Positions 1 through 64,000 of a stretch of DNA of 64,000 nt are shown piece after piece (positions within the stretch are counted from its first letter, which is position 1; the number at the start of each line of letters is the position of its first letter). This DNA comes from Spirochaeta cellobiosiphila DSM 17781 (GTDB lineage: Bacteria > Spirochaetota > Spirochaetia > DSM-17781): positions 1-64,000 of the forward strand of contig NZ_AUFW01000007.1 of the NCBI RefSeq assembly GCF_000426705.1, in the 5' to 3' direction. A program made the translations under genes and the position numbers. The notes beneath the pieces are model-generated. The model made no database searches. It was not told the DNA's origin and saw only the letters and a program-made list of their open reading frames with translations.

Positions 1-420
1 ACAATAGATCCTGCACTTTTTAATACTACTGGTTATGCGCCTATGATACCAACAGCAAAAAATCTTTCTGCTAAACAGAATGGGACTAGTTACACAATTA
101 CGTTTTCTGCCAATAGTAATCTTATATATGATGGATGGGTTAATTTCTATGATAAAGATAAAGAGTATGTAGGTATGTATTACTATTTTAGAGATGATAA
201 TAACAATATAAGTAAAGAACTAAACAATGGTTCTCAATTCTATACAGATGGGCAGATAAATCAACTAATCATTAATAATGAAAACATTACCTATTTGGAT
301 AATACTTATTCCTTTAGTGATATTGAATACTTTGTTGTTTTTCTCATAGATGGTGCTCAATACAATAATAATTACTATGATGCCCAGTCAAATTCTGCTA
401 GAACAAAAGTCACTCATTAA
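1..420 (+). CDS. C-terminal part of a paralogous lipoprotein, cut by the left window edge
   Basis: The reading frame is open from base 1, so the gene starts outside the window. The visible 139 residues are the complete C-terminal domain of the lipoprotein family found in four more or less complete copies downstream. Shared signatures are TID near the start, YAPMIPTA, a DGWVNFYD segment (NGYVxFYD in the other copies), FYTDGQIN, and a final DGAQY followed by YDAQSNSAR. The first ATG in frame (base 43) lies inside the conserved YAPM motif and is therefore not the start. No known domain is recognised. The domain is rich in alternating polar and aromatic residues and looks beta-rich. It is followed by a perfect palindrome (441-475). 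Confidence 0.8.
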   Translation, partial: TIDPALFNTTGYAPMIPTAKNLSAKQNGTSYTITFSANSNLIYDGWVNFYDKDKEYVGMYYYFRDDNNNISKELNNGSQFYTDGQINQLIINNENITYLDNTYSFSDIEYFVVFLIDGAQYNNNYYDAQSNSARTKVTH

Positions 421-440
421 TCTATTGGCATTCATCAATC

Positions 441-475
441 TTTTGCTTATTGGGAACTTTTTTCAATAAGCAAAA
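441..475. repeat. Perfect intergenic palindrome, copy 1
   Basis: A 12-bp perfect inverted repeat (TTTTGCTTATTG at 441-452 and CAATAAGCAAAA at 464-475) with an 11-base loop lies 20 bases after the stop of the partial lipoprotein. The same arms recur at 1881-1961. It could act as a weak transcription terminator, but the T-run is in the loop and not after the stem, so an intergenic repeat element is equally likely. Confidence 0.7.
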
Positions 476-567
476 GCAGAATCAATTAGAACGCTTAAAA
501 TCCTATTGTATCAAGACATTATAACAGAATATTGGAGGAACCAGAATTAAAGGTTATAATTGGTACT

Positions 568-1410
568 ATGAGATATTTACTGTTAAGCCTAAGCATCCCC
601 CTATTCTTATTATCTTGTCAAAGTACAAACACAGACAGTATACAGCCTCCAGAAGCCTCTGATTTGATAATAAAAGAGGTAGGTTGGGTTCTAGAAAGCT
701 ATGAAGCTGACTTCTTTGATCCCCCCCTAGACTCAGACACAATTTATATTAAGTGGAGCTTTCTCACCTCAGGATCCTACGAAGATTTGGAATCGGTTGA
801 AGTAAGCGATGGGGTATCCCAATGGACAATGACAAAGGATGATATCATTTGGACAACAAAGAAAGACGGTTTTATTTTTAATAAACGTTTCATGTCAAAG
901 AAAGAGGGAAATAAGCAAGGAGATACCCTAAGGGTAGGAGACTATATTCTCACCTTTTATTTTTCTAACGGCAGCTTCTATAGAAAAATATTCCACATGC
1001 CCATACCTGGTTCAACATCATCTAATCATTATCAATTTGTTACCACAGAGAAACAATTACTCAATAACCCAGATTATGCTCCCATGCTAGCTATGCCGGA
1101 AGAGGTTACGGTTAAAAAGGATACACAAGAACAGACTTTCAACCTAAGGTTCACCATAAACAGCCCTCTGGTGAGAAACGGATTTGTTATCATCTATGAC
1201 AAGGATAAAAAAGAATTAGCCAGTATTGGACTTAAGGCTCCCTTCAACATAGAAGGAAAATTGAACTATTTTAAGTATCCCTATGCGCCGATCCTTGATA
1301 GGGCAGCTTACATAACCATAAATCTGGTAGATGGCTATCAATATGAACAACCTAATCACTATGATGCTAAAGCAACAAGCAGATATTATACGATACAAAC
1401 ATCACATTAA
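568..1410 (+). CDS. Paralogous lipoprotein, copy with a shortened C-terminal domain
   Basis: A 280-residue lipoprotein of unknown function. The start is placed at ATG 568 because it gives a clean signal peptide (MRYLLLSLSIPLFLLSC) with a lipobox ending LLSC. A TTG at 532 opens the same frame further upstream but adds a polar leader. The N-terminal domain carries the family signature VGWVLxxY, then WSF, SxSYEDL, VSDG, GDTLR and PGS. The C-terminal domain starts at YAPMLAMPEE and ends LVDGYQY..YDAKATSR. Between these, about 25 residues holding the DFRN and FYTDG motifs of the other copies are missing or highly diverged. It is the most divergent full-length member, and is followed directly by a second, N-terminally truncated copy in another frame. 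Confidence 0.8.
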   Translation: MRYLLLSLSIPLFLLSCQSTNTDSIQPPEASDLIIKEVGWVLESYEADFFDPPLDSDTIYIKWSFLTSGSYEDLESVEVSDGVSQWTMTKDDIIWTTKKDGFIFNKRFMSKKEGNKQGDTLRVGDYILTFYFSNGSFYRKIFHMPIPGSTSSNHYQFVTTEKQLLNNPDYAPMLAMPEEVTVKKDTQEQTFNLRFTINSPLVRNGFVIIYDKDKKELASIGLKAPFNIEGKLNYFKYPYAPILDRAAYITINLVDGYQYEQPNHYDAKATSRYYTIQTSH

Positions 1411-1411
1411 T

Positions 1412-1867
1412 AACAATGATTACGATTTTATCACCATAGATCAGGATCAAAGGGATCCTGGTTATGCACCAATGATACCCCTGGCAGAAAATATTGATGC
1501 TGAGTATATAACGAACACGGGAGACCTTATAGTAAGTTTCTCCTGCGATAGTCCAATCATCAATAATGGATACATATGGGTCTATGATGAGAATAAAAAA
1601 TACTTAGGAATATCGGATCATTTCAAAGATGATGAAGGAAATATTCCCTTTTCATTGAATGAGGGAACAGAGTTTTATACAGAAGGGACAAGCAATACCT
1701 TTGTTATAAAGGAAGGAGATCTCTCTAAAAATACTAAGAACTCTCAGGTAAAATTCATCTGTGTAGCCTTAACAGATGGTAAGCAGTATTTCGAGGACTC
1801 TTTTGACGCCAGATCTGAGTCAGCTCGTACTCCTGTAATAGGTATTGAATTAGTAACAAACTACTGA
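1412..1867 (+). pseudogene. N-terminally truncated copy of the lipoprotein family (C-domain only)
   Basis: Starting one base after the stop of the preceding gene, and shifted to another frame, the sequence encodes NDYDFITIDQ, YAPMIPLAEN, NNGYIWVYDE, FYTEG, TDGKQY and DARSESARTPV. This is the inter-domain linker plus a complete C-terminal domain. The N-terminal domain and signal peptide are absent. In-frame ATGs exist only inside the preceding gene (1331, 1343 and later), without a ribosome binding site. It is best read as a remnant left by recombination between tandem copies. A programmed or accidental frameshift at 1410 would instead give an N-C-C protein. The C-domain itself has no internal stop, so loss of the front half is recent or the frame is still used. 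Confidence 0.6.
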
Positions 1868-1880
1868 CTCATTTAACCAT

Positions 1881-1961
1881 TTTGCTTATTGGAAACATTT
1901 GATTTTCAATAAGCAGATGGTCTGTTTGCTCATTGAAAACCATTGGAAATCAATAAGCAAA
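1881..1961. repeat. Compound intergenic palindrome, copy 2
   Basis: The arms of the 441-475 palindrome recur in four places: TTTGCTTATTG (1881-1891), CAATAAGCAGA (1907-1917), TTTGCTCATTG (1925-1935) and CAATAAGCAAA (1951-1961). The outer arms are perfect complements. The inner pair is degenerate. The whole could fold as one long imperfect hairpin or as two adjacent hairpins. It looks like a duplicated version of copy 1, again directly downstream of a copy of the lipoprotein C-domain. Confidence 0.65.
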
Positions 1962-1988
1962 AAAAGAAAACCTAGTAAGCCCTTTGAT

Positions 1989-2016
1989 TTGATGAATCAA
2001 TAAAAAGTGATATACT
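1989..2016 (+). promoter_or_regulatory. Sigma-70-type promoter of the lipoprotein gene at 2050
   Basis: TTGATG (1989-1994), a 16-base spacer and TATACT (2011-2016), with a TG one base upstream of the -10 (extended -10). It lies 33 bases before the ATG at 2050, and follows the palindromic repeat. Confidence 0.5.
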
Positions 2017-2049
2017 CTTGTGAAGTTTAATTTAAGGAAGGTTAATCAA

Positions 2050-2979
2050 ATGAATAAAATCATAACATCAGTCACCACTGTACTACTATTAATGATTTTA
2101 AATAGCTGTGCTTCTACGGATACAGCCCAAATGAAAGCGCCTCTTGCATTAAAATATGTTGAACCAGCCCCTCTGGATAATCCCTTTACAGTAGAAAAAG
2201 TTGGTTGGGTCCTTAACCATTACGATAAAGATTTTTGGATAGATCCTGAGGAGTATAATTCCCTCGAAGTAATATGGAGTTTTGCCTATACAGGGGACTT
2301 TGAATCCCTAGCCAATATGGTAATCATAACAGGAGAGGACCGATGGGGACCTTTTTCCAAGGACATAATGCATACTGATGCTGGTGGAACTGTTCTATAT
2401 TTGGATACTAAACTCATTAATAATTTTTTAGGGATGGGCACAGGAGACACACTTCGAACCAAGAATTATCAGTTTGTCTTTTCCAGAAATGATGGAAGCC
2501 TATCTATGATAAGCTTTAATATTCCCGCACCAGGTGAACATAATGCTGGGGACTACGAGTATATTACAATTGCCCCATCATTAGCGGCAGAACCCAGCTA
2601 TGCCCCTATGCTTTCTACAGCAGAGAATATAAAAGCCCGTAGAGAAGAGGACAAAATTCTAATAGATTTTACTATTGATAGTGAAATAGTTTATAATGGA
2701 TATGTAATCTGTTATGATGATATGAGAAATTATGTTGGCATAAGCTATGATTTTCGTAATAAGAACCAATCAATGTCCGAAGACTTAAACTCAAGTCAGG
2801 ACTTCAGGAAAGACGGTTCTCTTAACAATCTGGAATTACATTCAGATGATATAATCCTTGAATCCGGGTATACCATGGATAATATTGAAAAAGTAGTCAT
2901 CGTTCTTACCGATGGTAATCAGTATCAGAATTCCAGTAGTGATTGTAAATCCTTTTCAGCCGCTATAGCAGTAGAATAA
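2050..2979 (+). CDS. Paralogous two-domain lipoprotein
   Basis: A 309-residue lipoprotein of the tandem family. The ATG at 2050 follows AAGGAAGG (2034-2041) and gives a signal peptide ending in lipobox LNSC. A GTG at 2020 is an unlikely earlier start. The N-domain has VGWVLNHYDKDFW, EYNSLEVIWSFAYTGDFESL, GTGDTLRTK and FNIPAPGE. The C-domain has YAPMLSTAENI, FTIDSEIVYNGYV, DFRNKNQ, DGSLNNL and VLTDGNQY. Compared with copies at 2984 and 3954 it has about 20 extra residues between the lipid-modified cysteine and the N-domain. It is probably exposed at the periplasmic face or cell surface. Function is unknown. The stop is only 4 bases before the next copy, so the two are cotranscribed. Confidence 0.82.
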   Translation: MNKIITSVTTVLLLMILNSCASTDTAQMKAPLALKYVEPAPLDNPFTVEKVGWVLNHYDKDFWIDPEEYNSLEVIWSFAYTGDFESLANMVIITGEDRWGPFSKDIMHTDAGGTVLYLDTKLINNFLGMGTGDTLRTKNYQFVFSRNDGSLSMISFNIPAPGEHNAGDYEYITIAPSLAAEPSYAPMLSTAENIKARREEDKILIDFTIDSEIVYNGYVICYDDMRNYVGISYDFRNKNQSMSEDLNSSQDFRKDGSLNNLELHSDDIILESGYTMDNIEKVVIVLTDGNQYQNSSSDCKSFSAAIAVE

Positions 2980-2983
2980 AAGA

Positions 2984-3865
2984 ATGAAGAAGATATTAGT
3001 ATTCGCAACAATTCTATTAATACTTATCTTAACTAATTGTGCTAGTAATGAGCCCCCCCTTCAGGATGACCAATTCACTCCTACACAGGTAGGTTGGGTT
3101 CTTCATCATTATGATAAAAACTTTTGGAATGAACCTGATGACCATAATTCACTGAAGATAGAATGGGCTTTCACTTATACTGGGGATTATTATTCTACCC
3201 TATCAACTCTCGAAATAAGCGATGGGGAACGGGCTTGGAACTATACAAGGGATGATTTGGAATATAGTTCAACTCACATCATAGATTTGACAACAAAAGT
3301 AAGTAATACCTACTATGGTAAAGGAACGAAAGACACATTCAGAACCAAAACTTATCGTTTTACTTTCACAAGAAATAATGGAACTACCGCAACGATTGAT
3401 TTTGATTTACCCGCTCCAGGATCATTAGAAACAGGGGGATATGATTTCATCACTATTGATCCTCAGTTAGCAGAGTTACCTAATTTTGCTCCCATGTTAC
3501 AAACAGCATCGAAGATTACAGCCCATCAATCAGAGAAGGGAATACATGTAGATTTTACTATTGATAGTAATATAGCCTATAACGGTTATGTTGCTTTCTA
3601 TAATAAGAAAGGAGAATATATCGGTTCATCTTATGATTTTAGAACAAATGACCAATTAGTTCGGGAAACACTCAACAGGGGCCGCACTTTTAATACAGAT
3701 GGGACAGCGAACTCAGTAAGTCTCAGAAAAAAAGATATTGATTTCACCCCTGGTAAATCTTTTGAAGATATAGCCGAAGTAGTTGTTATTCTTATGGATG
3801 GAAAACAATATAGAGATTCCAGGTATGATTGCAAATCCTATTCCGCTACGGTACAAGTAGAATAA
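2984..3865 (+). CDS. Paralogous two-domain lipoprotein
   Basis: A 293-residue lipoprotein with signal peptide and lipobox LTNC. The N-domain has VGWVLHHYDKNFWNEP, HNSLKIEWAFTYTGDY, EISDG, YYGKGTKDTFRTK and FDLPAPGS. The C-domain has YDFITIDPQL, FAPMLQTA, FTIDSNIAYNGYVAFYN, DFRTNDQ, FNTDGTANS and VILMDGKQY, then YDCKSYSA. It lies 4 bases after the preceding copy with no strong ribosome binding site, which suggests translational coupling. The close similarity to the copies on either side indicates tandem duplication. No biochemical role can be read from the sequence. Confidence 0.82.
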   Translation: MKKILVFATILLILILTNCASNEPPLQDDQFTPTQVGWVLHHYDKNFWNEPDDHNSLKIEWAFTYTGDYYSTLSTLEISDGERAWNYTRDDLEYSSTHIIDLTTKVSNTYYGKGTKDTFRTKTYRFTFTRNNGTTATIDFDLPAPGSLETGGYDFITIDPQLAELPNFAPMLQTASKITAHQSEKGIHVDFTIDSNIAYNGYVAFYNKKGEYIGSSYDFRTNDQLVRETLNRGRTFNTDGTANSVSLRKKDIDFTPGKSFEDIAEVVVILMDGKQYRDSRYDCKSYSATVQVE

Positions 3866-3951
3866 TAGAAAATGATGGATAAGTGTATCCTGATGAAGCT
3901 AACTATGATACTGGTTCAGAAACATCCTTCATCCCTGTAATAAGGAAATAA
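3866..3951 (+). pseudogene. Decayed tail of a further lipoprotein copy
   Basis: In one frame (3874 onward) the short gap reads DG, stop, VYPDEANYDTGSETSFIPVI and a few further residues to a stop at 3949. This parallels the end of the truncated copy (DGKQYFEDSFDARSESARTPVI): a DG-x-x-Y motif, a YD/FD pair, a serine-rich stretch and PVI. It seems to be the last 25 codons of a lost paralogue, with an internal stop. The match is short, so chance cannot be fully excluded. Confidence 0.45.
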
Positions 3952-3953
3952 AA

Positions 3954-4841
3954 ATGAAAATATCTACTGTTTTAATAAACTCAGTCCTGCTAATAACAAT
4001 ACTTATTGGGTGCAAGACGGCCCAGCCTGATCAATTAGATAAGTCATTCACGGTTACAGATGTGGGATGGGTTATTAAACACTATGATAAGAACTTTTGG
4101 GATACTCCTAGAGAATATAATAGCCTTCAAGTTAATTGGTCATTTGGCTTCACTGGGGATTATGAATCCCTGGACTATTTAGATATTAGTGATGGAGACA
4201 GTCTCTGGGAGTTGTTCACTAAGGAAGATATGCACATCAGTGATAACGGGCTAGTGCTCATATTGGACCGGAACATGTCAAACTCCTTTTATGGAAAAAG
4301 GACTGGTGACACGATTCGAACAAAGACTTATCAGTTCACTTTCACAAGAAAAGATGGAAGTACTTCAAGTATTGACTTCGCTATTCCTGCACCTGGTTCA
4401 AAGAATGTAGGAGAATATAACTACATTACCATTGACTCGGAATTAGGAAAGTCTCCTCAATATGCGACCATGTTACCAACAGCATCCTCTATAGAAGCCT
4501 ATAAAACAGATAATGATATTTCAGTAAGTTTTACGATTAACAGCAAAATAGCTCATGATGGATATTTAGTCTTCTATTCAGAAGAAGAAGACTATGTAGG
4601 ATTAACTTTAGACTTTAGGAATGCTAATCAATTAATATTTGGCAAACTCAACTACGGACAGGATTTCTACACCGATGGAAGACTTAATCAAGTACTCTTA
4701 ATGGAAAAGGATATCAAATTCGCTCAAGGATATTCCCTTGACGACATCAGTTCAGTCATCGTAGTCATCATGGACGGAGCTCAATATGGGAATGGTAAGT
4801 TTGACGTTACTTCCTATTCCGCCTCTAAACGAGTAGAATAG
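3954..4841 (+). CDS. Paralogous two-domain lipoprotein
   Basis: A 295-residue lipoprotein. The ATG follows AAGGAAA (3943-3949). The signal peptide ends at lipobox LIGC. The N-domain has VGWVIKHYDKNFWDTP, EYNSLQVNWSFGFTGDYESL, DISDGDSLW, FYGKRTGDTIRTK and FAIPAPGS. The C-domain has YNYITIDSEL, YATMLPTASSI, FTINSKIAHDGYLVFYS, DFRNANQ, FYTDGRLNQ and VIMDGAQY. It is the last member of the array in the window. The radical SAM gene starts 8 bases downstream, so the two may share a transcript. Confidence 0.82.
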   Translation: MKISTVLINSVLLITILIGCKTAQPDQLDKSFTVTDVGWVIKHYDKNFWDTPREYNSLQVNWSFGFTGDYESLDYLDISDGDSLWELFTKEDMHISDNGLVLILDRNMSNSFYGKRTGDTIRTKTYQFTFTRKDGSTSSIDFAIPAPGSKNVGEYNYITIDSELGKSPQYATMLPTASSIEAYKTDNDISVSFTINSKIAHDGYLVFYSEEEDYVGLTLDFRNANQLIFGKLNYGQDFYTDGRLNQVLLMEKDIKFAQGYSLDDISSVIVVIMDGAQYGNGKFDVTSYSASKRVE

Positions 4842-4849
4842 CTCCCTAT

Positions 4850-6376
4850 ATGCGCCTATTATTCATCAATCAGCATACAGGAAGTCGTACCTTCCCCCTA
4901 GCCTCGGCCTCTCTGGCCTCCACCATTGAACAGGAACTACCTGAAGTTCTTCTTGATATCGAGGAAATAGGTCCTGACTTTGGGCTAGAGGATTATCCTT
5001 CCCTCTTTGCCCAAGCCATTCCTGATGTCATTTGTCTGACCATTTATATCTGGAGTGTTCCCGGATTGAGCCAGTTAGGAGAATGGATCAAAGCCCAGTA
5101 TCCTCAGGTCCTGATCTTGGCGGGAGGCCCAGAGATCACCGCCGATCCGATAGGATATGCTCAGAAGTCTTATATAGACCTCGCCCTACCTGGGGAGGGG
5201 GAAGCGATCATTGCCCAAGTCATCAAAGACTTGGACAATTCAGATGATAAGGCTCAAGTATTAAGTAAATACGCAGAACACAAGGGATCCTATCTGGTGG
5301 AAAATCTGGATACACTGCCTTCTCCCTTTACCCTATCAGCCTTATCAGAACATCCTTATGAAGATATGGTTTGGGAGTTGACCAGAGGCTGTCCCTTTAA
5401 ATGCCATTTTTGTTTTGAATCTAAAGGGAATGGGAAGCTGCGAGGGAAGTCCCTGGATAAGATAAGAGAAGAATTAAGACAACTCCAAGAGAGGAATACT
5501 AGAGAACTATTTATCCTGGATCCTACCTTTAATTATAAACCACAAAGAGCAAAGGATATTCTGAAGCTCTTTATCGAAGAAGCTCCTGACATCCATTACA
5601 ACATCGAAGTACGCTCTGAGTTCCTTGATGAGGAGCAAGCTTGGTTATTCAGCCAATTCAACTGTAGCCTTCAAATCGGGCTCCAGAGTGCCAATCCTAG
5701 CATCACAAAAAACATAGGGCGTCCCTTTGATCCAGATCAGTATCAGAATCAGCTGAGCTTACTCAATGAGGCTGGTGTTGTTTATGGAATCGACCTGATC
5801 TATGGCCTTCCGGGAGACACTCTGGAAGGATTCTGGAATAGTGTGGAATTTGTTCTGGATTGTAAACCGAATCACATAGATGTTTTTCCTCTCATGGTTC
5901 TCCCTGGGACCACTTTGTCTGATACAGCTAGTAAATTAGGCTTACGTTATCTTCAGGAAGCCCCCTATCTGATTCTGGACCGGGACGGATTTGACAAGGA
6001 AGATTTAACCAAGGCCGAGAGCATTATGCATAATGTGAATCAGCTCTATAATCAGGGCAAGGCCGTTATGTGGCTGGACTTTATCCTGGATGAATTTGAT
6101 TTAGGCTATAGGGATGTTTTCTTCGATTATTCTCTCATCCCTGATGGTAGACCTCTTCAGGAAATCTTTCACTTACTGGACTATCTGGGAGAGAGGGCCC
6201 AACGTCAAGAGATACTCCCTATCATTAAAGACATGGTCAATGTTCTATATCATCTGGATGAGGAAGACCAAAGCCTACTCGAGGGATGTACCTATAATCC
6301 TCAAATTCTCTGGGAACAGATGGAACAGGGGATTGGGGATCCTGAGGAATTGATGTTCTTTGTTCCATTAAAATAG
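4850..6376 (+). CDS. B12-binding radical SAM protein (DUF4080-type)
   Basis: A 508-residue cytoplasmic Fe-S enzyme. The first 140 residues form a Rossmann-like cobalamin-binding domain with the PDVICLTIYIW and ILAGGPEITADP segments typical of radical SAM enzymes with an N-terminal B12 domain. The SAM domain has the 4Fe-4S motif CPFKCHFC within ELTRGCPFKCHFCFES, then IGLQSANP and DLIYGLPGDT. The C-terminal 150 residues resemble the DUF4080 region that often follows such domains. The substrate is not known for this subfamily. It follows the lipoprotein array by 8 bases, but a functional link is not shown by the sequence. A hairpin terminator is not obvious after the stop. Confidence 0.85.
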   Translation: MRLLFINQHTGSRTFPLASASLASTIEQELPEVLLDIEEIGPDFGLEDYPSLFAQAIPDVICLTIYIWSVPGLSQLGEWIKAQYPQVLILAGGPEITADPIGYAQKSYIDLALPGEGEAIIAQVIKDLDNSDDKAQVLSKYAEHKGSYLVENLDTLPSPFTLSALSEHPYEDMVWELTRGCPFKCHFCFESKGNGKLRGKSLDKIREELRQLQERNTRELFILDPTFNYKPQRAKDILKLFIEEAPDIHYNIEVRSEFLDEEQAWLFSQFNCSLQIGLQSANPSITKNIGRPFDPDQYQNQLSLLNEAGVVYGIDLIYGLPGDTLEGFWNSVEFVLDCKPNHIDVFPLMVLPGTTLSDTASKLGLRYLQEAPYLILDRDGFDKEDLTKAESIMHNVNQLYNQGKAVMWLDFILDEFDLGYRDVFFDYSLIPDGRPLQEIFHLLDYLGERAQRQEILPIIKDMVNVLYHLDEEDQSLLEGCTYNPQILWEQMEQGIGDPEELMFFVPLK

Positions 6377-6418
6377 TTAAGTCTTGAGCTTTGAAAGTCT
6401 TTCTGCTAGCTTACATAG

Positions 6419-7570
6419 ATGAAAGCGAATAGATATCCTACAATCGGAATAATCGGGGGAGGACAACTGGGTCGAATGACCATTCTTGAAGCAAGAAGAA
6501 TGGATATTCCTGTTGTTGTCCTAACACCAGAACATCCTTCACCAGCCAGTGACATTGCCAATGACTATATTGTGGGAAGTCTCTATGATAAGACTAAAAT
6601 CAAGGAACTAGCCCAAGCTTGTGATGTTATCACCTTCGAGATTGAGCACGTAGATGCGGATACTCTGGCGGAACTGGAAAAAGATGGAAAAAAGGTCATC
6701 CCCAGCTCGGGAGTTCTTCAAATCATTCAGGATAAATCCATACAGAAGAAAGTATTACGTGATCATGGGCTACCTGTATCCTCCTGGGATATGCTGGATG
6801 GGAATAATCGTGAAGAATTATTAAAGCACTATGGCTACCCTGTTGTTCAAAAGTCCTGTAGAGGGGGTTATGACGGAAAAGGGGTTATGGTTATCACATC
6901 ACCGGAAGATATTCCTCAAATGTTGGAAGGAGAAAGTTTTCTCGAAGAATGGGTAGACTTCCAGAAAGAAATAGCCGTCATGGTAGCCCGTAATGAAAAA
7001 GGGGAAATCAAGGCTTATCCATTAGTCGAGATGGAATTCAATCCTGAAACAAATATCTGTGATACAACCATCGTCCCCTCAAAGCTGGATGAACAGCTCC
7101 AGAGGGAAGCCCGGGAACTTGCTATCCAATCAGTGGAAGCCTTAAATGGTGTCGGAATCTTCGGTGTGGAAATGTTCCTCACCAGGGACAACAAGATTCT
7201 TATCAACGAAATAGCGCCCCGCCCTCATAACTCAGGTCATTATACGATAGAAGGCTGTATTACCAGCCAGTATGAACAATATATCAGAACCTTACTAAAC
7301 TTACCCTTAGGTTCTACAGAACTTATTCAGCCTAATGTGATGATTAATCTATTAGGAGCTGAAGGTTATGAAGGCCCTACAGCAATATCAGGATATGAGA
7401 AAGCCCTTGAGATTCCCGGTGTCTTCCTTCATATCTATGGAAAAAAACTAACCAAACCTCATCGGAAAATGGGACATTTGACAGCCTTGGGCAAAACGAG
7501 GGAAGAAGCTATGAATAAGGCTCAAACAGCAAAGCAATTAATCACCATCTTATCGGACAAAGGAGAATAA
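6419..7570 (+). CDS. purK: 5-(carboxyamino)imidazole ribonucleotide synthase
   Basis: 383 residues, the usual PurK length. It carboxylates aminoimidazole ribonucleotide with ATP and bicarbonate in purine synthesis. The N-terminal GGGQLGRM motif, the central ATP-grasp region ([30 protein letters not shown]) and the metal-binding end ([21 protein letters not shown]) are all present. The start has no good ribosome binding site, and the gene lies 43 bases after the radical SAM gene. PurE follows after one base and takes the product. Confidence 0.95.
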
Positions 7571-7571
7571 C

Positions 7572-8090
7572 ATGGTCCAAGTAGGAATTATTATGGGAAG
7601 TGACTCTGATCTTCCTGTGATGAAAGAAGCGGCTCTCATTCTGGAGTATTTTGGAATTGAATATGAATTAACCATCGTATCTGCCCATCGAACAGCTAAA
7701 CGCATGTTTGACTACGCCCAGCAAGCGGCTTCCCGCGGGATTGACGTTCTTATTGCCGGAGCTGGGGGGGCAGCCCATCTACCAGGGATGGTAGCAGCCC
7801 TATCCTCACTGCCTGTTATCGGGGTTCCTGTGAAGAGCTCTAAATTATCAGGTCTGGATTCTCTGCTGTCTATAGTACAGATGCCCGGTGGTATTCCAGT
7901 GGCAACTGTAGCCATTGATGGAGCGAAAAATGCAGGCATTTTGGCAGCTTCCATATTAGGAATCAAAGATCATTCTCTCAGGGATAAGCTCCAGGCTTAT
8001 AAAGATAGTCTGGAAGAAGAAGTGGAAACAAAAGCCCGCAAAGTGGAAGACCTGGGATTCAGGGAATATCTGGAAGGAATGAATAAATGA
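7572..8090 (+). CDS. purE: N5-carboxyaminoimidazole ribonucleotide mutase
   Basis: 172 residues, class I PurE. It moves the carboxyl group of the PurK product to give 4-carboxy-aminoimidazole ribonucleotide. Visible motifs are [29 protein letters not shown] and the [11 protein letters not shown] loop. The ribosome binding site GGAG lies in the end of purK. The stop overlaps the next start as ATGA. Confidence 0.96.
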
Positions 8091-9052
8091 TCTATGAAGC
8101 AACAGAGGCCAATATCAATAAGGCAGCGAATATCCTTAAGGAAGGAGGTCTGGTTGCCCTACCCACAGAGACTGTGTATGGACTAGGAGGTAATGCTTTA
8201 GATCCTCAGGCTGCCGCCAGAATATTCGAAGCCAAAAAACGTCCGCATTTTGATCCTCTCATTACCCATATTGCAGATATGGATATGCTTGATGAGATCT
8301 GTGTTGTCCCTGATAAATATAGAGATATCTTAAGCCGCATATGGCCAGCTTCTTTAACAGTTATCGTTCCTCGCAAGCAGATCATTCCCGATCTCATTAC
8401 TTCGGGACTGGATACTATGGCAGTCAGGATGCCCGATCATCCTATTGCTCTGGAAGTGATTAGACGTTCTACAGGAGCGATTGCAGCCCCTAGTGCCAAT
8501 CCCTTCGGCTACCTAAGTCCAACAACAGCAGAACATGTAGAATCCCAATTAGGCATGGCTATTGATATGATACTCCAGGGAGGTCCCTGCCGTGTAGGTG
8601 TTGAGTCTACAGTCCTTGATTTAACCCAGGAAACACCTGTGATTCTCAGACCTGGTGGATTCTCTATTGAGGAGTTATCTAAGCTTTTTGAAGGTGTTAA
8701 GCTCTTTGATAGGCAGGTTGTGACACCAAGTTCTCCAGGACAATTAAAGATGCATTATTCTCCTCGCACCCCCCTTTATATTGTTGATGGACCAGAAGAT
8801 GTACCTCCTGAACTGGCTTCTGAATCAGCCTATCTGGGCTTTAGGAAAGATGAACTTAACTCTGTCATTAACTTCTGTCACACAAACTATTTATCTGATT
8901 CAGGAGACTTCATTCAAGCCGCTTCCCGTTTGTTCATACTCCTCCATGAATTAGATGAAAAGCAGATCAAAGCCATCTATGCCCAAAAGGTTCCAGAAGA
9001 AGGTCTAGGTCGAGCTGTTATGGACCGGCTTTACAAAGCTAGTGTGAAATAG
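8087..9052 (+). CDS. L-threonylcarbamoyladenylate synthase (Sua5 type)
   Basis: A 321-residue long form of the TsaC/Sua5 family, which makes threonylcarbamoyl-AMP for the t6A modification of ANN-decoding tRNAs. The YrdC domain (residues 1-205) shows the [13 protein letters not shown], KKRPxFDPLI, [16 protein letters not shown] and GVESTVLDL motifs. A C-terminal Sua5 domain (from about 225: [15 protein letters not shown]) distinguishes it from short TsaC proteins. It is translationally coupled to purE by an ATGA overlap. Confidence 0.93.
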
Positions 9053-9079
9053 CTTGACCAAATAAAGCTAAGATGTTTA

Positions 9080-9102
9080 TCCTTTAATCGATATTTAAAG
9101 GA
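9080..9102 (+). terminator. Hairpin after tsaC/sua5
   Basis: TCCTTTAA (9080-9087) and TTAAAGGA (9095-9102) form an 8-bp stem between the end of the purK operon and the riboswitch. It is AT-rich and followed only by a short T-run a few bases later, so termination is plausible but not certain. Confidence 0.4.
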
Positions 9103-9107
9103 CAATT

Positions 9108-9249
9108 GATTTTTCGGGGCAAGGTGAGCTGTTAAGCAACAGCAATTCCTGAATGGCGGTATAGCCCGCGACTCGAACCTGCAAAGGCAGGTAAGACTGA
9201 ACTGGTGAGAATCCAGTGCCAACGGTACAGTCCGGATGGAAGAAAAATC
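9108..9249 (+). promoter_or_regulatory. FMN riboswitch (RFN element)
   Basis: The conserved RFN blocks occur in order: CGGGGCAAGGTGAG, AATTCCTGAATGGCGGTA, AGCCCGCGACTCG, GGTGAGAATCCAGTGCC, and GTACAGTCCGGATGGAAGA. Basal stem P1 is GATTTTTC (9108-9115) with GAAAAATC (9242-9249). FMN binding to such aptamers shuts off riboflavin synthesis genes, in agreement with the ribD-ribE-ribBA-ribH operon downstream. The expression platform appears to be the hairpin at 9321-9340, which covers the ribosome binding site of ribD. Confidence 0.95.
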
Positions 9250-9320
9250 CAACACACACATAGAATACCTGGGTCCATAGGGGTGGTCTCATCTCTATGA
9301 TCCTGTATATGCCCACCGAA

Positions 9321-9340
9321 AACTCCTGTCCAAAGGAGTT
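9321..9340 (+). promoter_or_regulatory. Hairpin sequestering the ribD ribosome binding site
   Basis: AACTCCT (9321-9327) is a perfect complement of AGGAGTT (9334-9340), with a 6-base loop. The right arm contains most of the AAAGGAG ribosome binding site (9332-9338) of ribD, which begins 9 bases later. When folded, ribosomes could not reach ribD. This indicates translational, not transcriptional, control by the FMN aptamer 70 bases upstream. No T-run follows the stem. Confidence 0.7.
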
Positions 9341-9347
9341 CACTAAA

Positions 9348-10427
9348 ATGTCACAGATATTTATGGAGAAGGCTCTGGCCTTAGCCCGTAAAGGTTATCC
9401 TGCGCCCAATCCCTATGTAGGAGCTGTCCTCGTCAAAAAGGGACAGATCATTGGTGAAGGGTATCATTCGCAAAGGGGCAAAGCCCATGCGGAAGTAGAA
9501 GCCTTAAACCATACCACTCAGGATCCTGGAGGAAGTAATCTCTATGTCACCCTTGAGCCCTGTAGTTATGAGGATGATAGCAAACTCACCCCTTCCTGTA
9601 CAAAGCTGATTATCCAAAAAGGAATTCAAAAAGTGATCATTGCCTCCCTTGATCCGAATCCCAGGGTGGCAGGTCAGGGAGTGAAATCTCTTCGGGAACA
9701 GGGGATCGAAGTCGAAGTAGGGCTCATGTCAAAGGAAGAGTCTTTGCTGAATAGGGCCTATCATTATTATCGTCACAGGCAAACCCCTTGGGTCCATATT
9801 AAACAAGCGGTGACCTTGGAAGGCTACATTGCCACAAGTCCACCAGCCAGGACAGCCTTAAGCGGTGATCAGGCTTTAAGGAGGATACACAAACTCCGGG
9901 CCTCTCACCAGGCTATTCTTGTCGGAGGGAACACGGTCATTCTGGATAATCCCTGTCTCGATAATCGTTCAGGAGACGGGCCGTCTCCCTTAAAGATCAT
10001 CCTGGAAGGGCACAAAGATCTCCCTCTTACCCTTAAAGTATTCCAAGAAGTCAGGCCCCACTCTCTACTGCTTATAGCCAGAGAACCAAGAGCTTATCAT
10101 TCCCCTCTTGAGAAGCTCGGTATTGATATCCTTTATCACCAATCTGAAGATCTCTCTGGATTACTTAATGTCCTGGGAAAGAGAGGTATCATTAGTCTAC
10201 TCGTGGAAGCGGGTACTAAGCTCGCTTCCAGCTTATGGAGGGAATCTTTAGTGAATGAACTGACCCTTATTCAATCACCTTTCACTTTAGGACAGGGGAC
10301 TCCCTTTCTCAAAGAGGATGTTCCCCTAGATCTGCGATCCTCCTGGATGGTGAACCCTCCCGAGCTTTGGGGACAGGACTGTCTTATGAACTGGATACAC
10401 AAGGATTCCCTATGTTTACAGGCATAA
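9348..10427 (+). CDS. ribD: Bifunctional riboflavin deaminase/reductase
   Basis: 359 residues from ATG 9348, selected because AAAGGAG lies at 9332-9338; an in-frame ATG at 9297 would put the regulatory hairpin inside the gene. RibD deaminates the pyrimidine formed from GTP and reduces its ribose side chain. The deaminase domain (first 145 residues) has HAEVEAL and TLEPCSY...TPSC zinc ligands; the last block has two to three extra residues relative to the common PCxxxGxTPPC spacing. The reductase domain has KQAVTLEGYIA, ILVGGNTVILDNP and LLVEAGTKLASS. First gene of the FMN-controlled operon, overlapping ribE by 16 bases. Confidence 0.95.
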   Translation: MSQIFMEKALALARKGYPAPNPYVGAVLVKKGQIIGEGYHSQRGKAHAEVEALNHTTQDPGGSNLYVTLEPCSYEDDSKLTPSCTKLIIQKGIQKVIIASLDPNPRVAGQGVKSLREQGIEVEVGLMSKEESLLNRAYHYYRHRQTPWVHIKQAVTLEGYIATSPPARTALSGDQALRRIHKLRASHQAILVGGNTVILDNPCLDNRSGDGPSPLKIILEGHKDLPLTLKVFQEVRPHSLLLIAREPRAYHSPLEKLGIDILYHQSEDLSGLLNVLGKRGIISLLVEAGTKLASSLWRESLVNELTLIQSPFTLGQGTPFLKEDVPLDLRSSWMVNPPELWGQDCLMNWIHKDSLCLQA

Positions 10428-11026
10428 TACAGGACTTGGGACGTGTTGAGGAGATACAGAGGAAAGGTAAATCCTTTAGCTACTGCATCCATACAAATCT
10501 GGAAGAGGATCTACCAGTAGGAAGTTCTCTGGCGGTTAACGGAGTATGCCAGACGGTCGTAAAAATGGTCAACCATAGTATCCATGTGGAGGTTTTAGCT
10601 TCAACCTTGGAGAAAACAAACCTGGGATGTTTAAAAACAGGTTCTCCTGTGAACTTGGAAAGAGCCTTGAAGATGTCTGATTATCTGGATGGACATCTGG
10701 TTCAGGGACATGTAGAGACAACAGTCGTACTCCAGGCCCTAACCTCTTCAGGACTCGGACATATCCTACGATTTACCAAACCACAGAAACTCTTTGGTCT
10801 GATACCAGAAGGGTCTATCTGCCTGGATGGAGTAAGTCTCACGATCAGTGCCTTAGGTTATGACTATCTGGAAGTACAGATCATCCCTGAGACATGGAAG
10901 AGGACCCTCTTCCATACCAGAAGGCCTGGTGATCATATCAATATAGAAACAGATATACTCCTTCGCCGGGAATCAAAAGAACACAGTGGTGTTACAAAAG
11001 AAAAATTACAGTTATGGGGGTATTAA
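10412..11026 (+). CDS. ribE: Riboflavin synthase alpha chain
   Basis: 204 residues from ATG 10412 (MFTGIIQDLG, the canonical N-terminus), inside the end of ribD, with AAGGA 12 bases before it. The enzyme converts two dimethylribityllumazines to riboflavin and one pyrimidine. The two repeated lumazine-binding domains are visible: SLAVNGVCQTV with YLDGHLVQGHVE, and GSICLDGVSLTIS with GDHINIETDIL. The length and order ribD-ribE-ribBA-ribH match the well-known Bacillus-type operon. Confidence 0.95.
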   Translation: MFTGIIQDLGRVEEIQRKGKSFSYCIHTNLEEDLPVGSSLAVNGVCQTVVKMVNHSIHVEVLASTLEKTNLGCLKTGSPVNLERALKMSDYLDGHLVQGHVETTVVLQALTSSGLGHILRFTKPQKLFGLIPEGSICLDGVSLTISALGYDYLEVQIIPETWKRTLFHTRRPGDHINIETDILLRRESKEHSGVTKEKLQLWGY

Positions 11027-11030
11027 TCCT

Positions 11031-12206
11031 ATGAAAATAACAACAGAGCAAGCTATAGACCTATTGAAGGATGGTCAAATGATCATTCTAACTGATGACA
11101 AGAACCGAGAAAATGAAGGAGATATTCTCTTTCTGGCTCATAAAGCACAGAAAGAACATGTGGATTTCTTAACACGGGAGGCCAGGGGCTTAATCTGTGT
11201 AGCCTTAAGTCCTGAAAGGGCAGATCAATTCCAACTTCTTCCCATGGTGACCCATAACGAAAGTGTACATAAGACAGCTTTCACCCTATCAGTTGATGCC
11301 AATAATGGAGGAACAGGAATAAGCGTTCATGACAGATGGGAAGCCATTAAGGCTTTAGGAGCCGACCAGCCTGACAGGAAAAGCCTTGTGTCACCGGGAC
11401 ATGTCTTTCCTCTAAGGGCTCAAAAGGGAGGATTATGGGTACGACAGGGACACACAGAAGGGGCTGTGGCCCTGGCGGAATTAGCACAGGAACAACCGGC
11501 AATGGTCATCTGTGAGATTCTGGGAAAGGGAGAAGACATGGCTAGAGGTCAGGAACTCATAGACTTCGCCAAGACTCATCACCTGGGAATCCTTTCGATG
11601 AATGAGCTCCAGGACTATCTCGTCAAAGGAACAGCCCGCACCTTGCTCCAGACAGAATGGGGAGAATTGGTGATGGAAACCTACCCTCCAGAACATCCTG
11701 AACAGGAACCACCTTTTCTCCTGTACTCTCCCCATATTGATTGGGAAGAAAGCTTTGACCTACGCATTCATTCAGAATGCTTAACGGGAGAAGTATTAGG
11801 CTCACGCCACTGTGACTGTAGAGAACAACTCCAACAATCAATAAAGCACATCAGCAGAACAAAGGGAGCGCTCCTGTATCTGCGACAGGAAGGTCGGGGA
11901 ATCGGACTAGCAGAAAAGATAAAAGCTTATGCCCTCCAACAGGAGGGACAAGATACTTATGAGGCCAATGAAAGTCTCGGACATGCTCCGGATAGTCGTG
12001 ACTATCATTATGCCGCACGCATACTAAGAAGCAAAAAGGTATCAACCTTTAAACTTTTGACAAATAATCCAGACAAAGTAGAGAACATGCGCGCTCAGGG
12101 ATTTCAAATTGAAAGACTATCCTGGGAGATAGAAGCGAACGATATTAATCGTTCTTACCTAAAAACAAAGAAAATCAAATTCCATCATCACCTGCAAGGA
12201 GTATAA
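11031..12206 (+). CDS. ribBA: 3,4-dihydroxy-2-butanone-4-phosphate synthase / GTP cyclohydrolase II
   Basis: 391 residues from ATG 11031, five bases after ribE, preceded by GGGGGT. The N-terminal half (about 200 residues) is Rib[12 protein letters not shown] binds metal, followed by [19 protein letters not shown] and [13 protein letters not shown]. The C-terminal half is RibA with zinc cysteines in [31 protein letters not shown] and the LLTNNPDKV substrate loop. Together the two activities supply both precursors of lumazine. An in-frame GTG at 10986 lies within ribE and is rejected as start. Confidence 0.95.
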
Positions 12207-12208
12207 AG

Positions 12209-12670
12209 ATGACAGAGATAATAGGACAATTAAACATAACAGAAGCAAAGGTTGCCATTGTCATTGGCAGATTCAATTCCCTTATCACAGAACAGCTATT
12301 AGAAGGAGCTATTGACGGCCTGACACGACATGGATTAGCTAAAGAAGATATTACCCTTGTCAGAGTACCAGGAGCTTTTGAGATTCCCCTTATGGCTCAA
12401 AAACTGGCCCGAACCTCCTCTTTTGATGCCATTCTTTGCTTAGGTGCAGTAATTAGAGGGAACACACCTCACTTTGATTATGTATCTGCAGAAGTATCCA
12501 AAGGAATTAGTCAGGTCAGTTTAAAGGAAAATCTACCAATCATATTTGGTGTTCTTACTACAGACAATATGGAACAGGCTTTGGAGAGGGCAGGAGTCAA
12601 ATCAGGGAACAAAGGCTTCGATGCGGCCTTAACAACTATTGAAATGATTAATCTCGGAAGAAGTTTGTAA
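12209..12670 (+). CDS. ribH: 6,7-dimethyl-8-ribityllumazine synthase
   Basis: 153 residues, the normal length. It condenses the RibD and RibB products to lumazine, and forms icosahedral or pentameric assemblies in known members. Motifs are [28 protein letters not shown] and [16 protein letters not shown]. The ribosome binding site GGAG lies at the end of ribBA, two bases upstream of the start region. Last gene of the operon. Confidence 0.96.
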
Positions 12671-12688
12671 TATCCCTGAAGAAATGTT

Positions 12689-12735
12689 CTTGTTGCATTG
12701 GAACCTTGCAGATTCCTTTGCAACAAGATTTTACC
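12689..12735. terminator. Terminator of the rib operon
   Basis: CTTGTTGCA (12689-12697) and TGCAACAAG (12719-12727) form a 9-bp stem followed by ATTTTA. It separates the rib operon from the convergent nickel/cobalt exporter gene. Confidence 0.6.
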
Positions 12736-12740
12736 CCCTT

Positions 12741-13642
<902 letters not shown>

Positions 13643-13643
<1 letters not shown>

Positions 13644-14185
13644 TAGTTCTCCTTTAAAAAGACTCCCGGAACTTCAATAGTTCCCCAGCCTAATGTATCT
13701 CGTTTTAGTTTTTCTTGAATGACTGTCACATTAGTGCCAGGAATAGAATCAGGACAGGAAGTTAGTCGCATATCGGCAAAATAAGTTTTATCCCAGGGAA
13801 TGATTTCCATGTCATTCCAGCTCTGTTTGAGGGGAACGTCAAAATCATAGATTAGTTTATGGTTTTTGATGGAGGCCTTGAAATTACTGGCAAGGGGAAT
13901 ATCAACTTTTTTACCATCTCTGACTATATCAAGAAAGTAGTCATAATTGATCATATTCCGGAAAACAATGCGGTTGATCTCATCTTGTTCATTCTGTTCT
14001 AGAATATCATTACGATTTACATCATAATTTAAAATCATATCGGAACTAAAATACTCATCAAAGGTCCAATGAACATGGAGTAAGCCTGATGAGGTGAAAT
14101 TCAGATCAACATCTATCCACAGATGAGGATGGGCCCATAATGAGGGAGAAAGGAAAAGTAATAAGATATAAAAAAAATTCTTCAT
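13643..14185 (-). CDS. DUF1007 family secreted protein
   Basis: 180 residues with an N-terminal signal peptide (MKNFFYILLLFLSPSLWAHPH) followed directly by HPHLWIDVDL, the metal-binding-like start typical of DUF1007. The conserved HWTFDEYFS motif and the EF-hand-like region DVNRNDILEQNE (about residues 54-65) are present. DUF1007 proteins are habitually encoded next to NicO-type transporters and are thought to pass metal ions in the periplasm. That role is inferred from context. The stop and the NicO start share one base. Confidence 0.85.
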
Positions 14186-14267
14186 GATATAAACCTGATT
14201 TGCAAAGTAATTGCGTTTTATAAATAAAATACCATCTATCGGTGAAGGTTACAATAAAGGATGAATG

Positions 14268-15569
14268 ATGAATCAACACGTACTATATTGGATGCAAGCC
14301 AGTCCCAGAACTAAGGACAATCAAGCTCTCATTCAAGCAATTGATATGGCTAATCAGAATAAAGTCTCTGTCAAAGTCCTTTTTGTCCTTACTCCTTTTC
14401 CAGAAGGAAACCTAAGGCATTATCAATTTATGCTGGAAGGGTTGAGAGATGTTAGTAAAAGTCTTCAGTCAATGGGAATTGGCTTTGAGATACTCAAAGG
14501 GGATCCCATCCATATCATATTAGAAGAATCCCGGAAAGCCCTATACCTGATTATGGATAAGGGATATTTACGGATTCAAAGGCATTGGAGACAACAAATT
14601 TATGGACAGTTGAAGATCCCCTATTGTGAAATCGAAGATAATGTCCTCTACCCTGTCGAGGAAATCAGTAACAAAAGAGAATGGAGTGCCTATACTCTTC
14701 GAAGGAAAATACAAAAGACAACAATCCCTCAAAGAAGTATGGACATTCCCTGTCTTCTTAATGAATACACTCAGGGCTCCTATTCTGTTATGACTGATGA
14801 AGAACTAGAACAATGGCTAAATCAAGAAGGAATGGATACCAGCCTTCGTCCTGTCAAATTTTATAAGGGCGGTGAACAGGAAGCTCTTAGAAGACTGGAC
14901 CGCTTCCTTCAGTATAAGCTCGATAAATATGGGGAAGAGAGAAATCATCCAGAATGGGAAGGCCAAAGTGATTTAGCGCCTTATCTCCACTTTGGTCAGA
15001 TAAGTCCTTACTATATTGTGAGCTGCCTTCCTCAACCTTACTCACAAGGAGCAGAAGATTTTTTTGAGGAATTGGTAGTTCGACGAGAACTGGCCATTAA
15101 CTTTGTCTATTACACAGAAGCCTATGATAAATATGATTGTTTACCAGACTGGGCCCAAAAGACCCTTGAAAAGCACAAAGGAGATCCCAGACCCACTTTG
15201 TATACCCTTGAAGAATTAGATAAAGGCTCAACACACGATGTTTACTGGAATGCGGCTCAAAATGAGATGGTCATCACAGGTAAGATGCATGGCTATATGA
15301 GAATGTACTGGGGTAAAAAAGTACTAGAATGGGCGCCCACGCCAGAAGAAGCTTTTGAATGGCTCATCTATTTGAATAACAGATATAGTCTGGATGGTCG
15401 GGATCCCAATACCTATGCTGGTATAGGATGGTGTTTTGGCAACCATGACCGTCCCTGGACGGAAAGATCAGTCTTTGGCACCATTAGATATATGGCCGCA
15501 TCTGGTCTAAAAAGGAAATTTGATATTGATACTTATGTCTTTAAAATTGGAAATCTTTCTGAAGAATAA
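14268..15569 (+). CDS. Class II deoxyribodipyrimidine photolyase
   Basis: 433 residues. The enzyme uses FAD and light to split cyclobutane pyrimidine dimers. The ATG at 14268 is 7 bases after AAAGG; the ATG directly before it (14265) is too close. Class II hallmarks are visible: VLYWMQASPRTKDNQAL at the N-terminus, LHFGQISP, VRRELAINFVYY, MHGYMRMYWGKKVLEW, LDGRDPNTYAGIGWCFGNHDRPW and the final FGTIRYM. Many class II enzymes have a variable second chromophore site, which cannot be read here. The 3' end overlaps the convergent M15 peptidase gene by 29 bases. Confidence 0.93.
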   Translation: MNQHVLYWMQASPRTKDNQALIQAIDMANQNKVSVKVLFVLTPFPEGNLRHYQFMLEGLRDVSKSLQSMGIGFEILKGDPIHIILEESRKALYLIMDKGYLRIQRHWRQQIYGQLKIPYCEIEDNVLYPVEEISNKREWSAYTLRRKIQKTTIPQRSMDIPCLLNEYTQGSYSVMTDEELEQWLNQEGMDTSLRPVKFYKGGEQEALRRLDRFLQYKLDKYGEERNHPEWEGQSDLAPYLHFGQISPYYIVSCLPQPYSQGAEDFFEELVVRRELAINFVYYTEAYDKYDCLPDWAQKTLEKHKGDPRPTLYTLEELDKGSTHDVYWNAAQNEMVITGKMHGYMRMYWGKKVLEWAPTPEEAFEWLIYLNNRYSLDGRDPNTYAGIGWCFGNHDRPWTERSVFGTIRYMAASGLKRKFDIDTYVFKIGNLSEE

Positions 15570-16467
15570 GAATCTCAGGTCTATATTCGAAGTGCATGGA
15601 ATCATAGAAAAACCATTTCCCCCCCCATATAAAACCTTCAGCTTCAAAAGCTTGTATAAAAGATTGGGGAGGGTTGAATCGTTTGTTATAAGGAAGATTA
15701 TACCAATCCTTGCGAGCATAACCGACCCATTGCCAGTAGGAATTTTGGAAAACCTGTCCACTGGCAATTAAATCAAGGGCTAAACCATAAGCATGAAGGC
15801 TCCGACTGGTTGTACTTGCAATGTTGCGCCAATTATAGGCATCAACTCGATAAAAGGTCTTGAGGAAAGATCTTAATTCCCTATCCTTCTTTGCAGATTC
15901 ATGAATGCGCTCTTCCACTCGCGAGAGATCCTCTAGAAGTTCTCGATGCAATGTTGTTTTATGGCCAAGAAAGTAAATGGTTTTTTGCTTTTCCCAGGCA
16001 CTTTCTTGATCCTTAATCCCCCAGAGAGCTTCATAAAAAGATTCATTTCGATTGGGAGGGTTTAAGCGATTCTCATTTAATTGCCTTTCAATATCTTTCT
16101 TATGTTCTTCACTTAAAGCTTGGATAGGAGGAAGGACCTTCGGATAGGGATAAAAGGAATAAGGAGCAAAATCTTCCCAGTTATTTGTATCTGCTTGGGT
16201 TAATAAGCGCCCATGAGCCCAGTAGAATCGCTTGTCCTTTACAACAAAACTAAGGTCTCCATCAAAGTATTCCACCTCGGATATATCTTCATAGGCCATA
16301 GACAAGGATTGCATCTGAGGCCAACCATCAAACTGAGAAAGATCTTCGGCTCTTTGATTTATTTCTTTTTTGACTTCCACTGATTCATAGTTGTTCTCAT
16401 GAGACGTACTTTGGCACCCTATGAGAACAACTAAGATTAATGAGGTAAGGAGTCTATAGAATACCAT
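15541..16467 (-). CDS. M15-family peptidase lipoprotein
   Basis: 308 residues with a signal peptide ending LIGC (lipobox). The C-terminal 110 residues contain the M15 metallopeptidase zinc signature: SRSLHAYGLALDL, then GGKWFFYDSMHFEYRPE, as in the VanY/M15C-like group that trims peptidoglycan stem peptides or cross-links. The central 150 residues are charged and not recognised. The start overlaps the end of the upstream unknown gene by 31 bases, which indicates coupling. The end overlaps the photolyase gene on the other strand. Confidence 0.8.
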   Translation of the reverse strand: MVFYRLLTSLILVVLIGCQSTSHENNYESVEVKKEINQRAEDLSQFDGWPQMQSLSMAYEDISEVEYFDGDLSFVVKDKRFYWAHGRLLTQADTNNWEDFAPYSFYPYPKVLPPIQALSEEHKKDIERQLNENRLNPPNRNESFYEALWGIKDQESAWEKQKTIYFLGHKTTLHRELLEDLSRVEERIHESAKKDRELRSFLKTFYRVDAYNWRNIASTTSRSLHAYGLALDLIASGQVFQNSYWQWVGYARKDWYNLPYNKRFNPPQSFIQAFEAEGFIWGGKWFFYDSMHFEYRPEILILQKDFQF

Positions 16468-17228
16468 GCGAACCAGCTGGATATTCTTAGATCTTTTGAC
16501 CAGTAATTTGTCAATTCCACATCTGATTTGTGATCACTGCCGAGAAGTGGTTCCGTTTCAACAATAAGTCTGTCAATTTTACGGCGCTTGTTCAAAGCAG
16601 GTAAATCATCTAAATAGTGTTTACCTGTGACTTTATCCAGTATACCTAAATACGTTCCGTTCATAACGACACTGGCATCAAAGACAACTTTGGGGCTGAA
16701 TTGTTCAACTTCACCTGTAAGAGTTTTTCTAAAATCACCTAGTTGCTGTTCTAACATTAGTTGCTGTTGTTCGTGCAACTCAGGATAGTCCTGATATATC
16801 TGCTTTTGAATAATAATATCCATAGGCTGACTTACAACTTGATTAACCAGACTAAAAACCCATGATCTGACAATCTCATCCTGCTCTAAAGCTTCTGCTA
16901 TCACGGGATTATATTGTCCCTCTCCCTGAATCTGCAAACGGGCATTATTGAGATGGGATCCCATGGAGACAGGTAACTTTCGCTCCTCAAAGGGAACCAA
17001 TTCCATTCGTAATATTTGGAGAGCCTTACTGGCTAAGATATGGGATTGTTCGACACCGCATTTAGGACCAAAAGTTACAATAGGGGGAGCTTCTTTTTCT
17101 AAGGCATATTGGAGACCAACTTGATCACCAAGTTTTGAATCTAATACGAAATGGATATCTTTACCTATGGTCTCTTCCACCATGGCAATTGCCTTTTGAG
17201 CATCTGGTAATAATTCTTCGATTTTCAT
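16437..17228 (-). CDS. Unrecognised cytoplasmic protein
   Basis: 263 residues, no signal peptide and no transmembrane segment. I do not recognise the family. Visible features: an N-terminal alpha-beta stretch (DIHFVLDSKLGDQVGLQYAL), a cysteine at TFGPKCGVEQ, a glutamine-rich helix around residues 150-165 (HEQQQLMLEQQLGDF), and a C-terminal segment KVVFDASVVMNGTYLGILDKVTGKHYLDDLP that looks like a beta sheet, ending SWFAWYSIDSLPH. It is first in a two-gene unit with the M15 peptidase lipoprotein, with which it overlaps by 31 bases. Confidence 0.7.
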   Translation of the reverse strand: MKIEELLPDAQKAIAMVEETIGKDIHFVLDSKLGDQVGLQYALEKEAPPIVTFGPKCGVEQSHILASKALQILRMELVPFEERKLPVSMGSHLNNARLQIQGEGQYNPVIAEALEQDEIVRSWVFSLVNQVVSQPMDIIIQKQIYQDYPELHEQQQLMLEQQLGDFRKTLTGEVEQFSPKVVFDASVVMNGTYLGILDKVTGKHYLDDLPALNKRRKIDRLIVETEPLLGSDHKSDVELTNYWSKDLRISSWFAWYSIDSLPH

Positions 17229-17342
17229 TGAGGGAAATTATCCTTTGATTTTAGCATTGTATTGCTACGGGCAGGATGATATAGGAAAATGAATAAAATA
17301 TCAATTTATTCACATTTAATTATTAGTAATCCCTGGAAATTA

Positions 17343-17369
17343 TAAAAAAGCCTCCTCCTAAGAGGAAGC
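17343..17369 (-). terminator. Minus-strand terminator, third in a row
   Basis: On the minus strand GCTTCCTC-TTAG-GAGGAGGC (17369-17350) is followed by TTTTTT (17349-17344). The stem has 8 pairs with one G-U. It lies 165 bases beyond the end of the DUF4340 gene, after two other hairpins. Confidence 0.75.
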
Positions 17370-17384
17370 CAGGGATAAGGGATA

Positions 17385-17417
17385 ATAAAACAAATCGGCA
17401 ACATGGACATTGCCGAT
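17385..17417 (-). terminator. Minus-strand hairpin, second in a row
   Basis: ATCGGCAA (17394-17401) and TTGCCGAT (17410-17417) form an 8-bp perfect stem. On the minus strand it is followed by TTGTTTTATT, a weak T-rich tail. Confidence 0.55.
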
Positions 17418-17488
17418 ATGCCAACAAACATTAACAATACTAAATGCTTGAATGATGAGTGTTTTATTAGATATTCATTAATCATTAT

Positions 17489-17523
17489 AAAAAGAAAGGA
17501 GATTCTTCTCATGAAGAATCTCC
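17489..17523 (-). terminator. Terminator of the Gld-like ABC operon
   Basis: On the minus strand an 11-bp perfect stem (17523-17513 with 17508-17498, GGAGATTCTTC arm) and a 4-base loop are followed by TTTCTTTTT. It starts 11 bases after the DUF4340 stop codon. The rest of the 305-base gap 17229-17533 holds the two further hairpins at 17343-17417 and no convincing gene. Confidence 0.85.
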
Positions 17524-17533
17524 CTGTGGATCA

Positions 17534-18391
17534 TTATTTGGTAAATAGTTTTAGTAAATCTTCCACTAAATATTTTGGCATCACAAAAGAATCGGTAACA
17601 TCCGAAGAAGAGGCTACATAACCTTCATCTGTCTCATTGTAAACAGTCAGTGACTTAGTACCATCACCTTCAAACTGTACTTCCAATGTTGGAGTTCCAC
17701 TATTGGTGTCATCAAGGTAACTAGTGCAATTTAGTTGACCAAGCGTTCCTAATGAAGTCTCTAGTTTATCGGATTCCGCAAACTCTGTACCATCAGTATA
17801 CCACTTGTCATCATTCTTATTAAGCATAATCCCCTCCTCACCCCTCATTAAGGATATAGAGCTAATCTTTGACTTGTCAAAGGTCAATACTCTTTTATCT
17901 CGTAAATCGGACGGATCTTTTGGAAATAGACTTTCGAAGTCTCCACTTACTGAGAATACACCTTTTTGGTTAGGAAATCTAACATAAGTACCTCCACCAT
18001 TGGGTGTTCCCTTACCAAAAATTAATTCCTGCGATTTATCACCGGCAGTTACTTTGACAATTGTACCCTGTTCCTCATCAAGTTGGAACCTCTTATAGTT
18101 ATCAGTATCTGATAATTTGTCTAAGATTTTCAGTGCGGTGACACTTTCGATGATTCGATTCATCTTTGTTGTTGTAATCTTCTTTTGTGTTGGTAATATC
18201 CAACTATCTCCATTTGTCGTTAGGACTGTTAAGCTGTCCTTTGGTCCGTAGGAGATTTCTGATACATCATCTTTTGAGTATTTGTCCCAATCAGGCATAT
18301 CATAGGAAATACGACCTGAAGGTCTTAATACTAAGTATAAAACAGCAGCTAAAGCTATAACAGCAATAATGATTATTTCTTTTAACTTCAT
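17534..18391 (-). CDS. DUF4340 domain membrane-anchored protein
   Basis: 285 residues from ATG 18391, which overlaps the upstream stop as ATGA. An N-terminal membrane anchor (IIIIAVIALAAVLYLVL) is followed by an exported domain with the DUF4340 pattern: repeated beta segments (DVSEISYG, SWILP), the IxKFxFG-like block TVKVTAGDKSQELIFGKGTPNGGGTYVR, and FPKDPSDLRDKRVLTFDKSKISSISL. DUF4340 proteins accompany GldF/GldG-like ABC exporters in many bacteria. Their role is unknown. It is the last gene of the operon, followed by a strong terminator. Confidence 0.85.
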   Translation of the reverse strand: MKLKEIIIIAVIALAAVLYLVLRPSGRISYDMPDWDKYSKDDVSEISYGPKDSLTVLTTNGDSWILPTQKKITTTKMNRIIESVTALKILDKLSDTDNYKRFQLDEEQGTIVKVTAGDKSQELIFGKGTPNGGGTYVRFPNQKGVFSVSGDFESLFPKDPSDLRDKRVLTFDKSKISSISLMRGEEGIMLNKNDDKWYTDGTEFAESDKLETSLGTLGQLNCTSYLDDTNSGTPTLEVQFEGDGTKSLTVYNETDEGYVASSSDVTDSFVMPKYLVEDLLKLFTK

Positions 18392-20490
18392 TTCTTCACA
18401 ACTCCCATGAATTGTTGCTGTATCTTTTTCTTTCTTTTCATCCAATAAACCCAAACGATTAAGCCGGCTAGAATAACAAGTGCTGGTAGAATGGCAATGT
18501 TAAAGGTTTGAATGAATGTTTTTATCCCGCTGGACAAATCTCCTTTTTGGGGATTGAAAGCCATTCCTTTGGAACGCATGATGGCTAAATCTTCATTGCC
18601 AGCCATATAATCAACCACATTTTGAATAAATAAAGAATTAGGTGTTTGACCTTGAGCATCAAGAATATTGTCACCCAATACCTTAGAGCTACCTATAACG
18701 AATATTTTACCATCACCTTCTGTTACAGGATCTAGAACAGCGCTAGTATCCTTTAATACAATATCATCAGCACCTTCTTCTGCTTCTGCTTTAGGAGGTT
18801 CTGGGAGATCGTGACCACGAAAATAAGAATCAAAATGTCCATCAACAATAGCACTTAGGGGATATTGTTTTAGTTTATCTTCAGAGGGGGGGTAGATTGT
18901 TTGAGGGACTAAACTGATATTATCTGACATCTCCCAAGCTTCAGGACTCGACTGAAATAATATATGAGAATCAAGACCATCCTTATCCTGAATGTCTAAA
19001 GGTGCTATATCTAACATGACAAGCTTCTTTACAGTCCTCATGATACTAAATCCAGTATCAATATTGGCTTGATCTATTAAAGGAGCAAAGGGAAGTTCTA
19101 TCTCTTCATAACCACCATTCCGGTTTTGACTTCGTTGGACATAACCTTCTTTGTCCATTAAATAGGACTGTTTGACATTGATGCCATGGAAAGCTAAGAG
19201 TTTTTCCAATCCTGTATCAATGGGTGTATAAGTTGGTTGTCCTCCAAAATAAGCCATTTGACCTTGAGGAGCCTCTTCCTTGAAAGGATCAAGGAAAATA
19301 AGCAGGGATCCTCCGTGTAAGAGAAATTGATCTAATTGATATAATTCCCAATCACTGAATTCCTCACTGACTCCAGCAATGATCAAGGTATCTAATCCTT
19401 TAGGAAGCTCATTCAGAGTTACTGGCTTGACGTCATAACCTTGAGATAGTAATTGATAGAAATTACCCAAAGCACCTGATTGCTGTTGTTGAGGTACATA
19501 AGGATTATTATAGAGAGCAGGAGCTCCATGGTCACTTAAGTATCCAATTGTTTTCTGGACTCCTAATAACTGGTCTGCTACGGATTTGATAGAATCAGGT
19601 AAAGTATCGGTCCCAATAATTCGATCCCCCAATATAGTTCTTTGAATAAGATCTATTGTGGAATAATTATCATCCTTTTCAACGATCAGAGCAGCATAAA
19701 CTTTTTGTGTAGTTCCATCACGTTGACCAACATTGTAGGTTGTCAAATCATACTTTTGGATTTCACTATTACCGGATGTTGTGGGATCAATATACTCATA
19801 ACTTAGGCGATCAAAATATTCAATATTGAGATCATCAACCACACTCTTTACTTGATCAGAATAATCACTGTAATCAGAACTTAATTGTGTTAACAATGAA
19901 GAAAATACCAACTTAACATTGATATTATTATCCATTGCAATAAGTGCATTTGTCTTAGCAGCCAGGTCATTGATAGTAGATGTAATCTGGTACTCCAAAT
20001 TACTCTGAAAACCAAGGGTATTAATCGTTTGGGATAGATCTCCCTGCATTACTACAAGGCCCATATAGACACTGACTAAACTTACCTCATTATCGTCATA
20101 GCTTTGAATCTGAACAGGCTCGATGCCGTATTTTTGAGCTAATGTTGTTAACAGAGTCCCATTTTTGTCAGTCTTCTTACCATCTTTGTCTAATTCATAT
20201 AGTTCATAGTTAAAATTACGATTAGACTCTAGAGAATACTCATCCATGAGATCTCGCATCTCCTGGGAGAGGTTATTATAAGGCTGGGGTAGACTCTCTG
20301 ATAGAAAAACTCTAATGGTTAAGGGTTCTTCCAGAGAAGAAACGGAATCCTTAGACATCTTTGATAAGGAATATACTTGATTCTGAGTCAAATCCATTCT
20401 GAAGAAGAGAGTACTAGCTACCAGGTTGATTAACACAACAACGGCCACATAAGCCGCAAAACGTATCCATTCTTTATTTTTTATCTTCAT
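18388..20490 (-). CDS. GldG-like ABC transporter auxiliary protein
   Basis: 700 residues. The start is put at ATG 20490 (GAGGTAG 7-12 bases upstream); a GTG at 20496 would overlap the previous stop. One membrane segment near residues 12-32 and one near the C-terminus (ILPALVILAGLIVWVYWM) enclose a large exported region of the GldG / ABC-transporter auxiliary type: LTIRVFLSESLPQPYN and RDLMDEY near the start, and HGGSLLIFLDPF in the middle, resembling IFT52/GldG-type domains. In Flavobacterium GldG, GldF and GldA are needed for gliding. Here the partner genes follow the same order, but the role outside that phylum is not established. Confidence 0.85.
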   Translation of the reverse strand: MKIKNKEWIRFAAYVAVVVLINLVASTLFFRMDLTQNQVYSLSKMSKDSVSSLEEPLTIRVFLSESLPQPYNNLSQEMRDLMDEYSLESNRNFNYELYELDKDGKKTDKNGTLLTTLAQKYGIEPVQIQSYDDNEVSLVSVYMGLVVMQGDLSQTINTLGFQSNLEYQITSTINDLAAKTNALIAMDNNINVKLVFSSLLTQLSSDYSDYSDQVKSVVDDLNIEYFDRLSYEYIDPTTSGNSEIQKYDLTTYNVGQRDGTTQKVYAALIVEKDDNYSTIDLIQRTILGDRIIGTDTLPDSIKSVADQLLGVQKTIGYLSDHGAPALYNNPYVPQQQQSGALGNFYQLLSQGYDVKPVTLNELPKGLDTLIIAGVSEEFSDWELYQLDQFLLHGGSLLIFLDPFKEEAPQGQMAYFGGQPTYTPIDTGLEKLLAFHGINVKQSYLMDKEGYVQRSQNRNGGYEEIELPFAPLIDQANIDTGFSIMRTVKKLVMLDIAPLDIQDKDGLDSHILFQSSPEAWEMSDNISLVPQTIYPPSEDKLKQYPLSAIVDGHFDSYFRGHDLPEPPKAEAEEGADDIVLKDTSAVLDPVTEGDGKIFVIGSSKVLGDNILDAQGQTPNSLFIQNVVDYMAGNEDLAIMRSKGMAFNPQKGDLSSGIKTFIQTFNIAILPALVILAGLIVWVYWMKRKKKIQQQFMGVVKK

Positions 20491-20495
20491 AATCA

Positions 20496-21206
20496 CTACC
20501 TCTTTTCCCTTTGAACCAGATAGGTTAGATGAAGGGCTACATAGGTTACACTCACAAAATAAATGAGATCTCGTGAATCAATAACCCCCTTAGCTATACT
20601 CTGGAAATGATAATCCGCTCCCAGATATTGAAGAAACCCTGTAAGAAAACCAGGAAGAAGGATTAACATCTTATCAACAAGAACCAAGAAGAAGTTGACC
20701 GCAACAGCTATGATGAACGCCACAATTTGATTGTGAGTCAACGAGGAAGCATATATACCGATGGCACAAAAAGCAGAGGCCAGAAAAACAGCGCCCACAT
20801 ACCCACCAATAACAGGCCCCCAGTCAAGGTCTCCAGTGACACCAACAAAAAAAGGATATATTAAGGTTGGTGCTATCATGATTAGTATCATAACTAGTGA
20901 AGATAAATATTTTCCGATTACTATCTCTAATCGTGTGATAGGTAAAGTAACAAGTATTTCATAGCTGCCACTACGGTATTCTTCAGAGAAAGATCTCATG
21001 GTCATGGCTGGGATGACAAAAGTTAATATCATAGGTAATAAGCTAAAATAATCACGTAAATCAACTCTTGCTGCAATAAAGAAGGTCGAAAAGAAAAACC
21101 ATCCTGTTGTTACAAGAAATAATGTCATGATGATATAAGCAATGGGGCTGAAGAAGAGAGAGTGTAATTCTCTACGAAAGACTTTACTTGCTGAATTAAA
21201 CTTCAT
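20496..21206 (-). CDS. GldF-like ABC-2 type permease
   Basis: 236 residues with six predicted membrane helices. Motifs are FRRELHSLFFSPIAYIIMTLFL at the N-terminus, PAMTMRSFSEEYRSGSYEILVTLPI between helices 2 and 3 (typical of ABC-2 permeases of the GldF/NosY group), and the ending YLVQREKR. It overlaps the upstream ATPase gene by 11 bases. With that ATPase and the GldG-like protein it would form a complete exporter of unknown substrate. Confidence 0.88.
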   Translation of the reverse strand: MKFNSASKVFRRELHSLFFSPIAYIIMTLFLVTTGWFFFSTFFIAARVDLRDYFSLLPMILTFVIPAMTMRSFSEEYRSGSYEILVTLPITRLEIVIGKYLSSLVMILIMIAPTLIYPFFVGVTGDLDWGPVIGGYVGAVFLASAFCAIGIYASSLTHNQIVAFIIAVAVNFFLVLVDKMLILLPGFLTGFLQYLGADYHFQSIAKGVIDSRDLIYFVSVTYVALHLTYLVQREKR

Positions 21207-22137
21207 CAGGAATGCCTCCTTGGGTCAATTCTTTAAAGACATTTTCAAGAGACTGTTGTTCCTGATTAAGTGTTAACAAAATCCAATCGGTTTTTTTTAC
21301 ACTTAGGTATATATCAGATCTCACATCTCTACTGGCAGTTAGTGATACAGAAAGAGAGTCTCGTTCCTCTTCTATTTCAACATTCTGTACACCTGTAATG
21401 GCTGACAGAACCTTTCTAACATCATCAGACTGAGCTTTCTGGAGAAGAAGCTGGACTTTACCAACCCCAGAGCCCTTTTCCCGAAGTTCAGCCATGGTAC
21501 CATCGGCGGCAATTCGCCCTTTATTGATAATCACAACCCTATCACAGGTAGCTTCTGCTTCACTGAGAATATGAGTTGAGAATATGACAGTTTTTTCCTT
21601 ACCAATCTCCTTGATAATGGAACGGATCTCCCTTATTTGGTTAGGGTCCAATCCACTTGTCGGTTCATCAAGAACCAGGATTTTGGGGTCACTCATCATA
21701 GCAAGTGCTAATCCGACTCTCTGTCTGTATCCTTTGGACAAGCTAGAGATTTCTTTATGCATTACATCTGTTATGCCACAAAGTTTGGATAGCTTTTTGA
21801 CTCGTTCATTTTTGGCCTCTTTATCTAAACCTCTCATCCCTGCTATGTAATTAAGATAGTCAAAAACCAACATATCAGAATAAAGGGGTGAAGATTCAGG
21901 CAGATAGCCGATAACGGATTTAGCTTGCTCTGTTGCTGTGCGGACATCATGACCATCAACTAAAATAGTCCCGTCTGTAGGTTGAAGAAATCCTGTAAGA
22001 ATTCGAAGAGTGGTTGATTTACCAGCACCATTTGGTCCTAATAAACCCATAATTTGTCCTTCGGGGATTTCTAAAGAGAGCTTGTCCACGGCCAGCACTT
22101 GGTCATAACTTTTCGAGAGATTCTCGATGCTGATCAT
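21196..22137 (-). CDS. GldA-like ABC transporter ATP-binding protein
   Basis: 313 residues. Walker A GPNGAGKST, Q-loop, signature LSKGYRQRVGLALAM, Walker B ILVLDEPTSGLDP and the switch FSTHILSE are intact, so it should hydrolyse ATP. The C-terminal 90 residues are an accessory domain ending before GGIPDEV, usual in this group. AGGAGG precedes the ATG by 5 bases. A possible promoter (TTGCCA, 18-base spacer, TACAGT on the minus strand near 22207-22178) is weak. First gene of the four-gene Gld-like/DUF4340 operon. Confidence 0.92.
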   Translation of the reverse strand: MISIENLSKSYDQVLAVDKLSLEIPEGQIMGLLGPNGAGKSTTLRILTGFLQPTDGTILVDGHDVRTATEQAKSVIGYLPESSPLYSDMLVFDYLNYIAGMRGLDKEAKNERVKKLSKLCGITDVMHKEISSLSKGYRQRVGLALAMMSDPKILVLDEPTSGLDPNQIREIRSIIKEIGKEKTVIFSTHILSEAEATCDRVVIINKGRIAADGTMAELREKGSGVGKVQLLLQKAQSDDVRKVLSAITGVQNVEIEEERDSLSVSLTASRDVRSDIYLSVKKTDWILLTLNQEQQSLENVFKELTQGGIPDEV

Positions 22138-22256
22138 AGATCCTCCTTTCTAGAATTGGAAAAATATTTTTGATAACTGTAGGTGTTTACCCACATTTTT
22201 GGCAACAATATACATGAGAGTTGGTTACAGTTTTTATTCTTTTTAACAGTTTTTAA

Positions 22257-22289
22257 TAAAAAAGCCATCCTTATACTATAAGAATGGCG
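22257..22289 (-). terminator. Terminator after the DksA-like gene
   Basis: On the minus strand GCCATTCTTA and TAAGGATGGC (one G-U pair) form a stem between 22289 and 22264, followed by a TTTTTTA run (22263-22257). It isolates the DksA-like gene from the ABC operon downstream. Confidence 0.75.
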
Positions 22290-22303
22290 TTATATAATAG
22301 TTC

Positions 22304-22675
22304 TTAACCGACTCTTCGCTTCTGTCTGTCAAGTTCTTCTTGAACCTCAATGGTATACAATGCATAAGGAATAGCTTCTAACCGTTCCCTGGGAATAGGC
22401 TTTCCACTCTTCAAACAATATCCATATTGGTCATTTGCAATCCTAGCCAACGCTGCTTCAATGAGCCTTAGCCGTTTGACTTCTTGAGCTCCTAGGGCTT
22501 CCAAAGTTTTCATGTCGATGTCGTCACTGGCAACATCTACAAGATCTTTAGGGCCGTCGTTGTCAACAAGCTCTTGAAAATCTTCATCTTCATGAAGAAG
22601 CATTTCAAGGATACTTAATTTCATTTGCTCAAGCCTAGTTTTCATTTGGTCAATAAAGTCTTTATCAAAAGCCAT
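22304..22675 (-). CDS. DksA/TraR family regulator with degenerate zinc finger
   Basis: 123 residues. An N-terminal coiled coil (residues 1-40 and 55-80) with the acidic tip D44-L-V-D47-V-A49, matching the DxxDxA tip that reaches the RNA polymerase secondary channel in DksA, is followed by the C4-type globular region YGYCLKSGKPIPRERLEAIP. Of the four zinc cysteines only C87 is left; the others are S90, T108 and V111. So the fold may be zinc-independent, as in cysteine-poor DksA homologues. It has its own promoter (22739-22767), a GGGGAG ribosome binding site and a terminator. It probably tunes transcription with ppGpp, but this is inferred from family. Confidence 0.87.
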   Translation of the reverse strand: MAFDKDFIDQMKTRLEQMKLSILEMLLHEDEDFQELVDNDGPKDLVDVASDDIDMKTLEALGAQEVKRLRLIEAALARIANDQYGYCLKSGKPIPRERLEAIPYALYTIEVQEELDRQKRRVG

Positions 22676-22738
22676 GGCTTACTCCCCTTTCTTAAGCTAC
22701 ATTGAATTAATTTTTTTATAGCTCAAAATTGTGGTAAG

Positions 22739-22767
22739 TATCTATACTAACTTACCTAATTTGTCAA
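22739..22767 (-). promoter_or_regulatory. Sigma-70-type promoter of the DksA-like gene
   Basis: On the minus strand TTGACA (22767-22762), a 17-base spacer and TAGATA (22744-22739). The -35 is a perfect consensus. It lies about 65 bases upstream of the start codon. Confidence 0.55.
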
Positions 22768-22853
22768 TGTTTTCGTCTTGAGTTTACATAAAAAATCGTG
22801 AATACTACGAATTTAATCTGTATTTACCCAAAAAGCCCAATTTGGAGTCAAAA

Positions 22854-24128
22854 ATGAACTCACTTCGATATACAAAATGGTCATCTTTGGTCAACACTAT
22901 ACCGTACAAATACTCTACTACTGTTGATCTCGAATATCTAGATAATTTGGCCATCAATTTACATCTGACCGAACAAGATCTTCGAAATCTCTTGGTAGTA
23001 GCAAGGGATCTACATCAATGGAATGAAGTCCCTCTATCCCAGGTACCTCTTAAGGAACCAGATACAGGTATTATCGGAAAAGCTAGAAAGAGCTTTATCC
23101 TCAAACAAATTTATAAACATTATAATCAACTTAGGGAAAAGGGCCAGAAGTATCTTCATTTTATACCCGAAAGAGATTTTAAAGCAGAACAGGTACATGT
23201 CATTACAGAAGATACAACCAACAGAAAACTATTGGGTAATTGTCCTGTAGCTTCCACAAAAACCAGATGTTGCAACCTGCATACTTTAGATGTTGTCCAA
23301 AGATGTGGCTTTGACTGTACCTACTGTTCAATACAATCCTTCTATACAAATGGAGAAGTTATTTTTGATTCAAAATTAGGGGAAAGGCTTAAAAAGCTTA
23401 ATCTGGAACCAGAAAAAAAATATCACATAGGAACAGGTCAGTCTTCTGATTCTCTAATGTGGGGGAATAAAAATGGAATCCTAGATGACCTCCTAGAGTT
23501 TGCAGAACAACATGAAAATGTCATTTTGGAGATGAAAACAAAATCAGATCGTATGGCTCATCTCCTTACTAGGCCAGTACAAAAAAATGTCCTGTTAACA
23601 TGGAGTTTGAATCCTCAATCCATTATAGATGGTGAAGAACATTTCACAGCTTCTCTCAAGGATCGAATAGAAGCCGCGAGAAAAGCAGCAGATCATGGGT
23701 ATAAAGTGGGTTTTCATTTCCATCCTATGATACCTATAGAAGATTGGAAGGAAGAATATGGCCAGGTGATGGAACAGCTTCAGCACCTTTTTTCACCAGA
23801 AGAGGTTGTCACTATCAGTTTTGGGACTCTGACTTTTATTAAGCCCGTTTTAAAAATGATCAGATCCCGCAATATTACAACGAAGATTCTTCAAATGCCT
23901 TTAGAGGAAGCAGCTGGAAAATATTCTTATTCCTTGGATGTAAAGGAAGAATTATTCTCCTTCGCTTTTAATCAGTTCAGCAGATGGCATAGCCAGGTAT
24001 TTTTCTATCTATGTATGGAGGATCCCGATTTATGGCAAAAATGTCTTAAGAGAGCCTATGCAGATAATGATGCATTTGAGAAAGATATGATCGATTCATA
24101 CTTTACCAAAATGTACAGAAAAAAATGA
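22854..24128 (+). CDS. Spore photoproduct lyase-like radical SAM protein
   Basis: 424 residues from ATG 22854, seven bases after GGAG (a TTG at 22842 is in frame but includes the ribosome binding site). The 4Fe-4S motif is CGFDCTYC, preceded by TRCCNLHTLDVVQR. The flow of the protein (YHIGTGQSSDSL, VILEMKTKSD, LLTWSLNPQ, VGFHFHPMIPI) matches SPL-family radical SAM proteins. After the cluster there is no cysteine for about 240 residues, so the hydrogen-donor cysteine (C141 of Bacillus SPL) has no counterpart. No sporulation gene is in the window. A different substrate or another DNA-repair role is likely. Confidence 0.82.
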   Translation: MNSLRYTKWSSLVNTIPYKYSTTVDLEYLDNLAINLHLTEQDLRNLLVVARDLHQWNEVPLSQVPLKEPDTGIIGKARKSFILKQIYKHYNQLREKGQKYLHFIPERDFKAEQVHVITEDTTNRKLLGNCPVASTKTRCCNLHTLDVVQRCGFDCTYCSIQSFYTNGEVIFDSKLGERLKKLNLEPEKKYHIGTGQSSDSLMWGNKNGILDDLLEFAEQHENVILEMKTKSDRMAHLLTRPVQKNVLLTWSLNPQSIIDGEEHFTASLKDRIEAARKAADHGYKVGFHFHPMIPIEDWKEEYGQVMEQLQHLFSPEEVVTISFGTLTFIKPVLKMIRSRNITTKILQMPLEEAAGKYSYSLDVKEELFSFAFNQFSRWHSQVFFYLCMEDPDLWQKCLKRAYADNDAFEKDMIDSYFTKMYRKK

Positions 24129-24175
24129 CGGACACTTTAAGCAATTGAGGCTATTCTTATAGGGAGGAGTTATTC

Positions 24176-25249
24176 ATGCTAAGGAAATCTTTGCTTTTGG
24201 CCTTCTTAGTAATACCTTTGTTCTGGTTATTAGCAGAAGGGCAACAAGAAGCAAACATAGAAGCCAAAACATATACTCTCTATAGTGACTTATCACCAGA
24301 AGCTAACATTGTTCTACAAAATGTGATTGATAACTTTCATACTCATCGGCAAGACATCATTATAACAATTATAGATTCTTCAGAGGCTGATATATTGATC
24401 ACCTCTTTTGAAAAAGGAAAAGATCTCTTTGATCAGGGTATTCTAACAACAGTGGAGGGATATGGTATAGATCAGAATTCCTACTTAGCCAATGCCTGGA
24501 AGGCTTTAAGTAAGGGAGATAAAGTCTTTGGACTGCCTTTATTTGTTGATTTTAACACTCTATATTATAGAGGACCTAATGATCTTCCCAAGCTGAATAC
24601 GATTGATGATTTTATCCACTATAACCCCCAAGGACAAAAACTATTGCTCAATAAGAATTTTGACTATATCCAATGGAGTATGGGAATCTTTGGAGCCTCT
24701 GTGATTGATAAGAACAGAGACAAGCTGGAATCCTGGTTCACATGGCTAAAGGACATGAATCAAAGCTCAAACATTGAAATCCATTCAACTCAAGCAAATG
24801 TGGTCAATAAAGTTGTTCAAGGACAAAGGGTATACTTTGTAGATAGAACAGAGCATTTTATAGATTATAATCAGAGATTCAAAGTTAAAGTTACGTCCTT
24901 ACCAAGTGGAACAGAGAATGCAGCCAAGCCTTTACTGTATGGGCAAGGATTATACATTAATAATAAGACTATAGAAGATACAAAGAACATTCTTATATTT
25001 GGGCAATACCTTAGTGCTCCCGAACAGGAAGCTTTGTTCATACCAGCCAGTAAAATACCTGCCAATGCGTTGGCAGACACTACGAAAGATTATCCACAAG
25101 TTCGGATACTACAACTTCAGACTGATAGTACCCTTCCCATTACAGAAGTAAAGAACGCTTCCAATGAAATGAAAGGTATGAACGATTTGGTTGATAGAAT
25201 CTTGTCAGACGATATTACAATTAAAGAAGCTTTACAGTTGATTAGATAA
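24176..25249 (+). CDS. Orphan extracellular solute-binding protein
   Basis: 357 residues. An N-terminal signal peptide (LLLAFLVIPLFWLLAEG) is followed by a family 1-like solute-binding fold: DLSPEANIVLQNVIDNF (sugar- or iron-binding start), DILITSF, KVFGLPLFVDFNTLYYRG, the hinge region ending LPSGTENAAKPLLYGQGLYIN and a C-terminal helix set. There is no lipobox cysteine. GGGAGGAG precedes the ATG. No permease or ATPase gene lies next to it, so the partner transporter must be elsewhere or the protein acts as a sensor. The substrate is not predictable. Confidence 0.75.
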   Translation: MLRKSLLLAFLVIPLFWLLAEGQQEANIEAKTYTLYSDLSPEANIVLQNVIDNFHTHRQDIIITIIDSSEADILITSFEKGKDLFDQGILTTVEGYGIDQNSYLANAWKALSKGDKVFGLPLFVDFNTLYYRGPNDLPKLNTIDDFIHYNPQGQKLLLNKNFDYIQWSMGIFGASVIDKNRDKLESWFTWLKDMNQSSNIEIHSTQANVVNKVVQGQRVYFVDRTEHFIDYNQRFKVKVTSLPSGTENAAKPLLYGQGLYINNKTIEDTKNILIFGQYLSAPEQEALFIPASKIPANALADTTKDYPQVRILQLQTDSTLPITEVKNASNEMKGMNDLVDRILSDDITIKEALQLIR

Positions 25250-25256
25250 AGAAAAA

Positions 25257-25284
25257 AACCCGAAGCCAAAAGGTTCGGGTTTTC
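25257..25284. terminator. Bidirectional terminator
   Basis: AACCCGAA (25257-25264) with TTCGGGTT (25274-25281), extended inside by GCC/GG pairs, has TTTT on the plus side and TTTTTTTC on the minus side. It serves both the solute-binding protein gene and the small gene converging on it. Confidence 0.85.
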
Positions 25285-25286
25285 AT

Positions 25287-25457
25287 CTACATAAGCATTC
25301 GAGGCTTACGTGCGGTATTCTTTGTTTTTGAACATTCAGCAAAATGGCGAATTTTACCATTTTCGAATACTGATCTCATTATTATTTTACCGCCCCAGCG
25401 ACTCATTAGTTCTTGAGCCCCTTCACGACGTGCGTTCTTTGATACAGGACCTGCCAT
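25287..25457 (-). CDS. Small basic protein, 56 residues
   Basis: ATG 25457 follows a near-perfect GGAAGGAG (9 bases upstream on the minus strand) and the frame runs 56 codons to TAG. The product begins MAGPVSKNARREGAQEL, continues MSRWGGKIIMRSVFENGKIRHF, then has one cysteine (AECSKTKNT), and ends ARKPRMLM. It is strongly basic, with 13 Lys/Arg and few acidic residues, no signal peptide and no membrane segment. The strong ribosome binding site, the terminator right after the stop, and clean codon use support a real gene. I do not recognise it; a ribosome-associated or nucleic-acid-binding protein is a guess. Confidence 0.7.
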   Translation of the reverse strand: MAGPVSKNARREGAQELMSRWGGKIIMRSVFENGKIRHFAECSKTKNTARKPRMLM

Positions 25458-25571
25458 AAGAATCAACTCCTTCCATTAGATACTGGCGTACATAATAGAG
25501 ACTAGTATATTTTTGGTCAAGAATTCAAAGGAAGAATTTAGAGATATAAATTTTTATCTACCTTTTAAACA

Positions 25572-25677
25572 CTTCCCAATCCCTATAAAGCAACATCAAC
25601 AGAAGATTTATCCATCGTTCACGGAACAAAAGTACCAAAAGCTAGAGTGATATCTAAACTTCCTTACTGGGAACTCC
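25572..25677 (-). pseudogene. Decayed copy of the 3' end of the SGNH hydrolase gene
   Basis: On the minus strand this segment reads GSLDITLAFGTFVP, stop, TMDKSSVDVAL, stop, GLG. The intact gene ends GSLDLIPDFGTSAPGTKDKSSVYVALQAVG. The match runs about 30 codons without indel, but with at least two in-frame stops and a third just before GSLD. It lies 200 bases downstream of the intact copy. The remaining bases 25678-25878 and 25458-25571 hold nothing I can assign. Confidence 0.7.
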
Positions 25678-25878
25678 TTTGACTATGTGAGAAAATTAAA
25701 TCGATACATCTAGGGAATATCAAAATAAGATGGAGTGAAAATAATACACTAGATACTTTTAGAGAAGAGGAATCTTGCTATTTAGAAGACCTTGTTGATT
25801 ACTAAGAAATATCTGCAGTATCTAACGACCTGGTAATTAGTGATCCTCAACAATAATGGAGAAAAGTATCACATAACT

Positions 25879-27312
25879 TTATGTAAACTTCGAATCACCA
25901 ACTGCTTGTAAAGCTACATACACAGAAGATTTATCCTTAGTCCCAGGAGCAGAAGTACCAAAATCTGGAATGAGATCCAAACTTCCTTCATAGCTTACGT
26001 TTATAGATCCTGTAAAATGTCCTTCAAATAGGGGCTGAAACTTAGCGTATACTACCTGTCCCGTTTTGGGTATGGATAGAGTTAGCTCTTTTCCATACTC
26101 ACCATTTTTCTCTAAGCTAATTTGAAAGAAGTCTGATAAACATTTAAGATGAATCACCCCATCTGTAATATTGAACTGAGTAATACGTATATTTATGATG
26201 CTTGAATCCCCTACTTTTGTAGGTTCAAATTCTCTCATTCCCCCATCTATCATTAGTCGTGAATCAGGTATCATAATGTACTCTTCTAAAATATTAGCTT
26301 CCACTAAACCTTTGATGGCCATTTCCGCTTGCCTTAGAGAACCTAATGTTCTCGTATGGGTACTGTCGTAGCTGTATATATTAAGAAGGCCCTCTTCTCC
26401 TTCTTCTTTATACACAGAACTTACATAATCCCGGCTCATACTTGTGATATCAATAACAGGAACATTGTGTTTACAAGCAATATCCTTCATGGCTTGAGGA
26501 TAATTGCCTCTTGCTTTAGATTCTCCATTTTCAGGCGTAGTAAGATTGTGTTGCCCTTTCTGCAACAATTCCCCCTTTTCGAAATACTTTCTTACAAAGG
26601 GAGTAAAGAACACAGGAATAGCACCAAGTTCTCGAATTTCTAATATGTAACGTTCCAAATAATCTGTGTAAGTTCCTGCACGTGATCCATTTTGATTTGT
26701 CTTGGCAAAGCTTAGGTATTTTCTGCCATCACCAGCTGGAAGCTTTTGATCATTATGACCAAATTGCATAAAAACCATAGTACGAATATTAGTTTTTTTA
26801 TTAGCAGCTAGAAGTTCTCTTACAACAGGCCACCGAACTGATTCCGTATAGAAGCTACGCGAACTCCTTCCTCCCATAGGGATATTGTTATTGACAATAA
26901 TGCGATAATCAAAGAATAAAGACAGCAATTGTCCCCAACCACATTGATCATATCCATAAGAAGTATCATAGGTTCGCATCATAGAATCACCACACATGAT
27001 TATTTCAATAGTATCATCATTAATGTGTTGGGGTTTCTTATAATCCGTGCTTGATGGTCTATTTACATCCGGAAGATCTACCAAACAAGAATCACAGATA
27101 TCGGGCTGATTTTCAACATAAGCATAGATAGTTGCTCTTCCACCGGCCACAGAAGTTACAAGTCCTGTGGCACTTACTTGAGCCACATAAGGATCAGAAC
27201 TTACCCATTTAATGGACTTAAAATGATGACTAGTTTTTATGTCTAATTGTAGTTCTTCATCAGGTAATTCAAAACTATGCTGGTGTTTAATGAGTGACAA
27301 GCTTTGGGGCAT
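25879..27312 (-). CDS. SGNH-hydrolase, rhamnogalacturonan acetylesterase-like, with Ig-like domain
   Basis: 477 residues. Residues 10-65 are a bacterial Ig-like (Big_2) domain: SIKWVSSDPYVAQVSATGLVTSVAGGRATIYAYV. Then comes an SGNH/GDSL esterase related to CE12: MCGDSMMRTYD (Ser block I), NIPMGGRSSRSFYTE (Gly), FMQFGHNDQKLP (Asn) and YDSTHTRTLG (Asp-His). The C-terminal 130 residues are beta-rich and end with the duplicated GSLDLIPDFGT segment. Such enzymes remove acetyl groups from pectic or other sugars. No signal peptide is visible although the architecture is that of an extracellular enzyme; GGAG lies 8 bases before this ATG, so the start looks real. Confidence 0.82.
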   Translation of the reverse strand: MPQSLSLIKHQHSFELPDEELQLDIKTSHHFKSIKWVSSDPYVAQVSATGLVTSVAGGRATIYAYVENQPDICDSCLVDLPDVNRPSSTDYKKPQHINDDTIEIIMCGDSMMRTYDTSYGYDQCGWGQLLSLFFDYRIIVNNNIPMGGRSSRSFYTESVRWPVVRELLAANKKTNIRTMVFMQFGHNDQKLPAGDGRKYLSFAKTNQNGSRAGTYTDYLERYILEIRELGAIPVFFTPFVRKYFEKGELLQKGQHNLTTPENGESKARGNYPQAMKDIACKHNVPVIDITSMSRDYVSSVYKEEGEEGLLNIYSYDSTHTRTLGSLRQAEMAIKGLVEANILEEYIMIPDSRLMIDGGMREFEPTKVGDSSIINIRITQFNITDGVIHLKCLSDFFQISLEKNGEYGKELTLSIPKTGQVVYAKFQPLFEGHFTGSINVSYEGSLDLIPDFGTSAPGTKDKSSVYVALQAVGDSKFT

Positions 27313-27450
27313 ACAAAATCTCCTACCTTATAGAATCAAGTAAAGCTACTTTTATTCCAGCTATTGAACAAGGGACAATTATTCAACAGGAAGGCACATT
27401 TATGACTCTCTTTTCAATTACATATTTGTCGGCTATATTGGGATACATAC

Positions 27451-28995
27451 ATGAAGAGAGTCATATTATTAACATTACTAAGTATTTTATTATTTTCTTG
27501 TTCACCTCATATCGTTCTTGAAGGATCAGAGAGCAATCTTAATTTGCTCAACCTCCAGGAAGAGGAAGAATATCAACTAAATGATAAACAATATCAAAGT
27601 TTTATCCCTCTAGATGAACCAAATGATAAAAAGCTTCCCAATTTGATTATCACTGTTGAACAAAAAGGCTGGAACAATGAAACAAAGGAATTTGAAAATA
27701 CACTATTCGATAAGGAAAATTATCGTTTAGTAGAATCTGTGCTCATTAAGCAATCTTGGTATAGTCCTGTTGCTAATCTATGGGAGTCAGACCCTTTTCA
27801 ACCATTCCTAACAGCTCCTAAGGATATTAAAAAGGGAGAACTTAGTTCTGAGATAAACAAACAATATCCAACTATAATTAATGTGAAAGATATTAAAGCA
27901 CCCTTAAAAGGAATCAGCTTATGGGGTAGTCACTTAGGTGATAAACATTATCCACTTGTACAGAATATTTATCTTAACCTTTATGAAGCAATTGCACATC
28001 CTTTAAAAGATAAAGACTTACAGGAATACATAAAAGTCCTTTCCTCCTATAAGACAAATCCACAGTCCTTTGATGTCTATTGGCTAGGCGCTAATGGCGA
28101 TATGATATTTCAAAGGGGGGTTGATACCTTATTCAGGAGAAGCAACGGTTCAACAAAGCTCTTTAATGACACTTTGAAAATTATACCTCAAGTGGATTTA
28201 ATGATAGGCAATCTGGAAGGGTCAGTTACTTTAAGGTCAAATAGGACAACAAAATCATATAATTTTAAATTTCCACCTTTTATTCTGGGTAAATTAAAGT
28301 CCCTTGGCTATGATTTTTTAAGCGTTAATAATAATCACAGCTATGATTATGGAGAGTTGGGGTTTAAGGATACTTTAAAATATTTTAAAGAGGCAAAGAT
28401 GCCTACAGCAGGTGTCGGATTAACACCGGAAGAAGCCAGTAAACCTTGGACTTTTACAAAGAATGGTCAGAAAATAAATGTTATAACCTTGGGAGCCTTT
28501 CCTCAAGAAAGAAATGGTTTTAATGGGGAAAAACAGGCATCAGTCACAACATCAAGGGCTGGTATTCTTTGGAACAATGCCCTCGGGATAGAAGCTGTAA
28601 AAACGGCTTTTAGTGATCCAAAAGACATAAATATCCTTTATTTTCATGGTGGTAGAGAATACCAAGAGACTCCTTACAAAGAACAAATCAAGCTATACCA
28701 ACAAATGATTGATTATAATGCAGACGTAGTATTGGGTAGCCATCCTCATGTTATTCAAGGCTTACAACAGTATAAAAATGGTCTCATAGCTTATTCACTG
28801 GGTAATTTTATCTTTCCGGGAATGGAAGAAATGAAGCATGGTGAAGAATCTATGATTCTCGTGGTAGGTTTTCTAAATGGATATCCTTTTTATATTGAAC
28901 CATTAGGGGTCCAAATATCTGGAATACCAATAAAATTGGATAAAACTGGTTCTATTGTAAAAAGGTTAAATCAGCTAACCAAAGCTTTAAAATAA
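27451..28995 (+). CDS. CapA-family (PGA_cap) lipoprotein
   Basis: 514 residues with a signal peptide ending LFSC (lipobox). The C-terminal 310 residues are the CapA metallophosphatase-like domain: GANGDMIFQRG, IGNLEGSVT, DFLSVNNNHSYDYGE, LYFHGGREYQ, VLGSHPHVIQGLQ and YSLGNFIF. These residues hold the metal-binding Asp/Asn/His set. The N-terminal 180 residues are not recognised. CapA homologues take part in poly-gamma-glutamate capsule formation, but lone CapA-like proteins occur widely and there are no capB/capC here. It starts a plus-strand run with the alpha-2-macroglobulin gene 54 bases downstream. Confidence 0.85.
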   Translation: MKRVILLTLLSILLFSCSPHIVLEGSESNLNLLNLQEEEEYQLNDKQYQSFIPLDEPNDKKLPNLIITVEQKGWNNETKEFENTLFDKENYRLVESVLIKQSWYSPVANLWESDPFQPFLTAPKDIKKGELSSEINKQYPTIINVKDIKAPLKGISLWGSHLGDKHYPLVQNIYLNLYEAIAHPLKDKDLQEYIKVLSSYKTNPQSFDVYWLGANGDMIFQRGVDTLFRRSNGSTKLFNDTLKIIPQVDLMIGNLEGSVTLRSNRTTKSYNFKFPPFILGKLKSLGYDFLSVNNNHSYDYGELGFKDTLKYFKEAKMPTAGVGLTPEEASKPWTFTKNGQKINVITLGAFPQERNGFNGEKQASVTTSRAGILWNNALGIEAVKTAFSDPKDINILYFHGGREYQETPYKEQIKLYQQMIDYNADVVLGSHPHVIQGLQQYKNGLIAYSLGNFIFPGMEEMKHGEESMILVVGFLNGYPFYIEPLGVQISGIPIKLDKTGSIVKRLNQLTKALK

Positions 28996-29049
28996 AATGT
29001 TTTAAGCTAAATAAGGTGTTATTCTTAAGAGAAAATAAAGGAGAAAATT

Positions 29050-32000
29050 TTGAAACGTTTTTATTTAATGACCATTGTGTTGGCTTTAAGTCTTATGGCT
29101 TGTCAACAACAGGCAAAAGTGTTGATTCCTGCCGATTCTAATGTCGTTCAAGCTCATACCTCTGGACTAATTGATAGACATAGTAGTGTCAAAGTACTTT
29201 TTGTGGATCCTGTTGTTGAGGATGACCTTATAGGTCAAGATATTGCAAGTCCCTTTGAATTTTCTCACAATATAAAAGGGGAAGCAAAATGGACCAATAA
29301 TAATCTATTAGAGTTCATACCGAAAACAGAATTGCCTATAGATGAAACAATACAGGTTAAAGTAAGTTTAAATGATTTGCTACCTAATAAAAATATAGAA
29401 GATTTTTCCTTTAATTTTCATACTATCCTACCTACAGTTGAATTACTATCTAACAGACTTGAAACGGCGGAAGATAGTGATGATATTATGAATTATTATG
29501 GTGAGTATCAGTTCTCTGAAGCTCAAGATATAAACCTTTTAAAGAGGGTTACCTCATTATCCAATGGAATTAAAGATGAACAAATAATTTGGACAGAGGA
29601 AGGAAATAACAAATATCGACTCATGGTAAGTCAGCTTCCTAAAATAGAGTCAGATCAAAAAGTAAAATTGAAATTAGAGTTAAAGACCCTCGATATTAAA
29701 GAAAACTTACAATCTGAATTTACCATTCCTGCCCTTGGTAGTTTTCATGTAGCACAGGTATCACCAATCAGACAGGATAGTGAATATATACAGGTTGAAT
29801 TTACTGATAGTCTTAATCTGGAGCAAAACCTGGAAGGGTTGATTAAAACAGGGAATGAGACTGACAATTTACGTTTTGAAATAGATAAGAATATTGTAAA
29901 GGTATATTCCACAACAAAGTTCAAAGGTAAAGTTGATTTATACCTAGATAAATCCATCAAAAATGTAAGCGACAATAAGTTAGGACACCCCCAAACACGA
30001 AAAGTATTCTTTCCCCGGGAAATTCCAGAAGTTAGATTTTTAGGTAAAGGAAACATTCTACCTACAACTCAAGGGGCAACATTGCCTATTGAAACAAGAA
30101 ATCTTAATGGGGTAATGATAGAAGTTACTCATATCCCGGATCATAACATCCTTCAATTTCTCCAAATCAATGATTATAACGGTGACAAGGAGTTATATAG
30201 AGTTGGTAAAGTCGTTTGGCGAGACACAATACCTCTTGAGTGGGATTCCTCTAAAACTGATATATGGGTACGTCATGGTTTAAACCTAGAGCCTTTATTA
30301 AGAAAATACCCTGCTGGAATGTTTAGATTCAGACTTACATTTACCCATGATCAAGTAGAATACCACGATGGTAGTTATACAGAAAATCCTGACAGACAAG
30401 AAAATAATAATGTATTTGAGTCAGATTCAGGAGAAGCAGCTGAAACAAGTTACTGGGACAATTGGCAACCAAGTTATGGAAGCTGGCGATATAGAAAATA
30501 TAGAAAAGATCCCTCCCACTTCGCTTATTACATGAAATGGGGTGATCACGATATCACACAGAGTAAGAATATACTAATATCTGATATAGGGGTGATGGCA
30601 AAACAGGATTTTAGCGGCCAATATTATATAAGTGCGACAGATGTTAAAACAGCTGGGCCATTACCTAATACTCAGCTATCATTTTATGACTTTCAGAAAA
30701 ATCTATTAGATCAAGGGACAACAGATGGAAATGGATTTTACCTATACAAAAAAGATACATTACCAAGATTTCTAGTAGCTCAAAACAAGAATCAAAAAAC
30801 TTACATGAAGCTGGATCAGAATAATAAACTATCCATTAGCCACTTCCCTGTTGAAGGGGTTAAAAACTTAGAAGGCTTCGATGGTTTTATATTTGGAGAA
30901 AGGGGAGTTTGGAGACCTGGAGACACTATCCATTTAAATTTTATTCTGGTGGATTACCAAAAGACCCTTCCTTCCAGTCATCCCGTATCCTTAATGGTAT
31001 ATAATGCCCAGGGGAAACTGGCATACAGAGAGACTCAGAACAAATCTACTGATGGATTTTACTATTTCCCTTTTGTTACAGAGTCTAATGCACCTACAGG
31101 TAACTGGACAGCTAAGATAAAAGTGGGAAATAGATCTTTTGAAAAAATACTCAAAGTAGAAACAGTTAAACCTAATCGTCTTAAAATAGACCTGAACCTG
31201 GAAGATTCTGAAAAAGGACTATCGGGAAATACCATTCGAGGACAGTTACACTCAGAATGGTTACATGGGGCTTCAGCTCCTAATTTTGAGGCAGAAGTTA
31301 AAGTTAGTTTTGTACCGACTGCTACCCGATTTACAGAATATCCAGAATACACCTTTGAAGACGCTTCCAGATCCTTCAAAGTGGAAGAACAAGAATTTTT
31401 TGAAGGGAATCTGGACAAGGAAGGAAACGCTGATATTTACAAGAGAATATATTTAAACGGTACAGCACCTGGTAAGTTAAAAGCATCCTTTCAGACTCAA
31501 GTTTTTGAGCCTTCAGGAGACTTTAGTACTTCATACACAAGTTATGATTACTGGCCTTATGATGAATATGTTGGAATAAAAACTCCAAAAGGTGACAAAG
31601 CTAGAGGAATGCTTTTGACTGATAAAGAACACCCTTTAGATATTGTGATGGTGGATAGCCAAGGAAAACCCATAAATCAGGGGCAAGTAAAAGCAGAATT
31701 ATACAAGATAAACTGGCGATGGTGGTGGGAAACAGGTTCAGAAGATCTTGCCAATTATGTCAGTCGAAATAACCTCAAACCTATTAGCTCTGGATATGTG
31801 AAAATTAATAACGGAAAAGGGTCTTGGAACTTTGAAGTAAAATACCCGTCTTGGGGTCGTTATATGTTACGAGTTACTGATACAAAGGGAAATCATTCAG
31901 CTAGTAAAATTGTTTATATAGATTGGCCAGGATGGGCCGGTCGTGCACAAAAAGACGGGGGAAGTGGAGCTTCCATGTTGATGATGACAACAGACCAAGA

Positions 32001-34557
32001 CAAGTATAATGTTGGTGATACTATTAACTTAAACATTCCAACATCTCACCAAGGTCGAGTATTGGTTACATTAGAAAGCAAAGGGGCCATCATATCCCAA
32101 GAGTGGATTAGACCTAAGAAAGAAAACACTATCTATAGCTTTAAAGCAAAATCGGAGATGGCACCTAATATTTATGCCCATGTAACCTATCTACAACCTC
32201 ACCTTCAGACAGCTAATGATCTTCCTTTGCGGCTTTATGGAGTGGTGCCTATCTATGTAGATAACCCGGCCTCTCATCTCTATCCGGAAATCCTATCAAC
32301 TGAAGTATTTAAACCGGAATCAGACGTGTCTATTACAATCAAAGAAAGAACTGGAAAAGGAATGACCTACTCCTTAGCTGTAGTTGATGAAGGATTATTA
32401 GGTTTGACAGCCTATAAAGCACCTAATCCTTGGGGACATTTTTATCAAAAGCAGTCTTCTAATTTGTCTACCTGGGACATATACGATTACATCTTGAATG
32501 CTTATTCAGGGAAATTAAATACATTACTCGCTATCGGTGGTTCAGATGGAATTAAGAAAGGTGGTGGATCAGAAGTCAATAGATTCAAACCTGTCGTCAA
32601 AGTCTTTGCTCCTGTAACCTTAGGTCCAGGAGAACAAAAAACTCAAACATTTAAAATGCCTCAATATGTAGGAGCTGTTCGAATAATGGTTATTGCAGCC
32701 AAAGAGCAATCTTTCGGTGTAGCTGAGAAATCTGTAAAGGTTAAAGACGACTTAATGGTGTTGGGGACCTTACCAAGAACGGTTGGTCCAGAAGAAGAGG
32801 TAGAGGTCCCAGTTACAGTGTTCAGAATGAATGATAACATTAAGGACGTTAGTGTGGCACTTCGCGTTCAAGGTCCTGCAGAAATCATTGGAGAGAATAG
32901 AAAATCCATTTCTTTTGATCATGAAAATGATAAATCTACTAGTTTTAAGATCAGAATACTTAATGAGTCAGGTCATATAACAACAACCCTATTAGCCTCT
33001 TCTGGAAGCAATACAGCTATCAATAAAACTGACGTTCCTATCAGAATACCCGCAGTTACTACAACTAGAACAGATACACAACTATTACAACCTAATGAAA
33101 CATGGAGACGTGAAGTTAATTTCTTCGGGTACAAAGGGACTAACGGAATTAAACTTGAACTGTCACAAATGCCACCCATAGATATTGAAAGACGATTGGA
33201 TTATCTCATTCGCTACCCCCACGGTTGTATAGAACAAACAACAAGTTCTGTATTCCCCCAAGTATATTTAGATAAATTTGTGGATTTAACTCCTGAGAAA
33301 ATAAATCAAATACAAGACAACATAAAAGCAGGAATTGAGAGACTGGGAAGCTTTCAAACTCTTGAGGGAGGCTTTTCCTACTGGCCTGGCCAAAGTCATG
33401 TTAATAATTGGGGTAGCAATTATGCAGGCCATTTCTTGCTGGAGGCAAAAAGTCGTGGTTATGCTATCCCAACAGGATTGTTACAAGGATGGCAGGCCTA
33501 CCAGAAAAAAACAGCTAATACATGGCAAGGTACTAGCAAAGGTTCCATAGCTGATCAAGCTTATAGACTTTACACATTGGCTCTAGCAGGGGAAGGTCAG
33601 ATAGGTGCTATGAATCGCTTGAAAGAACAGGACAACTTACAAGGTGCTGCACTTTGGAGATTAGCATCAGCCTATGCGTTGATAGGACAAAAAAGGATTG
33701 CTAGTTCCATGATTAGTAATGCCGGAATATCAATTGATGATTACGTAGAGACTTCTGGTACTTTTGGATCAAAAACCAGAGATGAGGCGATGATACTCGA
33801 ATCTGCCTTGTTGCTGGATAGAAACAAGGAATCCTTTAACTTGGCTAAAACATTGGCCAATAGCCTTAGTAGTCAAGACTATATGAGTACCCAAACAACA
33901 TCCTATGCACTTATTGCTATGGCAAAGTATTCCCTTTCTCAATCGGAAAATAGTCCGATCAATGCATTTTATAGCTATAATAACCAATCAGATCAGATCA
34001 CTACAGATAAGAATATTGTGATGAGAGACTTCTCAGTTAATGAGGATAGTAAGGTAGTAGAGATCAAGAACACTGGTAAAAACCCTCTTTATCTCAGACT
34101 ATTCACAACAGGAATACCCCTCAAAAAAGAAGAAACTCCTATTAGTAAAGGTCTAACTATGGATGTTCGTTATCAGGATCTTAATGGAAGAAGTGTTAAT
34201 CCTGGCGTGAGTTTTAAAGGCCAAGATATCAAAATAAAAGTGACCTTAAGAAATCGGACAAGAAACAAAGTAGAACATTTAGCCTTAACACAACTGATTC
34301 CCACTAGTTGGGAAATCTACAATGAACGAATGAGTCTTGGAGATGGTGTTAAAAATAGTGGATATGAGTATAGAGACATTAGAGACGATAGAGTATTAAC
34401 ATACTTTTCTTTAAATGCAAATGAATCAAAAACTTTTGAAGTACTAGTCAATAATGCCTACTCTGGAACCTATTACCTTCCTATGATCAAAGCAGAAGCT
34501 ATGTATGATAATTCTATTGAAGCAGTGGTCCCAGGATACTGGCTAGGTCGTAAATAA
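29050..34557 (+). CDS. Bacterial alpha-2-macroglobulin lipoprotein
   Basis: 1835 residues. TTG start with AAAGGAG 8 bases upstream. A signal peptide ends LMAC followed by QQQ, giving an anchored lipoprotein in the periplasm. MG-type beta domains, the bait region around residues 780-1000, and the macroglobulin block FAPVTLGPGEQKTQTFKMPQYVGAVR are visible. The thioester motif GCIEQ (C1393, Q1396) is intact within YPHGCIEQTTSS, followed by the alpha-helical toroid (FQTLEGGFSYWPG). Such proteins trap incoming proteases and guard the cell wall. The start of pbpC is directly adjacent, the classic A2M-PBP1C pair known from proteobacteria. Confidence 0.95.
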   Translation: MKRFYLMTIVLALSLMACQQQAKVLIPADSNVVQAHTSGLIDRHSSVKVLFVDPVVEDDLIGQDIASPFEFSHNIKGEAKWTNNNLLEFIPKTELPIDETIQVKVSLNDLLPNKNIEDFSFNFHTILPTVELLSNRLETAEDSDDIMNYYGEYQFSEAQDINLLKRVTSLSNGIKDEQIIWTEEGNNKYRLMVSQLPKIESDQKVKLKLELKTLDIKENLQSEFTIPALGSFHVAQVSPIRQDSEYIQVEFTDSLNLEQNLEGLIKTGNETDNLRFEIDKNIVKVYSTTKFKGKVDLYLDKSIKNVSDNKLGHPQTRKVFFPREIPEVRFLGKGNILPTTQGATLPIETRNLNGVMIEVTHIPDHNILQFLQINDYNGDKELYRVGKVVWRDTIPLEWDSSKTDIWVRHGLNLEPLLRKYPAGMFRFRLTFTHDQVEYHDGSYTENPDRQENNNVFESDSGEAAETSYWDNWQPSYGSWRYRKYRKDPSHFAYYMKWGDHDITQSKNILISDIGVMAKQDFSGQYYISATDVKTAGPLPNTQLSFYDFQKNLLDQGTTDGNGFYLYKKDTLPRFLVAQNKNQKTYMKLDQNNKLSISHFPVEGVKNLEGFDGFIFGERGVWRPGDTIHLNFILVDYQKTLPSSHPVSLMVYNAQGKLAYRETQNKSTDGFYYFPFVTESNAPTGNWTAKIKVGNRSFEKILKVETVKPNRLKIDLNLEDSEKGLSGNTIRGQLHSEWLHGASAPNFEAEVKVSFVPTATRFTEYPEYTFEDASRSFKVEEQEFFEGNLDKEGNADIYKRIYLNGTAPGKLKASFQTQVFEPSGDFSTSYTSYDYWPYDEYVGIKTPKGDKARGMLLTDKEHPLDIVMVDSQGKPINQGQVKAELYKINWRWWWETGSEDLANYVSRNNLKPISSGYVKINNGKGSWNFEVKYPSWGRYMLRVTDTKGNHSASKIVYIDWPGWAGRAQKDGGSGASMLMMTTDQDKYNVGDTINLNIPTSHQGRVLVTLESKGAIISQEWIRPKKENTIYSFKAKSEMAPNIYAHVTYLQPHLQTANDLPLRLYGVVPIYVDNPASHLYPEILSTEVFKPESDVSITIKERTGKGMTYSLAVVDEGLLGLTAYKAPNPWGHFYQKQSSNLSTWDIYDYILNAYSGKLNTLLAIGGSDGIKKGGGSEVNRFKPVVKVFAPVTLGPGEQKTQTFKMPQYVGAVRIMVIAAKEQSFGVAEKSVKVKDDLMVLGTLPRTVGPEEEVEVPVTVFRMNDNIKDVSVALRVQGPAEIIGENRKSISFDHENDKSTSFKIRILNESGHITTTLLASSGSNTAINKTDVPIRIPAVTTTRTDTQLLQPNETWRREVNFFGYKGTNGIKLELSQMPPIDIERRLDYLIRYPHGCIEQTTSSVFPQVYLDKFVDLTPEKINQIQDNIKAGIERLGSFQTLEGGFSYWPGQSHVNNWGSNYAGHFLLEAKSRGYAIPTGLLQGWQAYQKKTANTWQGTSKGSIADQAYRLYTLALAGEGQIGAMNRLKEQDNLQGAALWRLASAYALIGQKRIASSMISNAGISIDDYVETSGTFGSKTRDEAMILESALLLDRNKESFNLAKTLANSLSSQDYMSTQTTSYALIAMAKYSLSQSENSPINAFYSYNNQSDQITTDKNIVMRDFSVNEDSKVVEIKNTGKNPLYLRLFTTGIPLKKEETPISKGLTMDVRYQDLNGRSVNPGVSFKGQDIKIKVTLRNRTRNKVEHLALTQLIPTSWEIYNERMSLGDGVKNSGYEYRDIRDDRVLTYFSLNANESKTFEVLVNNAYSGTYYLPMIKAEAMYDNSIEAVVPGYWLGRK

Positions 34558-36900
34558 ATGATTGATTTTCGCAAAATAAAAGACCGGATAGTTCGCTATC
34601 CGGTTTTTTGGTTTCTATCATTTTCACTCCTGGTATTTTATTTTATTCTGCCTCGTCCTCTTTTTAAGGATGATTACTCGACAGTTCTCTTAGATAAGAA
34701 TGATCAATTACTATCTGCTCAGCTGGCGAAGGATGGGCAATGGCGTTTTCCCCCAGTAAAAAAACTACCCTACAAATACAAAACGGCCTTATTAAATTTT
34801 GAAGATCATCATTTTTATTACCATCCTGGAATAGATCCAATGGCTGTGGTAAGAGCTACTATCCAGAACATACAAGAAGGTTCAGTCGTATCCGGAGCTA
34901 GTACGATAACCATGCAAGTAGCCCGTCTGAGCTACGGTAATCAAAAAAGAACTATTCTGCAAAAAATTAAAGAGATGTTCATTGCTCTTCGCATCGAATG
35001 TTCCTATTCAAAAGATGAAATACTCATACTTTTTGCCTCTCATGCTCCCTATGGTGGTAATATTGTAGGTCTTGATACAGCAGCCTGGCGTTATTTTAAC
35101 AGATCAGCAGATAATTTAAGTTGGGCAGAAAGTGCCCTATTAGCTGTTCTACCCAATAGCCCATCCTTACTTCATCTTGGGAAAAATAGAAGTTTTCTAA
35201 AGGACAAAAGAGATCGGCTATTACAAAACTTATACAAAAACAGGTACATCAACGAAGAGACTTTAAACTTAAGTATCATTGAGCCCTTACCACAAAAACC
35301 CCATGAAATAGCCCAAGAGGGATATCATCTGATGATGACCCATAATAAACATCATCAAAACAGTAAAAGCCTAATTTCAACAACAATTGATCTTAACCTC
35401 CAAAGAAAAATCGGTGATGTTCTCATTAGGCATTACAACAAATGGGAAGGTAATGGTATTCACAACATGGCAGCATTGATAATCGATGTCCCTACAGGAA
35501 AAGTATTAGCTTATGAAGGAAACTTACCTATCAATTTTAATGGGGGCAGTGCTAAACATGTAGATATTATCCAAGCAAGACGAAGCACGGGAAGTCTGCT
35601 CAAGCCGTTCCTTTACGCAAGTATGTTAGATGATGGGATGATCTTACCTGATTCTCTTATAGCGGATATACCGACTTTCATGGGTGGGTATAGACCTGAA
35701 AACTACAACCAAGATTACATGGGTGCTGTTAAAGCAAGTGTAGCCCTCGCCAGCTCTCTTAATGTACCTACTGCAAGAATGCTTCGTGACTATGGGATTG
35801 ATCGCTTTTATAACCAATTAAAACGCTTTGGGATGACAACTCTAGATCGTCCTGTTGATAGCTATGGCATTACTCTCATATTGGGAGGAGCAGAATCCAC
35901 TCTATGGAACTTAACAAGTCTTTATGCTTCTCTGGGACGAAGTGTCCTCAGAGAGAATAGGGATACAGAATATACTTTTTTTTCACCACATTATATTAAG
36001 GGAGAACAGTCAACTAATGTTCATAAAGCACCTGTCTCCAAAGGTGTTATCAGTTTAACTCTCGATACCTTACTTTCTGTGAATAGACCGAATGAAGAAG
36101 GAGCCTGGCAGGAGTTTTCTTCAGGAAGAGCCGTATCATGGAAAACAGGAACAAGCTATGGTTATAGAGATGCATGGGCTATTGGAATCACACCTCAATA
36201 TGCAGTAGGTGTATGGGTAGGGAATGCAAATGGAGAAGGTCGACCTAAATTAACAGGAAGTTTAGCGGCAGCTCCCTTATTATTCGATATTTTCTCTTAT
36301 TTACCTGTAACAAACTCTTTCGAACCCAACCACACAGGTTTAGTTCAATCGGAAGTATGTGTTCAAAGTGGCTACCTTCCAGGTCCTTACTGTGATGATA
36401 CAATAATGAGATGGATACCCGAAAAAGGATTAAGTTCTCAAGTATGTCCTTTTCACAAAGAGTTGCATTTAGACAGTAATGAAGAATATCAAGTGACAAC
36501 AGAGATTATGGATGTAGATGACATTGTTACAAAACATTGGTTTGTTCTACCTCCCACTATGGCCTGGTATTACCAAAAAAGGAATTTTGACTATATTCCA
36601 CCGCCCCCTTTCAAAGAAGGCATATCCCAAAATCAATCCTTGTCCATTTTGAGTCCCAGTACTAATTCCCAAATATATCTGCCTATTGATTTCAATGGAC
36701 AGAGTCAAAGTATGATTATGGAAGCTCATACGGCTATTCCCCATAGCACTTTATATTGGCATCTAGATGATCAACTTATTGGTATAACAACTGATTCTCA
36801 TAAATTAGAATACAAACCTAATACAGGGCAGCATAAGCTAACTGTCCTAGACAAATGGGGAAATGAAAACTCAATCAGGTTTGAAGTTCTATCAAAATAA
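34558..36900 (+). CDS. pbpC: Penicillin-binding protein 1C
   Basis: 780 residues. One N-terminal membrane anchor (about 14-31). The glycosyltransferase domain has the catalytic E82 in FEDHHFYYHPG, and GASTITMQVARL. The transpeptidase domain has SLLK (S346, K349) in TGSLLKPF, the SLN motif in SSLNVPT and KTGTS. The C-terminal region (from about 690) is the BiPBP_C-type beta domain. It polymerises and repairs peptidoglycan. It begins directly after the alpha-2-macroglobulin stop with no gap, so the two are translated together and act together in the envelope. Confidence 0.95.
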   Translation: MIDFRKIKDRIVRYPVFWFLSFSLLVFYFILPRPLFKDDYSTVLLDKNDQLLSAQLAKDGQWRFPPVKKLPYKYKTALLNFEDHHFYYHPGIDPMAVVRATIQNIQEGSVVSGASTITMQVARLSYGNQKRTILQKIKEMFIALRIECSYSKDEILILFASHAPYGGNIVGLDTAAWRYFNRSADNLSWAESALLAVLPNSPSLLHLGKNRSFLKDKRDRLLQNLYKNRYINEETLNLSIIEPLPQKPHEIAQEGYHLMMTHNKHHQNSKSLISTTIDLNLQRKIGDVLIRHYNKWEGNGIHNMAALIIDVPTGKVLAYEGNLPINFNGGSAKHVDIIQARRSTGSLLKPFLYASMLDDGMILPDSLIADIPTFMGGYRPENYNQDYMGAVKASVALASSLNVPTARMLRDYGIDRFYNQLKRFGMTTLDRPVDSYGITLILGGAESTLWNLTSLYASLGRSVLRENRDTEYTFFSPHYIKGEQSTNVHKAPVSKGVISLTLDTLLSVNRPNEEGAWQEFSSGRAVSWKTGTSYGYRDAWAIGITPQYAVGVWVGNANGEGRPKLTGSLAAAPLLFDIFSYLPVTNSFEPNHTGLVQSEVCVQSGYLPGPYCDDTIMRWIPEKGLSSQVCPFHKELHLDSNEEYQVTTEIMDVDDIVTKHWFVLPPTMAWYYQKRNFDYIPPPPFKEGISQNQSLSILSPSTNSQIYLPIDFNGQSQSMIMEAHTAIPHSTLYWHLDDQLIGITTDSHKLEYKPNTGQHKLTVLDKWGNENSIRFEVLSK

Positions 36901-36903
36901 TGT

Positions 36904-36912
36904 TGGTATAAT
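36904..36912 (+). promoter_or_regulatory. Extended -10 promoter before the SH3 lipoprotein gene
   Basis: TGGTATAAT: a perfect -10 hexamer (36907-36912) with TG one base upstream. No good -35 is at the right distance. It lies 48 bases before the start at 36960. Confidence 0.4.
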
Positions 36913-36959
36913 AACTTTTAGTCTGATAAAATACTGTCAAAGTTATCAGGAGTAAAATA

Positions 36960-37970
36960 ATGAAAAGAATAGGATTAGTCCTTTTATTACCATTGATTTT
37001 TCTAAGTTGTAATAAAAGTGAACAGCAAAGTGGAGAGACAGGAACTACAGTTACCGTGGCCGATACAAATCAAGGTAGTTCTTGGGAATCATATAATAGC
37101 ATTTGGAACTTAAAAACTTACAAGTTAACAGACAAAGCGACAAATACCTTCAAAAAATCCAGTGTCAGTTTAGGGTATGGTGAAGCTATTACTGTTTACT
37201 CAGAAATAATCAGTAATGCAAGTATAGCTGGAGGAACATCCAATGATATGGAATTTCAGAGGATAGATACAACTACTGATACAGATATTTGGGTTCCAAC
37301 AAATAACATATTTCCACAGGCAAAATTAGGTATGATTTCAAGTGACGATACTGTTTTATATACAAAACCTGCAATGAGTGAACCATCTTCTAGAATTATT
37401 CCCTTTGGAACCTTAGTATCTATAGATAGTTCTACTGCCCCCATCAAAGATGGAACGAAGACTTTCATCAAAGTATTAGGTTGGGATGAAGTCTCTGCAA
37501 CAAAAGGCTTCTTCAGTGGTTATCTTGATGAAAAGACAGTATCAACTGAAAAAAATGATATTGAAAGTTTGAAGATGTTATTCAAGGCCAACCATACTAC
37601 CAATGAAACTGTTAAAACAGAATTGCTAGAAGGAGCTTTGACATTCAATTCCTCAGTGCTAAAAGGACAAATCCAAACAGCTCTGAACGAATTGAAAAAC
37701 AAAACTGATGATACCGCACCAGTTTCTGGAAATGATAGATCTTCAGAACCTTTTGCAGCATTTGGATCGATAAATGATGATAATGTTAATGTAAGATCTA
37801 CTCCAGACGAAACATTGGATAACGTTATCTCTGTAACATCCAATGGAACAAGTATCACTATTACTGAAAGAACAAAGAGCCAATTCACCATTGGTGGTGA
37901 TACAGACTATTGGTATAAAGCCGATGAATTAAACGGTTGGGTCTTTGGTACGTTTGTAACGATCGAATAG
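36960..37970 (+). CDS. Lipoprotein with C-terminal SH3b domain
   Basis: 336 residues; AGGAG precedes the ATG. Signal peptide ending FLSC (lipobox). The C-terminal 65 residues match a bacterial SH3 domain: DNVNVRSTPDETLDN, GTSITITERTKSQ, YWYKADELNGWVFG. An earlier copy may be present around residues 60-160 (LGYGEAITVYSEI, LYTKPAMSEPSSRIIPFGTLVSID), also with the stress-and-turn pattern of SH3b. SH3b domains often bind peptidoglycan. In context with pbpC it is probably a wall-associated protein, but the function is unknown. Confidence 0.8.
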   Translation: MKRIGLVLLLPLIFLSCNKSEQQSGETGTTVTVADTNQGSSWESYNSIWNLKTYKLTDKATNTFKKSSVSLGYGEAITVYSEIISNASIAGGTSNDMEFQRIDTTTDTDIWVPTNNIFPQAKLGMISSDDTVLYTKPAMSEPSSRIIPFGTLVSIDSSTAPIKDGTKTFIKVLGWDEVSATKGFFSGYLDEKTVSTEKNDIESLKMLFKANHTTNETVKTELLEGALTFNSSVLKGQIQTALNELKNKTDDTAPVSGNDRSSEPFAAFGSINDDNVNVRSTPDETLDNVISVTSNGTSITITERTKSQFTIGGDTDYWYKADELNGWVFGTFVTIE

Positions 37971-37992
37971 AATTCTCTTTTTTTAATAGTAA

Positions 37993-38032
37993 GGGCTGTT
38001 GCAAATTTTATTTTGTGATAGCTCTTTTTTTT
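37993..38032 (+). terminator. Terminator after the SH3 lipoprotein gene
   Basis: GGGCTGTTGCAAA (37993-38005) pairs with TTTGTGATAGCTC (38012-38024) over 13 positions including four G-U pairs, followed by eight Ts. Confidence 0.75.
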
Positions 38033-38122
38033 ATCCCTTTTATTACTTCTCTTTTTGAAGCTTGCATAAAGACAGGATATTAGGTAATTTTTTATTGAAA
38101 ACTATACAAAAGGAAATAAATC

Positions 38123-39772
38123 ATGGTTGAACCTTTAGGTAAGAAGAGTCAAGTCAAAACTCGAAAAGGACCTGTTGTCCTTGTTATCATGGATGGAGTT
38201 GGCTACGGTAAAGTCCCCGAAGGTGACGCTGTTGCTAGAGCCTATACACCCAATTTAGATCGCTACACTGCTGAACATCCCCATACGAAGTTAAAAGCAC
38301 ATGGGACAGCAGTTGGTTTACCTTCAGATGGAGATATGGGCAATAGTGAAGTTGGTCACAATGCAATCGGATGTGGAAGGGTCTTTGCTCAAGGAGCGAA
38401 ACTAGTCTCAAGTAGTATTGAGACAGGTGCCATGTTCGAAGGGGCAACTTGGAACAAGTTGATGAACAATGCCAAAACAACAAAAGGGGCTGTTCATTTT
38501 ATTGGATTATTCTCAGATGGTAATGTACATAGTCACATAGACCATCTCAAAGCAATGATTACAAAAGCAAAAGAAGCAGGCGTTAGCCAGGTTCGTGTTC
38601 ATGCCCTATTAGACGGACGTGATGTAGGGGAAACAACAGCTCTTGAATATGTCCTACCCTTTGAGGAGTTTTTAGCGTCCCTCACTGATTCTACCTTTGA
38701 TGCTCAGATAGCTTCTGGTGGTGGACGAATGAACATCACTATGGACAGATATAATGCCAATTGGCCTATGGTGGAGAAAGGATGGGAGACCCATGTCTTA
38801 GGTGAGGGAAGAACTTTTGCTACTACCAAGGAAGCAATAGAGACTTTGCGTAAAGAAACAGAAGCTATTGATCAAGACTTACCACCTTTTGTTATTGCAA
38901 AAGACGGAAAACCAGTCGGAACCATCGAAGATGGAGATTCTGTTATCTATTTTAATTTCCGAGGGGATAGAGCCCTGGAAATCACTGCAGCTTTTGAAGA
39001 AGATGAGTTCTCTCATTTTGATCGAAAAAGACGTCCTAAAGTGGAATATGCGGGAATGATGGAATACGATGGAGATTTACATATACCTGCACAATATCTG
39101 GTATCCCCCCCAAGTATAGATAGAACTATGGGTGAATATTTGGCCTCCACTGGGGTTAAGCAATTTGCTATCAGCGAAACGCAGAAATATGGTCATGTGA
39201 CTTATTTCTTTAACGGAAACCGTTCTGGAAAATTCAAGGAAGATATTGAGACTTATGAAGAGATTCCTTCCGATATTATTCCTTTTGAACAAAGACCCTG
39301 GATGAAGGCTGCAGAAATCACAGATCGATTGATTGACGTTGTCGATGAAGGTAAATATGATTTTATCAGAGTGAATTTTCCTAACGGAGATATGGTTGGT
39401 CACACAGGAAGTATGGCAGCAGTTATCTGTAGTATGGAAGCTTTGGACATTAGCCTTGGAAGACTAGAGAAAGCGGTTAAAAAAGCTGGGGGAGTTATGA
39501 TATTAACAGCAGATCATGGAAATGCTGATGATATGTATGAAGTCAATAAAAAGACAAAAGCCGTTACCATAAAGGAAGATGGAAATCCCAAAGCCAAAAC
39601 CAGCCATTCTCTCAATCCAGTACCTTGCCTTATTGTTGATCATGGTTACCAAGGTGATTATAAGAAGGAACTCAAATCTGACTTGGGTATCGCTAGTTTG
39701 GCAGCTACTTGTATTGAACTTCTAGGTTATGAAGCACCAGCTGATTATGAACCTAGTGTATTGGTATGGTAA
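38123..39772 (+). CDS. gpmI: 2,3-bisphosphoglycerate-independent phosphoglycerate mutase
   Basis: 549 residues, within the usual 510-550. The enzyme interconverts 3- and 2-phosphoglycerate with Mn. The first metal site MDGVGYG, the phospho-serine S75 in GDMGNSEVGHN, HSHIDHL, HALLDGRDVGETT, GRMNITMDRY and TADHGNADDM are all present. AAAGGAA precedes the start. It has an N-terminal extension of about 17 residues before the conserved VVLVIMDG. Single gene with its own terminator. Confidence 0.95.
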   Translation: MVEPLGKKSQVKTRKGPVVLVIMDGVGYGKVPEGDAVARAYTPNLDRYTAEHPHTKLKAHGTAVGLPSDGDMGNSEVGHNAIGCGRVFAQGAKLVSSSIETGAMFEGATWNKLMNNAKTTKGAVHFIGLFSDGNVHSHIDHLKAMITKAKEAGVSQVRVHALLDGRDVGETTALEYVLPFEEFLASLTDSTFDAQIASGGGRMNITMDRYNANWPMVEKGWETHVLGEGRTFATTKEAIETLRKETEAIDQDLPPFVIAKDGKPVGTIEDGDSVIYFNFRGDRALEITAAFEEDEFSHFDRKRRPKVEYAGMMEYDGDLHIPAQYLVSPPSIDRTMGEYLASTGVKQFAISETQKYGHVTYFFNGNRSGKFKEDIETYEEIPSDIIPFEQRPWMKAAEITDRLIDVVDEGKYDFIRVNFPNGDMVGHTGSMAAVICSMEALDISLGRLEKAVKKAGGVMILTADHGNADDMYEVNKKTKAVTIKEDGNPKAKTSHSLNPVPCLIVDHGYQGDYKKELKSDLGIASLAATCIELLGYEAPADYEPSVLVW

Positions 39773-39797
39773 TTAATTACAAAATGAAATAAATCCA

Positions 39798-39838
39798 AAA
39801 GCTATTGTTTTACTCAATTAAGAGTAATCAATAGCTTT
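39798..39838. terminator. Bidirectional terminator between gpmI and adenosine deaminase
   Basis: AAAGCTATTG (39798-39807) and CAATAGCTTT (39829-39838) form the outer stem; TTACTC and GAGTAA extend the inner part (39810-39815 and 39822-39827). T-rich tails flank it. Confidence 0.7.
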
Positions 39839-39845
39839 CTCTTTA

Positions 39846-40937
39846 CTAAAGAGTCCTTCCCCATACAGTAAGACTAGCATTTTTAACTTGCTCTTTCATT
39901 CTTTGGAGGAGGATGTCTTTCTCCCTTTTCTTGAGAAAGGTTGCCTTAAGATTGTTTTCAATCAAAATAGCGATGTCTTTTACACTCAAGTTAAGATGTT
40001 TATACAAATTGTAGTATTCATCATTCAATTGGACATCAAACAACAAGGGATCATCTGTATTTATTGTCACCATCAACTCTGATCGAAAGAACTTTTTAAT
40101 AGGATGAGAGCCCATTTCTTTCACATATTTGCCAGTGATAACATTACTTGTTGGGCAGATCTCTAAGGGAATTTGTTTCTTTTTGAGATACTCCATTAAT
40201 TTCTCATCTTTAATGGCACTGGTACCATGACCAATTCTTTCTGATTTTAGATCTTTAATAGCTTCCCAAATAGATTCAGACTCTACTTCTTCACCTGCAT
40301 GTGACACAACATGTAAACCGGCTCTTCGTGCCTTCTGAAATACTTTCTTATAGTCCCGCGCGGGGTTTCCTTCTTCAGCGCCACCTAAGCCAATTCCAAT
40401 ACAACGATGACAAGAAGATATCTTCTTGTTATATCCAATGAGAAGCTCCAGGTTATTATTGGCATTTTCAGGACCAAAGGAACGACTCACATCAAGAAGC
40501 ATCAGTATCCGAACACCCGCTTCTTGTTCAATTATTTCAAATTCAGTTTCCAAGGCTTGCATCATCTGATTAAAGTCTATGCCATTTTGCAAAGCCTTAG
40601 AGGGACTGACAAAAACTTCCATATAGAATATTTGATTACTCTTGGCATAATGAAGGACATCCCTAGCCATAAGTTTAAAATCTTCTGGTTCTTTAAAAAA
40701 AGTCTGAAGATGAAAGAAGTGTTGAATCATCTCAGAAAGACTTGATATCTTTAAGTATTGCGCAAAGTCATCCACCGTATTCATAGCAGATTCCAATTGG
40801 TATTTCTTATTCAACTCAAGATATGTTTCGGGACGAACTGTCATCTCTGCGTGAATATGGATTTCTGTCTTGGATACACGAGATAGGAAGTCCATTAGTC
40901 TTTCTTTATCCCGTTCTTCAACCCTATTATCTATCAT
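39846..40937 (-). CDS. Adenosine deaminase family protein
   Basis: 363 residues from ATG 40937. An earlier in-frame ATG at 40985 adds 16 residues with no known motif, so the start is not certain. Metal-site residues are visible: HIHAE (first HxH), SHAGEEVESESIW, ERIGHGTS, LEICPTSNVITG and TINTDDPLLF. The enzyme hydrolyses adenosine or a related purine to inosine. The second segment of the HxHxxG motif reads AEMTVRP in place of the more common LxGxxxP, so substrate preference (adenosine, adenine, or methylthioadenosine) is open. Confidence 0.87.
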   Translation of the reverse strand: MIDNRVEERDKERLMDFLSRVSKTEIHIHAEMTVRPETYLELNKKYQLESAMNTVDDFAQYLKISSLSEMIQHFFHLQTFFKEPEDFKLMARDVLHYAKSNQIFYMEVFVSPSKALQNGIDFNQMMQALETEFEIIEQEAGVRILMLLDVSRSFGPENANNNLELLIGYNKKISSCHRCIGIGLGGAEEGNPARDYKKVFQKARRAGLHVVSHAGEEVESESIWEAIKDLKSERIGHGTSAIKDEKLMEYLKKKQIPLEICPTSNVITGKYVKEMGSHPIKKFFRSELMVTINTDDPLLFDVQLNDEYYNLYKHLNLSVKDIAILIENNLKATFLKKREKDILLQRMKEQVKNASLTVWGRTL

Positions 40938-41047
40938 ACTATTTAAGCCTTTTGAGTGTAAGTAATAGGCTCGGTAAAGCACCAAGCCCTTCTTCTATTA
41001 TATCGTTATCGGCCTTATCTAACAAAAAAAATTGCATATTTTATAAC

Positions 41048-43999
41048 TTATATCGGTAAAGAAGCTATTGTCCATGTCTTTTGATCGTTAAGCCCATCTT
41101 TTGCTATGATTTCACTACCACTGATAACACAACTATAGCTCTTTTCCATCGCTAATAAAAGGTGTTTTGCGGTTTCAATTAATGAGTGTCGATTCAAACT
41201 GAGGATTTGATCACGTTTCTCCTGCCGAAGACTGTTTTTTATTTTAAGAAGTCTTCTCCGGTAACCAATGGACAACTTATCATTTGGACTTAGAGGATGC
41301 TCTTCCCTTCCTACAACACCTATTATAGCCAATTCCAGATCTTTTTCAGAGAATTCACCATTAGCTATACTCTCTAATCCATTCTTAAACGTTTCCAGAG
41401 AACCTGTTATTCTAGGATCACGATAGGTTGCAAAAGCAAATATTCCTTCCAAGGCAGAAGCATTAGCAGAAGCACCGTAGGCTCCCCCTCTCATTCTGAT
41501 ATTTTCCCATAAATAACCAGTCCGTAAAAGATGAGATATGACAACAGAAGCAGCAAAATTGGACTGGCCTAAACGAGGACCGTTAAAAGCAGTGGCTACA
41601 TAACCAACAGTTGCAGGAACAGACCATGCCTCATGAGATTTCTTAGATTGCTCAAATGGGGGAATATTCACAGTATCAACGTGGGGAACTTCAGTTAATG
41701 TTGTAATTAACTTATTAGCTTCCTTAGCCACATCATTATAGGTGTTCGCCTCTTGAACCATGATGTTAACAACGACGTTATTTTGATTAAAGATATGACC
41801 TCGTATTGATTTAAATACATTACTCATCATGCTCAACAGCTTGTCTTCATCTTTCTGATAATCACTATATAATTCATCTAGGAAGAAAATTTGACTGATT
41901 CCATTTATAAGTTCTTCCTGATGGGAAGCTTCACTTAAATGTGAAGCGGCTCTATTGGAGGCATAACTATTGCCAGAAGGAATTACATGGGATTTGCTAT
42001 CATTACGTAGTTCGAACAAAAGATCCTTTAAACGTTTTTTGTTATCCAAATCGGCATTCACAATGATCTCTTTAACAAGATCAAAAGCCTCACTCCTATA
42101 TTCTGATAAATATTTTACCCGTAAATAAAATGAACCATATGTGTTCTCATCTATGGAAGAAGAAATGGAAGGGTAAATACTTAATCCCCCAAGTTTTAAT
42201 CTTATTGTTTCTTCCAGATCACCATAACTTAGCTGGGAAGTACCCGTTCCAGTTAGAGCTTTTCGGAATAGTTGTAGCCAGGGCAAATACTTTTTATCTA
42301 AACCTTCCAGGGAAAACACAAAATCAACATACTCAATACCATTGGTAAAATCATTCTGAGCTGTTATAAGATGAGGAGATTCTGATAACACATCAAAATC
42401 TACAGTACGTACTGTTTTGGGAAGATCATCCAATGATAAAAATGGTATCTTATCCAGGTCTTTCTGAGCATCCGGTTTGTTTTGGAATTCTTCAAATTTC
42501 TTTCTTTGTGTATAAAGAGCTTGTATTCCTTCGTCTCCAAGAACTTCTTTGTGCTTACTTAATTTGGCTTGTAGTTCCTTGTCTTCCCTTGTTTGGAGCT
42601 CTTTATCTGGATAAAGGGTGACTAAGGTTCTATGAGGGTTTGAGATTAACCATTTGTCCATTATTTTAACGAAATAGTCTGAGTCCTCCTGGTAAGCTTT
42701 TTTAACTAAATCCATCCATTTTGTGAATCTGGTTGAATCAAAAGGATCCTGGCCATGTAACCATCCTCGAAGAGCTCTTCTCATCAAACGCAACCCCGCT
42801 GGGCCACCTTTGATTTCTCTTTGGTGGAATTCAAAAACCCGGATTGTACCATCCACTGCTTCCGCAGAAAAACCATCCTGTTTTATCTCATTCAGGGTAG
42901 CAAAAACCAATTCATTGAATTTATCCTGATCTTCGTTAGACATCCCCCTTAAACCTACTGTAAACACAGATTCGCGGACTTCTGTTTCGTATCCTGATAC
43001 AGGTGATAAATCTTCACCAATACCTGAATCGACTAAAGCTTTTAGTAAGGGAGATCCAGAATGCCCGATTAGCAACTCACTTAAAATATCGAGGGACAGT
43101 AGCTCAACAGGATCCATGACATCAGCCGTTTTCCAACTGAGAAGTACAGAACTTTCCCTTTGGGAATCTGCATTCTCCGAACCAGGAAAAGGAATAGCTA
43201 CTTGTTTTGGATTTGACCAGGTAGAACTACGGGGCAATTCTCTTGGGGGCAGGCTCTGGGTATATTCCTTTAGATAGTTTTCTTCAAGAAAGGCTAATTG
43301 TTCTTCTAATGGAATATCTCCATACAAGAATAACTGACAGTTGGATGGATGATACAAGGTTTTATGAAATTCAACAAATTGATCATATGTTAAATCAGGG
43401 ATGTATTTAGGATCACCACCAGAATCATAACTATAAGGACCGTTATCAAATACAGCTCGCAGGCTCCACTCAGAAGCAATGGAATCCTGATTTGAATAAT
43501 TCCCTTTCATTTCATTGTAAACAACACCGGATATGGATAAATTACCCTGATCGTCTATCACAAGGCGATGTCCTTCCTGCTGGAATATTTCTTCCTTCAG
43601 TAGAGGATTGAATACAGCATCACTATAGACATTTAACAGATTAAAATAATCTTTCTTGTTGGTTGAAGCACCCGGGTATACAGTTTTATCAGGGAATGTA
43701 AAGGCATTAAGAAAAGTATTGATACTTCCTTTGAGTAAATTAAGAAAGGGATCCTTTACAGGAAATTTCTTAGATCCGGATAAAACTGAGTGTTCCAATA
43801 TATGAGCGACACCAGTTGAATCCTCAGGAAAAGTTTTGAAGGCAAAGGCGAATAAGTTTTCAGGATCATCATTCTGAAGAGCCAGTACCTCCATATTGGT
43901 TTTATTATGTTTTAGGTATATTCCAGTACTTCTGAATTCAGGAAGCTCTTCAACCTTATAAACAGTAAATCCTGCAATGGAACCACCGACTTTATGCAT
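41048..43999 (-). CDS. M16C (PreP-like) insulinase-family metallopeptidase
   Basis: 983 residues, the length of presequence protease / M16C peptidases. The inverted zinc motif HxxEH is intact (H66, E69, H70 in AHILEHSVLSG), with FLNAFTFPDKTVYPG and YNEMKGNYS after it. The C-terminal half carries the inactive M16 domain with RMRGGAYGASANA. It degrades small peptides. No signal peptide, so it acts in the cytoplasm. The rhodanese gene is 17 bases upstream, and AAAGGAT precedes the ATG, so they probably form one transcript. Confidence 0.93.
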   Translation of the reverse strand: MHKVGGSIAGFTVYKVEELPEFRSTGIYLKHNKTNMEVLALQNDDPENLFAFAFKTFPEDSTGVAHILEHSVLSGSKKFPVKDPFLNLLKGSINTFLNAFTFPDKTVYPGASTNKKDYFNLLNVYSDAVFNPLLKEEIFQQEGHRLVIDDQGNLSISGVVYNEMKGNYSNQDSIASEWSLRAVFDNGPYSYDSGGDPKYIPDLTYDQFVEFHKTLYHPSNCQLFLYGDIPLEEQLAFLEENYLKEYTQSLPPRELPRSSTWSNPKQVAIPFPGSENADSQRESSVLLSWKTADVMDPVELLSLDILSELLIGHSGSPLLKALVDSGIGEDLSPVSGYETEVRESVFTVGLRGMSNEDQDKFNELVFATLNEIKQDGFSAEAVDGTIRVFEFHQREIKGGPAGLRLMRRALRGWLHGQDPFDSTRFTKWMDLVKKAYQEDSDYFVKIMDKWLISNPHRTLVTLYPDKELQTREDKELQAKLSKHKEVLGDEGIQALYTQRKKFEEFQNKPDAQKDLDKIPFLSLDDLPKTVRTVDFDVLSESPHLITAQNDFTNGIEYVDFVFSLEGLDKKYLPWLQLFRKALTGTGTSQLSYGDLEETIRLKLGGLSIYPSISSSIDENTYGSFYLRVKYLSEYRSEAFDLVKEIIVNADLDNKKRLKDLLFELRNDSKSHVIPSGNSYASNRAASHLSEASHQEELINGISQIFFLDELYSDYQKDEDKLLSMMSNVFKSIRGHIFNQNNVVVNIMVQEANTYNDVAKEANKLITTLTEVPHVDTVNIPPFEQSKKSHEAWSVPATVGYVATAFNGPRLGQSNFAASVVISHLLRTGYLWENIRMRGGAYGASANASALEGIFAFATYRDPRITGSLETFKNGLESIANGEFSEKDLELAIIGVVGREEHPLSPNDKLSIGYRRRLLKIKNSLRQEKRDQILSLNRHSLIETAKHLLLAMEKSYSCVISGSEIIAKDGLNDQKTWTIASLPI

Positions 44000-44016
44000 A
44001 GAATGTATCCTTTTGT

Positions 44017-44391
44017 TTATTTTTCTAAGGGATCCTGCCAGTTATATAAACCACCAAAATCATAGACATTTGTGTATCCTAAACTCTCCAGTGTTCTTTT
44101 GGCAAGAGCTGAGCGATTACCAGATCGACAATAAACAACTAGTTGCTGATCCTTTGAGGCTTTAGGATAATTATTTCTTAATTGATCCACAGGATAGAGC
44201 TTAGCACCTGGAATATGGCCTCTGTTGTACTCTTCCTTAGTGCGAACATCCAGTATTATGAGTTTCTTATTTGTTTCAATCTGATTCTTTAACCATTCAT
44301 ATTTAGCTGGATCTGCTTTTGGGGCAGCAAAAATAGGAAAGGCAATGGCAATAACCAAAACAATAACAATAATAAATATGATTTTTTGCAT
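44017..44391 (-). CDS. Exported rhodanese-domain protein
   Basis: 124 residues from ATG 44391, which has AAAGGAG 7 bases upstream (an earlier ATG at 44412 lies before that site). An N-terminal membrane/signal segment (IIFIIVIVLVIAIAFPIFAAP) precedes a single rhodanese domain: LIILDVRTKEEYNRGHIPGAKLYP, and the active-site loop VVYCRSGNRSALA with the catalytic Cys. It probably works at or outside the membrane in sulfur transfer or as a phosphatase-like binder. The substrate is unknown. Confidence 0.88.
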   Translation of the reverse strand: MQKIIFIIVIVLVIAIAFPIFAAPKADPAKYEWLKNQIETNKKLIILDVRTKEEYNRGHIPGAKLYPVDQLRNNYPKASKDQQLVVYCRSGNRSALAKRTLESLGYTNVYDFGGLYNWQDPLEK

Positions 44392-44452
44392 ATAGATCTC
44401 CTTTGATATCAAAAGATCTATCTAAAACATTATATCGTCAACTAATAATATC

Positions 44453-44478
44453 AAAAAAAAGAGCCCCATAAGGGGCTC
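44453..44478 (-). terminator. Terminator of the rpsU operon
   Basis: On the minus strand GAGCCCC-TTAT-GGGGCTC (44478-44461) is followed by TTTTTTTT. It lies 8 bases after the rpsU stop. Confidence 0.92.
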
Positions 44479-44485
44479 GGGATTC

Positions 44486-44695
44486 CTAGTGTTTGTTGGA
44501 TTGTTGCAACTTTCGAAGTTTTTTAGCCTGCTTTCGCTCTAAGGCTTTTCTCTTCTTATTCTTGATGGTTGAAGGTTTTTCAAAATACTCACGCTTCTTC
44601 CATTCTCGAATGATGCCTTCCTTTTCAACCATACGCTTAAAACGTTTGATTGCTTTTTCTAAAACTTCGTTATCATCTACTCGAATAACGGCGAT
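44486..44695 (-). CDS. rpsU: Ribosomal protein bS21, with an apparent ATC start
   Basis: About 69 residues, small-subunit protein bS21, which helps initiation at the 3' end of 16S rRNA. Conserved [30 protein letters not shown] and a long basic helical tail ([16 protein letters not shown]). No ATG, GTG or TTG stands at a normal distance from the strong GGGAGGTGA. GTG at 44704 overlaps it; ATC at 44695 is at the ideal spacing (8 bases after GGAGG) and begins AVIRV. An ATC start is therefore the best reading, with ATT at 44701 too close. The gene lies 5-14 bases after the M23 peptidase stop. Confidence 0.75.
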
Positions 44696-44709
44696 AGGAA
44701 TCACCTCCC

Positions 44710-45639
44710 TTATTGTTTAGTGCTTCTCATCATATGGATTAATTGAGTCTTGTCAAGAAGAGGATTGTCAAATAGAAGCAATGGATCAACAGGAATGGTT
44801 TGTATGCGTACTTCAAAGTGTAAATGAGGCCCTGTGACCAATCCAGTAGAACCTACTTTACCGATAAGAGAATCCCGTTCAACAATATCACCTACCTTAC
44901 AGAGTAACTCATCCAGATGATAATATAAGGAATACACTCCCGGGAGATGCTCAATGATAATAGTATTACCTGTGATAATTCGAGATTGAGCCATAACAAC
45001 CTGCCCCTTACTACAAGCTTTAACCGGTGTACCAACAGGAGCCGCAAAATCCAATCCGTTATGAATACTAGTGGCTTTCTTACCATCACTATAGATGTAG
45101 ACTCTTCTGTCTCCATAAAAGGCACTGTGTCTTTTATAGGAAGAGAGAGGAATCGCAAAATTACCTATACTATAAAATCCAGATTCCTCATTGGCACTGA
45201 TGACAGACCATAATTCTGCTGATTCCTCAGCACGTTTTTTAGAGTCATCTGTTCTAAGATTAGACATTTTTTGATTTAAAGGAATATCTTCACTAAGAAA
45301 ATTCTTTTGCTTTATTGTCATGGTCTGTTCGAAGATCTCAAAACTATCTTCATCCTCAATGACAACCTTATATTCCCCCGCAGGCCACCAGCTATCAACA
45401 CCTAAGACTCCATAATAAAGAGAACGATCATTAGGCAATGGATACAATTTGTCATAAGAACGTTCTATTCCTTTAGTGTCATAGAGAGTGACCTGATATG
45501 GAGGAGTTTCTTCCATTCTGACAAAAACAGAAAAGTATCCTCCCTGGGTAGCTTCAGAAGGAATAAAGTATGATACATCAGCAAAAGCTGAGAGAACTAC
45601 AAAGAGAAGAACAAAAATCAATAGCGATGATTTATACAT
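44710..45639 (-). CDS. M23 (LytM-type) peptidase
   Basis: 309 residues with a signal peptide ([16 protein letters not shown]). The C-terminal 130 residues are the M23 domain: [16 protein letters not shown] (first HxxxD), and GPHLHFEVR (HxH). The N-terminal part resembles a beta-sandwich ([19 protein letters not shown]). Such enzymes cut peptidoglycan cross-bridges or activate amidases. recJ stops 2 bases upstream and rpsU follows, so it is in the middle of one transcript. Confidence 0.88.
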
Positions 45640-45641
45640 TA

Positions 45642-47750
45642 TTATTTTACATCCAATAGGGTAAGTTGAAGCGATTCCTGGTTGTAAAAATTATTACGAC
45701 CCAAGTGAAAAGCTAAACTTACAGATTTACCTTGAACAATATCAGAACCAACTCTGTCTGCAGAGTTCCAGAATATAGCAGGCCATTTATACTTACCATA
45801 AGCAAGAAGGAGTTTGACATGTTTCTTTTCCCCCTTACCTATGAGATCAATATTCTCAATTAAGGCATCTTTTAAAGCAAAAACAAGAGGACGATGACCT
45901 TCTCCATAGGGTTCCAATTTATCAACCACTTTTATTAAGTCAGGAGTCATATAATCCGGTGGCAGCTCTGCATCAATATCAAGGGTATCCTCAGTGGATT
46001 CCTCCATATGGAATTGGTCAATAGTAGTCTCTACCTGAAGAAAAAACTCATTCCTCTTTGCCTGATCCAAACTAAAACCAGCTGCAGCATCATGACCACC
46101 ATAATCCCTAAAGAAACTCTCAAGACTTTTGAGAAAGTTCATGGCATTGAAGTTACGATTGGCTCTTACAGAACCAACAATATAATCATCCTGTAGAGTA
46201 CAGACCATCGCTGGAGCATCAAAACGCTGAACCAATCTTGCGGCAAGTATACCAGTAATACCACGAGGAATATCGGGATGATAGATGACACATAATCTCT
46301 TATTATGCCTTTCAAAACTTTCCTGCCCCATGGGATATATGGTATTCCACGCATCTTCACCCAGTTGACGCCTCTCTTTGTTTAAACCTAGGATCTGATC
46401 AACAAGCTTATTGATTTCGTCTTGATTTTTGGAAGTTAATAATCTGACAGCTTTATCAGGTTGCCCCATACGACCAGTAGAATTAATAACAGGGGATAAT
46501 TGCCAAGACACGTCTGAGGCAGATATTTTTTTGCCAAAAAGTTTTAAACGCCTCAGTAATTCACGAAGTCCCGGATTCTCAGTCTCACTTAAAAATTCCA
46601 AACCTTTGCGAACAAGAATTCGATTCTCATCTTTAAGATCCATAAGATCAGCTAATGTTCCCATAGCAACAAGATCTAAGGTGTTGCGGTATACATCATT
46701 AAGCTGCCCTTGAGTTTTGAGCATGTATGTCACGAAAATGCTATAAAAGATATCTACTTCTTCTGCTGGTTTGGCAGTGTAACGGGATATCCGGCTTTTA
46801 CTTTTCATTCGTAACAAACTTTGATCCGCTAGAGGGGGAAATGACTCAGCAATTTTCGGAGCTATATCAAGATAATGGATTTCATAAGCCTTTCCGAAGA
46901 TTTTACGGAACATAGCTTCCTGAGTATTACCTTGATAGACAAATATAGGCTGTCCCTGTAGAAAATCAATGATTCCCATAGTCTTGGGATCGCCAACACC
47001 GGGAACTATTACCTCATGAAGACGGGATTGAATGTTCAGATTCAATACTTTTATGGCTTCTATGAGATAACTGTCATTTAAAGGACGAATATTTAACAAA
47101 CAAAAAGACTGGTTATAGAGCTCAGTTTGACCAAAAGCTAAGGCAAAGGCCACTTTGGAAGCTACACCACATCCTGCCAAATCCCTATGAGGATAACCAC
47201 AGGCATCCATTTTGGGATTAATAATAACTAATGCATCAGGAAGGTCTTCTCCAGGATTATGATGATCCAATATCATGACATCAACACCTAATTCATTAGC
47301 TCTTTTAACTTCTTCTGTATTACTAATACCACAATCAACGGTGATGATAAGTGTACCTGAGTTTTTGGCGAACTCTTCCACAACATTAATGGTTAAACCA
47401 TAAGGATCATTGCCTAATGGTAAACCCCATTCAACCTCTAGCCCCAGGCCTATCAGGGCATTATATAAGATGACAGTACTGGTAATACCATCAACATCAC
47501 GGTCCCCAAAGACAAGAACCCTTTCGCCCTCATCTTGAGCCAGTTTTATCCGATCAACAAGATCATCCATACGATCAAATTCAAAAGGGTTATGGAGGAA
47601 TCGAAAATCCTCCTCTATAAAGAAACGGATATCCTCAGGGCGTAGCACCCCCCTTCTGGCAAGAATGGAAGATGTTAATAAGTCTAGTTCATAATTCTGT
47701 GCTATATCCCTTACAAGGGACGAATTGATTTCTTTTTTATTCCATATCAT
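45642..47750 (-). CDS. recJ: Single-stranded-DNA-specific exonuclease RecJ
   Basis: 702 residues. The DHH phosphoesterase motifs are DRDVDGITS, TVDCGISN, LDHHNPGE and NPK. A DHHA1 domain follows (GAARLV-like ILAARLVQRF, GSVRANR, GGHDAAAGFSL) and an OB-like C-terminus. The protein degrades ssDNA 5' to 3' in repair and recombination. Motif I has Arg (FGDRDVDG) where many RecJ proteins have HxDxDG or YDVDG; the key aspartates are kept. The start overlaps the phosphorylase stop as ATGA. Confidence 0.92.
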   Translation of the reverse strand: MIWNKKEINSSLVRDIAQNYELDLLTSSILARRGVLRPEDIRFFIEEDFRFLHNPFEFDRMDDLVDRIKLAQDEGERVLVFGDRDVDGITSTVILYNALIGLGLEVEWGLPLGNDPYGLTINVVEEFAKNSGTLIITVDCGISNTEEVKRANELGVDVMILDHHNPGEDLPDALVIINPKMDACGYPHRDLAGCGVASKVAFALAFGQTELYNQSFCLLNIRPLNDSYLIEAIKVLNLNIQSRLHEVIVPGVGDPKTMGIIDFLQGQPIFVYQGNTQEAMFRKIFGKAYEIHYLDIAPKIAESFPPLADQSLLRMKSKSRISRYTAKPAEEVDIFYSIFVTYMLKTQGQLNDVYRNTLDLVAMGTLADLMDLKDENRILVRKGLEFLSETENPGLRELLRRLKLFGKKISASDVSWQLSPVINSTGRMGQPDKAVRLLTSKNQDEINKLVDQILGLNKERRQLGEDAWNTIYPMGQESFERHNKRLCVIYHPDIPRGITGILAARLVQRFDAPAMVCTLQDDYIVGSVRANRNFNAMNFLKSLESFFRDYGGHDAAAGFSLDQAKRNEFFLQVETTIDQFHMEESTEDTLDIDAELPPDYMTPDLIKVVDKLEPYGEGHRPLVFALKDALIENIDLIGKGEKKHVKLLLAYGKYKWPAIFWNSADRVGSDIVQGKSVSLAFHLGRNNFYNQESLQLTLLDVK

Positions 47751-49057
47751 ATTGAAGCAATCTCAGCGAGAATCATACCCTCTTGCTGGATTTCATTATC
47801 TGAGAAAGAATAAGCTGACAATATCCGTTCTGCGCCATGTTTTAATTTCTCTTGATCTTCGGCGTAGACAACACATAAAGGCTCTCCTGTTTTCACAAGA
47901 TCTCCTGTCTTTCTTACAAATTCATATCCCACATTAAACAGAACAGGATCGGTTGTTTTATTCCGGCCTGCTCCTAAACCAGAAGCCCCTAAACCGGCCT
48001 CGAGGGCATTTATACCACTAATATAACCGGAAACGGGAGATTCCACAACCAGACTATAAGAGCTCCTTCTTTGCTCATAATCTTTCTTTAGTTGTTCCAC
48101 ATCCCCACCCTGGAACGCCACATTTTCATAAAACTTATCGAGAGCCTTACCATTACTAATATTTTGACGACAGAGGGCTTCAGCCTCTTTCACATTTTCA
48201 CAGACAGCTCCTGCCACTAACATCCAGGCTGTTAATCGATAGGTAACATCCATTAAATCCTTTGGGCCTTCCCCTTTCAAACACTTAATTGATTCTTCAA
48301 CTTCGAGAAAATTTCCAGTCATCACACCAAGAGGTTCTTCCATTCTTGTCAGAACAGCTACGACATTTCGTCCTAGACTCTTTCCTGTATTTACCAGGCT
48401 TTCAGCAAGAGCTTTTGCAGAATCAAAATCTTTCATGAAAGCTCCTTGTCCACATTTCACATCAAAAATAAGACTCTGGGCACCCTCTGCAAATTTCTTA
48501 CTCATAATACTAGCTGTTATTAAAGGTATGGATTCAACAGTTCCTGTTACATCCCTTAAGGCATACATCAATCTATCTGCAGGTACTACTTTTTTGCTTT
48601 GTCCTGTCATGATCATACCAGTCTCAGTTAAACCTTTACGAATCTGATCTTCACTTAGAGCAGTAGAATACCCTTCAATACTATCCAGCTTATCCAGGGT
48701 TCCTCCCGTATGCCCTAAGGCACGACCAGACATCATGGGAACCTTTAATCCACAAGAAGCGGCAAGAGGGGCTAATATCAAACTAACCTTGTCTCCAACA
48801 CCACCAGTAGAATGTTTATCCACAAAGGGACCTTCTATACCAGAGAGATCAAAAACATCTCCTGACTCAATCATAAGCTTTGTTAAGTATCCCGTTTCTT
48901 CTGGTGTCATACCTTTAAAATAAACAGCCATTAACCAAGCTGATACCTGATATTCAGGAATATCTCCTGACACATAACCTTCTATTAAAAAACGGAGCTC
49001 TTCTTCGGATAAAGCTTTTCCGTCACGTTTTTTCATTATAATTTCAACAGCTCTCAT
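47747..49057 (-). CDS. Pyrimidine-nucleoside / thymidine phosphorylase
   Basis: 436 residues from ATG 49057, preceded by AAAGGAGG; an in-frame upstream ATG at 49144 would add an unrelated hydrophobic leader. It cleaves thymidine and other pyrimidine nucleosides with phosphate. Signature region SGRALGHTGGTLDKLDSIEG, VDKHSTGGVGDK and KKVVPADRLMYALRDVTGTVESIPLI fit the family; the glycine-rich loop and lysine ligands of the Bacillus enzyme (pdp) and of DeoA are similar, so which one is not decided. First gene of the operon with recJ, M23 and rpsU. Confidence 0.9.
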   Translation of the reverse strand: MRAVEIIMKKRDGKALSEEELRFLIEGYVSGDIPEYQVSAWLMAVYFKGMTPEETGYLTKLMIESGDVFDLSGIEGPFVDKHSTGGVGDKVSLILAPLAASCGLKVPMMSGRALGHTGGTLDKLDSIEGYSTALSEDQIRKGLTETGMIMTGQSKKVVPADRLMYALRDVTGTVESIPLITASIMSKKFAEGAQSLIFDVKCGQGAFMKDFDSAKALAESLVNTGKSLGRNVVAVLTRMEEPLGVMTGNFLEVEESIKCLKGEGPKDLMDVTYRLTAWMLVAGAVCENVKEAEALCRQNISNGKALDKFYENVAFQGGDVEQLKKDYEQRRSSYSLVVESPVSGYISGINALEAGLGASGLGAGRNKTTDPVLFNVGYEFVRKTGDLVKTGEPLCVVYAEDQEKLKHGAERILSAYSFSDNEIQQEGMILAEIASI

Positions 49058-49228
49058 GGGGCCTCCTTTTATATATACATTATTATAGATAGAGTTCAAA
49101 AAAGTACATGATATTGTTGTGAATAAAAAGAACTCCTTTTTCATTTTTCATAATACCATACACCAACCTGGAGGACTTTTTATATTCCCCCTTTTCACTC
49201 TCACTTAAATCCCCAAAGCCTCATTGCA

Positions 49229-49257
49229 TTGAACAGGCATTTAAGGAATAATATAAG
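49229..49257 (+). promoter_or_regulatory. Sigma-70-type promoter of the isocitrate dehydrogenase gene
   Basis: TTGAAC (49229-49234), a 17-base spacer and TATAAG (49252-49257), 38 bases before the ATG at 49295. Confidence 0.55.
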
Positions 49258-49294
49258 CTCCAAGTTAACACCTTATTATTTGAGAGAGGATACC

Positions 49295-51520
49295 ATGAAA
49301 GACCCTAAGATCATCTATACCTTAACAGATGAAGCACCCGCCTTGGCAACCTATTCCTTATTACCCATCATCAGGAAATTTGCCCAATCAGCTGAGGTTG
49401 ATTTTGAACTGGCAGATATATCATTGGCAGGAAGAATATTGGCATCTTTTCCCGAACACTTACAACCAGAACAACGCATTCCTGATGACCTAGCCCGATT
49501 AGGTCAACTCGTTCAAGAACCAGAAGCAAATGTTATCAAACTTCCGAACATATCCGCTTCTATTCCCCAGTTGAAAGCAGCCATAAAAGAGCTACAGGAT
49601 AAAGGCTATGCCCTCCCCAATTATCCTGAATCCCCTCATTCGGATGAGGATAGAAAAGTCAAAAAAATCTACGACAAAATCAAAGGAAGTGCTGTTAATC
49701 CTGTACTTAGAGAAGGAAACTCTGATAGAAGAGCTCCTAAAGCCGTTAAACAATATGCCAAGAATCATCCCCATAGGATGGGAGCATGGTCCAGCCAATC
49801 CAAGAGCCATGTTTATACCATGACAAAGGGTGACTTCTTTGATACAGAACAATCCATCACTATAGATAAAGAGGATAGCTTTACAATAGAATTTGTAACG
49901 GAGAAGGGAGATACACAGATTCTCAAAGAATCAGCGCCTTTACTCAAAGGCGAGATTCTTGATGCGGCAGTACTAAAACAATCCGACCTTCGCCAAACCA
50001 TCAAAGCGGCCATGTCAGAAGCATTAGAGGAAGATATTCTTTTCTCAGTTCATTTAAAAGCCACCATGATGAAGGTATCTGACCCAGTTCTTTTTGGACA
50101 GGTTGTCGCCCTTTATTTTGAATCCCTCTTCACTAAACATAAGGATGAGTTTGCCAAGCTATCAGTTGACCCTAACTTGGGAATGACAGATATTCTTAAC
50201 AAAATCAAAGAATTGCCAAAGGATGTTCAAGATCAAGTCCTTGCAGACCTAGATAAATGTTATAAAGAACAACCAGACTTGGCCATGGTCAATTCTGATA
50301 AAGGAATCACGAACCTCCATGTTCCCAGTGATGTCATTATTGATGCCTCCATGCCTGCAGCGATACGTAACTCTGGACAAATGTGGGGACCGGATGGCAA
50401 CTCGAAGGATACACTCTACCTGATTCCTGACCGATCCTATGCAGGTATCTATCAAAAAACAATAGAAAACTGTAAAAAGGAAGGAGCCTTTGATCCTACC
50501 ACAATGGGGTCTGTAGCCAATATTGGTCTCATGGCACAGCAAGCCGAAGAATATGGTTCCCACGATAAAACTTTTATTGCACCATCAAAGGGTGTTATGC
50601 AGGCAATAAACAGTGAAGGAAAAGTACTTCTCTCACAGGAAGTAGAACAGGGTGATATCTTCCGTATGTGCCAGGTAAAGGATGCCCCCATTCAAGATTG
50701 GATTGGTTTAGCTGTAAAGAGAGCTAAAGCCACTCAAGATCCAGCTATCTTCTGGTTAAATCCTAAACGAGCTCATGACAATCAGATCATTAATAAGATT
50801 AATACCTACCTTCCCCAATATGAGACAACAGGTTTAGACATTCAGATCCTGTCTCCAGAAGAAGCAACGGAGTATACCCTCCAACGCATTCGAAAAGGAT
50901 TGAATACCATATCTGTAACAGGAAATGTATTAAGAGATTATCTAACAGACCTCTTCCCCATCCTGGAAGTAGGAACATCAGCCAAGATGTTATCCATTGT
51001 TCCTCTCATGGAAGGAGGTGGATTATTTGAAACAGGAGCTGGTGGATCGGCCCCTAAACATGTACAGCAATTCCAGGAAGAGAACCACCTGAGATGGGAT
51101 TCTTTAGGAGAATTTCTTGCTATTGCCGTATCACTGGAACACCTTAGCCAATCCTATGGCAATACGAAAGCAGGTATCTTAGGAGAAACCTTAGAGGAAG
51201 CAACAGCCAATCTATTAGAGGCCAATAAATCACCCAGCCGTAAAGCAGGACAAATAGACAATAGAGGAAGTCATTTCTTTCTATGTCTTTACTGGGCCAA
51301 GGCCCTATCAGAACAGACAAAGGATGCTGTCTTAAAAGAGCAATTTACACCTTTCTACAAAGCACTTGCGGACAAGGAAAGCACCATTGAGAAAGAGCTG
51401 ATCAACTGTCAAAACACAGCGGTTGATATGAAAGGCTACTACAAACCGGATGTAAAGAGGGTAAGTCAACTCATGCGGCCCTCTGCGACCTTTAATACCA
51501 TACTGGACAGTAATCTATAA
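49295..51520 (+). CDS. icd: Monomeric NADP-dependent isocitrate dehydrogenase
   Basis: 741 residues from ATG 49295 (GAGAGGA upstream), the exact size of the monomeric type (about 740). The enzyme oxidises isocitrate to 2-oxoglutarate and makes NADPH. Conserved blocks [63 protein letters not shown] and [19 protein letters not shown] are present. It is unrelated in fold order to the common dimeric Icd. No other citric-acid-cycle gene is next to it. recO converges with one base between the stops. Confidence 0.95.
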
Positions 51521-51521
51521 A

Positions 51522-52283
51522 TCAAAGAATCCCTGAGGACATTTTAATCGTCTTCAGGGAATAGTTTATTTCATTCTGTATATGAGCAATAAGTATTGAT
51601 TTAAGGGTACTAATGTCTTGATCAGACAAAGTGACCTTCAAGGATTTCTCCAGACTCAAATCATAAGTGTACTTCAAATACTTAATGACACCACGATGAA
51701 TCATCAGATGCCGACTATCACTGAGTTCCGCACTTGTGAAACCATTATAGGATTTTTGATAATAGATAGAAGTTTCTCCATCAAGAGGAACTCCAGTCTT
51801 ACAACAATGCTCAAAATCAGGGGCAAAACCAAGAACCACAAGAAGACGCCATAGATATTGTATAAGAATATAATCCACATCCTTTTCACTACAATCATTC
51901 AGGCAATACAGACTTTGTTTCATTAGGTCAAAAAAATAAGGCCCATCTGTTTCATTCCAGAAAAGATGGGGATAGATCTCTGCCATAACGCAACCGGCGA
52001 AGTAGGCTTTGAGATTTGTTCCAATATTAACAAAAGTTTCGCCACCATCAACAGAACTCAACTTCCAGAACCCCTTAACGGGATCATGATAAAGGTCTCC
52101 AGACCCATAGGCCAGATGACTGGTATAGCCATGGAGTTTCCCTTTGCTTTTGAGAGCGCCAAAAGCTGTAGCCCTTAAAATGCCCAATTCAGGTGTCAAT
52201 AAACTCAATAATCTATTAGATTCACCCATTTTATCTGATTTAATAACGATATATTCCGATTTAAAATGCCTATTACTATCCAA
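51522..52283 (-). CDS. recO: DNA repair protein RecO
   Basis: 253 residues. TTG start with AGGGC before it; FKSEYIVIKSDKMGESNRLLSLLT is the canonical RecO N-terminal OB-fold. Two cysteines in the middle (HCCKTG, about residues 164-165) are left of the usual four-cysteine zinc site, so zinc binding may be lost. It loads RecA with RecR. Low sequence conservation in this family leaves some doubt, but the start, length and N-terminus fit well. Confidence 0.85.
   Translation of the reverse strand: MDSNRHFKSEYIVIKSDKMGESNRLLSLLTPELGILRATAFGALKSKGKLHGYTSHLAYGSGDLYHDPVKGFWKLSSVDGGETFVNIGTNLKAYFAGCVMAEIYPHLFWNETDGPYFFDLMKQSLYCLNDCSEKDVDYILIQYLWRLLVVLGFAPDFEHCCKTGVPLDGETSIYYQKSYNGFTSAELSDSRHLMIHRGVIKYLKYTYDLSLEKSLKVTLSDQDISTLKSILIAHIQNEINYSLKTIKMSSGIL
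51530..51560. terminator. Hairpin between icd and recO
   Basis: TCCCTGAGGAC (51530-51540) and GTCTTCAGGGA (51550-51560) form 11 pairs (one G-U). It lies inside the last codons of recO and 10 bases after the icd stop. T-rich sequence follows on both sides, so it can end both transcripts. Confidence 0.5.
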
Positions 52284-52347
52284 TACTTGCCCTGAAGAAA
52301 ATTCTTTCCTAAATTATAGTTCTAAATGATACAAAAGGAGAATCCCA

Positions 52348-54684
52348 TTGGAAAAACAAATTATACCAGCTGACTCGGTATTACCCAATAAGCTATTATT
52401 GATTCCTTTACTCGGAAAGCCGATTTTCCCAGGTATATTCACCCCTTTAATGATTTCCTCCAAAGAGGATGTTGCTGTTATTGATCAAGCTATGGAAGGG
52501 GATAAGGTCATTGGGTTAGTATTACTTAAGAACGAAGAAGAGGATGATATCCCCAACAATCTATACCAAATTGGAACAGTGGCCAAGATTGTCAAAAGAA
52601 TAAACCTTCCCGACGGAGGGCTCAATGTCTTTATATCAACCTTAAAAAGATTCAAAATAAAGAAAAACCTCACACAGGAAAGCCCTCTCATAGCAGCCGT
52701 GGATTATCTCGATGATGAAAACAATGCTGATGAGGTAGAACTTAAAGCCCTAACCCGTTCTCTCATCTCAGAGATGAAACAAATATCAGAAGGCAATCCC
52801 CTCTTCTCAGAAGAAATGCGTCTTAATATGGTCAACATTGATCAACCAGGTAAAATAGCTGATTTCATAGCCAGTATCCTTAATATCGGTCGTCAGGACC
52901 AGCAGACCATACTGGAAACCCTGGAAATCAAGGCTCGTATGGAGATGGTTCTCGTTCATATCAAAAAAGAGCAAGAACTCATCCGTATCCAGAAAAAAAT
53001 CAGTAAGCAAATCAATGAAAAGATCGAAAAAAGCCAGAGAGAGTATTTTTTAAGAGAAGAACTAAAAGCTATTAAGCAAGAATTAGGCATTGCGACAGAT
53101 GCGAAAACATCAGAGTACCAAAAGTTCAAAGAAGCCATTGATAAACTACCCCTAGAAGGTGAAGTACTCAAACAAGTAACATCTGAACTCGACAAGTTCA
53201 GCCTCATGGAACCTTCCAGTTCTGAATACATTGTCACTCGTAACTATATTGAAACCATAGCCAATCTTCCCTGGGGAGAACCGGAATTAAAAGATATTGA
53301 CCTTAGTGAAGGACAAAAAATCCTTGATAGGGATCATTATGGATTAGAGGATGTCAAAGAACGTATCCTGGAATTCTTGGCAGTAAAACAACTAAAGAAG
53401 GATTCCAAAGGATCTATCCTCTGCTTAGTAGGACCTCCCGGAGTGGGGAAAACCAGTATTGGTAAGTCTGTAGCAACAGCTTTAGGTCGCCCTTTCTTCC
53501 GTTTTAGTGTAGGAGGCATGCGGGATGAAGCAGAAATCAAAGGACATCGCCGTACTTATGTAGGAGCCATGCCTGGTAAGATCATCCAGGGAATGAAAAT
53601 AGTGGGCGACAAAGCTCCTGTATTCATGATTGATGAAATAGACAAACTGGGACAGAGCTATCAAGGGGATCCTTCCAGTGCCTTACTAGAAGTACTGGAC
53701 CCTGAACAGAATATCAACTTCAGAGATCATTACCTGGATCTCCCCTTTGACATAAGTCATGTTATGTTTGTGGCAACAGCTAATACTCTGGATACCATTC
53801 CTAGACCCTTACTGGACAGAATGGAAATCATACGCCTCTCCGGCTATATTGCAGAAGAAAAGATAGCCATTGCCAAGAAATACATCATTCCCAAGTCCCT
53901 TGAAAAGAATGGTCTCAAAAAGAAGGACGTTAAATATCTCAAAAGCGGACTTGATGGGATTGCCACCAACTACGCACGTGAAGCAGGTATGCGTAACTTT
54001 GAAAAGATGATCGAAAAGGTTCATCGTAAGATCGCAAAGAAAATCGTACTAAAAGAAGAAGAAGGCCCCTTCTCTATTGGAGAAGATAATCTCAAGGATT
54101 TTCTGGGTCAGCCCATCTTCCGTGAAGATGAAATCAAAGCAGTTACAGCTCCCGGTATGACCATAGGTTTAGCCTGGACAAACTTCGGCGGAGATACTCT
54201 GATCATAGAAGCGCTGGCGACAAAAGGAAAAGGTGGTTTAAAACTCACAGGCCAAATGGGTGAAGTAATGCAGGAATCAGCCAGTATAGCCTATACCTAT
54301 GTTAAATCCATTGCAGAAAAATGGGGTGTTGAACCTAAATGGTTTGATGAACATGCTATTCACCTGCATATTCCTGAAGGAGCTACCCCAAAAGATGGAC
54401 CCAGTGCAGGTATCACCATGGCCTCTGCCCTGTTAAGTTTAGTAACAGGTAAGGTGATTAAAAAGCATCTAGGAATGACAGGAGAACTATCTCTTGCGGG
54501 TAAAGTCATGCCCATAGGAGGTCTCAAAGAGAAGACCATTGCTGCTCGAAGGAATAAATTGAAGCATATTATCATCCCCTATCACAACTCCAGGGACTTG
54601 GAAGAAATCCCTGAACATGTTAAAAAGGGTATAAAATTTTATCCAGTAGAGCATATAAATGAAGTATTTGACATCATATTTTAA
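52348..54684 (+). CDS. lon: ATP-dependent Lon protease
   Basis: 778 residues. TTG start with AAAAGGAG 7 bases upstream. N-terminal substrate domain, a coiled segment (KKISKQINEKIEKSQREYFLREELKAIKQELG), AAA+ module with GPPGVGKTS and MIDEIDKLG, sensor and arginine motifs, and protease domain with S686 (KDGPSAGITM) and K729 (GGLKEK) as catalytic dyad. A full-length LonA. It degrades damaged and regulatory proteins. The end overlaps the next gene by 26 bases. Confidence 0.96.
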   Translation: MEKQIIPADSVLPNKLLLIPLLGKPIFPGIFTPLMISSKEDVAVIDQAMEGDKVIGLVLLKNEEEDDIPNNLYQIGTVAKIVKRINLPDGGLNVFISTLKRFKIKKNLTQESPLIAAVDYLDDENNADEVELKALTRSLISEMKQISEGNPLFSEEMRLNMVNIDQPGKIADFIASILNIGRQDQQTILETLEIKARMEMVLVHIKKEQELIRIQKKISKQINEKIEKSQREYFLREELKAIKQELGIATDAKTSEYQKFKEAIDKLPLEGEVLKQVTSELDKFSLMEPSSSEYIVTRNYIETIANLPWGEPELKDIDLSEGQKILDRDHYGLEDVKERILEFLAVKQLKKDSKGSILCLVGPPGVGKTSIGKSVATALGRPFFRFSVGGMRDEAEIKGHRRTYVGAMPGKIIQGMKIVGDKAPVFMIDEIDKLGQSYQGDPSSALLEVLDPEQNINFRDHYLDLPFDISHVMFVATANTLDTIPRPLLDRMEIIRLSGYIAEEKIAIAKKYIIPKSLEKNGLKKKDVKYLKSGLDGIATNYAREAGMRNFEKMIEKVHRKIAKKIVLKEEEGPFSIGEDNLKDFLGQPIFREDEIKAVTAPGMTIGLAWTNFGGDTLIIEALATKGKGGLKLTGQMGEVMQESASIAYTYVKSIAEKWGVEPKWFDEHAIHLHIPEGATPKDGPSAGITMASALLSLVTGKVIKKHLGMTGELSLAGKVMPIGGLKEKTIAARRNKLKHIIIPYHNSRDLEEIPEHVKKGIKFYPVEHINEVFDIIF

Positions 54685-55522
54685 GACAGGAGGCTTAGTC
54701 CTCCTTCTTCTATTAGCAAGCTGTAGTAAGCCAGAACAGGCAGAAGCTGATCCTACAGAGGACACAAAAACGATCAATATTATCAATCCAGATTATACGT
54801 ACACAGCGGATGAGTTCGAAGCACTCCTTGTTAATTTACCAGAAGACATGGCACAAAAGATCAGACAAAATCCTAGTGAGTTCTTATCAGATCTCGAAAG
54901 GATTTGGAAATACCCAGCGGATTACTTTGTGATTGCGGACAAAACCCACGCCTTAGGACCAGATTATAAACCTAAAGATTTACGTAAGCTAACAGACTTT
55001 CCACATTTAACATTAAGCCGTAATGATTTATCACTTAGACAAATTGTTTTAGATGATTTGTTTGAAATGGTAGAGGATGCTCGCCTAGAAGGCTTAACCA
55101 TTATGGTGTCCTCTACTTATCGTTCTTATGATTACCAAAAAGCTCTCTTTGAGAGGTATGTAGGAGAGATCGGTTATGAGCAAGCATCTAGGGAAAGTGC
55201 TATTGCTGGAACCAGTCAGCACCAGTTAGGAACAGTTATTGATTTTGGAAGCATCACCGATGCCTATGCCAATACAGCGCCAGGAAAATGGTTGATGGCC
55301 AATTCATGGAAGTATGGTTTTTCCCTCAGTTATCCTGATGGTTATGAAGAGGTCACAGGTTATCGTTATGAGAACTGGCACTATCGATGGATTACAAAAG
55401 AAGGTTGTGAGTTACAAAGAAAGTGGTTTGGAGATATTCAACACTATCTGATCAACTTCCTTAATGATAATAGGGAAGACTTACTGGCCCATTACAAAAA
55501 GGATGTTAATCCTGCAGAATAA
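54659..55522 (+). CDS. M15 (VanY-type) D-Ala-D-Ala carboxypeptidase lipoprotein
   Basis: 287 residues. Signal peptide MKYLTSYFKTGGLVLLLLLASC with lipobox LASC. The C-terminal 180 residues have the M15B zinc motifs: SSTYRSYDYQ, TSQHQLGTVIDFG and ENWHYRW. It would trim the terminal D-Ala of peptidoglycan stem peptides. The ATG lies in the last codons of lon with no strong ribosome binding site, so translation probably depends on lon translation. It is followed by a strong terminator. A second M15 lipoprotein is at 15541-16467, only distantly similar. Confidence 0.9.
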   Translation: MKYLTSYFKTGGLVLLLLLASCSKPEQAEADPTEDTKTINIINPDYTYTADEFEALLVNLPEDMAQKIRQNPSEFLSDLERIWKYPADYFVIADKTHALGPDYKPKDLRKLTDFPHLTLSRNDLSLRQIVLDDLFEMVEDARLEGLTIMVSSTYRSYDYQKALFERYVGEIGYEQASRESAIAGTSQHQLGTVIDFGSITDAYANTAPGKWLMANSWKYGFSLSYPDGYEEVTGYRYENWHYRWITKEGCELQRKWFGDIQHYLINFLNDNREDLLAHYKKDVNPAE

Positions 55523-55526
55523 GACA

Positions 55527-55555
55527 AGAGGCTGAATAAATCAGCCTCTTTTTTA
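55527..55555. terminator. Terminator after the M15 carboxypeptidase
   Basis: AGAGGCTGA (55527-55535), loop ATAAA, TCAGCCTCT (55541-55549) followed by TTTTTTA. A 9-bp perfect stem. The A-rich other side may serve the convergent nitroreductase gene less well. Confidence 0.9.
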
Positions 55556-56125
55556 TACTCTAAAAGAAAACTCTTCAATTTTCATTCTAGCTCTAGCCTC
55601 TGTTTCTTTTCCTTGCAGATTAGACATTAACCTTTCTGGCGGACCATTGTATCCAATAGCTATAGCTGTAATAGGTTTGATATCACTAGGAATATTAAGA
55701 AGTTCCACAGCTTTATCCGGATAAAACCCAGCCATTTGGTGAACTTTGATACCCATACTTTCTGCTTGAATAGTCATGGAAAACACAGATTGACCTAAAT
55801 CATACACAGCATGATTATTATCCTTACCTGAATGACCAAACATAGTGTGAGCGCTAGCAATCATTAAGACACTAGCCCGTCTGGCCCAATCCTGATTTGG
55901 TTTCTTAAGACATTCCCATATCTTATCAAAACCTTCCGTATCCCTATGGGCATAATAAAAACGCCAAGGCTGTTCATTAAATGAACTTGGGGCCCATCTG
56001 GCGGCCTCTAATAGTCTATCAAAGTCCTCAGGAGCCAGAGGTTTTTCCCAGAATGATCGAGGGCTCCACCTCTCCTGTAGTAAACTAGTGATATGATGAT
56101 CCGTTCGTGCTGTCTTTATTCCCAT
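55553..56125 (-). CDS. Nitroreductase family protein
   Basis: 190 residues. FMN-dependent oxidoreductase fold: LLQERWSPRSFWEKPLAPEDFDRLLEAARWAPSSFNEQPWRF (FMN phosphate and isoalloxazine region), a middle AHTMFGHSGKDN, and PSDIKPITAIAIGYNG at the C-terminus. Substrate may be nitro compounds, quinones or others; cannot be decided. The start has no strong ribosome binding site. It lies 36 bases downstream of msrB on the same strand. Confidence 0.9.
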   Translation of the reverse strand: MGIKTARTDHHITSLLQERWSPRSFWEKPLAPEDFDRLLEAARWAPSSFNEQPWRFYYAHRDTEGFDKIWECLKKPNQDWARRASVLMIASAHTMFGHSGKDNNHAVYDLGQSVFSMTIQAESMGIKVHQMAGFYPDKAVELLNIPSDIKPITAIAIGYNGPPERLMSNLQGKETEARARMKIEEFSFRV

Positions 56126-56161
56126 ACAGTTAATATACCCAGAATTAAGAATAAAGTAAAT

Positions 56162-56656
56162 TTAGGAAGATTTCTCACGCAGATCTTTTAGCCATTGAGG
56201 CATCTCTTCTCCATCAGGAACAAAGACTAAAGCATCTGAGTTAATACAGTAACGAAGTCCTGTTGGCTGAGGGCCATCAGGAAAAATATGCCCTAAATGG
56301 CTGCCACTTAGGGAATCAACTACCTCCACACGAGACATACCAAGACTATTATCTTCTATAAATACCATATTATCCTTGTAAGGAGAGTTATAAAAACTAG
56401 GCCATCCACAATGGGATTCATACTTTTGATCTGTACGAAACAATTCTTGTCCAGTCGCTTTTGAATAGAAAGTGCCCTGCTTATCAACATGATTATATTC
56501 CCCAGTGTGAGGATATTCCGTGTCTTTTTGTCTAAGAATTCCATAAGCCTTTGGGGACAACTGCTTCTTCCACTCTTCTTCGCTTTGCTTAAAGGTATAT
56601 TCAGGTTCTTCCCCTGCTTTATAAATCTTCAACTCATCATCTGATTTGTCTGTCAT
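56162..56656 (-). CDS. msrB: Peptide methionine (R)-S-oxide reductase
   Basis: 164 residues. The catalytic C137 in RYCINS and the second cysteine in HCGWPSF (C83) are present, with SGSHLGHIFPDGP between. The two CxxC zinc pairs of the zinc-binding form are missing (KATGQELF in place of the first pair), so it belongs to the zinc-free group. It repairs the R form of methionine sulfoxide with thioredoxin. GGGGGTAGGAA precedes the ATG. Cotranscribed with the nitroreductase. Confidence 0.94.
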   Translation of the reverse strand: MTDKSDDELKIYKAGEEPEYTFKQSEEEWKKQLSPKAYGILRQKDTEYPHTGEYNHVDKQGTFYSKATGQELFRTDQKYESHCGWPSFYNSPYKDNMVFIEDNSLGMSRVEVVDSLSGSHLGHIFPDGPQPTGLRYCINSDALVFVPDGEEMPQWLKDLREKSS

Positions 56657-56922
56657 TTCCTACCCCCATAAGAATTTAAGCATAATTTCGAAAAAGGCAA
56701 GGCCCTCAAAAAGTGCAAACAAACTGATCCCATACTTTAATAAAAGTTTGAACTCTCATATCTATTTAACCAATCTATGCTACTAAAAGCAGTTCGAGAC
56801 TGCATTGCATCAAACGCAATATTAAATAAACAAAATAGCACGAATAAGAACACTAAAAGGAATAGACTTAAGCAGAAGCTAGTTGTATGGTGATAAAAAC
56901 CAATACCAATAAGAGGTCGCAT

Positions 56923-58392
56923 ATGAATTATTTCAATTCCATACCTTTCCGTTCCCAGATGCAACAACTAGGAACATGTCGTTTTATGGATAAAGCTGAA
57001 TTTTCCAATGGAGTAGATATACTCAAGGGCAAGAAGATTGTCATTGTCGGATGTGGGTCTCAAGGACTCAACCAGGGTCTTAACCTAAGAGATTCCGGTT
57101 TAGATGTAAGTTATGCTCTTCGAGCTGCTTCTATTGAAGCCAAGCGTCCTAGTTATATCAATGCCACTGAGAACAACTTTAAGGTTGGAACTTACGAAGA
57201 AATGATTCCTCAGGCAGATGTAGTTATTAACTTAACTCCCGACAAACAGCACTCAGGTGTTATCGATGCCGTTATGCCTCTTATGAAGAAAGACACTGTG
57301 CTCTCCTACAGCCATGGTTTTAACATCGTAGAAGAAGGAAAACAGATACGTAAAGATATTACTGTTATTATGATGGCACCCAAATCACCGGGATCCGAGG
57401 TTCGTGAAGAATACAAAAGAGGATTTGGAGTTCCTACCCTTATCGCTGTACACCCTGAAAACGACCCTAATGGTGACGGATTGGAATATGCCAAAGCTTA
57501 TGCAGTAGGAACAGGGGGAGATAAAGCTGGAGTTCTTCAATCAAGCTTTGTTGCTGAAGTTAAATCAGATCTTATGGGTGAACAAACCATCCTTTGTGGT
57601 ATGCTTCAAGCAGGATCTATCCTTTGTTTTGATAAAATGGTAGCCGAAGGTATAGAGCCTTCCTATGCCTCCAAGTTAGTACAATTTGGCTGGGAGACCA
57701 TCACAGAAGCCCTTAAACACGGGGGTATCACCAACATGATGGACAGACTAAGCAATCCTGATAAAATCACAGCTTTTGCTTTAGCAGAAGAACTCAAAGA
57801 CCTAATGACAGACCTATACTTCAAACATCAGGATGATATTATCTCCGGTAAGTTCTCTGAAACGATGATGGCCGACTGGGCTAAAGATGATATAGACCTT
57901 CTCACCTGGCGGGAAGAAACAAACAAGACCGCTTTTGAAACAACAGGAATCACAAAAGAAGAAATCACAGAACAAGAATACTTTGATAAGGGTATCCTTA
58001 TGGTAGCCATGGTAAAAGCTGGTGTTGAGCTGGCCTTTGAAGTTATGGTGGAATCCGGCATAAAGGAAGAATCAGCATATTATGAATCTCTTCACGAGCT
58101 TCCCCTTATTGCCAATACAATCGCCCGTAAGAAACTCTATGAAATGAATAAAATCATATCTGATACAGCAGAATACGGTACTTACCTATTCGCAAATGCA
58201 GCCATTCCTTTATTACGTGACTGGGTTAACGAACAAGCTCAGGATGTTATTGGTCGCATCAGTGAAAAGGAAGACAACAGCGTGAATAACATTGACCTCG
58301 TGACCATTAATGATGAGATCCGAAATCACCCCATTGAAGAAGTGGGTCGCACACTTCGATCTTATATGACTGCTATGAAGTCAATCTATTAA
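56923..58392 (+). CDS. ilvC: Ketol-acid reductoisomerase, class II
   Basis: 489 residues from ATG 56923 ([12 protein letters not shown] is the canonical N-terminus of the long, E. coli-like form; AGAGGT precedes). It isomerises and reduces acetohydroxy acids in valine and isoleucine synthesis. NADPH site GCGSQG; residues [32 protein letters not shown] and the duplicated C-terminal knotted domain are present. It stands alone without ilvB or ilvD. The 265-base gap before it contains short hairpins but no clear T-box or leader peptide. Confidence 0.95.
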
Positions 58393-58420
58393 GATATTTT
58401 AACAAAACCTACTCTTGATA

Positions 58421-58446
58421 AACCCGCCTCCCTGGCGGGTTCTTTA
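58421..58446 (+). terminator. Terminator of ilvC
   Basis: AACCCGCC (58421-58428) and GGCGGGTT (58434-58441) form an 8-bp stem followed by CTTTA. Confidence 0.8.
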
Positions 58447-58615
58447 CTCTTAACAATACTCTTACCATCTGCAAGAACAGCCGTTAATTAAAACAATGTT
58501 TTCACTAGGATCCTCTAAAATTGGAAAAACTGGCCAATATTGACCACTCCTATAAATCTGTAAGAATAACTGGAATACCTGGATAAAACATAATGTACGA
58601 ATAAACAAACAGTTC

Positions 58616-59350
58616 TTAAATATAGCCTTTCAATTTGTAAACAAATGTCCCTAACCACTCTTTAAAGACAAAGGCAGTATTGAGAACGCTCCGCTCATTA
58701 GGAAGGAATTTGTATAACCCTCTTTGCTGTTGGGACCTGAAATCCACAGGGTAAGGATCGCATTGGTATCCCAGTTTATTAAAGCAACCTAGCGCCCGTT
58801 TCATGTGAAAGGCACTGGTTACTAATAAGACCTTGCTGTTCTCAATAGATAGAAGATCCTTCGTATAAAGGGCATTTTCATAGGTATTACGACTTTTTGA
58901 TTCTATGAGAATTTGAGATTCATCCAATTGATATTCTAACCACGGTAATAGCATATCTGCTTCTGAATCGTCCTGATTCATAATGTCACCACTACCACCT
59001 GTAAAGATGAGCTTCGACGCTATCCCTTTTTTGACTAGATGTACCCCTTGGAGAATACGATCCACACTGGCATTGAACTCAGGAAGTTCTGTCTTACTAT
59101 GGGCGATATCTACAAATCCTCCTAAGACAATGACATAATCATAGTGAGGGGTACCAAGTCTTTGAGGTTTCAACTCTACAGATTTAACCAACCAATCACT
59201 AATTAGGGGAGTACTGACCAGATAAAGGAAAAGTACACAATACTTATACCCCTTAGGTTTCTTTAGAATTTTCAGGAGGATCAATATCAATAAAAAGAGA
59301 AAAACCGGATGTGTTATATATCCTATGGTCTTGGATAAGAAAAAAAACAC
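58616..59350 (-). CDS. YdcF/SanA-like (DUF218) membrane protein
   Basis: 244 residues. GTG start with GGAG 7 bases before. Two N-terminal membrane segments (PVFLFLLILILLKIL and YCVLFLYLVSTPLISDWLV) are followed by a DUF218 domain: YDYVIVLGG, ASVDRILQGVHLVKKG, LIFTGGSGD, SEADMLLPWL, ESKSRNTYENALYTKDLL and VLLVTSAFHMKRAL. Similar to YdcF/ElyC proteins linked to envelope polysaccharide or peptidoglycan metabolism. Single gene. Bases 58447-58615 show nothing else. Confidence 0.88.
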   Translation of the reverse strand: MFFFLSKTIGYITHPVFLFLLILILLKILKKPKGYKYCVLFLYLVSTPLISDWLVKSVELKPQRLGTPHYDYVIVLGGFVDIAHSKTELPEFNASVDRILQGVHLVKKGIASKLIFTGGSGDIMNQDDSEADMLLPWLEYQLDESQILIESKSRNTYENALYTKDLLSIENSKVLLVTSAFHMKRALGCFNKLGYQCDPYPVDFRSQQQRGLYKFLPNERSVLNTAFVFKEWLGTFVYKLKGYI

Positions 59351-59436
59351 ACGCTACTCCTGATCTATCATTTTCTTTTTTGTATCTATATGAATTGTAT
59401 CAATATTGTTCAGAGATGATAAGAAGTATTAATACA

Positions 59437-59461
59437 TAAAAAAACCGGGCTTTCACCCGGT
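59437..59461 (-). terminator. Terminator of the pyruvate dehydrogenase operon
   Basis: On the minus strand ACCGGG (59461-59456) and CCCGGT (59449-59444) with a 6-base loop, followed by a TTTTTTT run. It is 26 bases after the lpdA stop. Confidence 0.88.
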
Positions 59462-59486
59462 CTTTTATAGATAAGTTCTATCTTAC

Positions 59487-60869
59487 CTAGATATGAATAG
59501 CCCAACCTTCTGCAGCTCTTGCAGCTTCCATTACACCTTCACTTAATGTGGGGTGAGCATGGACAAGGGTGGCAATATCTTCAGGTAATAACTCTGCTTT
59601 CTTAGCCAATAGCAGTTCATGAATCAACTCTGTGGCCTGTGGTCCGACAACATGACATCCAAGGATCTCTTTTGTCTTAGGATCAAAGAGGATCTTTACT
59701 AAACCATCCTGCTGACCGATAGCTACGGCTTTACCAATAGCGACAAAGGGGAAAAGAGCTTTTTCATAAGCAATACCGGCCTCTTTAGCGCGAGCTTCAT
59801 TGTATCCAAAGCTGGCAATCTGGGGTTCACAGTAGGTTGCTCCAGGGATTAATTGAGGATCAAGCTTCTTCTCATGTCCTACACCAGCCATGTGTTCTAC
59901 CGCGATTTCCCCTTCTTTGCTAGCGACATGAGCTAACAAAGGACTAGGAACGATATCACCAATGGCATAAATACTAGGGACTCCTGTCTGATAGTAGTCC
60001 CCTACTTTTACAAATCCCCGTTCAATTCTAATTCCAAGCTCTTCTAATCCTAAGTTAGCTGTATTAGGTACACGACCTACTGCCACAAGGATCTTATCAG
60101 CTTTGATAGTATCTTCTTTACCATCTTTTTCAACAGTTACAGTTACGGAGGACTTTGTCTTCTTAAGGGACTTCGCTGTTGTTCCTGTCAGGAACTTAAC
60201 ACCTCTGTTTTTGAAGGCCTTTTCCACAACCTTGGCTGTGTCTCTGTCTTCTACAGGGAGAATATTAGGAAGCATTTCTATAACAGTTACATCTACTCCA
60301 AAGGCATTCATTACATATGCGAATTCCATTCCTATTGCCCCGGAACCTAATATCACAAGGCTTGAGGGGAGTTTTTCCAACATGAGGATACCTGTGGAAC
60401 TGAGAACGACCTCTTCATCAAACTCAAATCCGGGAATCTGTCGTGGAGAAGACCCTGTTGCCAAAAGGATAAACTTGGCAGAGTAGGCTTTGCCATCCAC
60501 ATCGATATTGTTTTCACCAGTTACTTTGGCAGTACCTTTGATGTATTCCACTTTATTTTTTTTGAAAAGTCCGCTCACTCCTTTCGTCATCTGACTTACA
60601 ACAGCACGGGATTTATCAAAAACAGCTTTGTAATTTAAACCGCTTGTATCTGCTTTAACACCAATTTCTTCAAGCTCTTTTATAGCATGATAGTTTTCTG
60701 CCTGGTGGATGAGAGCCTTAGAAGGAATACAACCTATGTTAAGGCAGACTCCTCCTGGACTATCTTTTTCTATAACAGCCGTTTTTAGGCCTAATTGGCT
60801 GGCCCGTATGGCAGCAACATATCCGCCAGGACCAGCACCGATTACTATTAAATCAAAATCAAAACTCAA
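59487..60869 (-). CDS. lpdA: Dihydrolipoyl dehydrogenase (E3)
   Basis: 460 residues. TTG start with AAGGAG 6 bases before it. FAD site GAGPGGYVAAIRASQLG, redox disulfide C42-C47 (GGVCLNIGCIPS), NAD site GSGAIGMEFAYV, second FAD block YAIGDIV and the His-Glu pair in HAHPTLSEG at the C-terminus are all present. It reoxidises the lipoamide of E2. Last gene of the operon, 10 bases after pdhC. Confidence 0.95.
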   Translation of the reverse strand: MSFDFDLIVIGAGPGGYVAAIRASQLGLKTAVIEKDSPGGVCLNIGCIPSKALIHQAENYHAIKELEEIGVKADTSGLNYKAVFDKSRAVVSQMTKGVSGLFKKNKVEYIKGTAKVTGENNIDVDGKAYSAKFILLATGSSPRQIPGFEFDEEVVLSSTGILMLEKLPSSLVILGSGAIGMEFAYVMNAFGVDVTVIEMLPNILPVEDRDTAKVVEKAFKNRGVKFLTGTTAKSLKKTKSSVTVTVEKDGKEDTIKADKILVAVGRVPNTANLGLEELGIRIERGFVKVGDYYQTGVPSIYAIGDIVPSPLLAHVASKEGEIAVEHMAGVGHEKKLDPQLIPGATYCEPQIASFGYNEARAKEAGIAYEKALFPFVAIGKAVAIGQQDGLVKILFDPKTKEILGCHVVGPQATELIHELLLAKKAELLPEDIATLVHAHPTLSEGVMEAARAAEGWAIHI

Positions 60870-60879
60870 GATATTCTCC

Positions 60880-62172
60880 TTACATTAATAACTGGAAAGG
60901 ATCTTCCATCATCTTTTTCATGTCACTCATGAAAGCGGCTCCAATGGCTCCGTCTATCGTTCTGTGGTCACAGCTCAAGGTCATTTTCATGATATTCTTG
61001 ATTTCTAGTTCATCATTATCATTGACAACAGGAGTCTTAACTGTAGCGCCCAAGGCTAATATGGCTGAGCCGGGAGGATTGATAATGGCTGTAAACTCCT
61101 CAATACCAAATGATCCTAGATTACTAATAGTAAATGTAGCACCATTATATTCATCAGGAGCTAAGCCGCCATTCTTGGCTTTATCAATGAGAACCTTTAG
61201 TTCTGCATCTATCTGGGCAATCCCTTTGTTTCCACAGTCTCGTACAACAGGAGTTATAAGACCGGTAGGTAAGGCTACTGCCAAGCCGATATCAATTGAA
61301 CCATGGAATTGAATACTGTCACCTAACCAGGAGGAGTTCAACTCTCTGTGTCGTTTAATAGCTTCTGCTGCGAATTTCATGAAGAAGGGATTTAATCCTA
61401 ACTTTTCTTTTGCCCGGGCATTGGCTTTCTTACGGAAATCAACCATGCCATCCATAGCAACAGATAAGGTTAGATAAAAGTGGGGAGCCCCGAACTTACT
61501 TTCGGCTAATCGTTTAGCGATGGTTTGTCGCATTCGACTAACAGGTACGGTTTCATCCACTAGAGGACTTCCGAAGGAATTTCCTGAACTACCACCAACT
61601 GCTACACCCTCTACAGGAGCGAGAGGTGCTTTGAAGTTTTCTACATCTTCCTTAACGATTCGTCCTGCAGGACCAGTTCCTTTCACCATACCAAGATTAA
61701 TGCCTCTGGAGGCGGCAATTTTTCGTGCTAATGGACTGGCTTTAATCCGATCATCACTGCTGGGAGAGACACTGGGTGCGGGTGTAGAAGCCTTAGGAGC
61801 TGCTGGTTTTGGTGCAGCTTCTTTGGCCGCTTCAGAAGCAGGAGCGGTTTCCTTTTTGGGTTCTTCTGCTTTTGGTTCAGGAGCCGCTGCTGGAGCAGCC
61901 TCAGCTTCAGCCACCAGATCAGAAACATCCTCGCCTTCTTCACCAATTATGGCAATAACATCTCCCACTCTTGCTGGTGATCCTTCACCTTTGATTATTT
62001 TAAGTAGAGTCCCCTCTTGGGCTGACTCGTATTCCATACTGGCTTTATCAGTCTCAACCTCACACAGAACATCTCCTGTACTGATGGTATCGCCCTCTTT
62101 AGCACTCCAGTTAAGTATGGTTCCTTCCTCCATAGTGGGAGAAAGGGCTATCATTAATACATTTTCTGCCAT
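60880..62172 (-). CDS. pdhC: Pyruvate dehydrogenase E2, dihydrolipoyl acetyltransferase
   Basis: 430 residues. One lipoyl domain with the modified K43 in ETDKASMEYES, an alanine/proline/glutamate-rich linker (95-140), an E3-binding domain (ASPLARKIAASRGINLGMVKGTGPAGRI) and the acyltransferase domain ending DHRTIDGA (HxxxDG). Two or three lipoyl domains occur in other E2 proteins; here there is one. Its linker causes a long spurious open frame on the other strand. Substrate pyruvate is inferred from the E1 sequences; a 2-oxo acid with another side chain is less likely. Confidence 0.94.
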   Translation of the reverse strand: MAENVLMIALSPTMEEGTILNWSAKEGDTISTGDVLCEVETDKASMEYESAQEGTLLKIIKGEGSPARVGDVIAIIGEEGEDVSDLVAEAEAAPAAAPEPKAEEPKKETAPASEAAKEAAPKPAAPKASTPAPSVSPSSDDRIKASPLARKIAASRGINLGMVKGTGPAGRIVKEDVENFKAPLAPVEGVAVGGSSGNSFGSPLVDETVPVSRMRQTIAKRLAESKFGAPHFYLTLSVAMDGMVDFRKKANARAKEKLGLNPFFMKFAAEAIKRHRELNSSWLGDSIQFHGSIDIGLAVALPTGLITPVVRDCGNKGIAQIDAELKVLIDKAKNGGLAPDEYNGATFTISNLGSFGIEEFTAIINPPGSAILALGATVKTPVVNDNDELEIKNIMKMTLSCDHRTIDGAIGAAFMSDMKKMMEDPFQLLM

Positions 62173-62175
62173 GTT

Positions 62176-63159
62176 CTATCCTTCTCTGTATAGGGTTTTC
62201 TTCGCTGCCGCCACAATCTTGGCCACAGTGGGTTGAACCTCAAGCTCTAATGTGTGGTTATAAGGCATAGGAACATCTTCTGATGAGACAAACTCAACAG
62301 GTGCATCCAGGTCATCAAAACATTTAGCAGAAATTAATCCGCTTATATGGGATCCCACACTTGCCTGGGGCCATGCTTCATCGACGACGACAACATGATT
62401 GGTTTTTCTAACAGATCCAAAAATTGTTTCTTCATCTAAGGGTCTGATAGATCGTATATCTATTACTTCTGCACTAATGCCTTCTTTTGCCAACTCTTCA
62501 GCGGCCTCTTCCAACATTTTCATAGGCTTTGAGAAACTCACGAGGGTAACATGCTCACCTTCTCGTCGTATAGCAGCCTTTCCAAAAGGTATTGTGTATT
62601 CCTCTTCAGGAACTTCTCCTGTCCAGCCATAGTACATTTCAGCTTCTAAGAAGATAACAGGGTTATCATCTCTAATAGCGGTCTTTAACAGACCCTTGGC
62701 ATCATAAGGTGTAGATGGTGCAACCACTTTGATACCAGGTATATGCATAAAATAAGAAGCAAAACTTTGACTATGCTGGCTGGATAGGAACTCAGCCGGT
62801 CCATTAGGTCCACGCACTACCATGGGAACTTTTAACTGACCACCTGACATGTGTCTTAACTTAGCAGCATTGTTAATAATCTGATCAATAGCTAACAATC
62901 CGAATTGGAAAGTCATCCATTCTACTACTGGGCGTAATCCTACAGAGGCGGCACCAACGGCAACACCTGTAAAACCTAATTCGGTGATTGGTGTGTCAAT
63001 GACTCTCTTATCTCCGTATTTTTCCCATAACCCTTTGGATACTTTATAAGCTCCATTATATTGAGCCACTTCTTCACCCATTAAGAGGACGTTCTCGTCA
63101 CGAGTCATTTCCTCATCCAAGGCCTGACGAAGGGCTTCTCTCATTGCTATTATTGCCAT
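62176..63159 (-). CDS. pdhB: Pyruvate dehydrogenase E1 beta subunit
   Basis: 327 residues. MREALRQALDEEMTRDENVLLMGEEVAQYNGAYKV, DTPITELGFTGVAVGAA, QLKVPMVVRGPNG, HSQSFASYFMHIPG, and VIFLEAEMYYG are standard for the beta chain of heterotetrameric E1. It helps bind thiamine diphosphate and forms the E2 contact. pdhC follows after 3 bases, pdhA precedes by 14. Confidence 0.95.
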   Translation of the reverse strand: MAIIAMREALRQALDEEMTRDENVLLMGEEVAQYNGAYKVSKGLWEKYGDKRVIDTPITELGFTGVAVGAASVGLRPVVEWMTFQFGLLAIDQIINNAAKLRHMSGGQLKVPMVVRGPNGPAEFLSSQHSQSFASYFMHIPGIKVVAPSTPYDAKGLLKTAIRDDNPVIFLEAEMYYGWTGEVPEEEYTIPFGKAAIRREGEHVTLVSFSKPMKMLEEAAEELAKEGISAEVIDIRSIRPLDEETIFGSVRKTNHVVVVDEAWPQASVGSHISGLISAKCFDDLDAPVEFVSSEDVPMPYNHTLELEVQPTVAKIVAAAKKTLYREG

Positions 63160-63173
63160 ACTCTTCTTCCTCC

Positions 63174-64000
63174 CTAGGCCAAAATATCTTCGTACATATC
63201 ACTTAATGGTGGTTCTGGTGATTTATCTGCAAACTCTATAGCATCCTGAACCCTTTTCTTATCTTCTTTGTCCCATTCTTTGAATTGTTCATCTGTGATC
63301 AATCCAGCATCCAGCATTCGAGCTTTTAGTCCTAAAATAGGATCCTTTTGTTTGTATGCTTCTAAGTCTTCTTTAGAACGATATTTGGCCGGATCACTCA
63401 TAGAGTGTCCTTTATATCTATATGTTTGAATCTCAATGAAAGCAGGAAGAGCTTGTTCTTTCGCTTGTTTTACTGCTTTACCTAGTTCTTCATACACAGC
63501 GATAACATCCATACCATCTACCTGCCAACTGGGAATTCCATAGCTATTACCCATTATAGAGTAATCAGTTACAGATGATACACGATCATAGGAAGTACCC
63601 ATTCCGTACTGGTTATTTTCACATATAAAAACTACGGGCAGATTCCATATTTTCGCCAGGTTAAGAGTCTCATGGAATGACCCTTGGTGAATCGCTCCAT
63701 CACCAAAAAAGACCAGAGTAGCACCTCCTGTGCCTTTATAGGCCTGCATAAGGGCGACCCCACCTGCAACGGGGATCTGGCCTCCGACGATACCATTTCC
63801 ACCTAGCATATGTTTTTCAACATCAAACATATGCATGGATCCACCTTTACCTCGGCTAACACCAGTTGATTTACCATAAAGTTCGGCCATAATAGCATTG
63901 GGATCCATTCCCACAGCTAAGGCATGTCCGTGATCTCTATATCCTGTCAGAATATAATCCGTCTTCATATCCAGAGCTTTGACTGCACCAATAGCGACGG
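63174..64000 (-). CDS. pdhA: Pyruvate dehydrogenase E1 alpha subunit, 5' end beyond the right edge
   Basis: 275 residues are visible and the frame is open to base 64000 (VAIGAVKALD before TDYILTGYRDHGHALAVG), so the first 50 or so residues are missing. The ATG at 63968 lies inside conserved sequence and is not the start. The thiamine-diphosphate motif GDGAIHQGSFHE to CENN, the GGSMHMFD block and the phosphorylation-loop region KYRSKEDLEAYKQKDPI are present. It decarboxylates pyruvate and transfers the acetyl group to E2. Confidence 0.94.
   Translation of the reverse strand, partial: VAIGAVKALDMKTDYILTGYRDHGHALAVGMDPNAIMAELYGKSTGVSRGKGGSMHMFDVEKHMLGGNGIVGGQIPVAGGVALMQAYKGTGGATLVFFGDGAIHQGSFHETLNLAKIWNLPVVFICENNQYGMGTSYDRVSSVTDYSIMGNSYGIPSWQVDGMDVIAVYEELGKAVKQAKEQALPAFIEIQTYRYKGHSMSDPAKYRSKEDLEAYKQKDPILGLKARMLDAGLITDEQFKEWDKEDKKRVQDAIEFADKSPEPPLSDMYEDILA

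Follow-up and report, generated by a model that had tools for sequence, protein, structure and literature searches.

Knowledge of spirochaetal surface biology comes mostly from a few pathogens. The Lig proteins of Leptospira, like other Big lipoproteins, combine a lipid anchor with Ig-like β-sandwich domains. The PFam54 array on lp54 of Borrelia contains 6–11 tandem, strongly diverged paralogous lipoproteins, which arose by lineage-specific duplication and include some pseudogenes; its member CspA binds Factor H (PMC11389397). In Bacteroidota, the DUF4249 family (PF14054) comprises lipoproteins of a length similar to those described below, which act as partners of TonB-dependent transporters. 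For its member BT2173, an operon shared with the transporter BT2172 of this type was reported to be conserved (PMC11003636).

Here we analyzed a stretch of 64,000 nucleotides (hereafter the window) at the start of contig NZ_AUFW01000007.1 of Spirochaeta cellobiosiphila DSM 17781, which opens with an array of lipoprotein genes. By its behavior, the PFam54 array is the closest analogue: both are spirochaetal and consist of head-to-tail, diverged lipoproteins, although we do not claim that they are related. The PFam54 array is plasmid-borne in a pathogen transmitted by ticks, whereas the contigs that carry the present array are long (395 and 506 kb). A lipid anchor followed by Ig-like domains, as in Lig, is predicted for the array proteins; however, Lig has many Big2 repeats, whereas the array proteins have exactly two dissimilar domains and match no Big model of Pfam. 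In evolutionary terms, the array adds a further example to a pattern that is already known; it is not a new kind of system. As a diverged array outside those pathogens, it raises the question of whether lipoprotein arrays are a general trait of spirochaetes or a product of host interaction.

Organization of the lipoprotein array

Six homologous units are arranged head-to-tail in one direction (+) at positions 1–4841 of the window (Table 1). When the unit 6 protein was used as query against the entire assembly, seven pieces were recovered, namely the six units of the window and the end of contig C25, at E-values ranging from 4e-90 to 6e-19, and no other family members were found in the genome. 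The tandem array that an earlier note had read from the DNA is thus borne out, with a similarity far above chance, and the motifs given there for the N-domain (VGWVLxxYDxxFW ... IPAPG) and the C-domain (YAPML ... DGxQY..YDxxSxSA), as well as a lipobox Cys in every full copy, were found as described.

The count of six units also stands, but unit 1 is not the tail remnant for which it had been taken. The first base of the window is the first base of contig C1, and window positions 1–256 repeat exactly the 256 bases with which contig C25 ends (505861–506116), a sequence seen only at these two contig ends. Once C25 and C1 are joined via this overlap, unit 1 becomes a complete lipoprotein of 294 residues; the apparent remnant is therefore the complete first copy, cut by a contig edge, and its interpretation as a decayed gene was rejected. 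The junction is an assembly inference for which the exact overlap provides strong evidence. Accordingly, the array comprises five complete genes (units 1, 2, 4, 5 and 6), not four, in addition to one C-domain-only unit (unit 3). It is AT-rich, with a GC content of about 0.36 compared to about 0.45 downstream.

Table 1. Features of the array and its flanks (window positions unless a contig is given)
Feature	Position	Strand	Remarks
Unit 1, C-terminal part of 294-aa lipoprotein	1..420	+	Start at C25:505396; 1–256 is the assembly overlap
Palindrome 3' of unit 1	440..476	.	17-bp stem; RNA hairpin z = -5.8
64-bp leader	483..546	+	94% identical to leader before unit 1 (C25:505256-505319)
Unit 2, 280-aa two-domain lipoprotein	568..1410	+	Lipobox LFLLS-C, Cys at 616–618
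Unit 3, linker and C-domain	about 1409..1867	+	Without signal peptide and N-domain
Double palindrome between units 3 and 4	1880..1962	.	REP/BIME-like; related sites C25:421983, C25:470485, C2:90206
Unit 4, 309-aa two-domain lipoprotein	2050..2979	+	Good ribosome-binding site
Unit 5, 293-aa two-domain lipoprotein	2984..3865	+	4 bp after unit 4
Unit 6, 295-aa two-domain lipoprotein	3954..4841	+	Structure predicted
B12-binding radical SAM protein	4850..6376	+	8 bp after unit 6

The spacers vary in length: 147 bp between units 1 and 2, none between units 2 and 3, 182 bp between units 3 and 4, 4 bp between units 4 and 5, and 88 bp between units 5 and 6. These sizes, together with the palindromes in the spacers, suggest three transcription units, which would consist of unit 1, units 2–3, and units 4–6 with the radical SAM gene, the latter being probably co-transcribed with unit 6. 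The palindrome behind unit 1 is probably a terminator or a REP-like element. Unit 2 has full length, but its C-domain is shortened and the most divergent. The mechanically called open reading frame of unit 3 opens at position 1331 and overlaps the end of unit 2; it seems that unit 3 lost its signal peptide and N-domain through a deletion ending near the stop codon of unit 2.

The 64-bp leader is present upstream of units 1 and 2 only, with no further occurrence found in the genome. It is the single near-identical piece among the copies and is non-coding, and the proteins of units 1 and 2 share 29% identity; this implies either a constraint on the leader or a recent conversion. The REP/BIME-like palindromic element (TTTGCTTATTGAAAAC...CAATAAGCAAA) occurs at five intergenic sites of the genome, mostly in pairs, and no RAYT-type transposase (PF01797) that might stand behind the palindromes was found. 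In addition, C7 tracts at positions 721–727 (unit 2) and 3053–3059 (unit 5), both near the 5' ends of AT-rich coding sequences, are possible slippage sites.

A two-domain lipoprotein family

Searches of the array copies against Pfam, NCBIfam and PHROGs gave no match above cut-off, and none of the copies matched a PDB sequence. The family profile, searched against the sequences of the PDB chains, which include CspA of PFam54, recovered no chain at E ≤ 10 save one unrelated chain (0.046). No confident family match for both domains was found in the profile searches, so that the earlier view of the proteins as belonging to no known family holds for these databases, with the exception of one distant relative. 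That protein, L038 of genome G144, exceeds the Pfam cut-off of DUF4249 over residues 56–208, about half its length (E-value of 1.6e-7, 31.6 bits).

This match raises the possibility that the family is a distant, transporter-associated branch of the DUF4249 lipoproteins, and two TonB plug domains are indeed present in the genome that carries the array. However, neither an array copy nor any member besides L038 matches the model, and none of 100 Spirochaetota genomes yielded a member over the cut-off. Moreover, a TonB plug domain was not found in three of eight carriers (G140, G144 and Treponema putidum), and no TonB-dependent transporter was recognized beside the family gene in the fetched loci. 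Membership of DUF4249 was rejected, as the array copies fall below the Pfam gathering cut-off and lack a TonB transporter neighbor, and even a distant branch appears quite improbable.

In the family alignment, the lipobox column holds Cys in all 14 rows having a residue there; unit 3, which lacks the entire N-terminal part, is the exception to the two-domain architecture. The conserved positions are Trp39 and Trp85 of the N-domain, followed by Phe193, Gly203, Asp274, Ser287 and Ser289 of the C-domain (unit 6 numbering). From these sequence comparisons, we regard the unnamed and undescribed two-domain lipoprotein family, absent from Pfam and NCBIfam, as real and new. An origin of the two domains by internal duplication was rejected (profile–profile probability below 1%), as was a phage, plasmid or viral origin, in view of the absence of matches in IMG/VR, phage, plasmid and PHROGs searches.

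Predicted structure of unit 6

The AlphaFold model of unit 6, built on an alignment of 10 sequences, has a pLDDT of 80.9 and a pTM of 0.78. It consists of two all-β domains, the N-domain (residues about 32–146) and the C-domain (residues about 168–295), whereas the signal and linker region is disordered. A Foldseek search of the PDB with this model returned 27 matches at E ≤ 0.001. Most of these proteins contain Ig/FnIII domains in tandem; examples are cytokine receptors, NCAM and titin. The TM-scores are low, not exceeding 0.32 for the full-length protein when normalized by the query, and point to no specific homologue. The C-domain alone (pLDDT of 85) gave weak Ig-type matches, none of them at E ≤ 0.001, and the search against viral structures returned generic Ig-like and similar β-rich proteins only. 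Altogether, two Ig-like β-sandwich domains are a credible prediction, in which the fold class is supported and a specific relative is not. As the Ig fold is generic, the function does not follow from it. The predicted all-β fold also differs from that of the PFam54 proteins, which are α-helical.

Divergence of the copies

All five complete copies group in a single clade (support of 100/100; 99/98 in another tree), indicating that the expansion took place within this lineage, in agreement with the local, lineage-specific duplication proposed before. Their pairwise amino-acid identities are 28–49%, and the fourfold-degenerate sites differ at 0.50–0.80, which is near saturation, with p3 > p1 > p2. 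In a neutral simulation, the frame of unit 6 stayed open in 12 of 1000 runs at 10% divergence and in none of 1000 runs at 33%. Near-saturated fourfold sites in frames that are still open indicate that the copies are old and were kept by selection. No near-identical coding blocks are shared between the copies, whose identity over short pieces does not exceed 78%.

At the sequence level, divergence, open frames and missing homogenization together speak against dosage, against decay as a general process and against antigenic variation of the cassette type. The earlier note had suggested repeated duplication and decay under selection for variation or dosage. Dosage is contradicted by the low identities and the near-saturated sites. 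Decay is not a general feature either, since unit 1 merely meets a contig edge, five copies are intact where neutral frames would carry stops, and only unit 3 lost a domain. As for selection for variation, recombining cassettes do not fit in the absence of near-identical coding blocks, whereas divergence into different specificities is possible.

Variable surface antigens that evade predators, phages or hosts, either through recombination or through phase variation at the C7 tracts of units 2 and 5, would account for a tandem array including one truncated unit and for the excess of C7 tracts, with two observed against 0.04 expected from shuffling of the array. Against this, besides the missing homogenization, C7 or G7 tracts are also found in other genes of the window (four in the other 59 kb; P of about 0.04 by a Poisson estimate), and no C7 tract of the array is longer than seven, so that the C7 evidence is not convincing. 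We therefore consider variable antigens unlikely. Still less likely, indeed very improbable, is a repertoire of Ig-like recognition lipoproteins in which each copy has its own specificity and two are switchable via C7, a counterpart of the Borrelia arrays outside that group.

Distribution and neighborhoods of relatives

Profile searches detected full-length relatives in several genera of Spirochaetia; at a threshold of E ≤ 0.001, 17 out of 395 genomes from this class had a match. Carriers make up about 4% of the sampled genomes, and about 95% of the sampled Spirochaetota genomes lack the gene. Among the carriers are T. putidum, T. vincentii, an oral Treponema MAG and a rumen Spirochaetaceae MAG, in addition to four genomes outside the class (G408, G419 with two hits, G461 and G532). 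The family is thus present in oral Treponema species and thinly spread over Spirochaetota. N-domain-like lipoproteins of 220–240 residues without the C-domain were found in other genomes at weaker scores. Two variants depart from the basic architecture: in the T. vincentii protein, a long stalk of low complexity separates the lipobox from the domains, and the G532 protein is fused to a YncE-like β-propeller.

The copy number across the phylum is mostly zero or one and twice two, compared to six here, as scored with at most six candidates per genome, a limit by which dispersed extra copies may be missed; the closest genomes compared with the array host were of the same class. Constant single-copy orthologues in relatives, which the earlier note had named as evidence against its reading, were not found in that form. 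None of the other fetched loci has a tandem arrangement; each neighborhood outside the genome of the window holds a single copy.

No conserved operon partner was found across at least 12 neighborhoods, leaving no partner from which a function could be inferred. Homologous proteins of 41% identity are encoded near the family gene at two loci, L038 7350–8492 (G144) and L042 18117–19259 (T. denticola group, 8 kb away). B12-binding radical SAM proteins of 39% identity are encoded in two distantly related genomes, by the gene downstream of unit 6 and by L081 3325–5145 in G419.

The array proteins could in principle be substrates of this adjacent radical SAM enzyme in a modified-protein cassette, given that 8 bp separate the enzyme gene from unit 6 and that the G419 homologue of the enzyme lies 2.8 kb from the family gene. 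However, the G419 homologue is on the opposite strand and the enzyme is absent near the family gene at all other loci examined; besides, such enzymes are common, and the lipoproteins have no small precursor-like motif. The case for a conserved partner, made by the window and G419, was judged too weak, and a substrate role is most unlikely.

A periplasmic housekeeping lipoprotein for envelope assembly or transport, with the array reflecting neutral build-up of paralogues or several envelope substrates, deserves more weight, though it is on balance rather unlikely. The Treponema relatives are conserved single-copy genes with 43–84% identity, less like a hypervariable antigen, and two ABC exporter genes directly precede the family gene in the T. 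denticola/T. putidum group, so that an envelope housekeeping role could apply there. Nevertheless, the exporter is not adjacent to the gene in T. vincentii or other carriers, and the rarity of the gene among Spirochaetota speaks against a housekeeping function.

Putative function

The explanation that we favor, to which we give about an even chance, is that the array encodes diverged envelope lipoprotein paralogues with two Ig-like domains and differing binding specificities. Each protein would have a signal peptide with a lipobox Cys and a short linker, followed by two consecutive Ig-like β-sandwich domains, and the lipid, as predicted from the sequence, would anchor it in a membrane. From a family that usually has one gene, several old tandem duplications would have produced the five complete paralogues and the C-domain-only unit, and the copies would have been retained by selection and then diverged. 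The two Ig-like domains may bind an extracytoplasmic ligand or partner, such as a surface polymer, another cell or an envelope component, with the paralogues binding different things. Surface exposure, the binding role and the difference in specificity are what we infer here. The stalk of T. vincentii and the propeller of G532 would fit a role in binding or display outside the cytoplasm. Through the single-copy genes of Treponema, the function can be tested experimentally in laboratory strains.

Other features of the region

Contig C25 carries a pair of neighboring DUF4349 genes at a distance of about 7.4 kb on the upstream side of unit 1 (L009 5856–7963); one of the two products is a predicted lipoprotein. 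Downstream of the array, an FMN riboswitch (Rfam RF00050, 95 bits) is located at window positions 9106–9251 (+), upstream of a riboflavin operon (9297–12670) with ribD, ribE, ribBA and ribH-like genes. A perfect TGGTCG hexamer repeat of 6.8 copies (13069–13109) codes for a stretch of His-Asp within a membrane protein that resembles a metal transporter. Furthermore, an α-2-macroglobulin-like lipoprotein adjoins a penicillin-binding protein 1C-like gene at positions 29050–36900, as recognized by eye, which is a known pairing.
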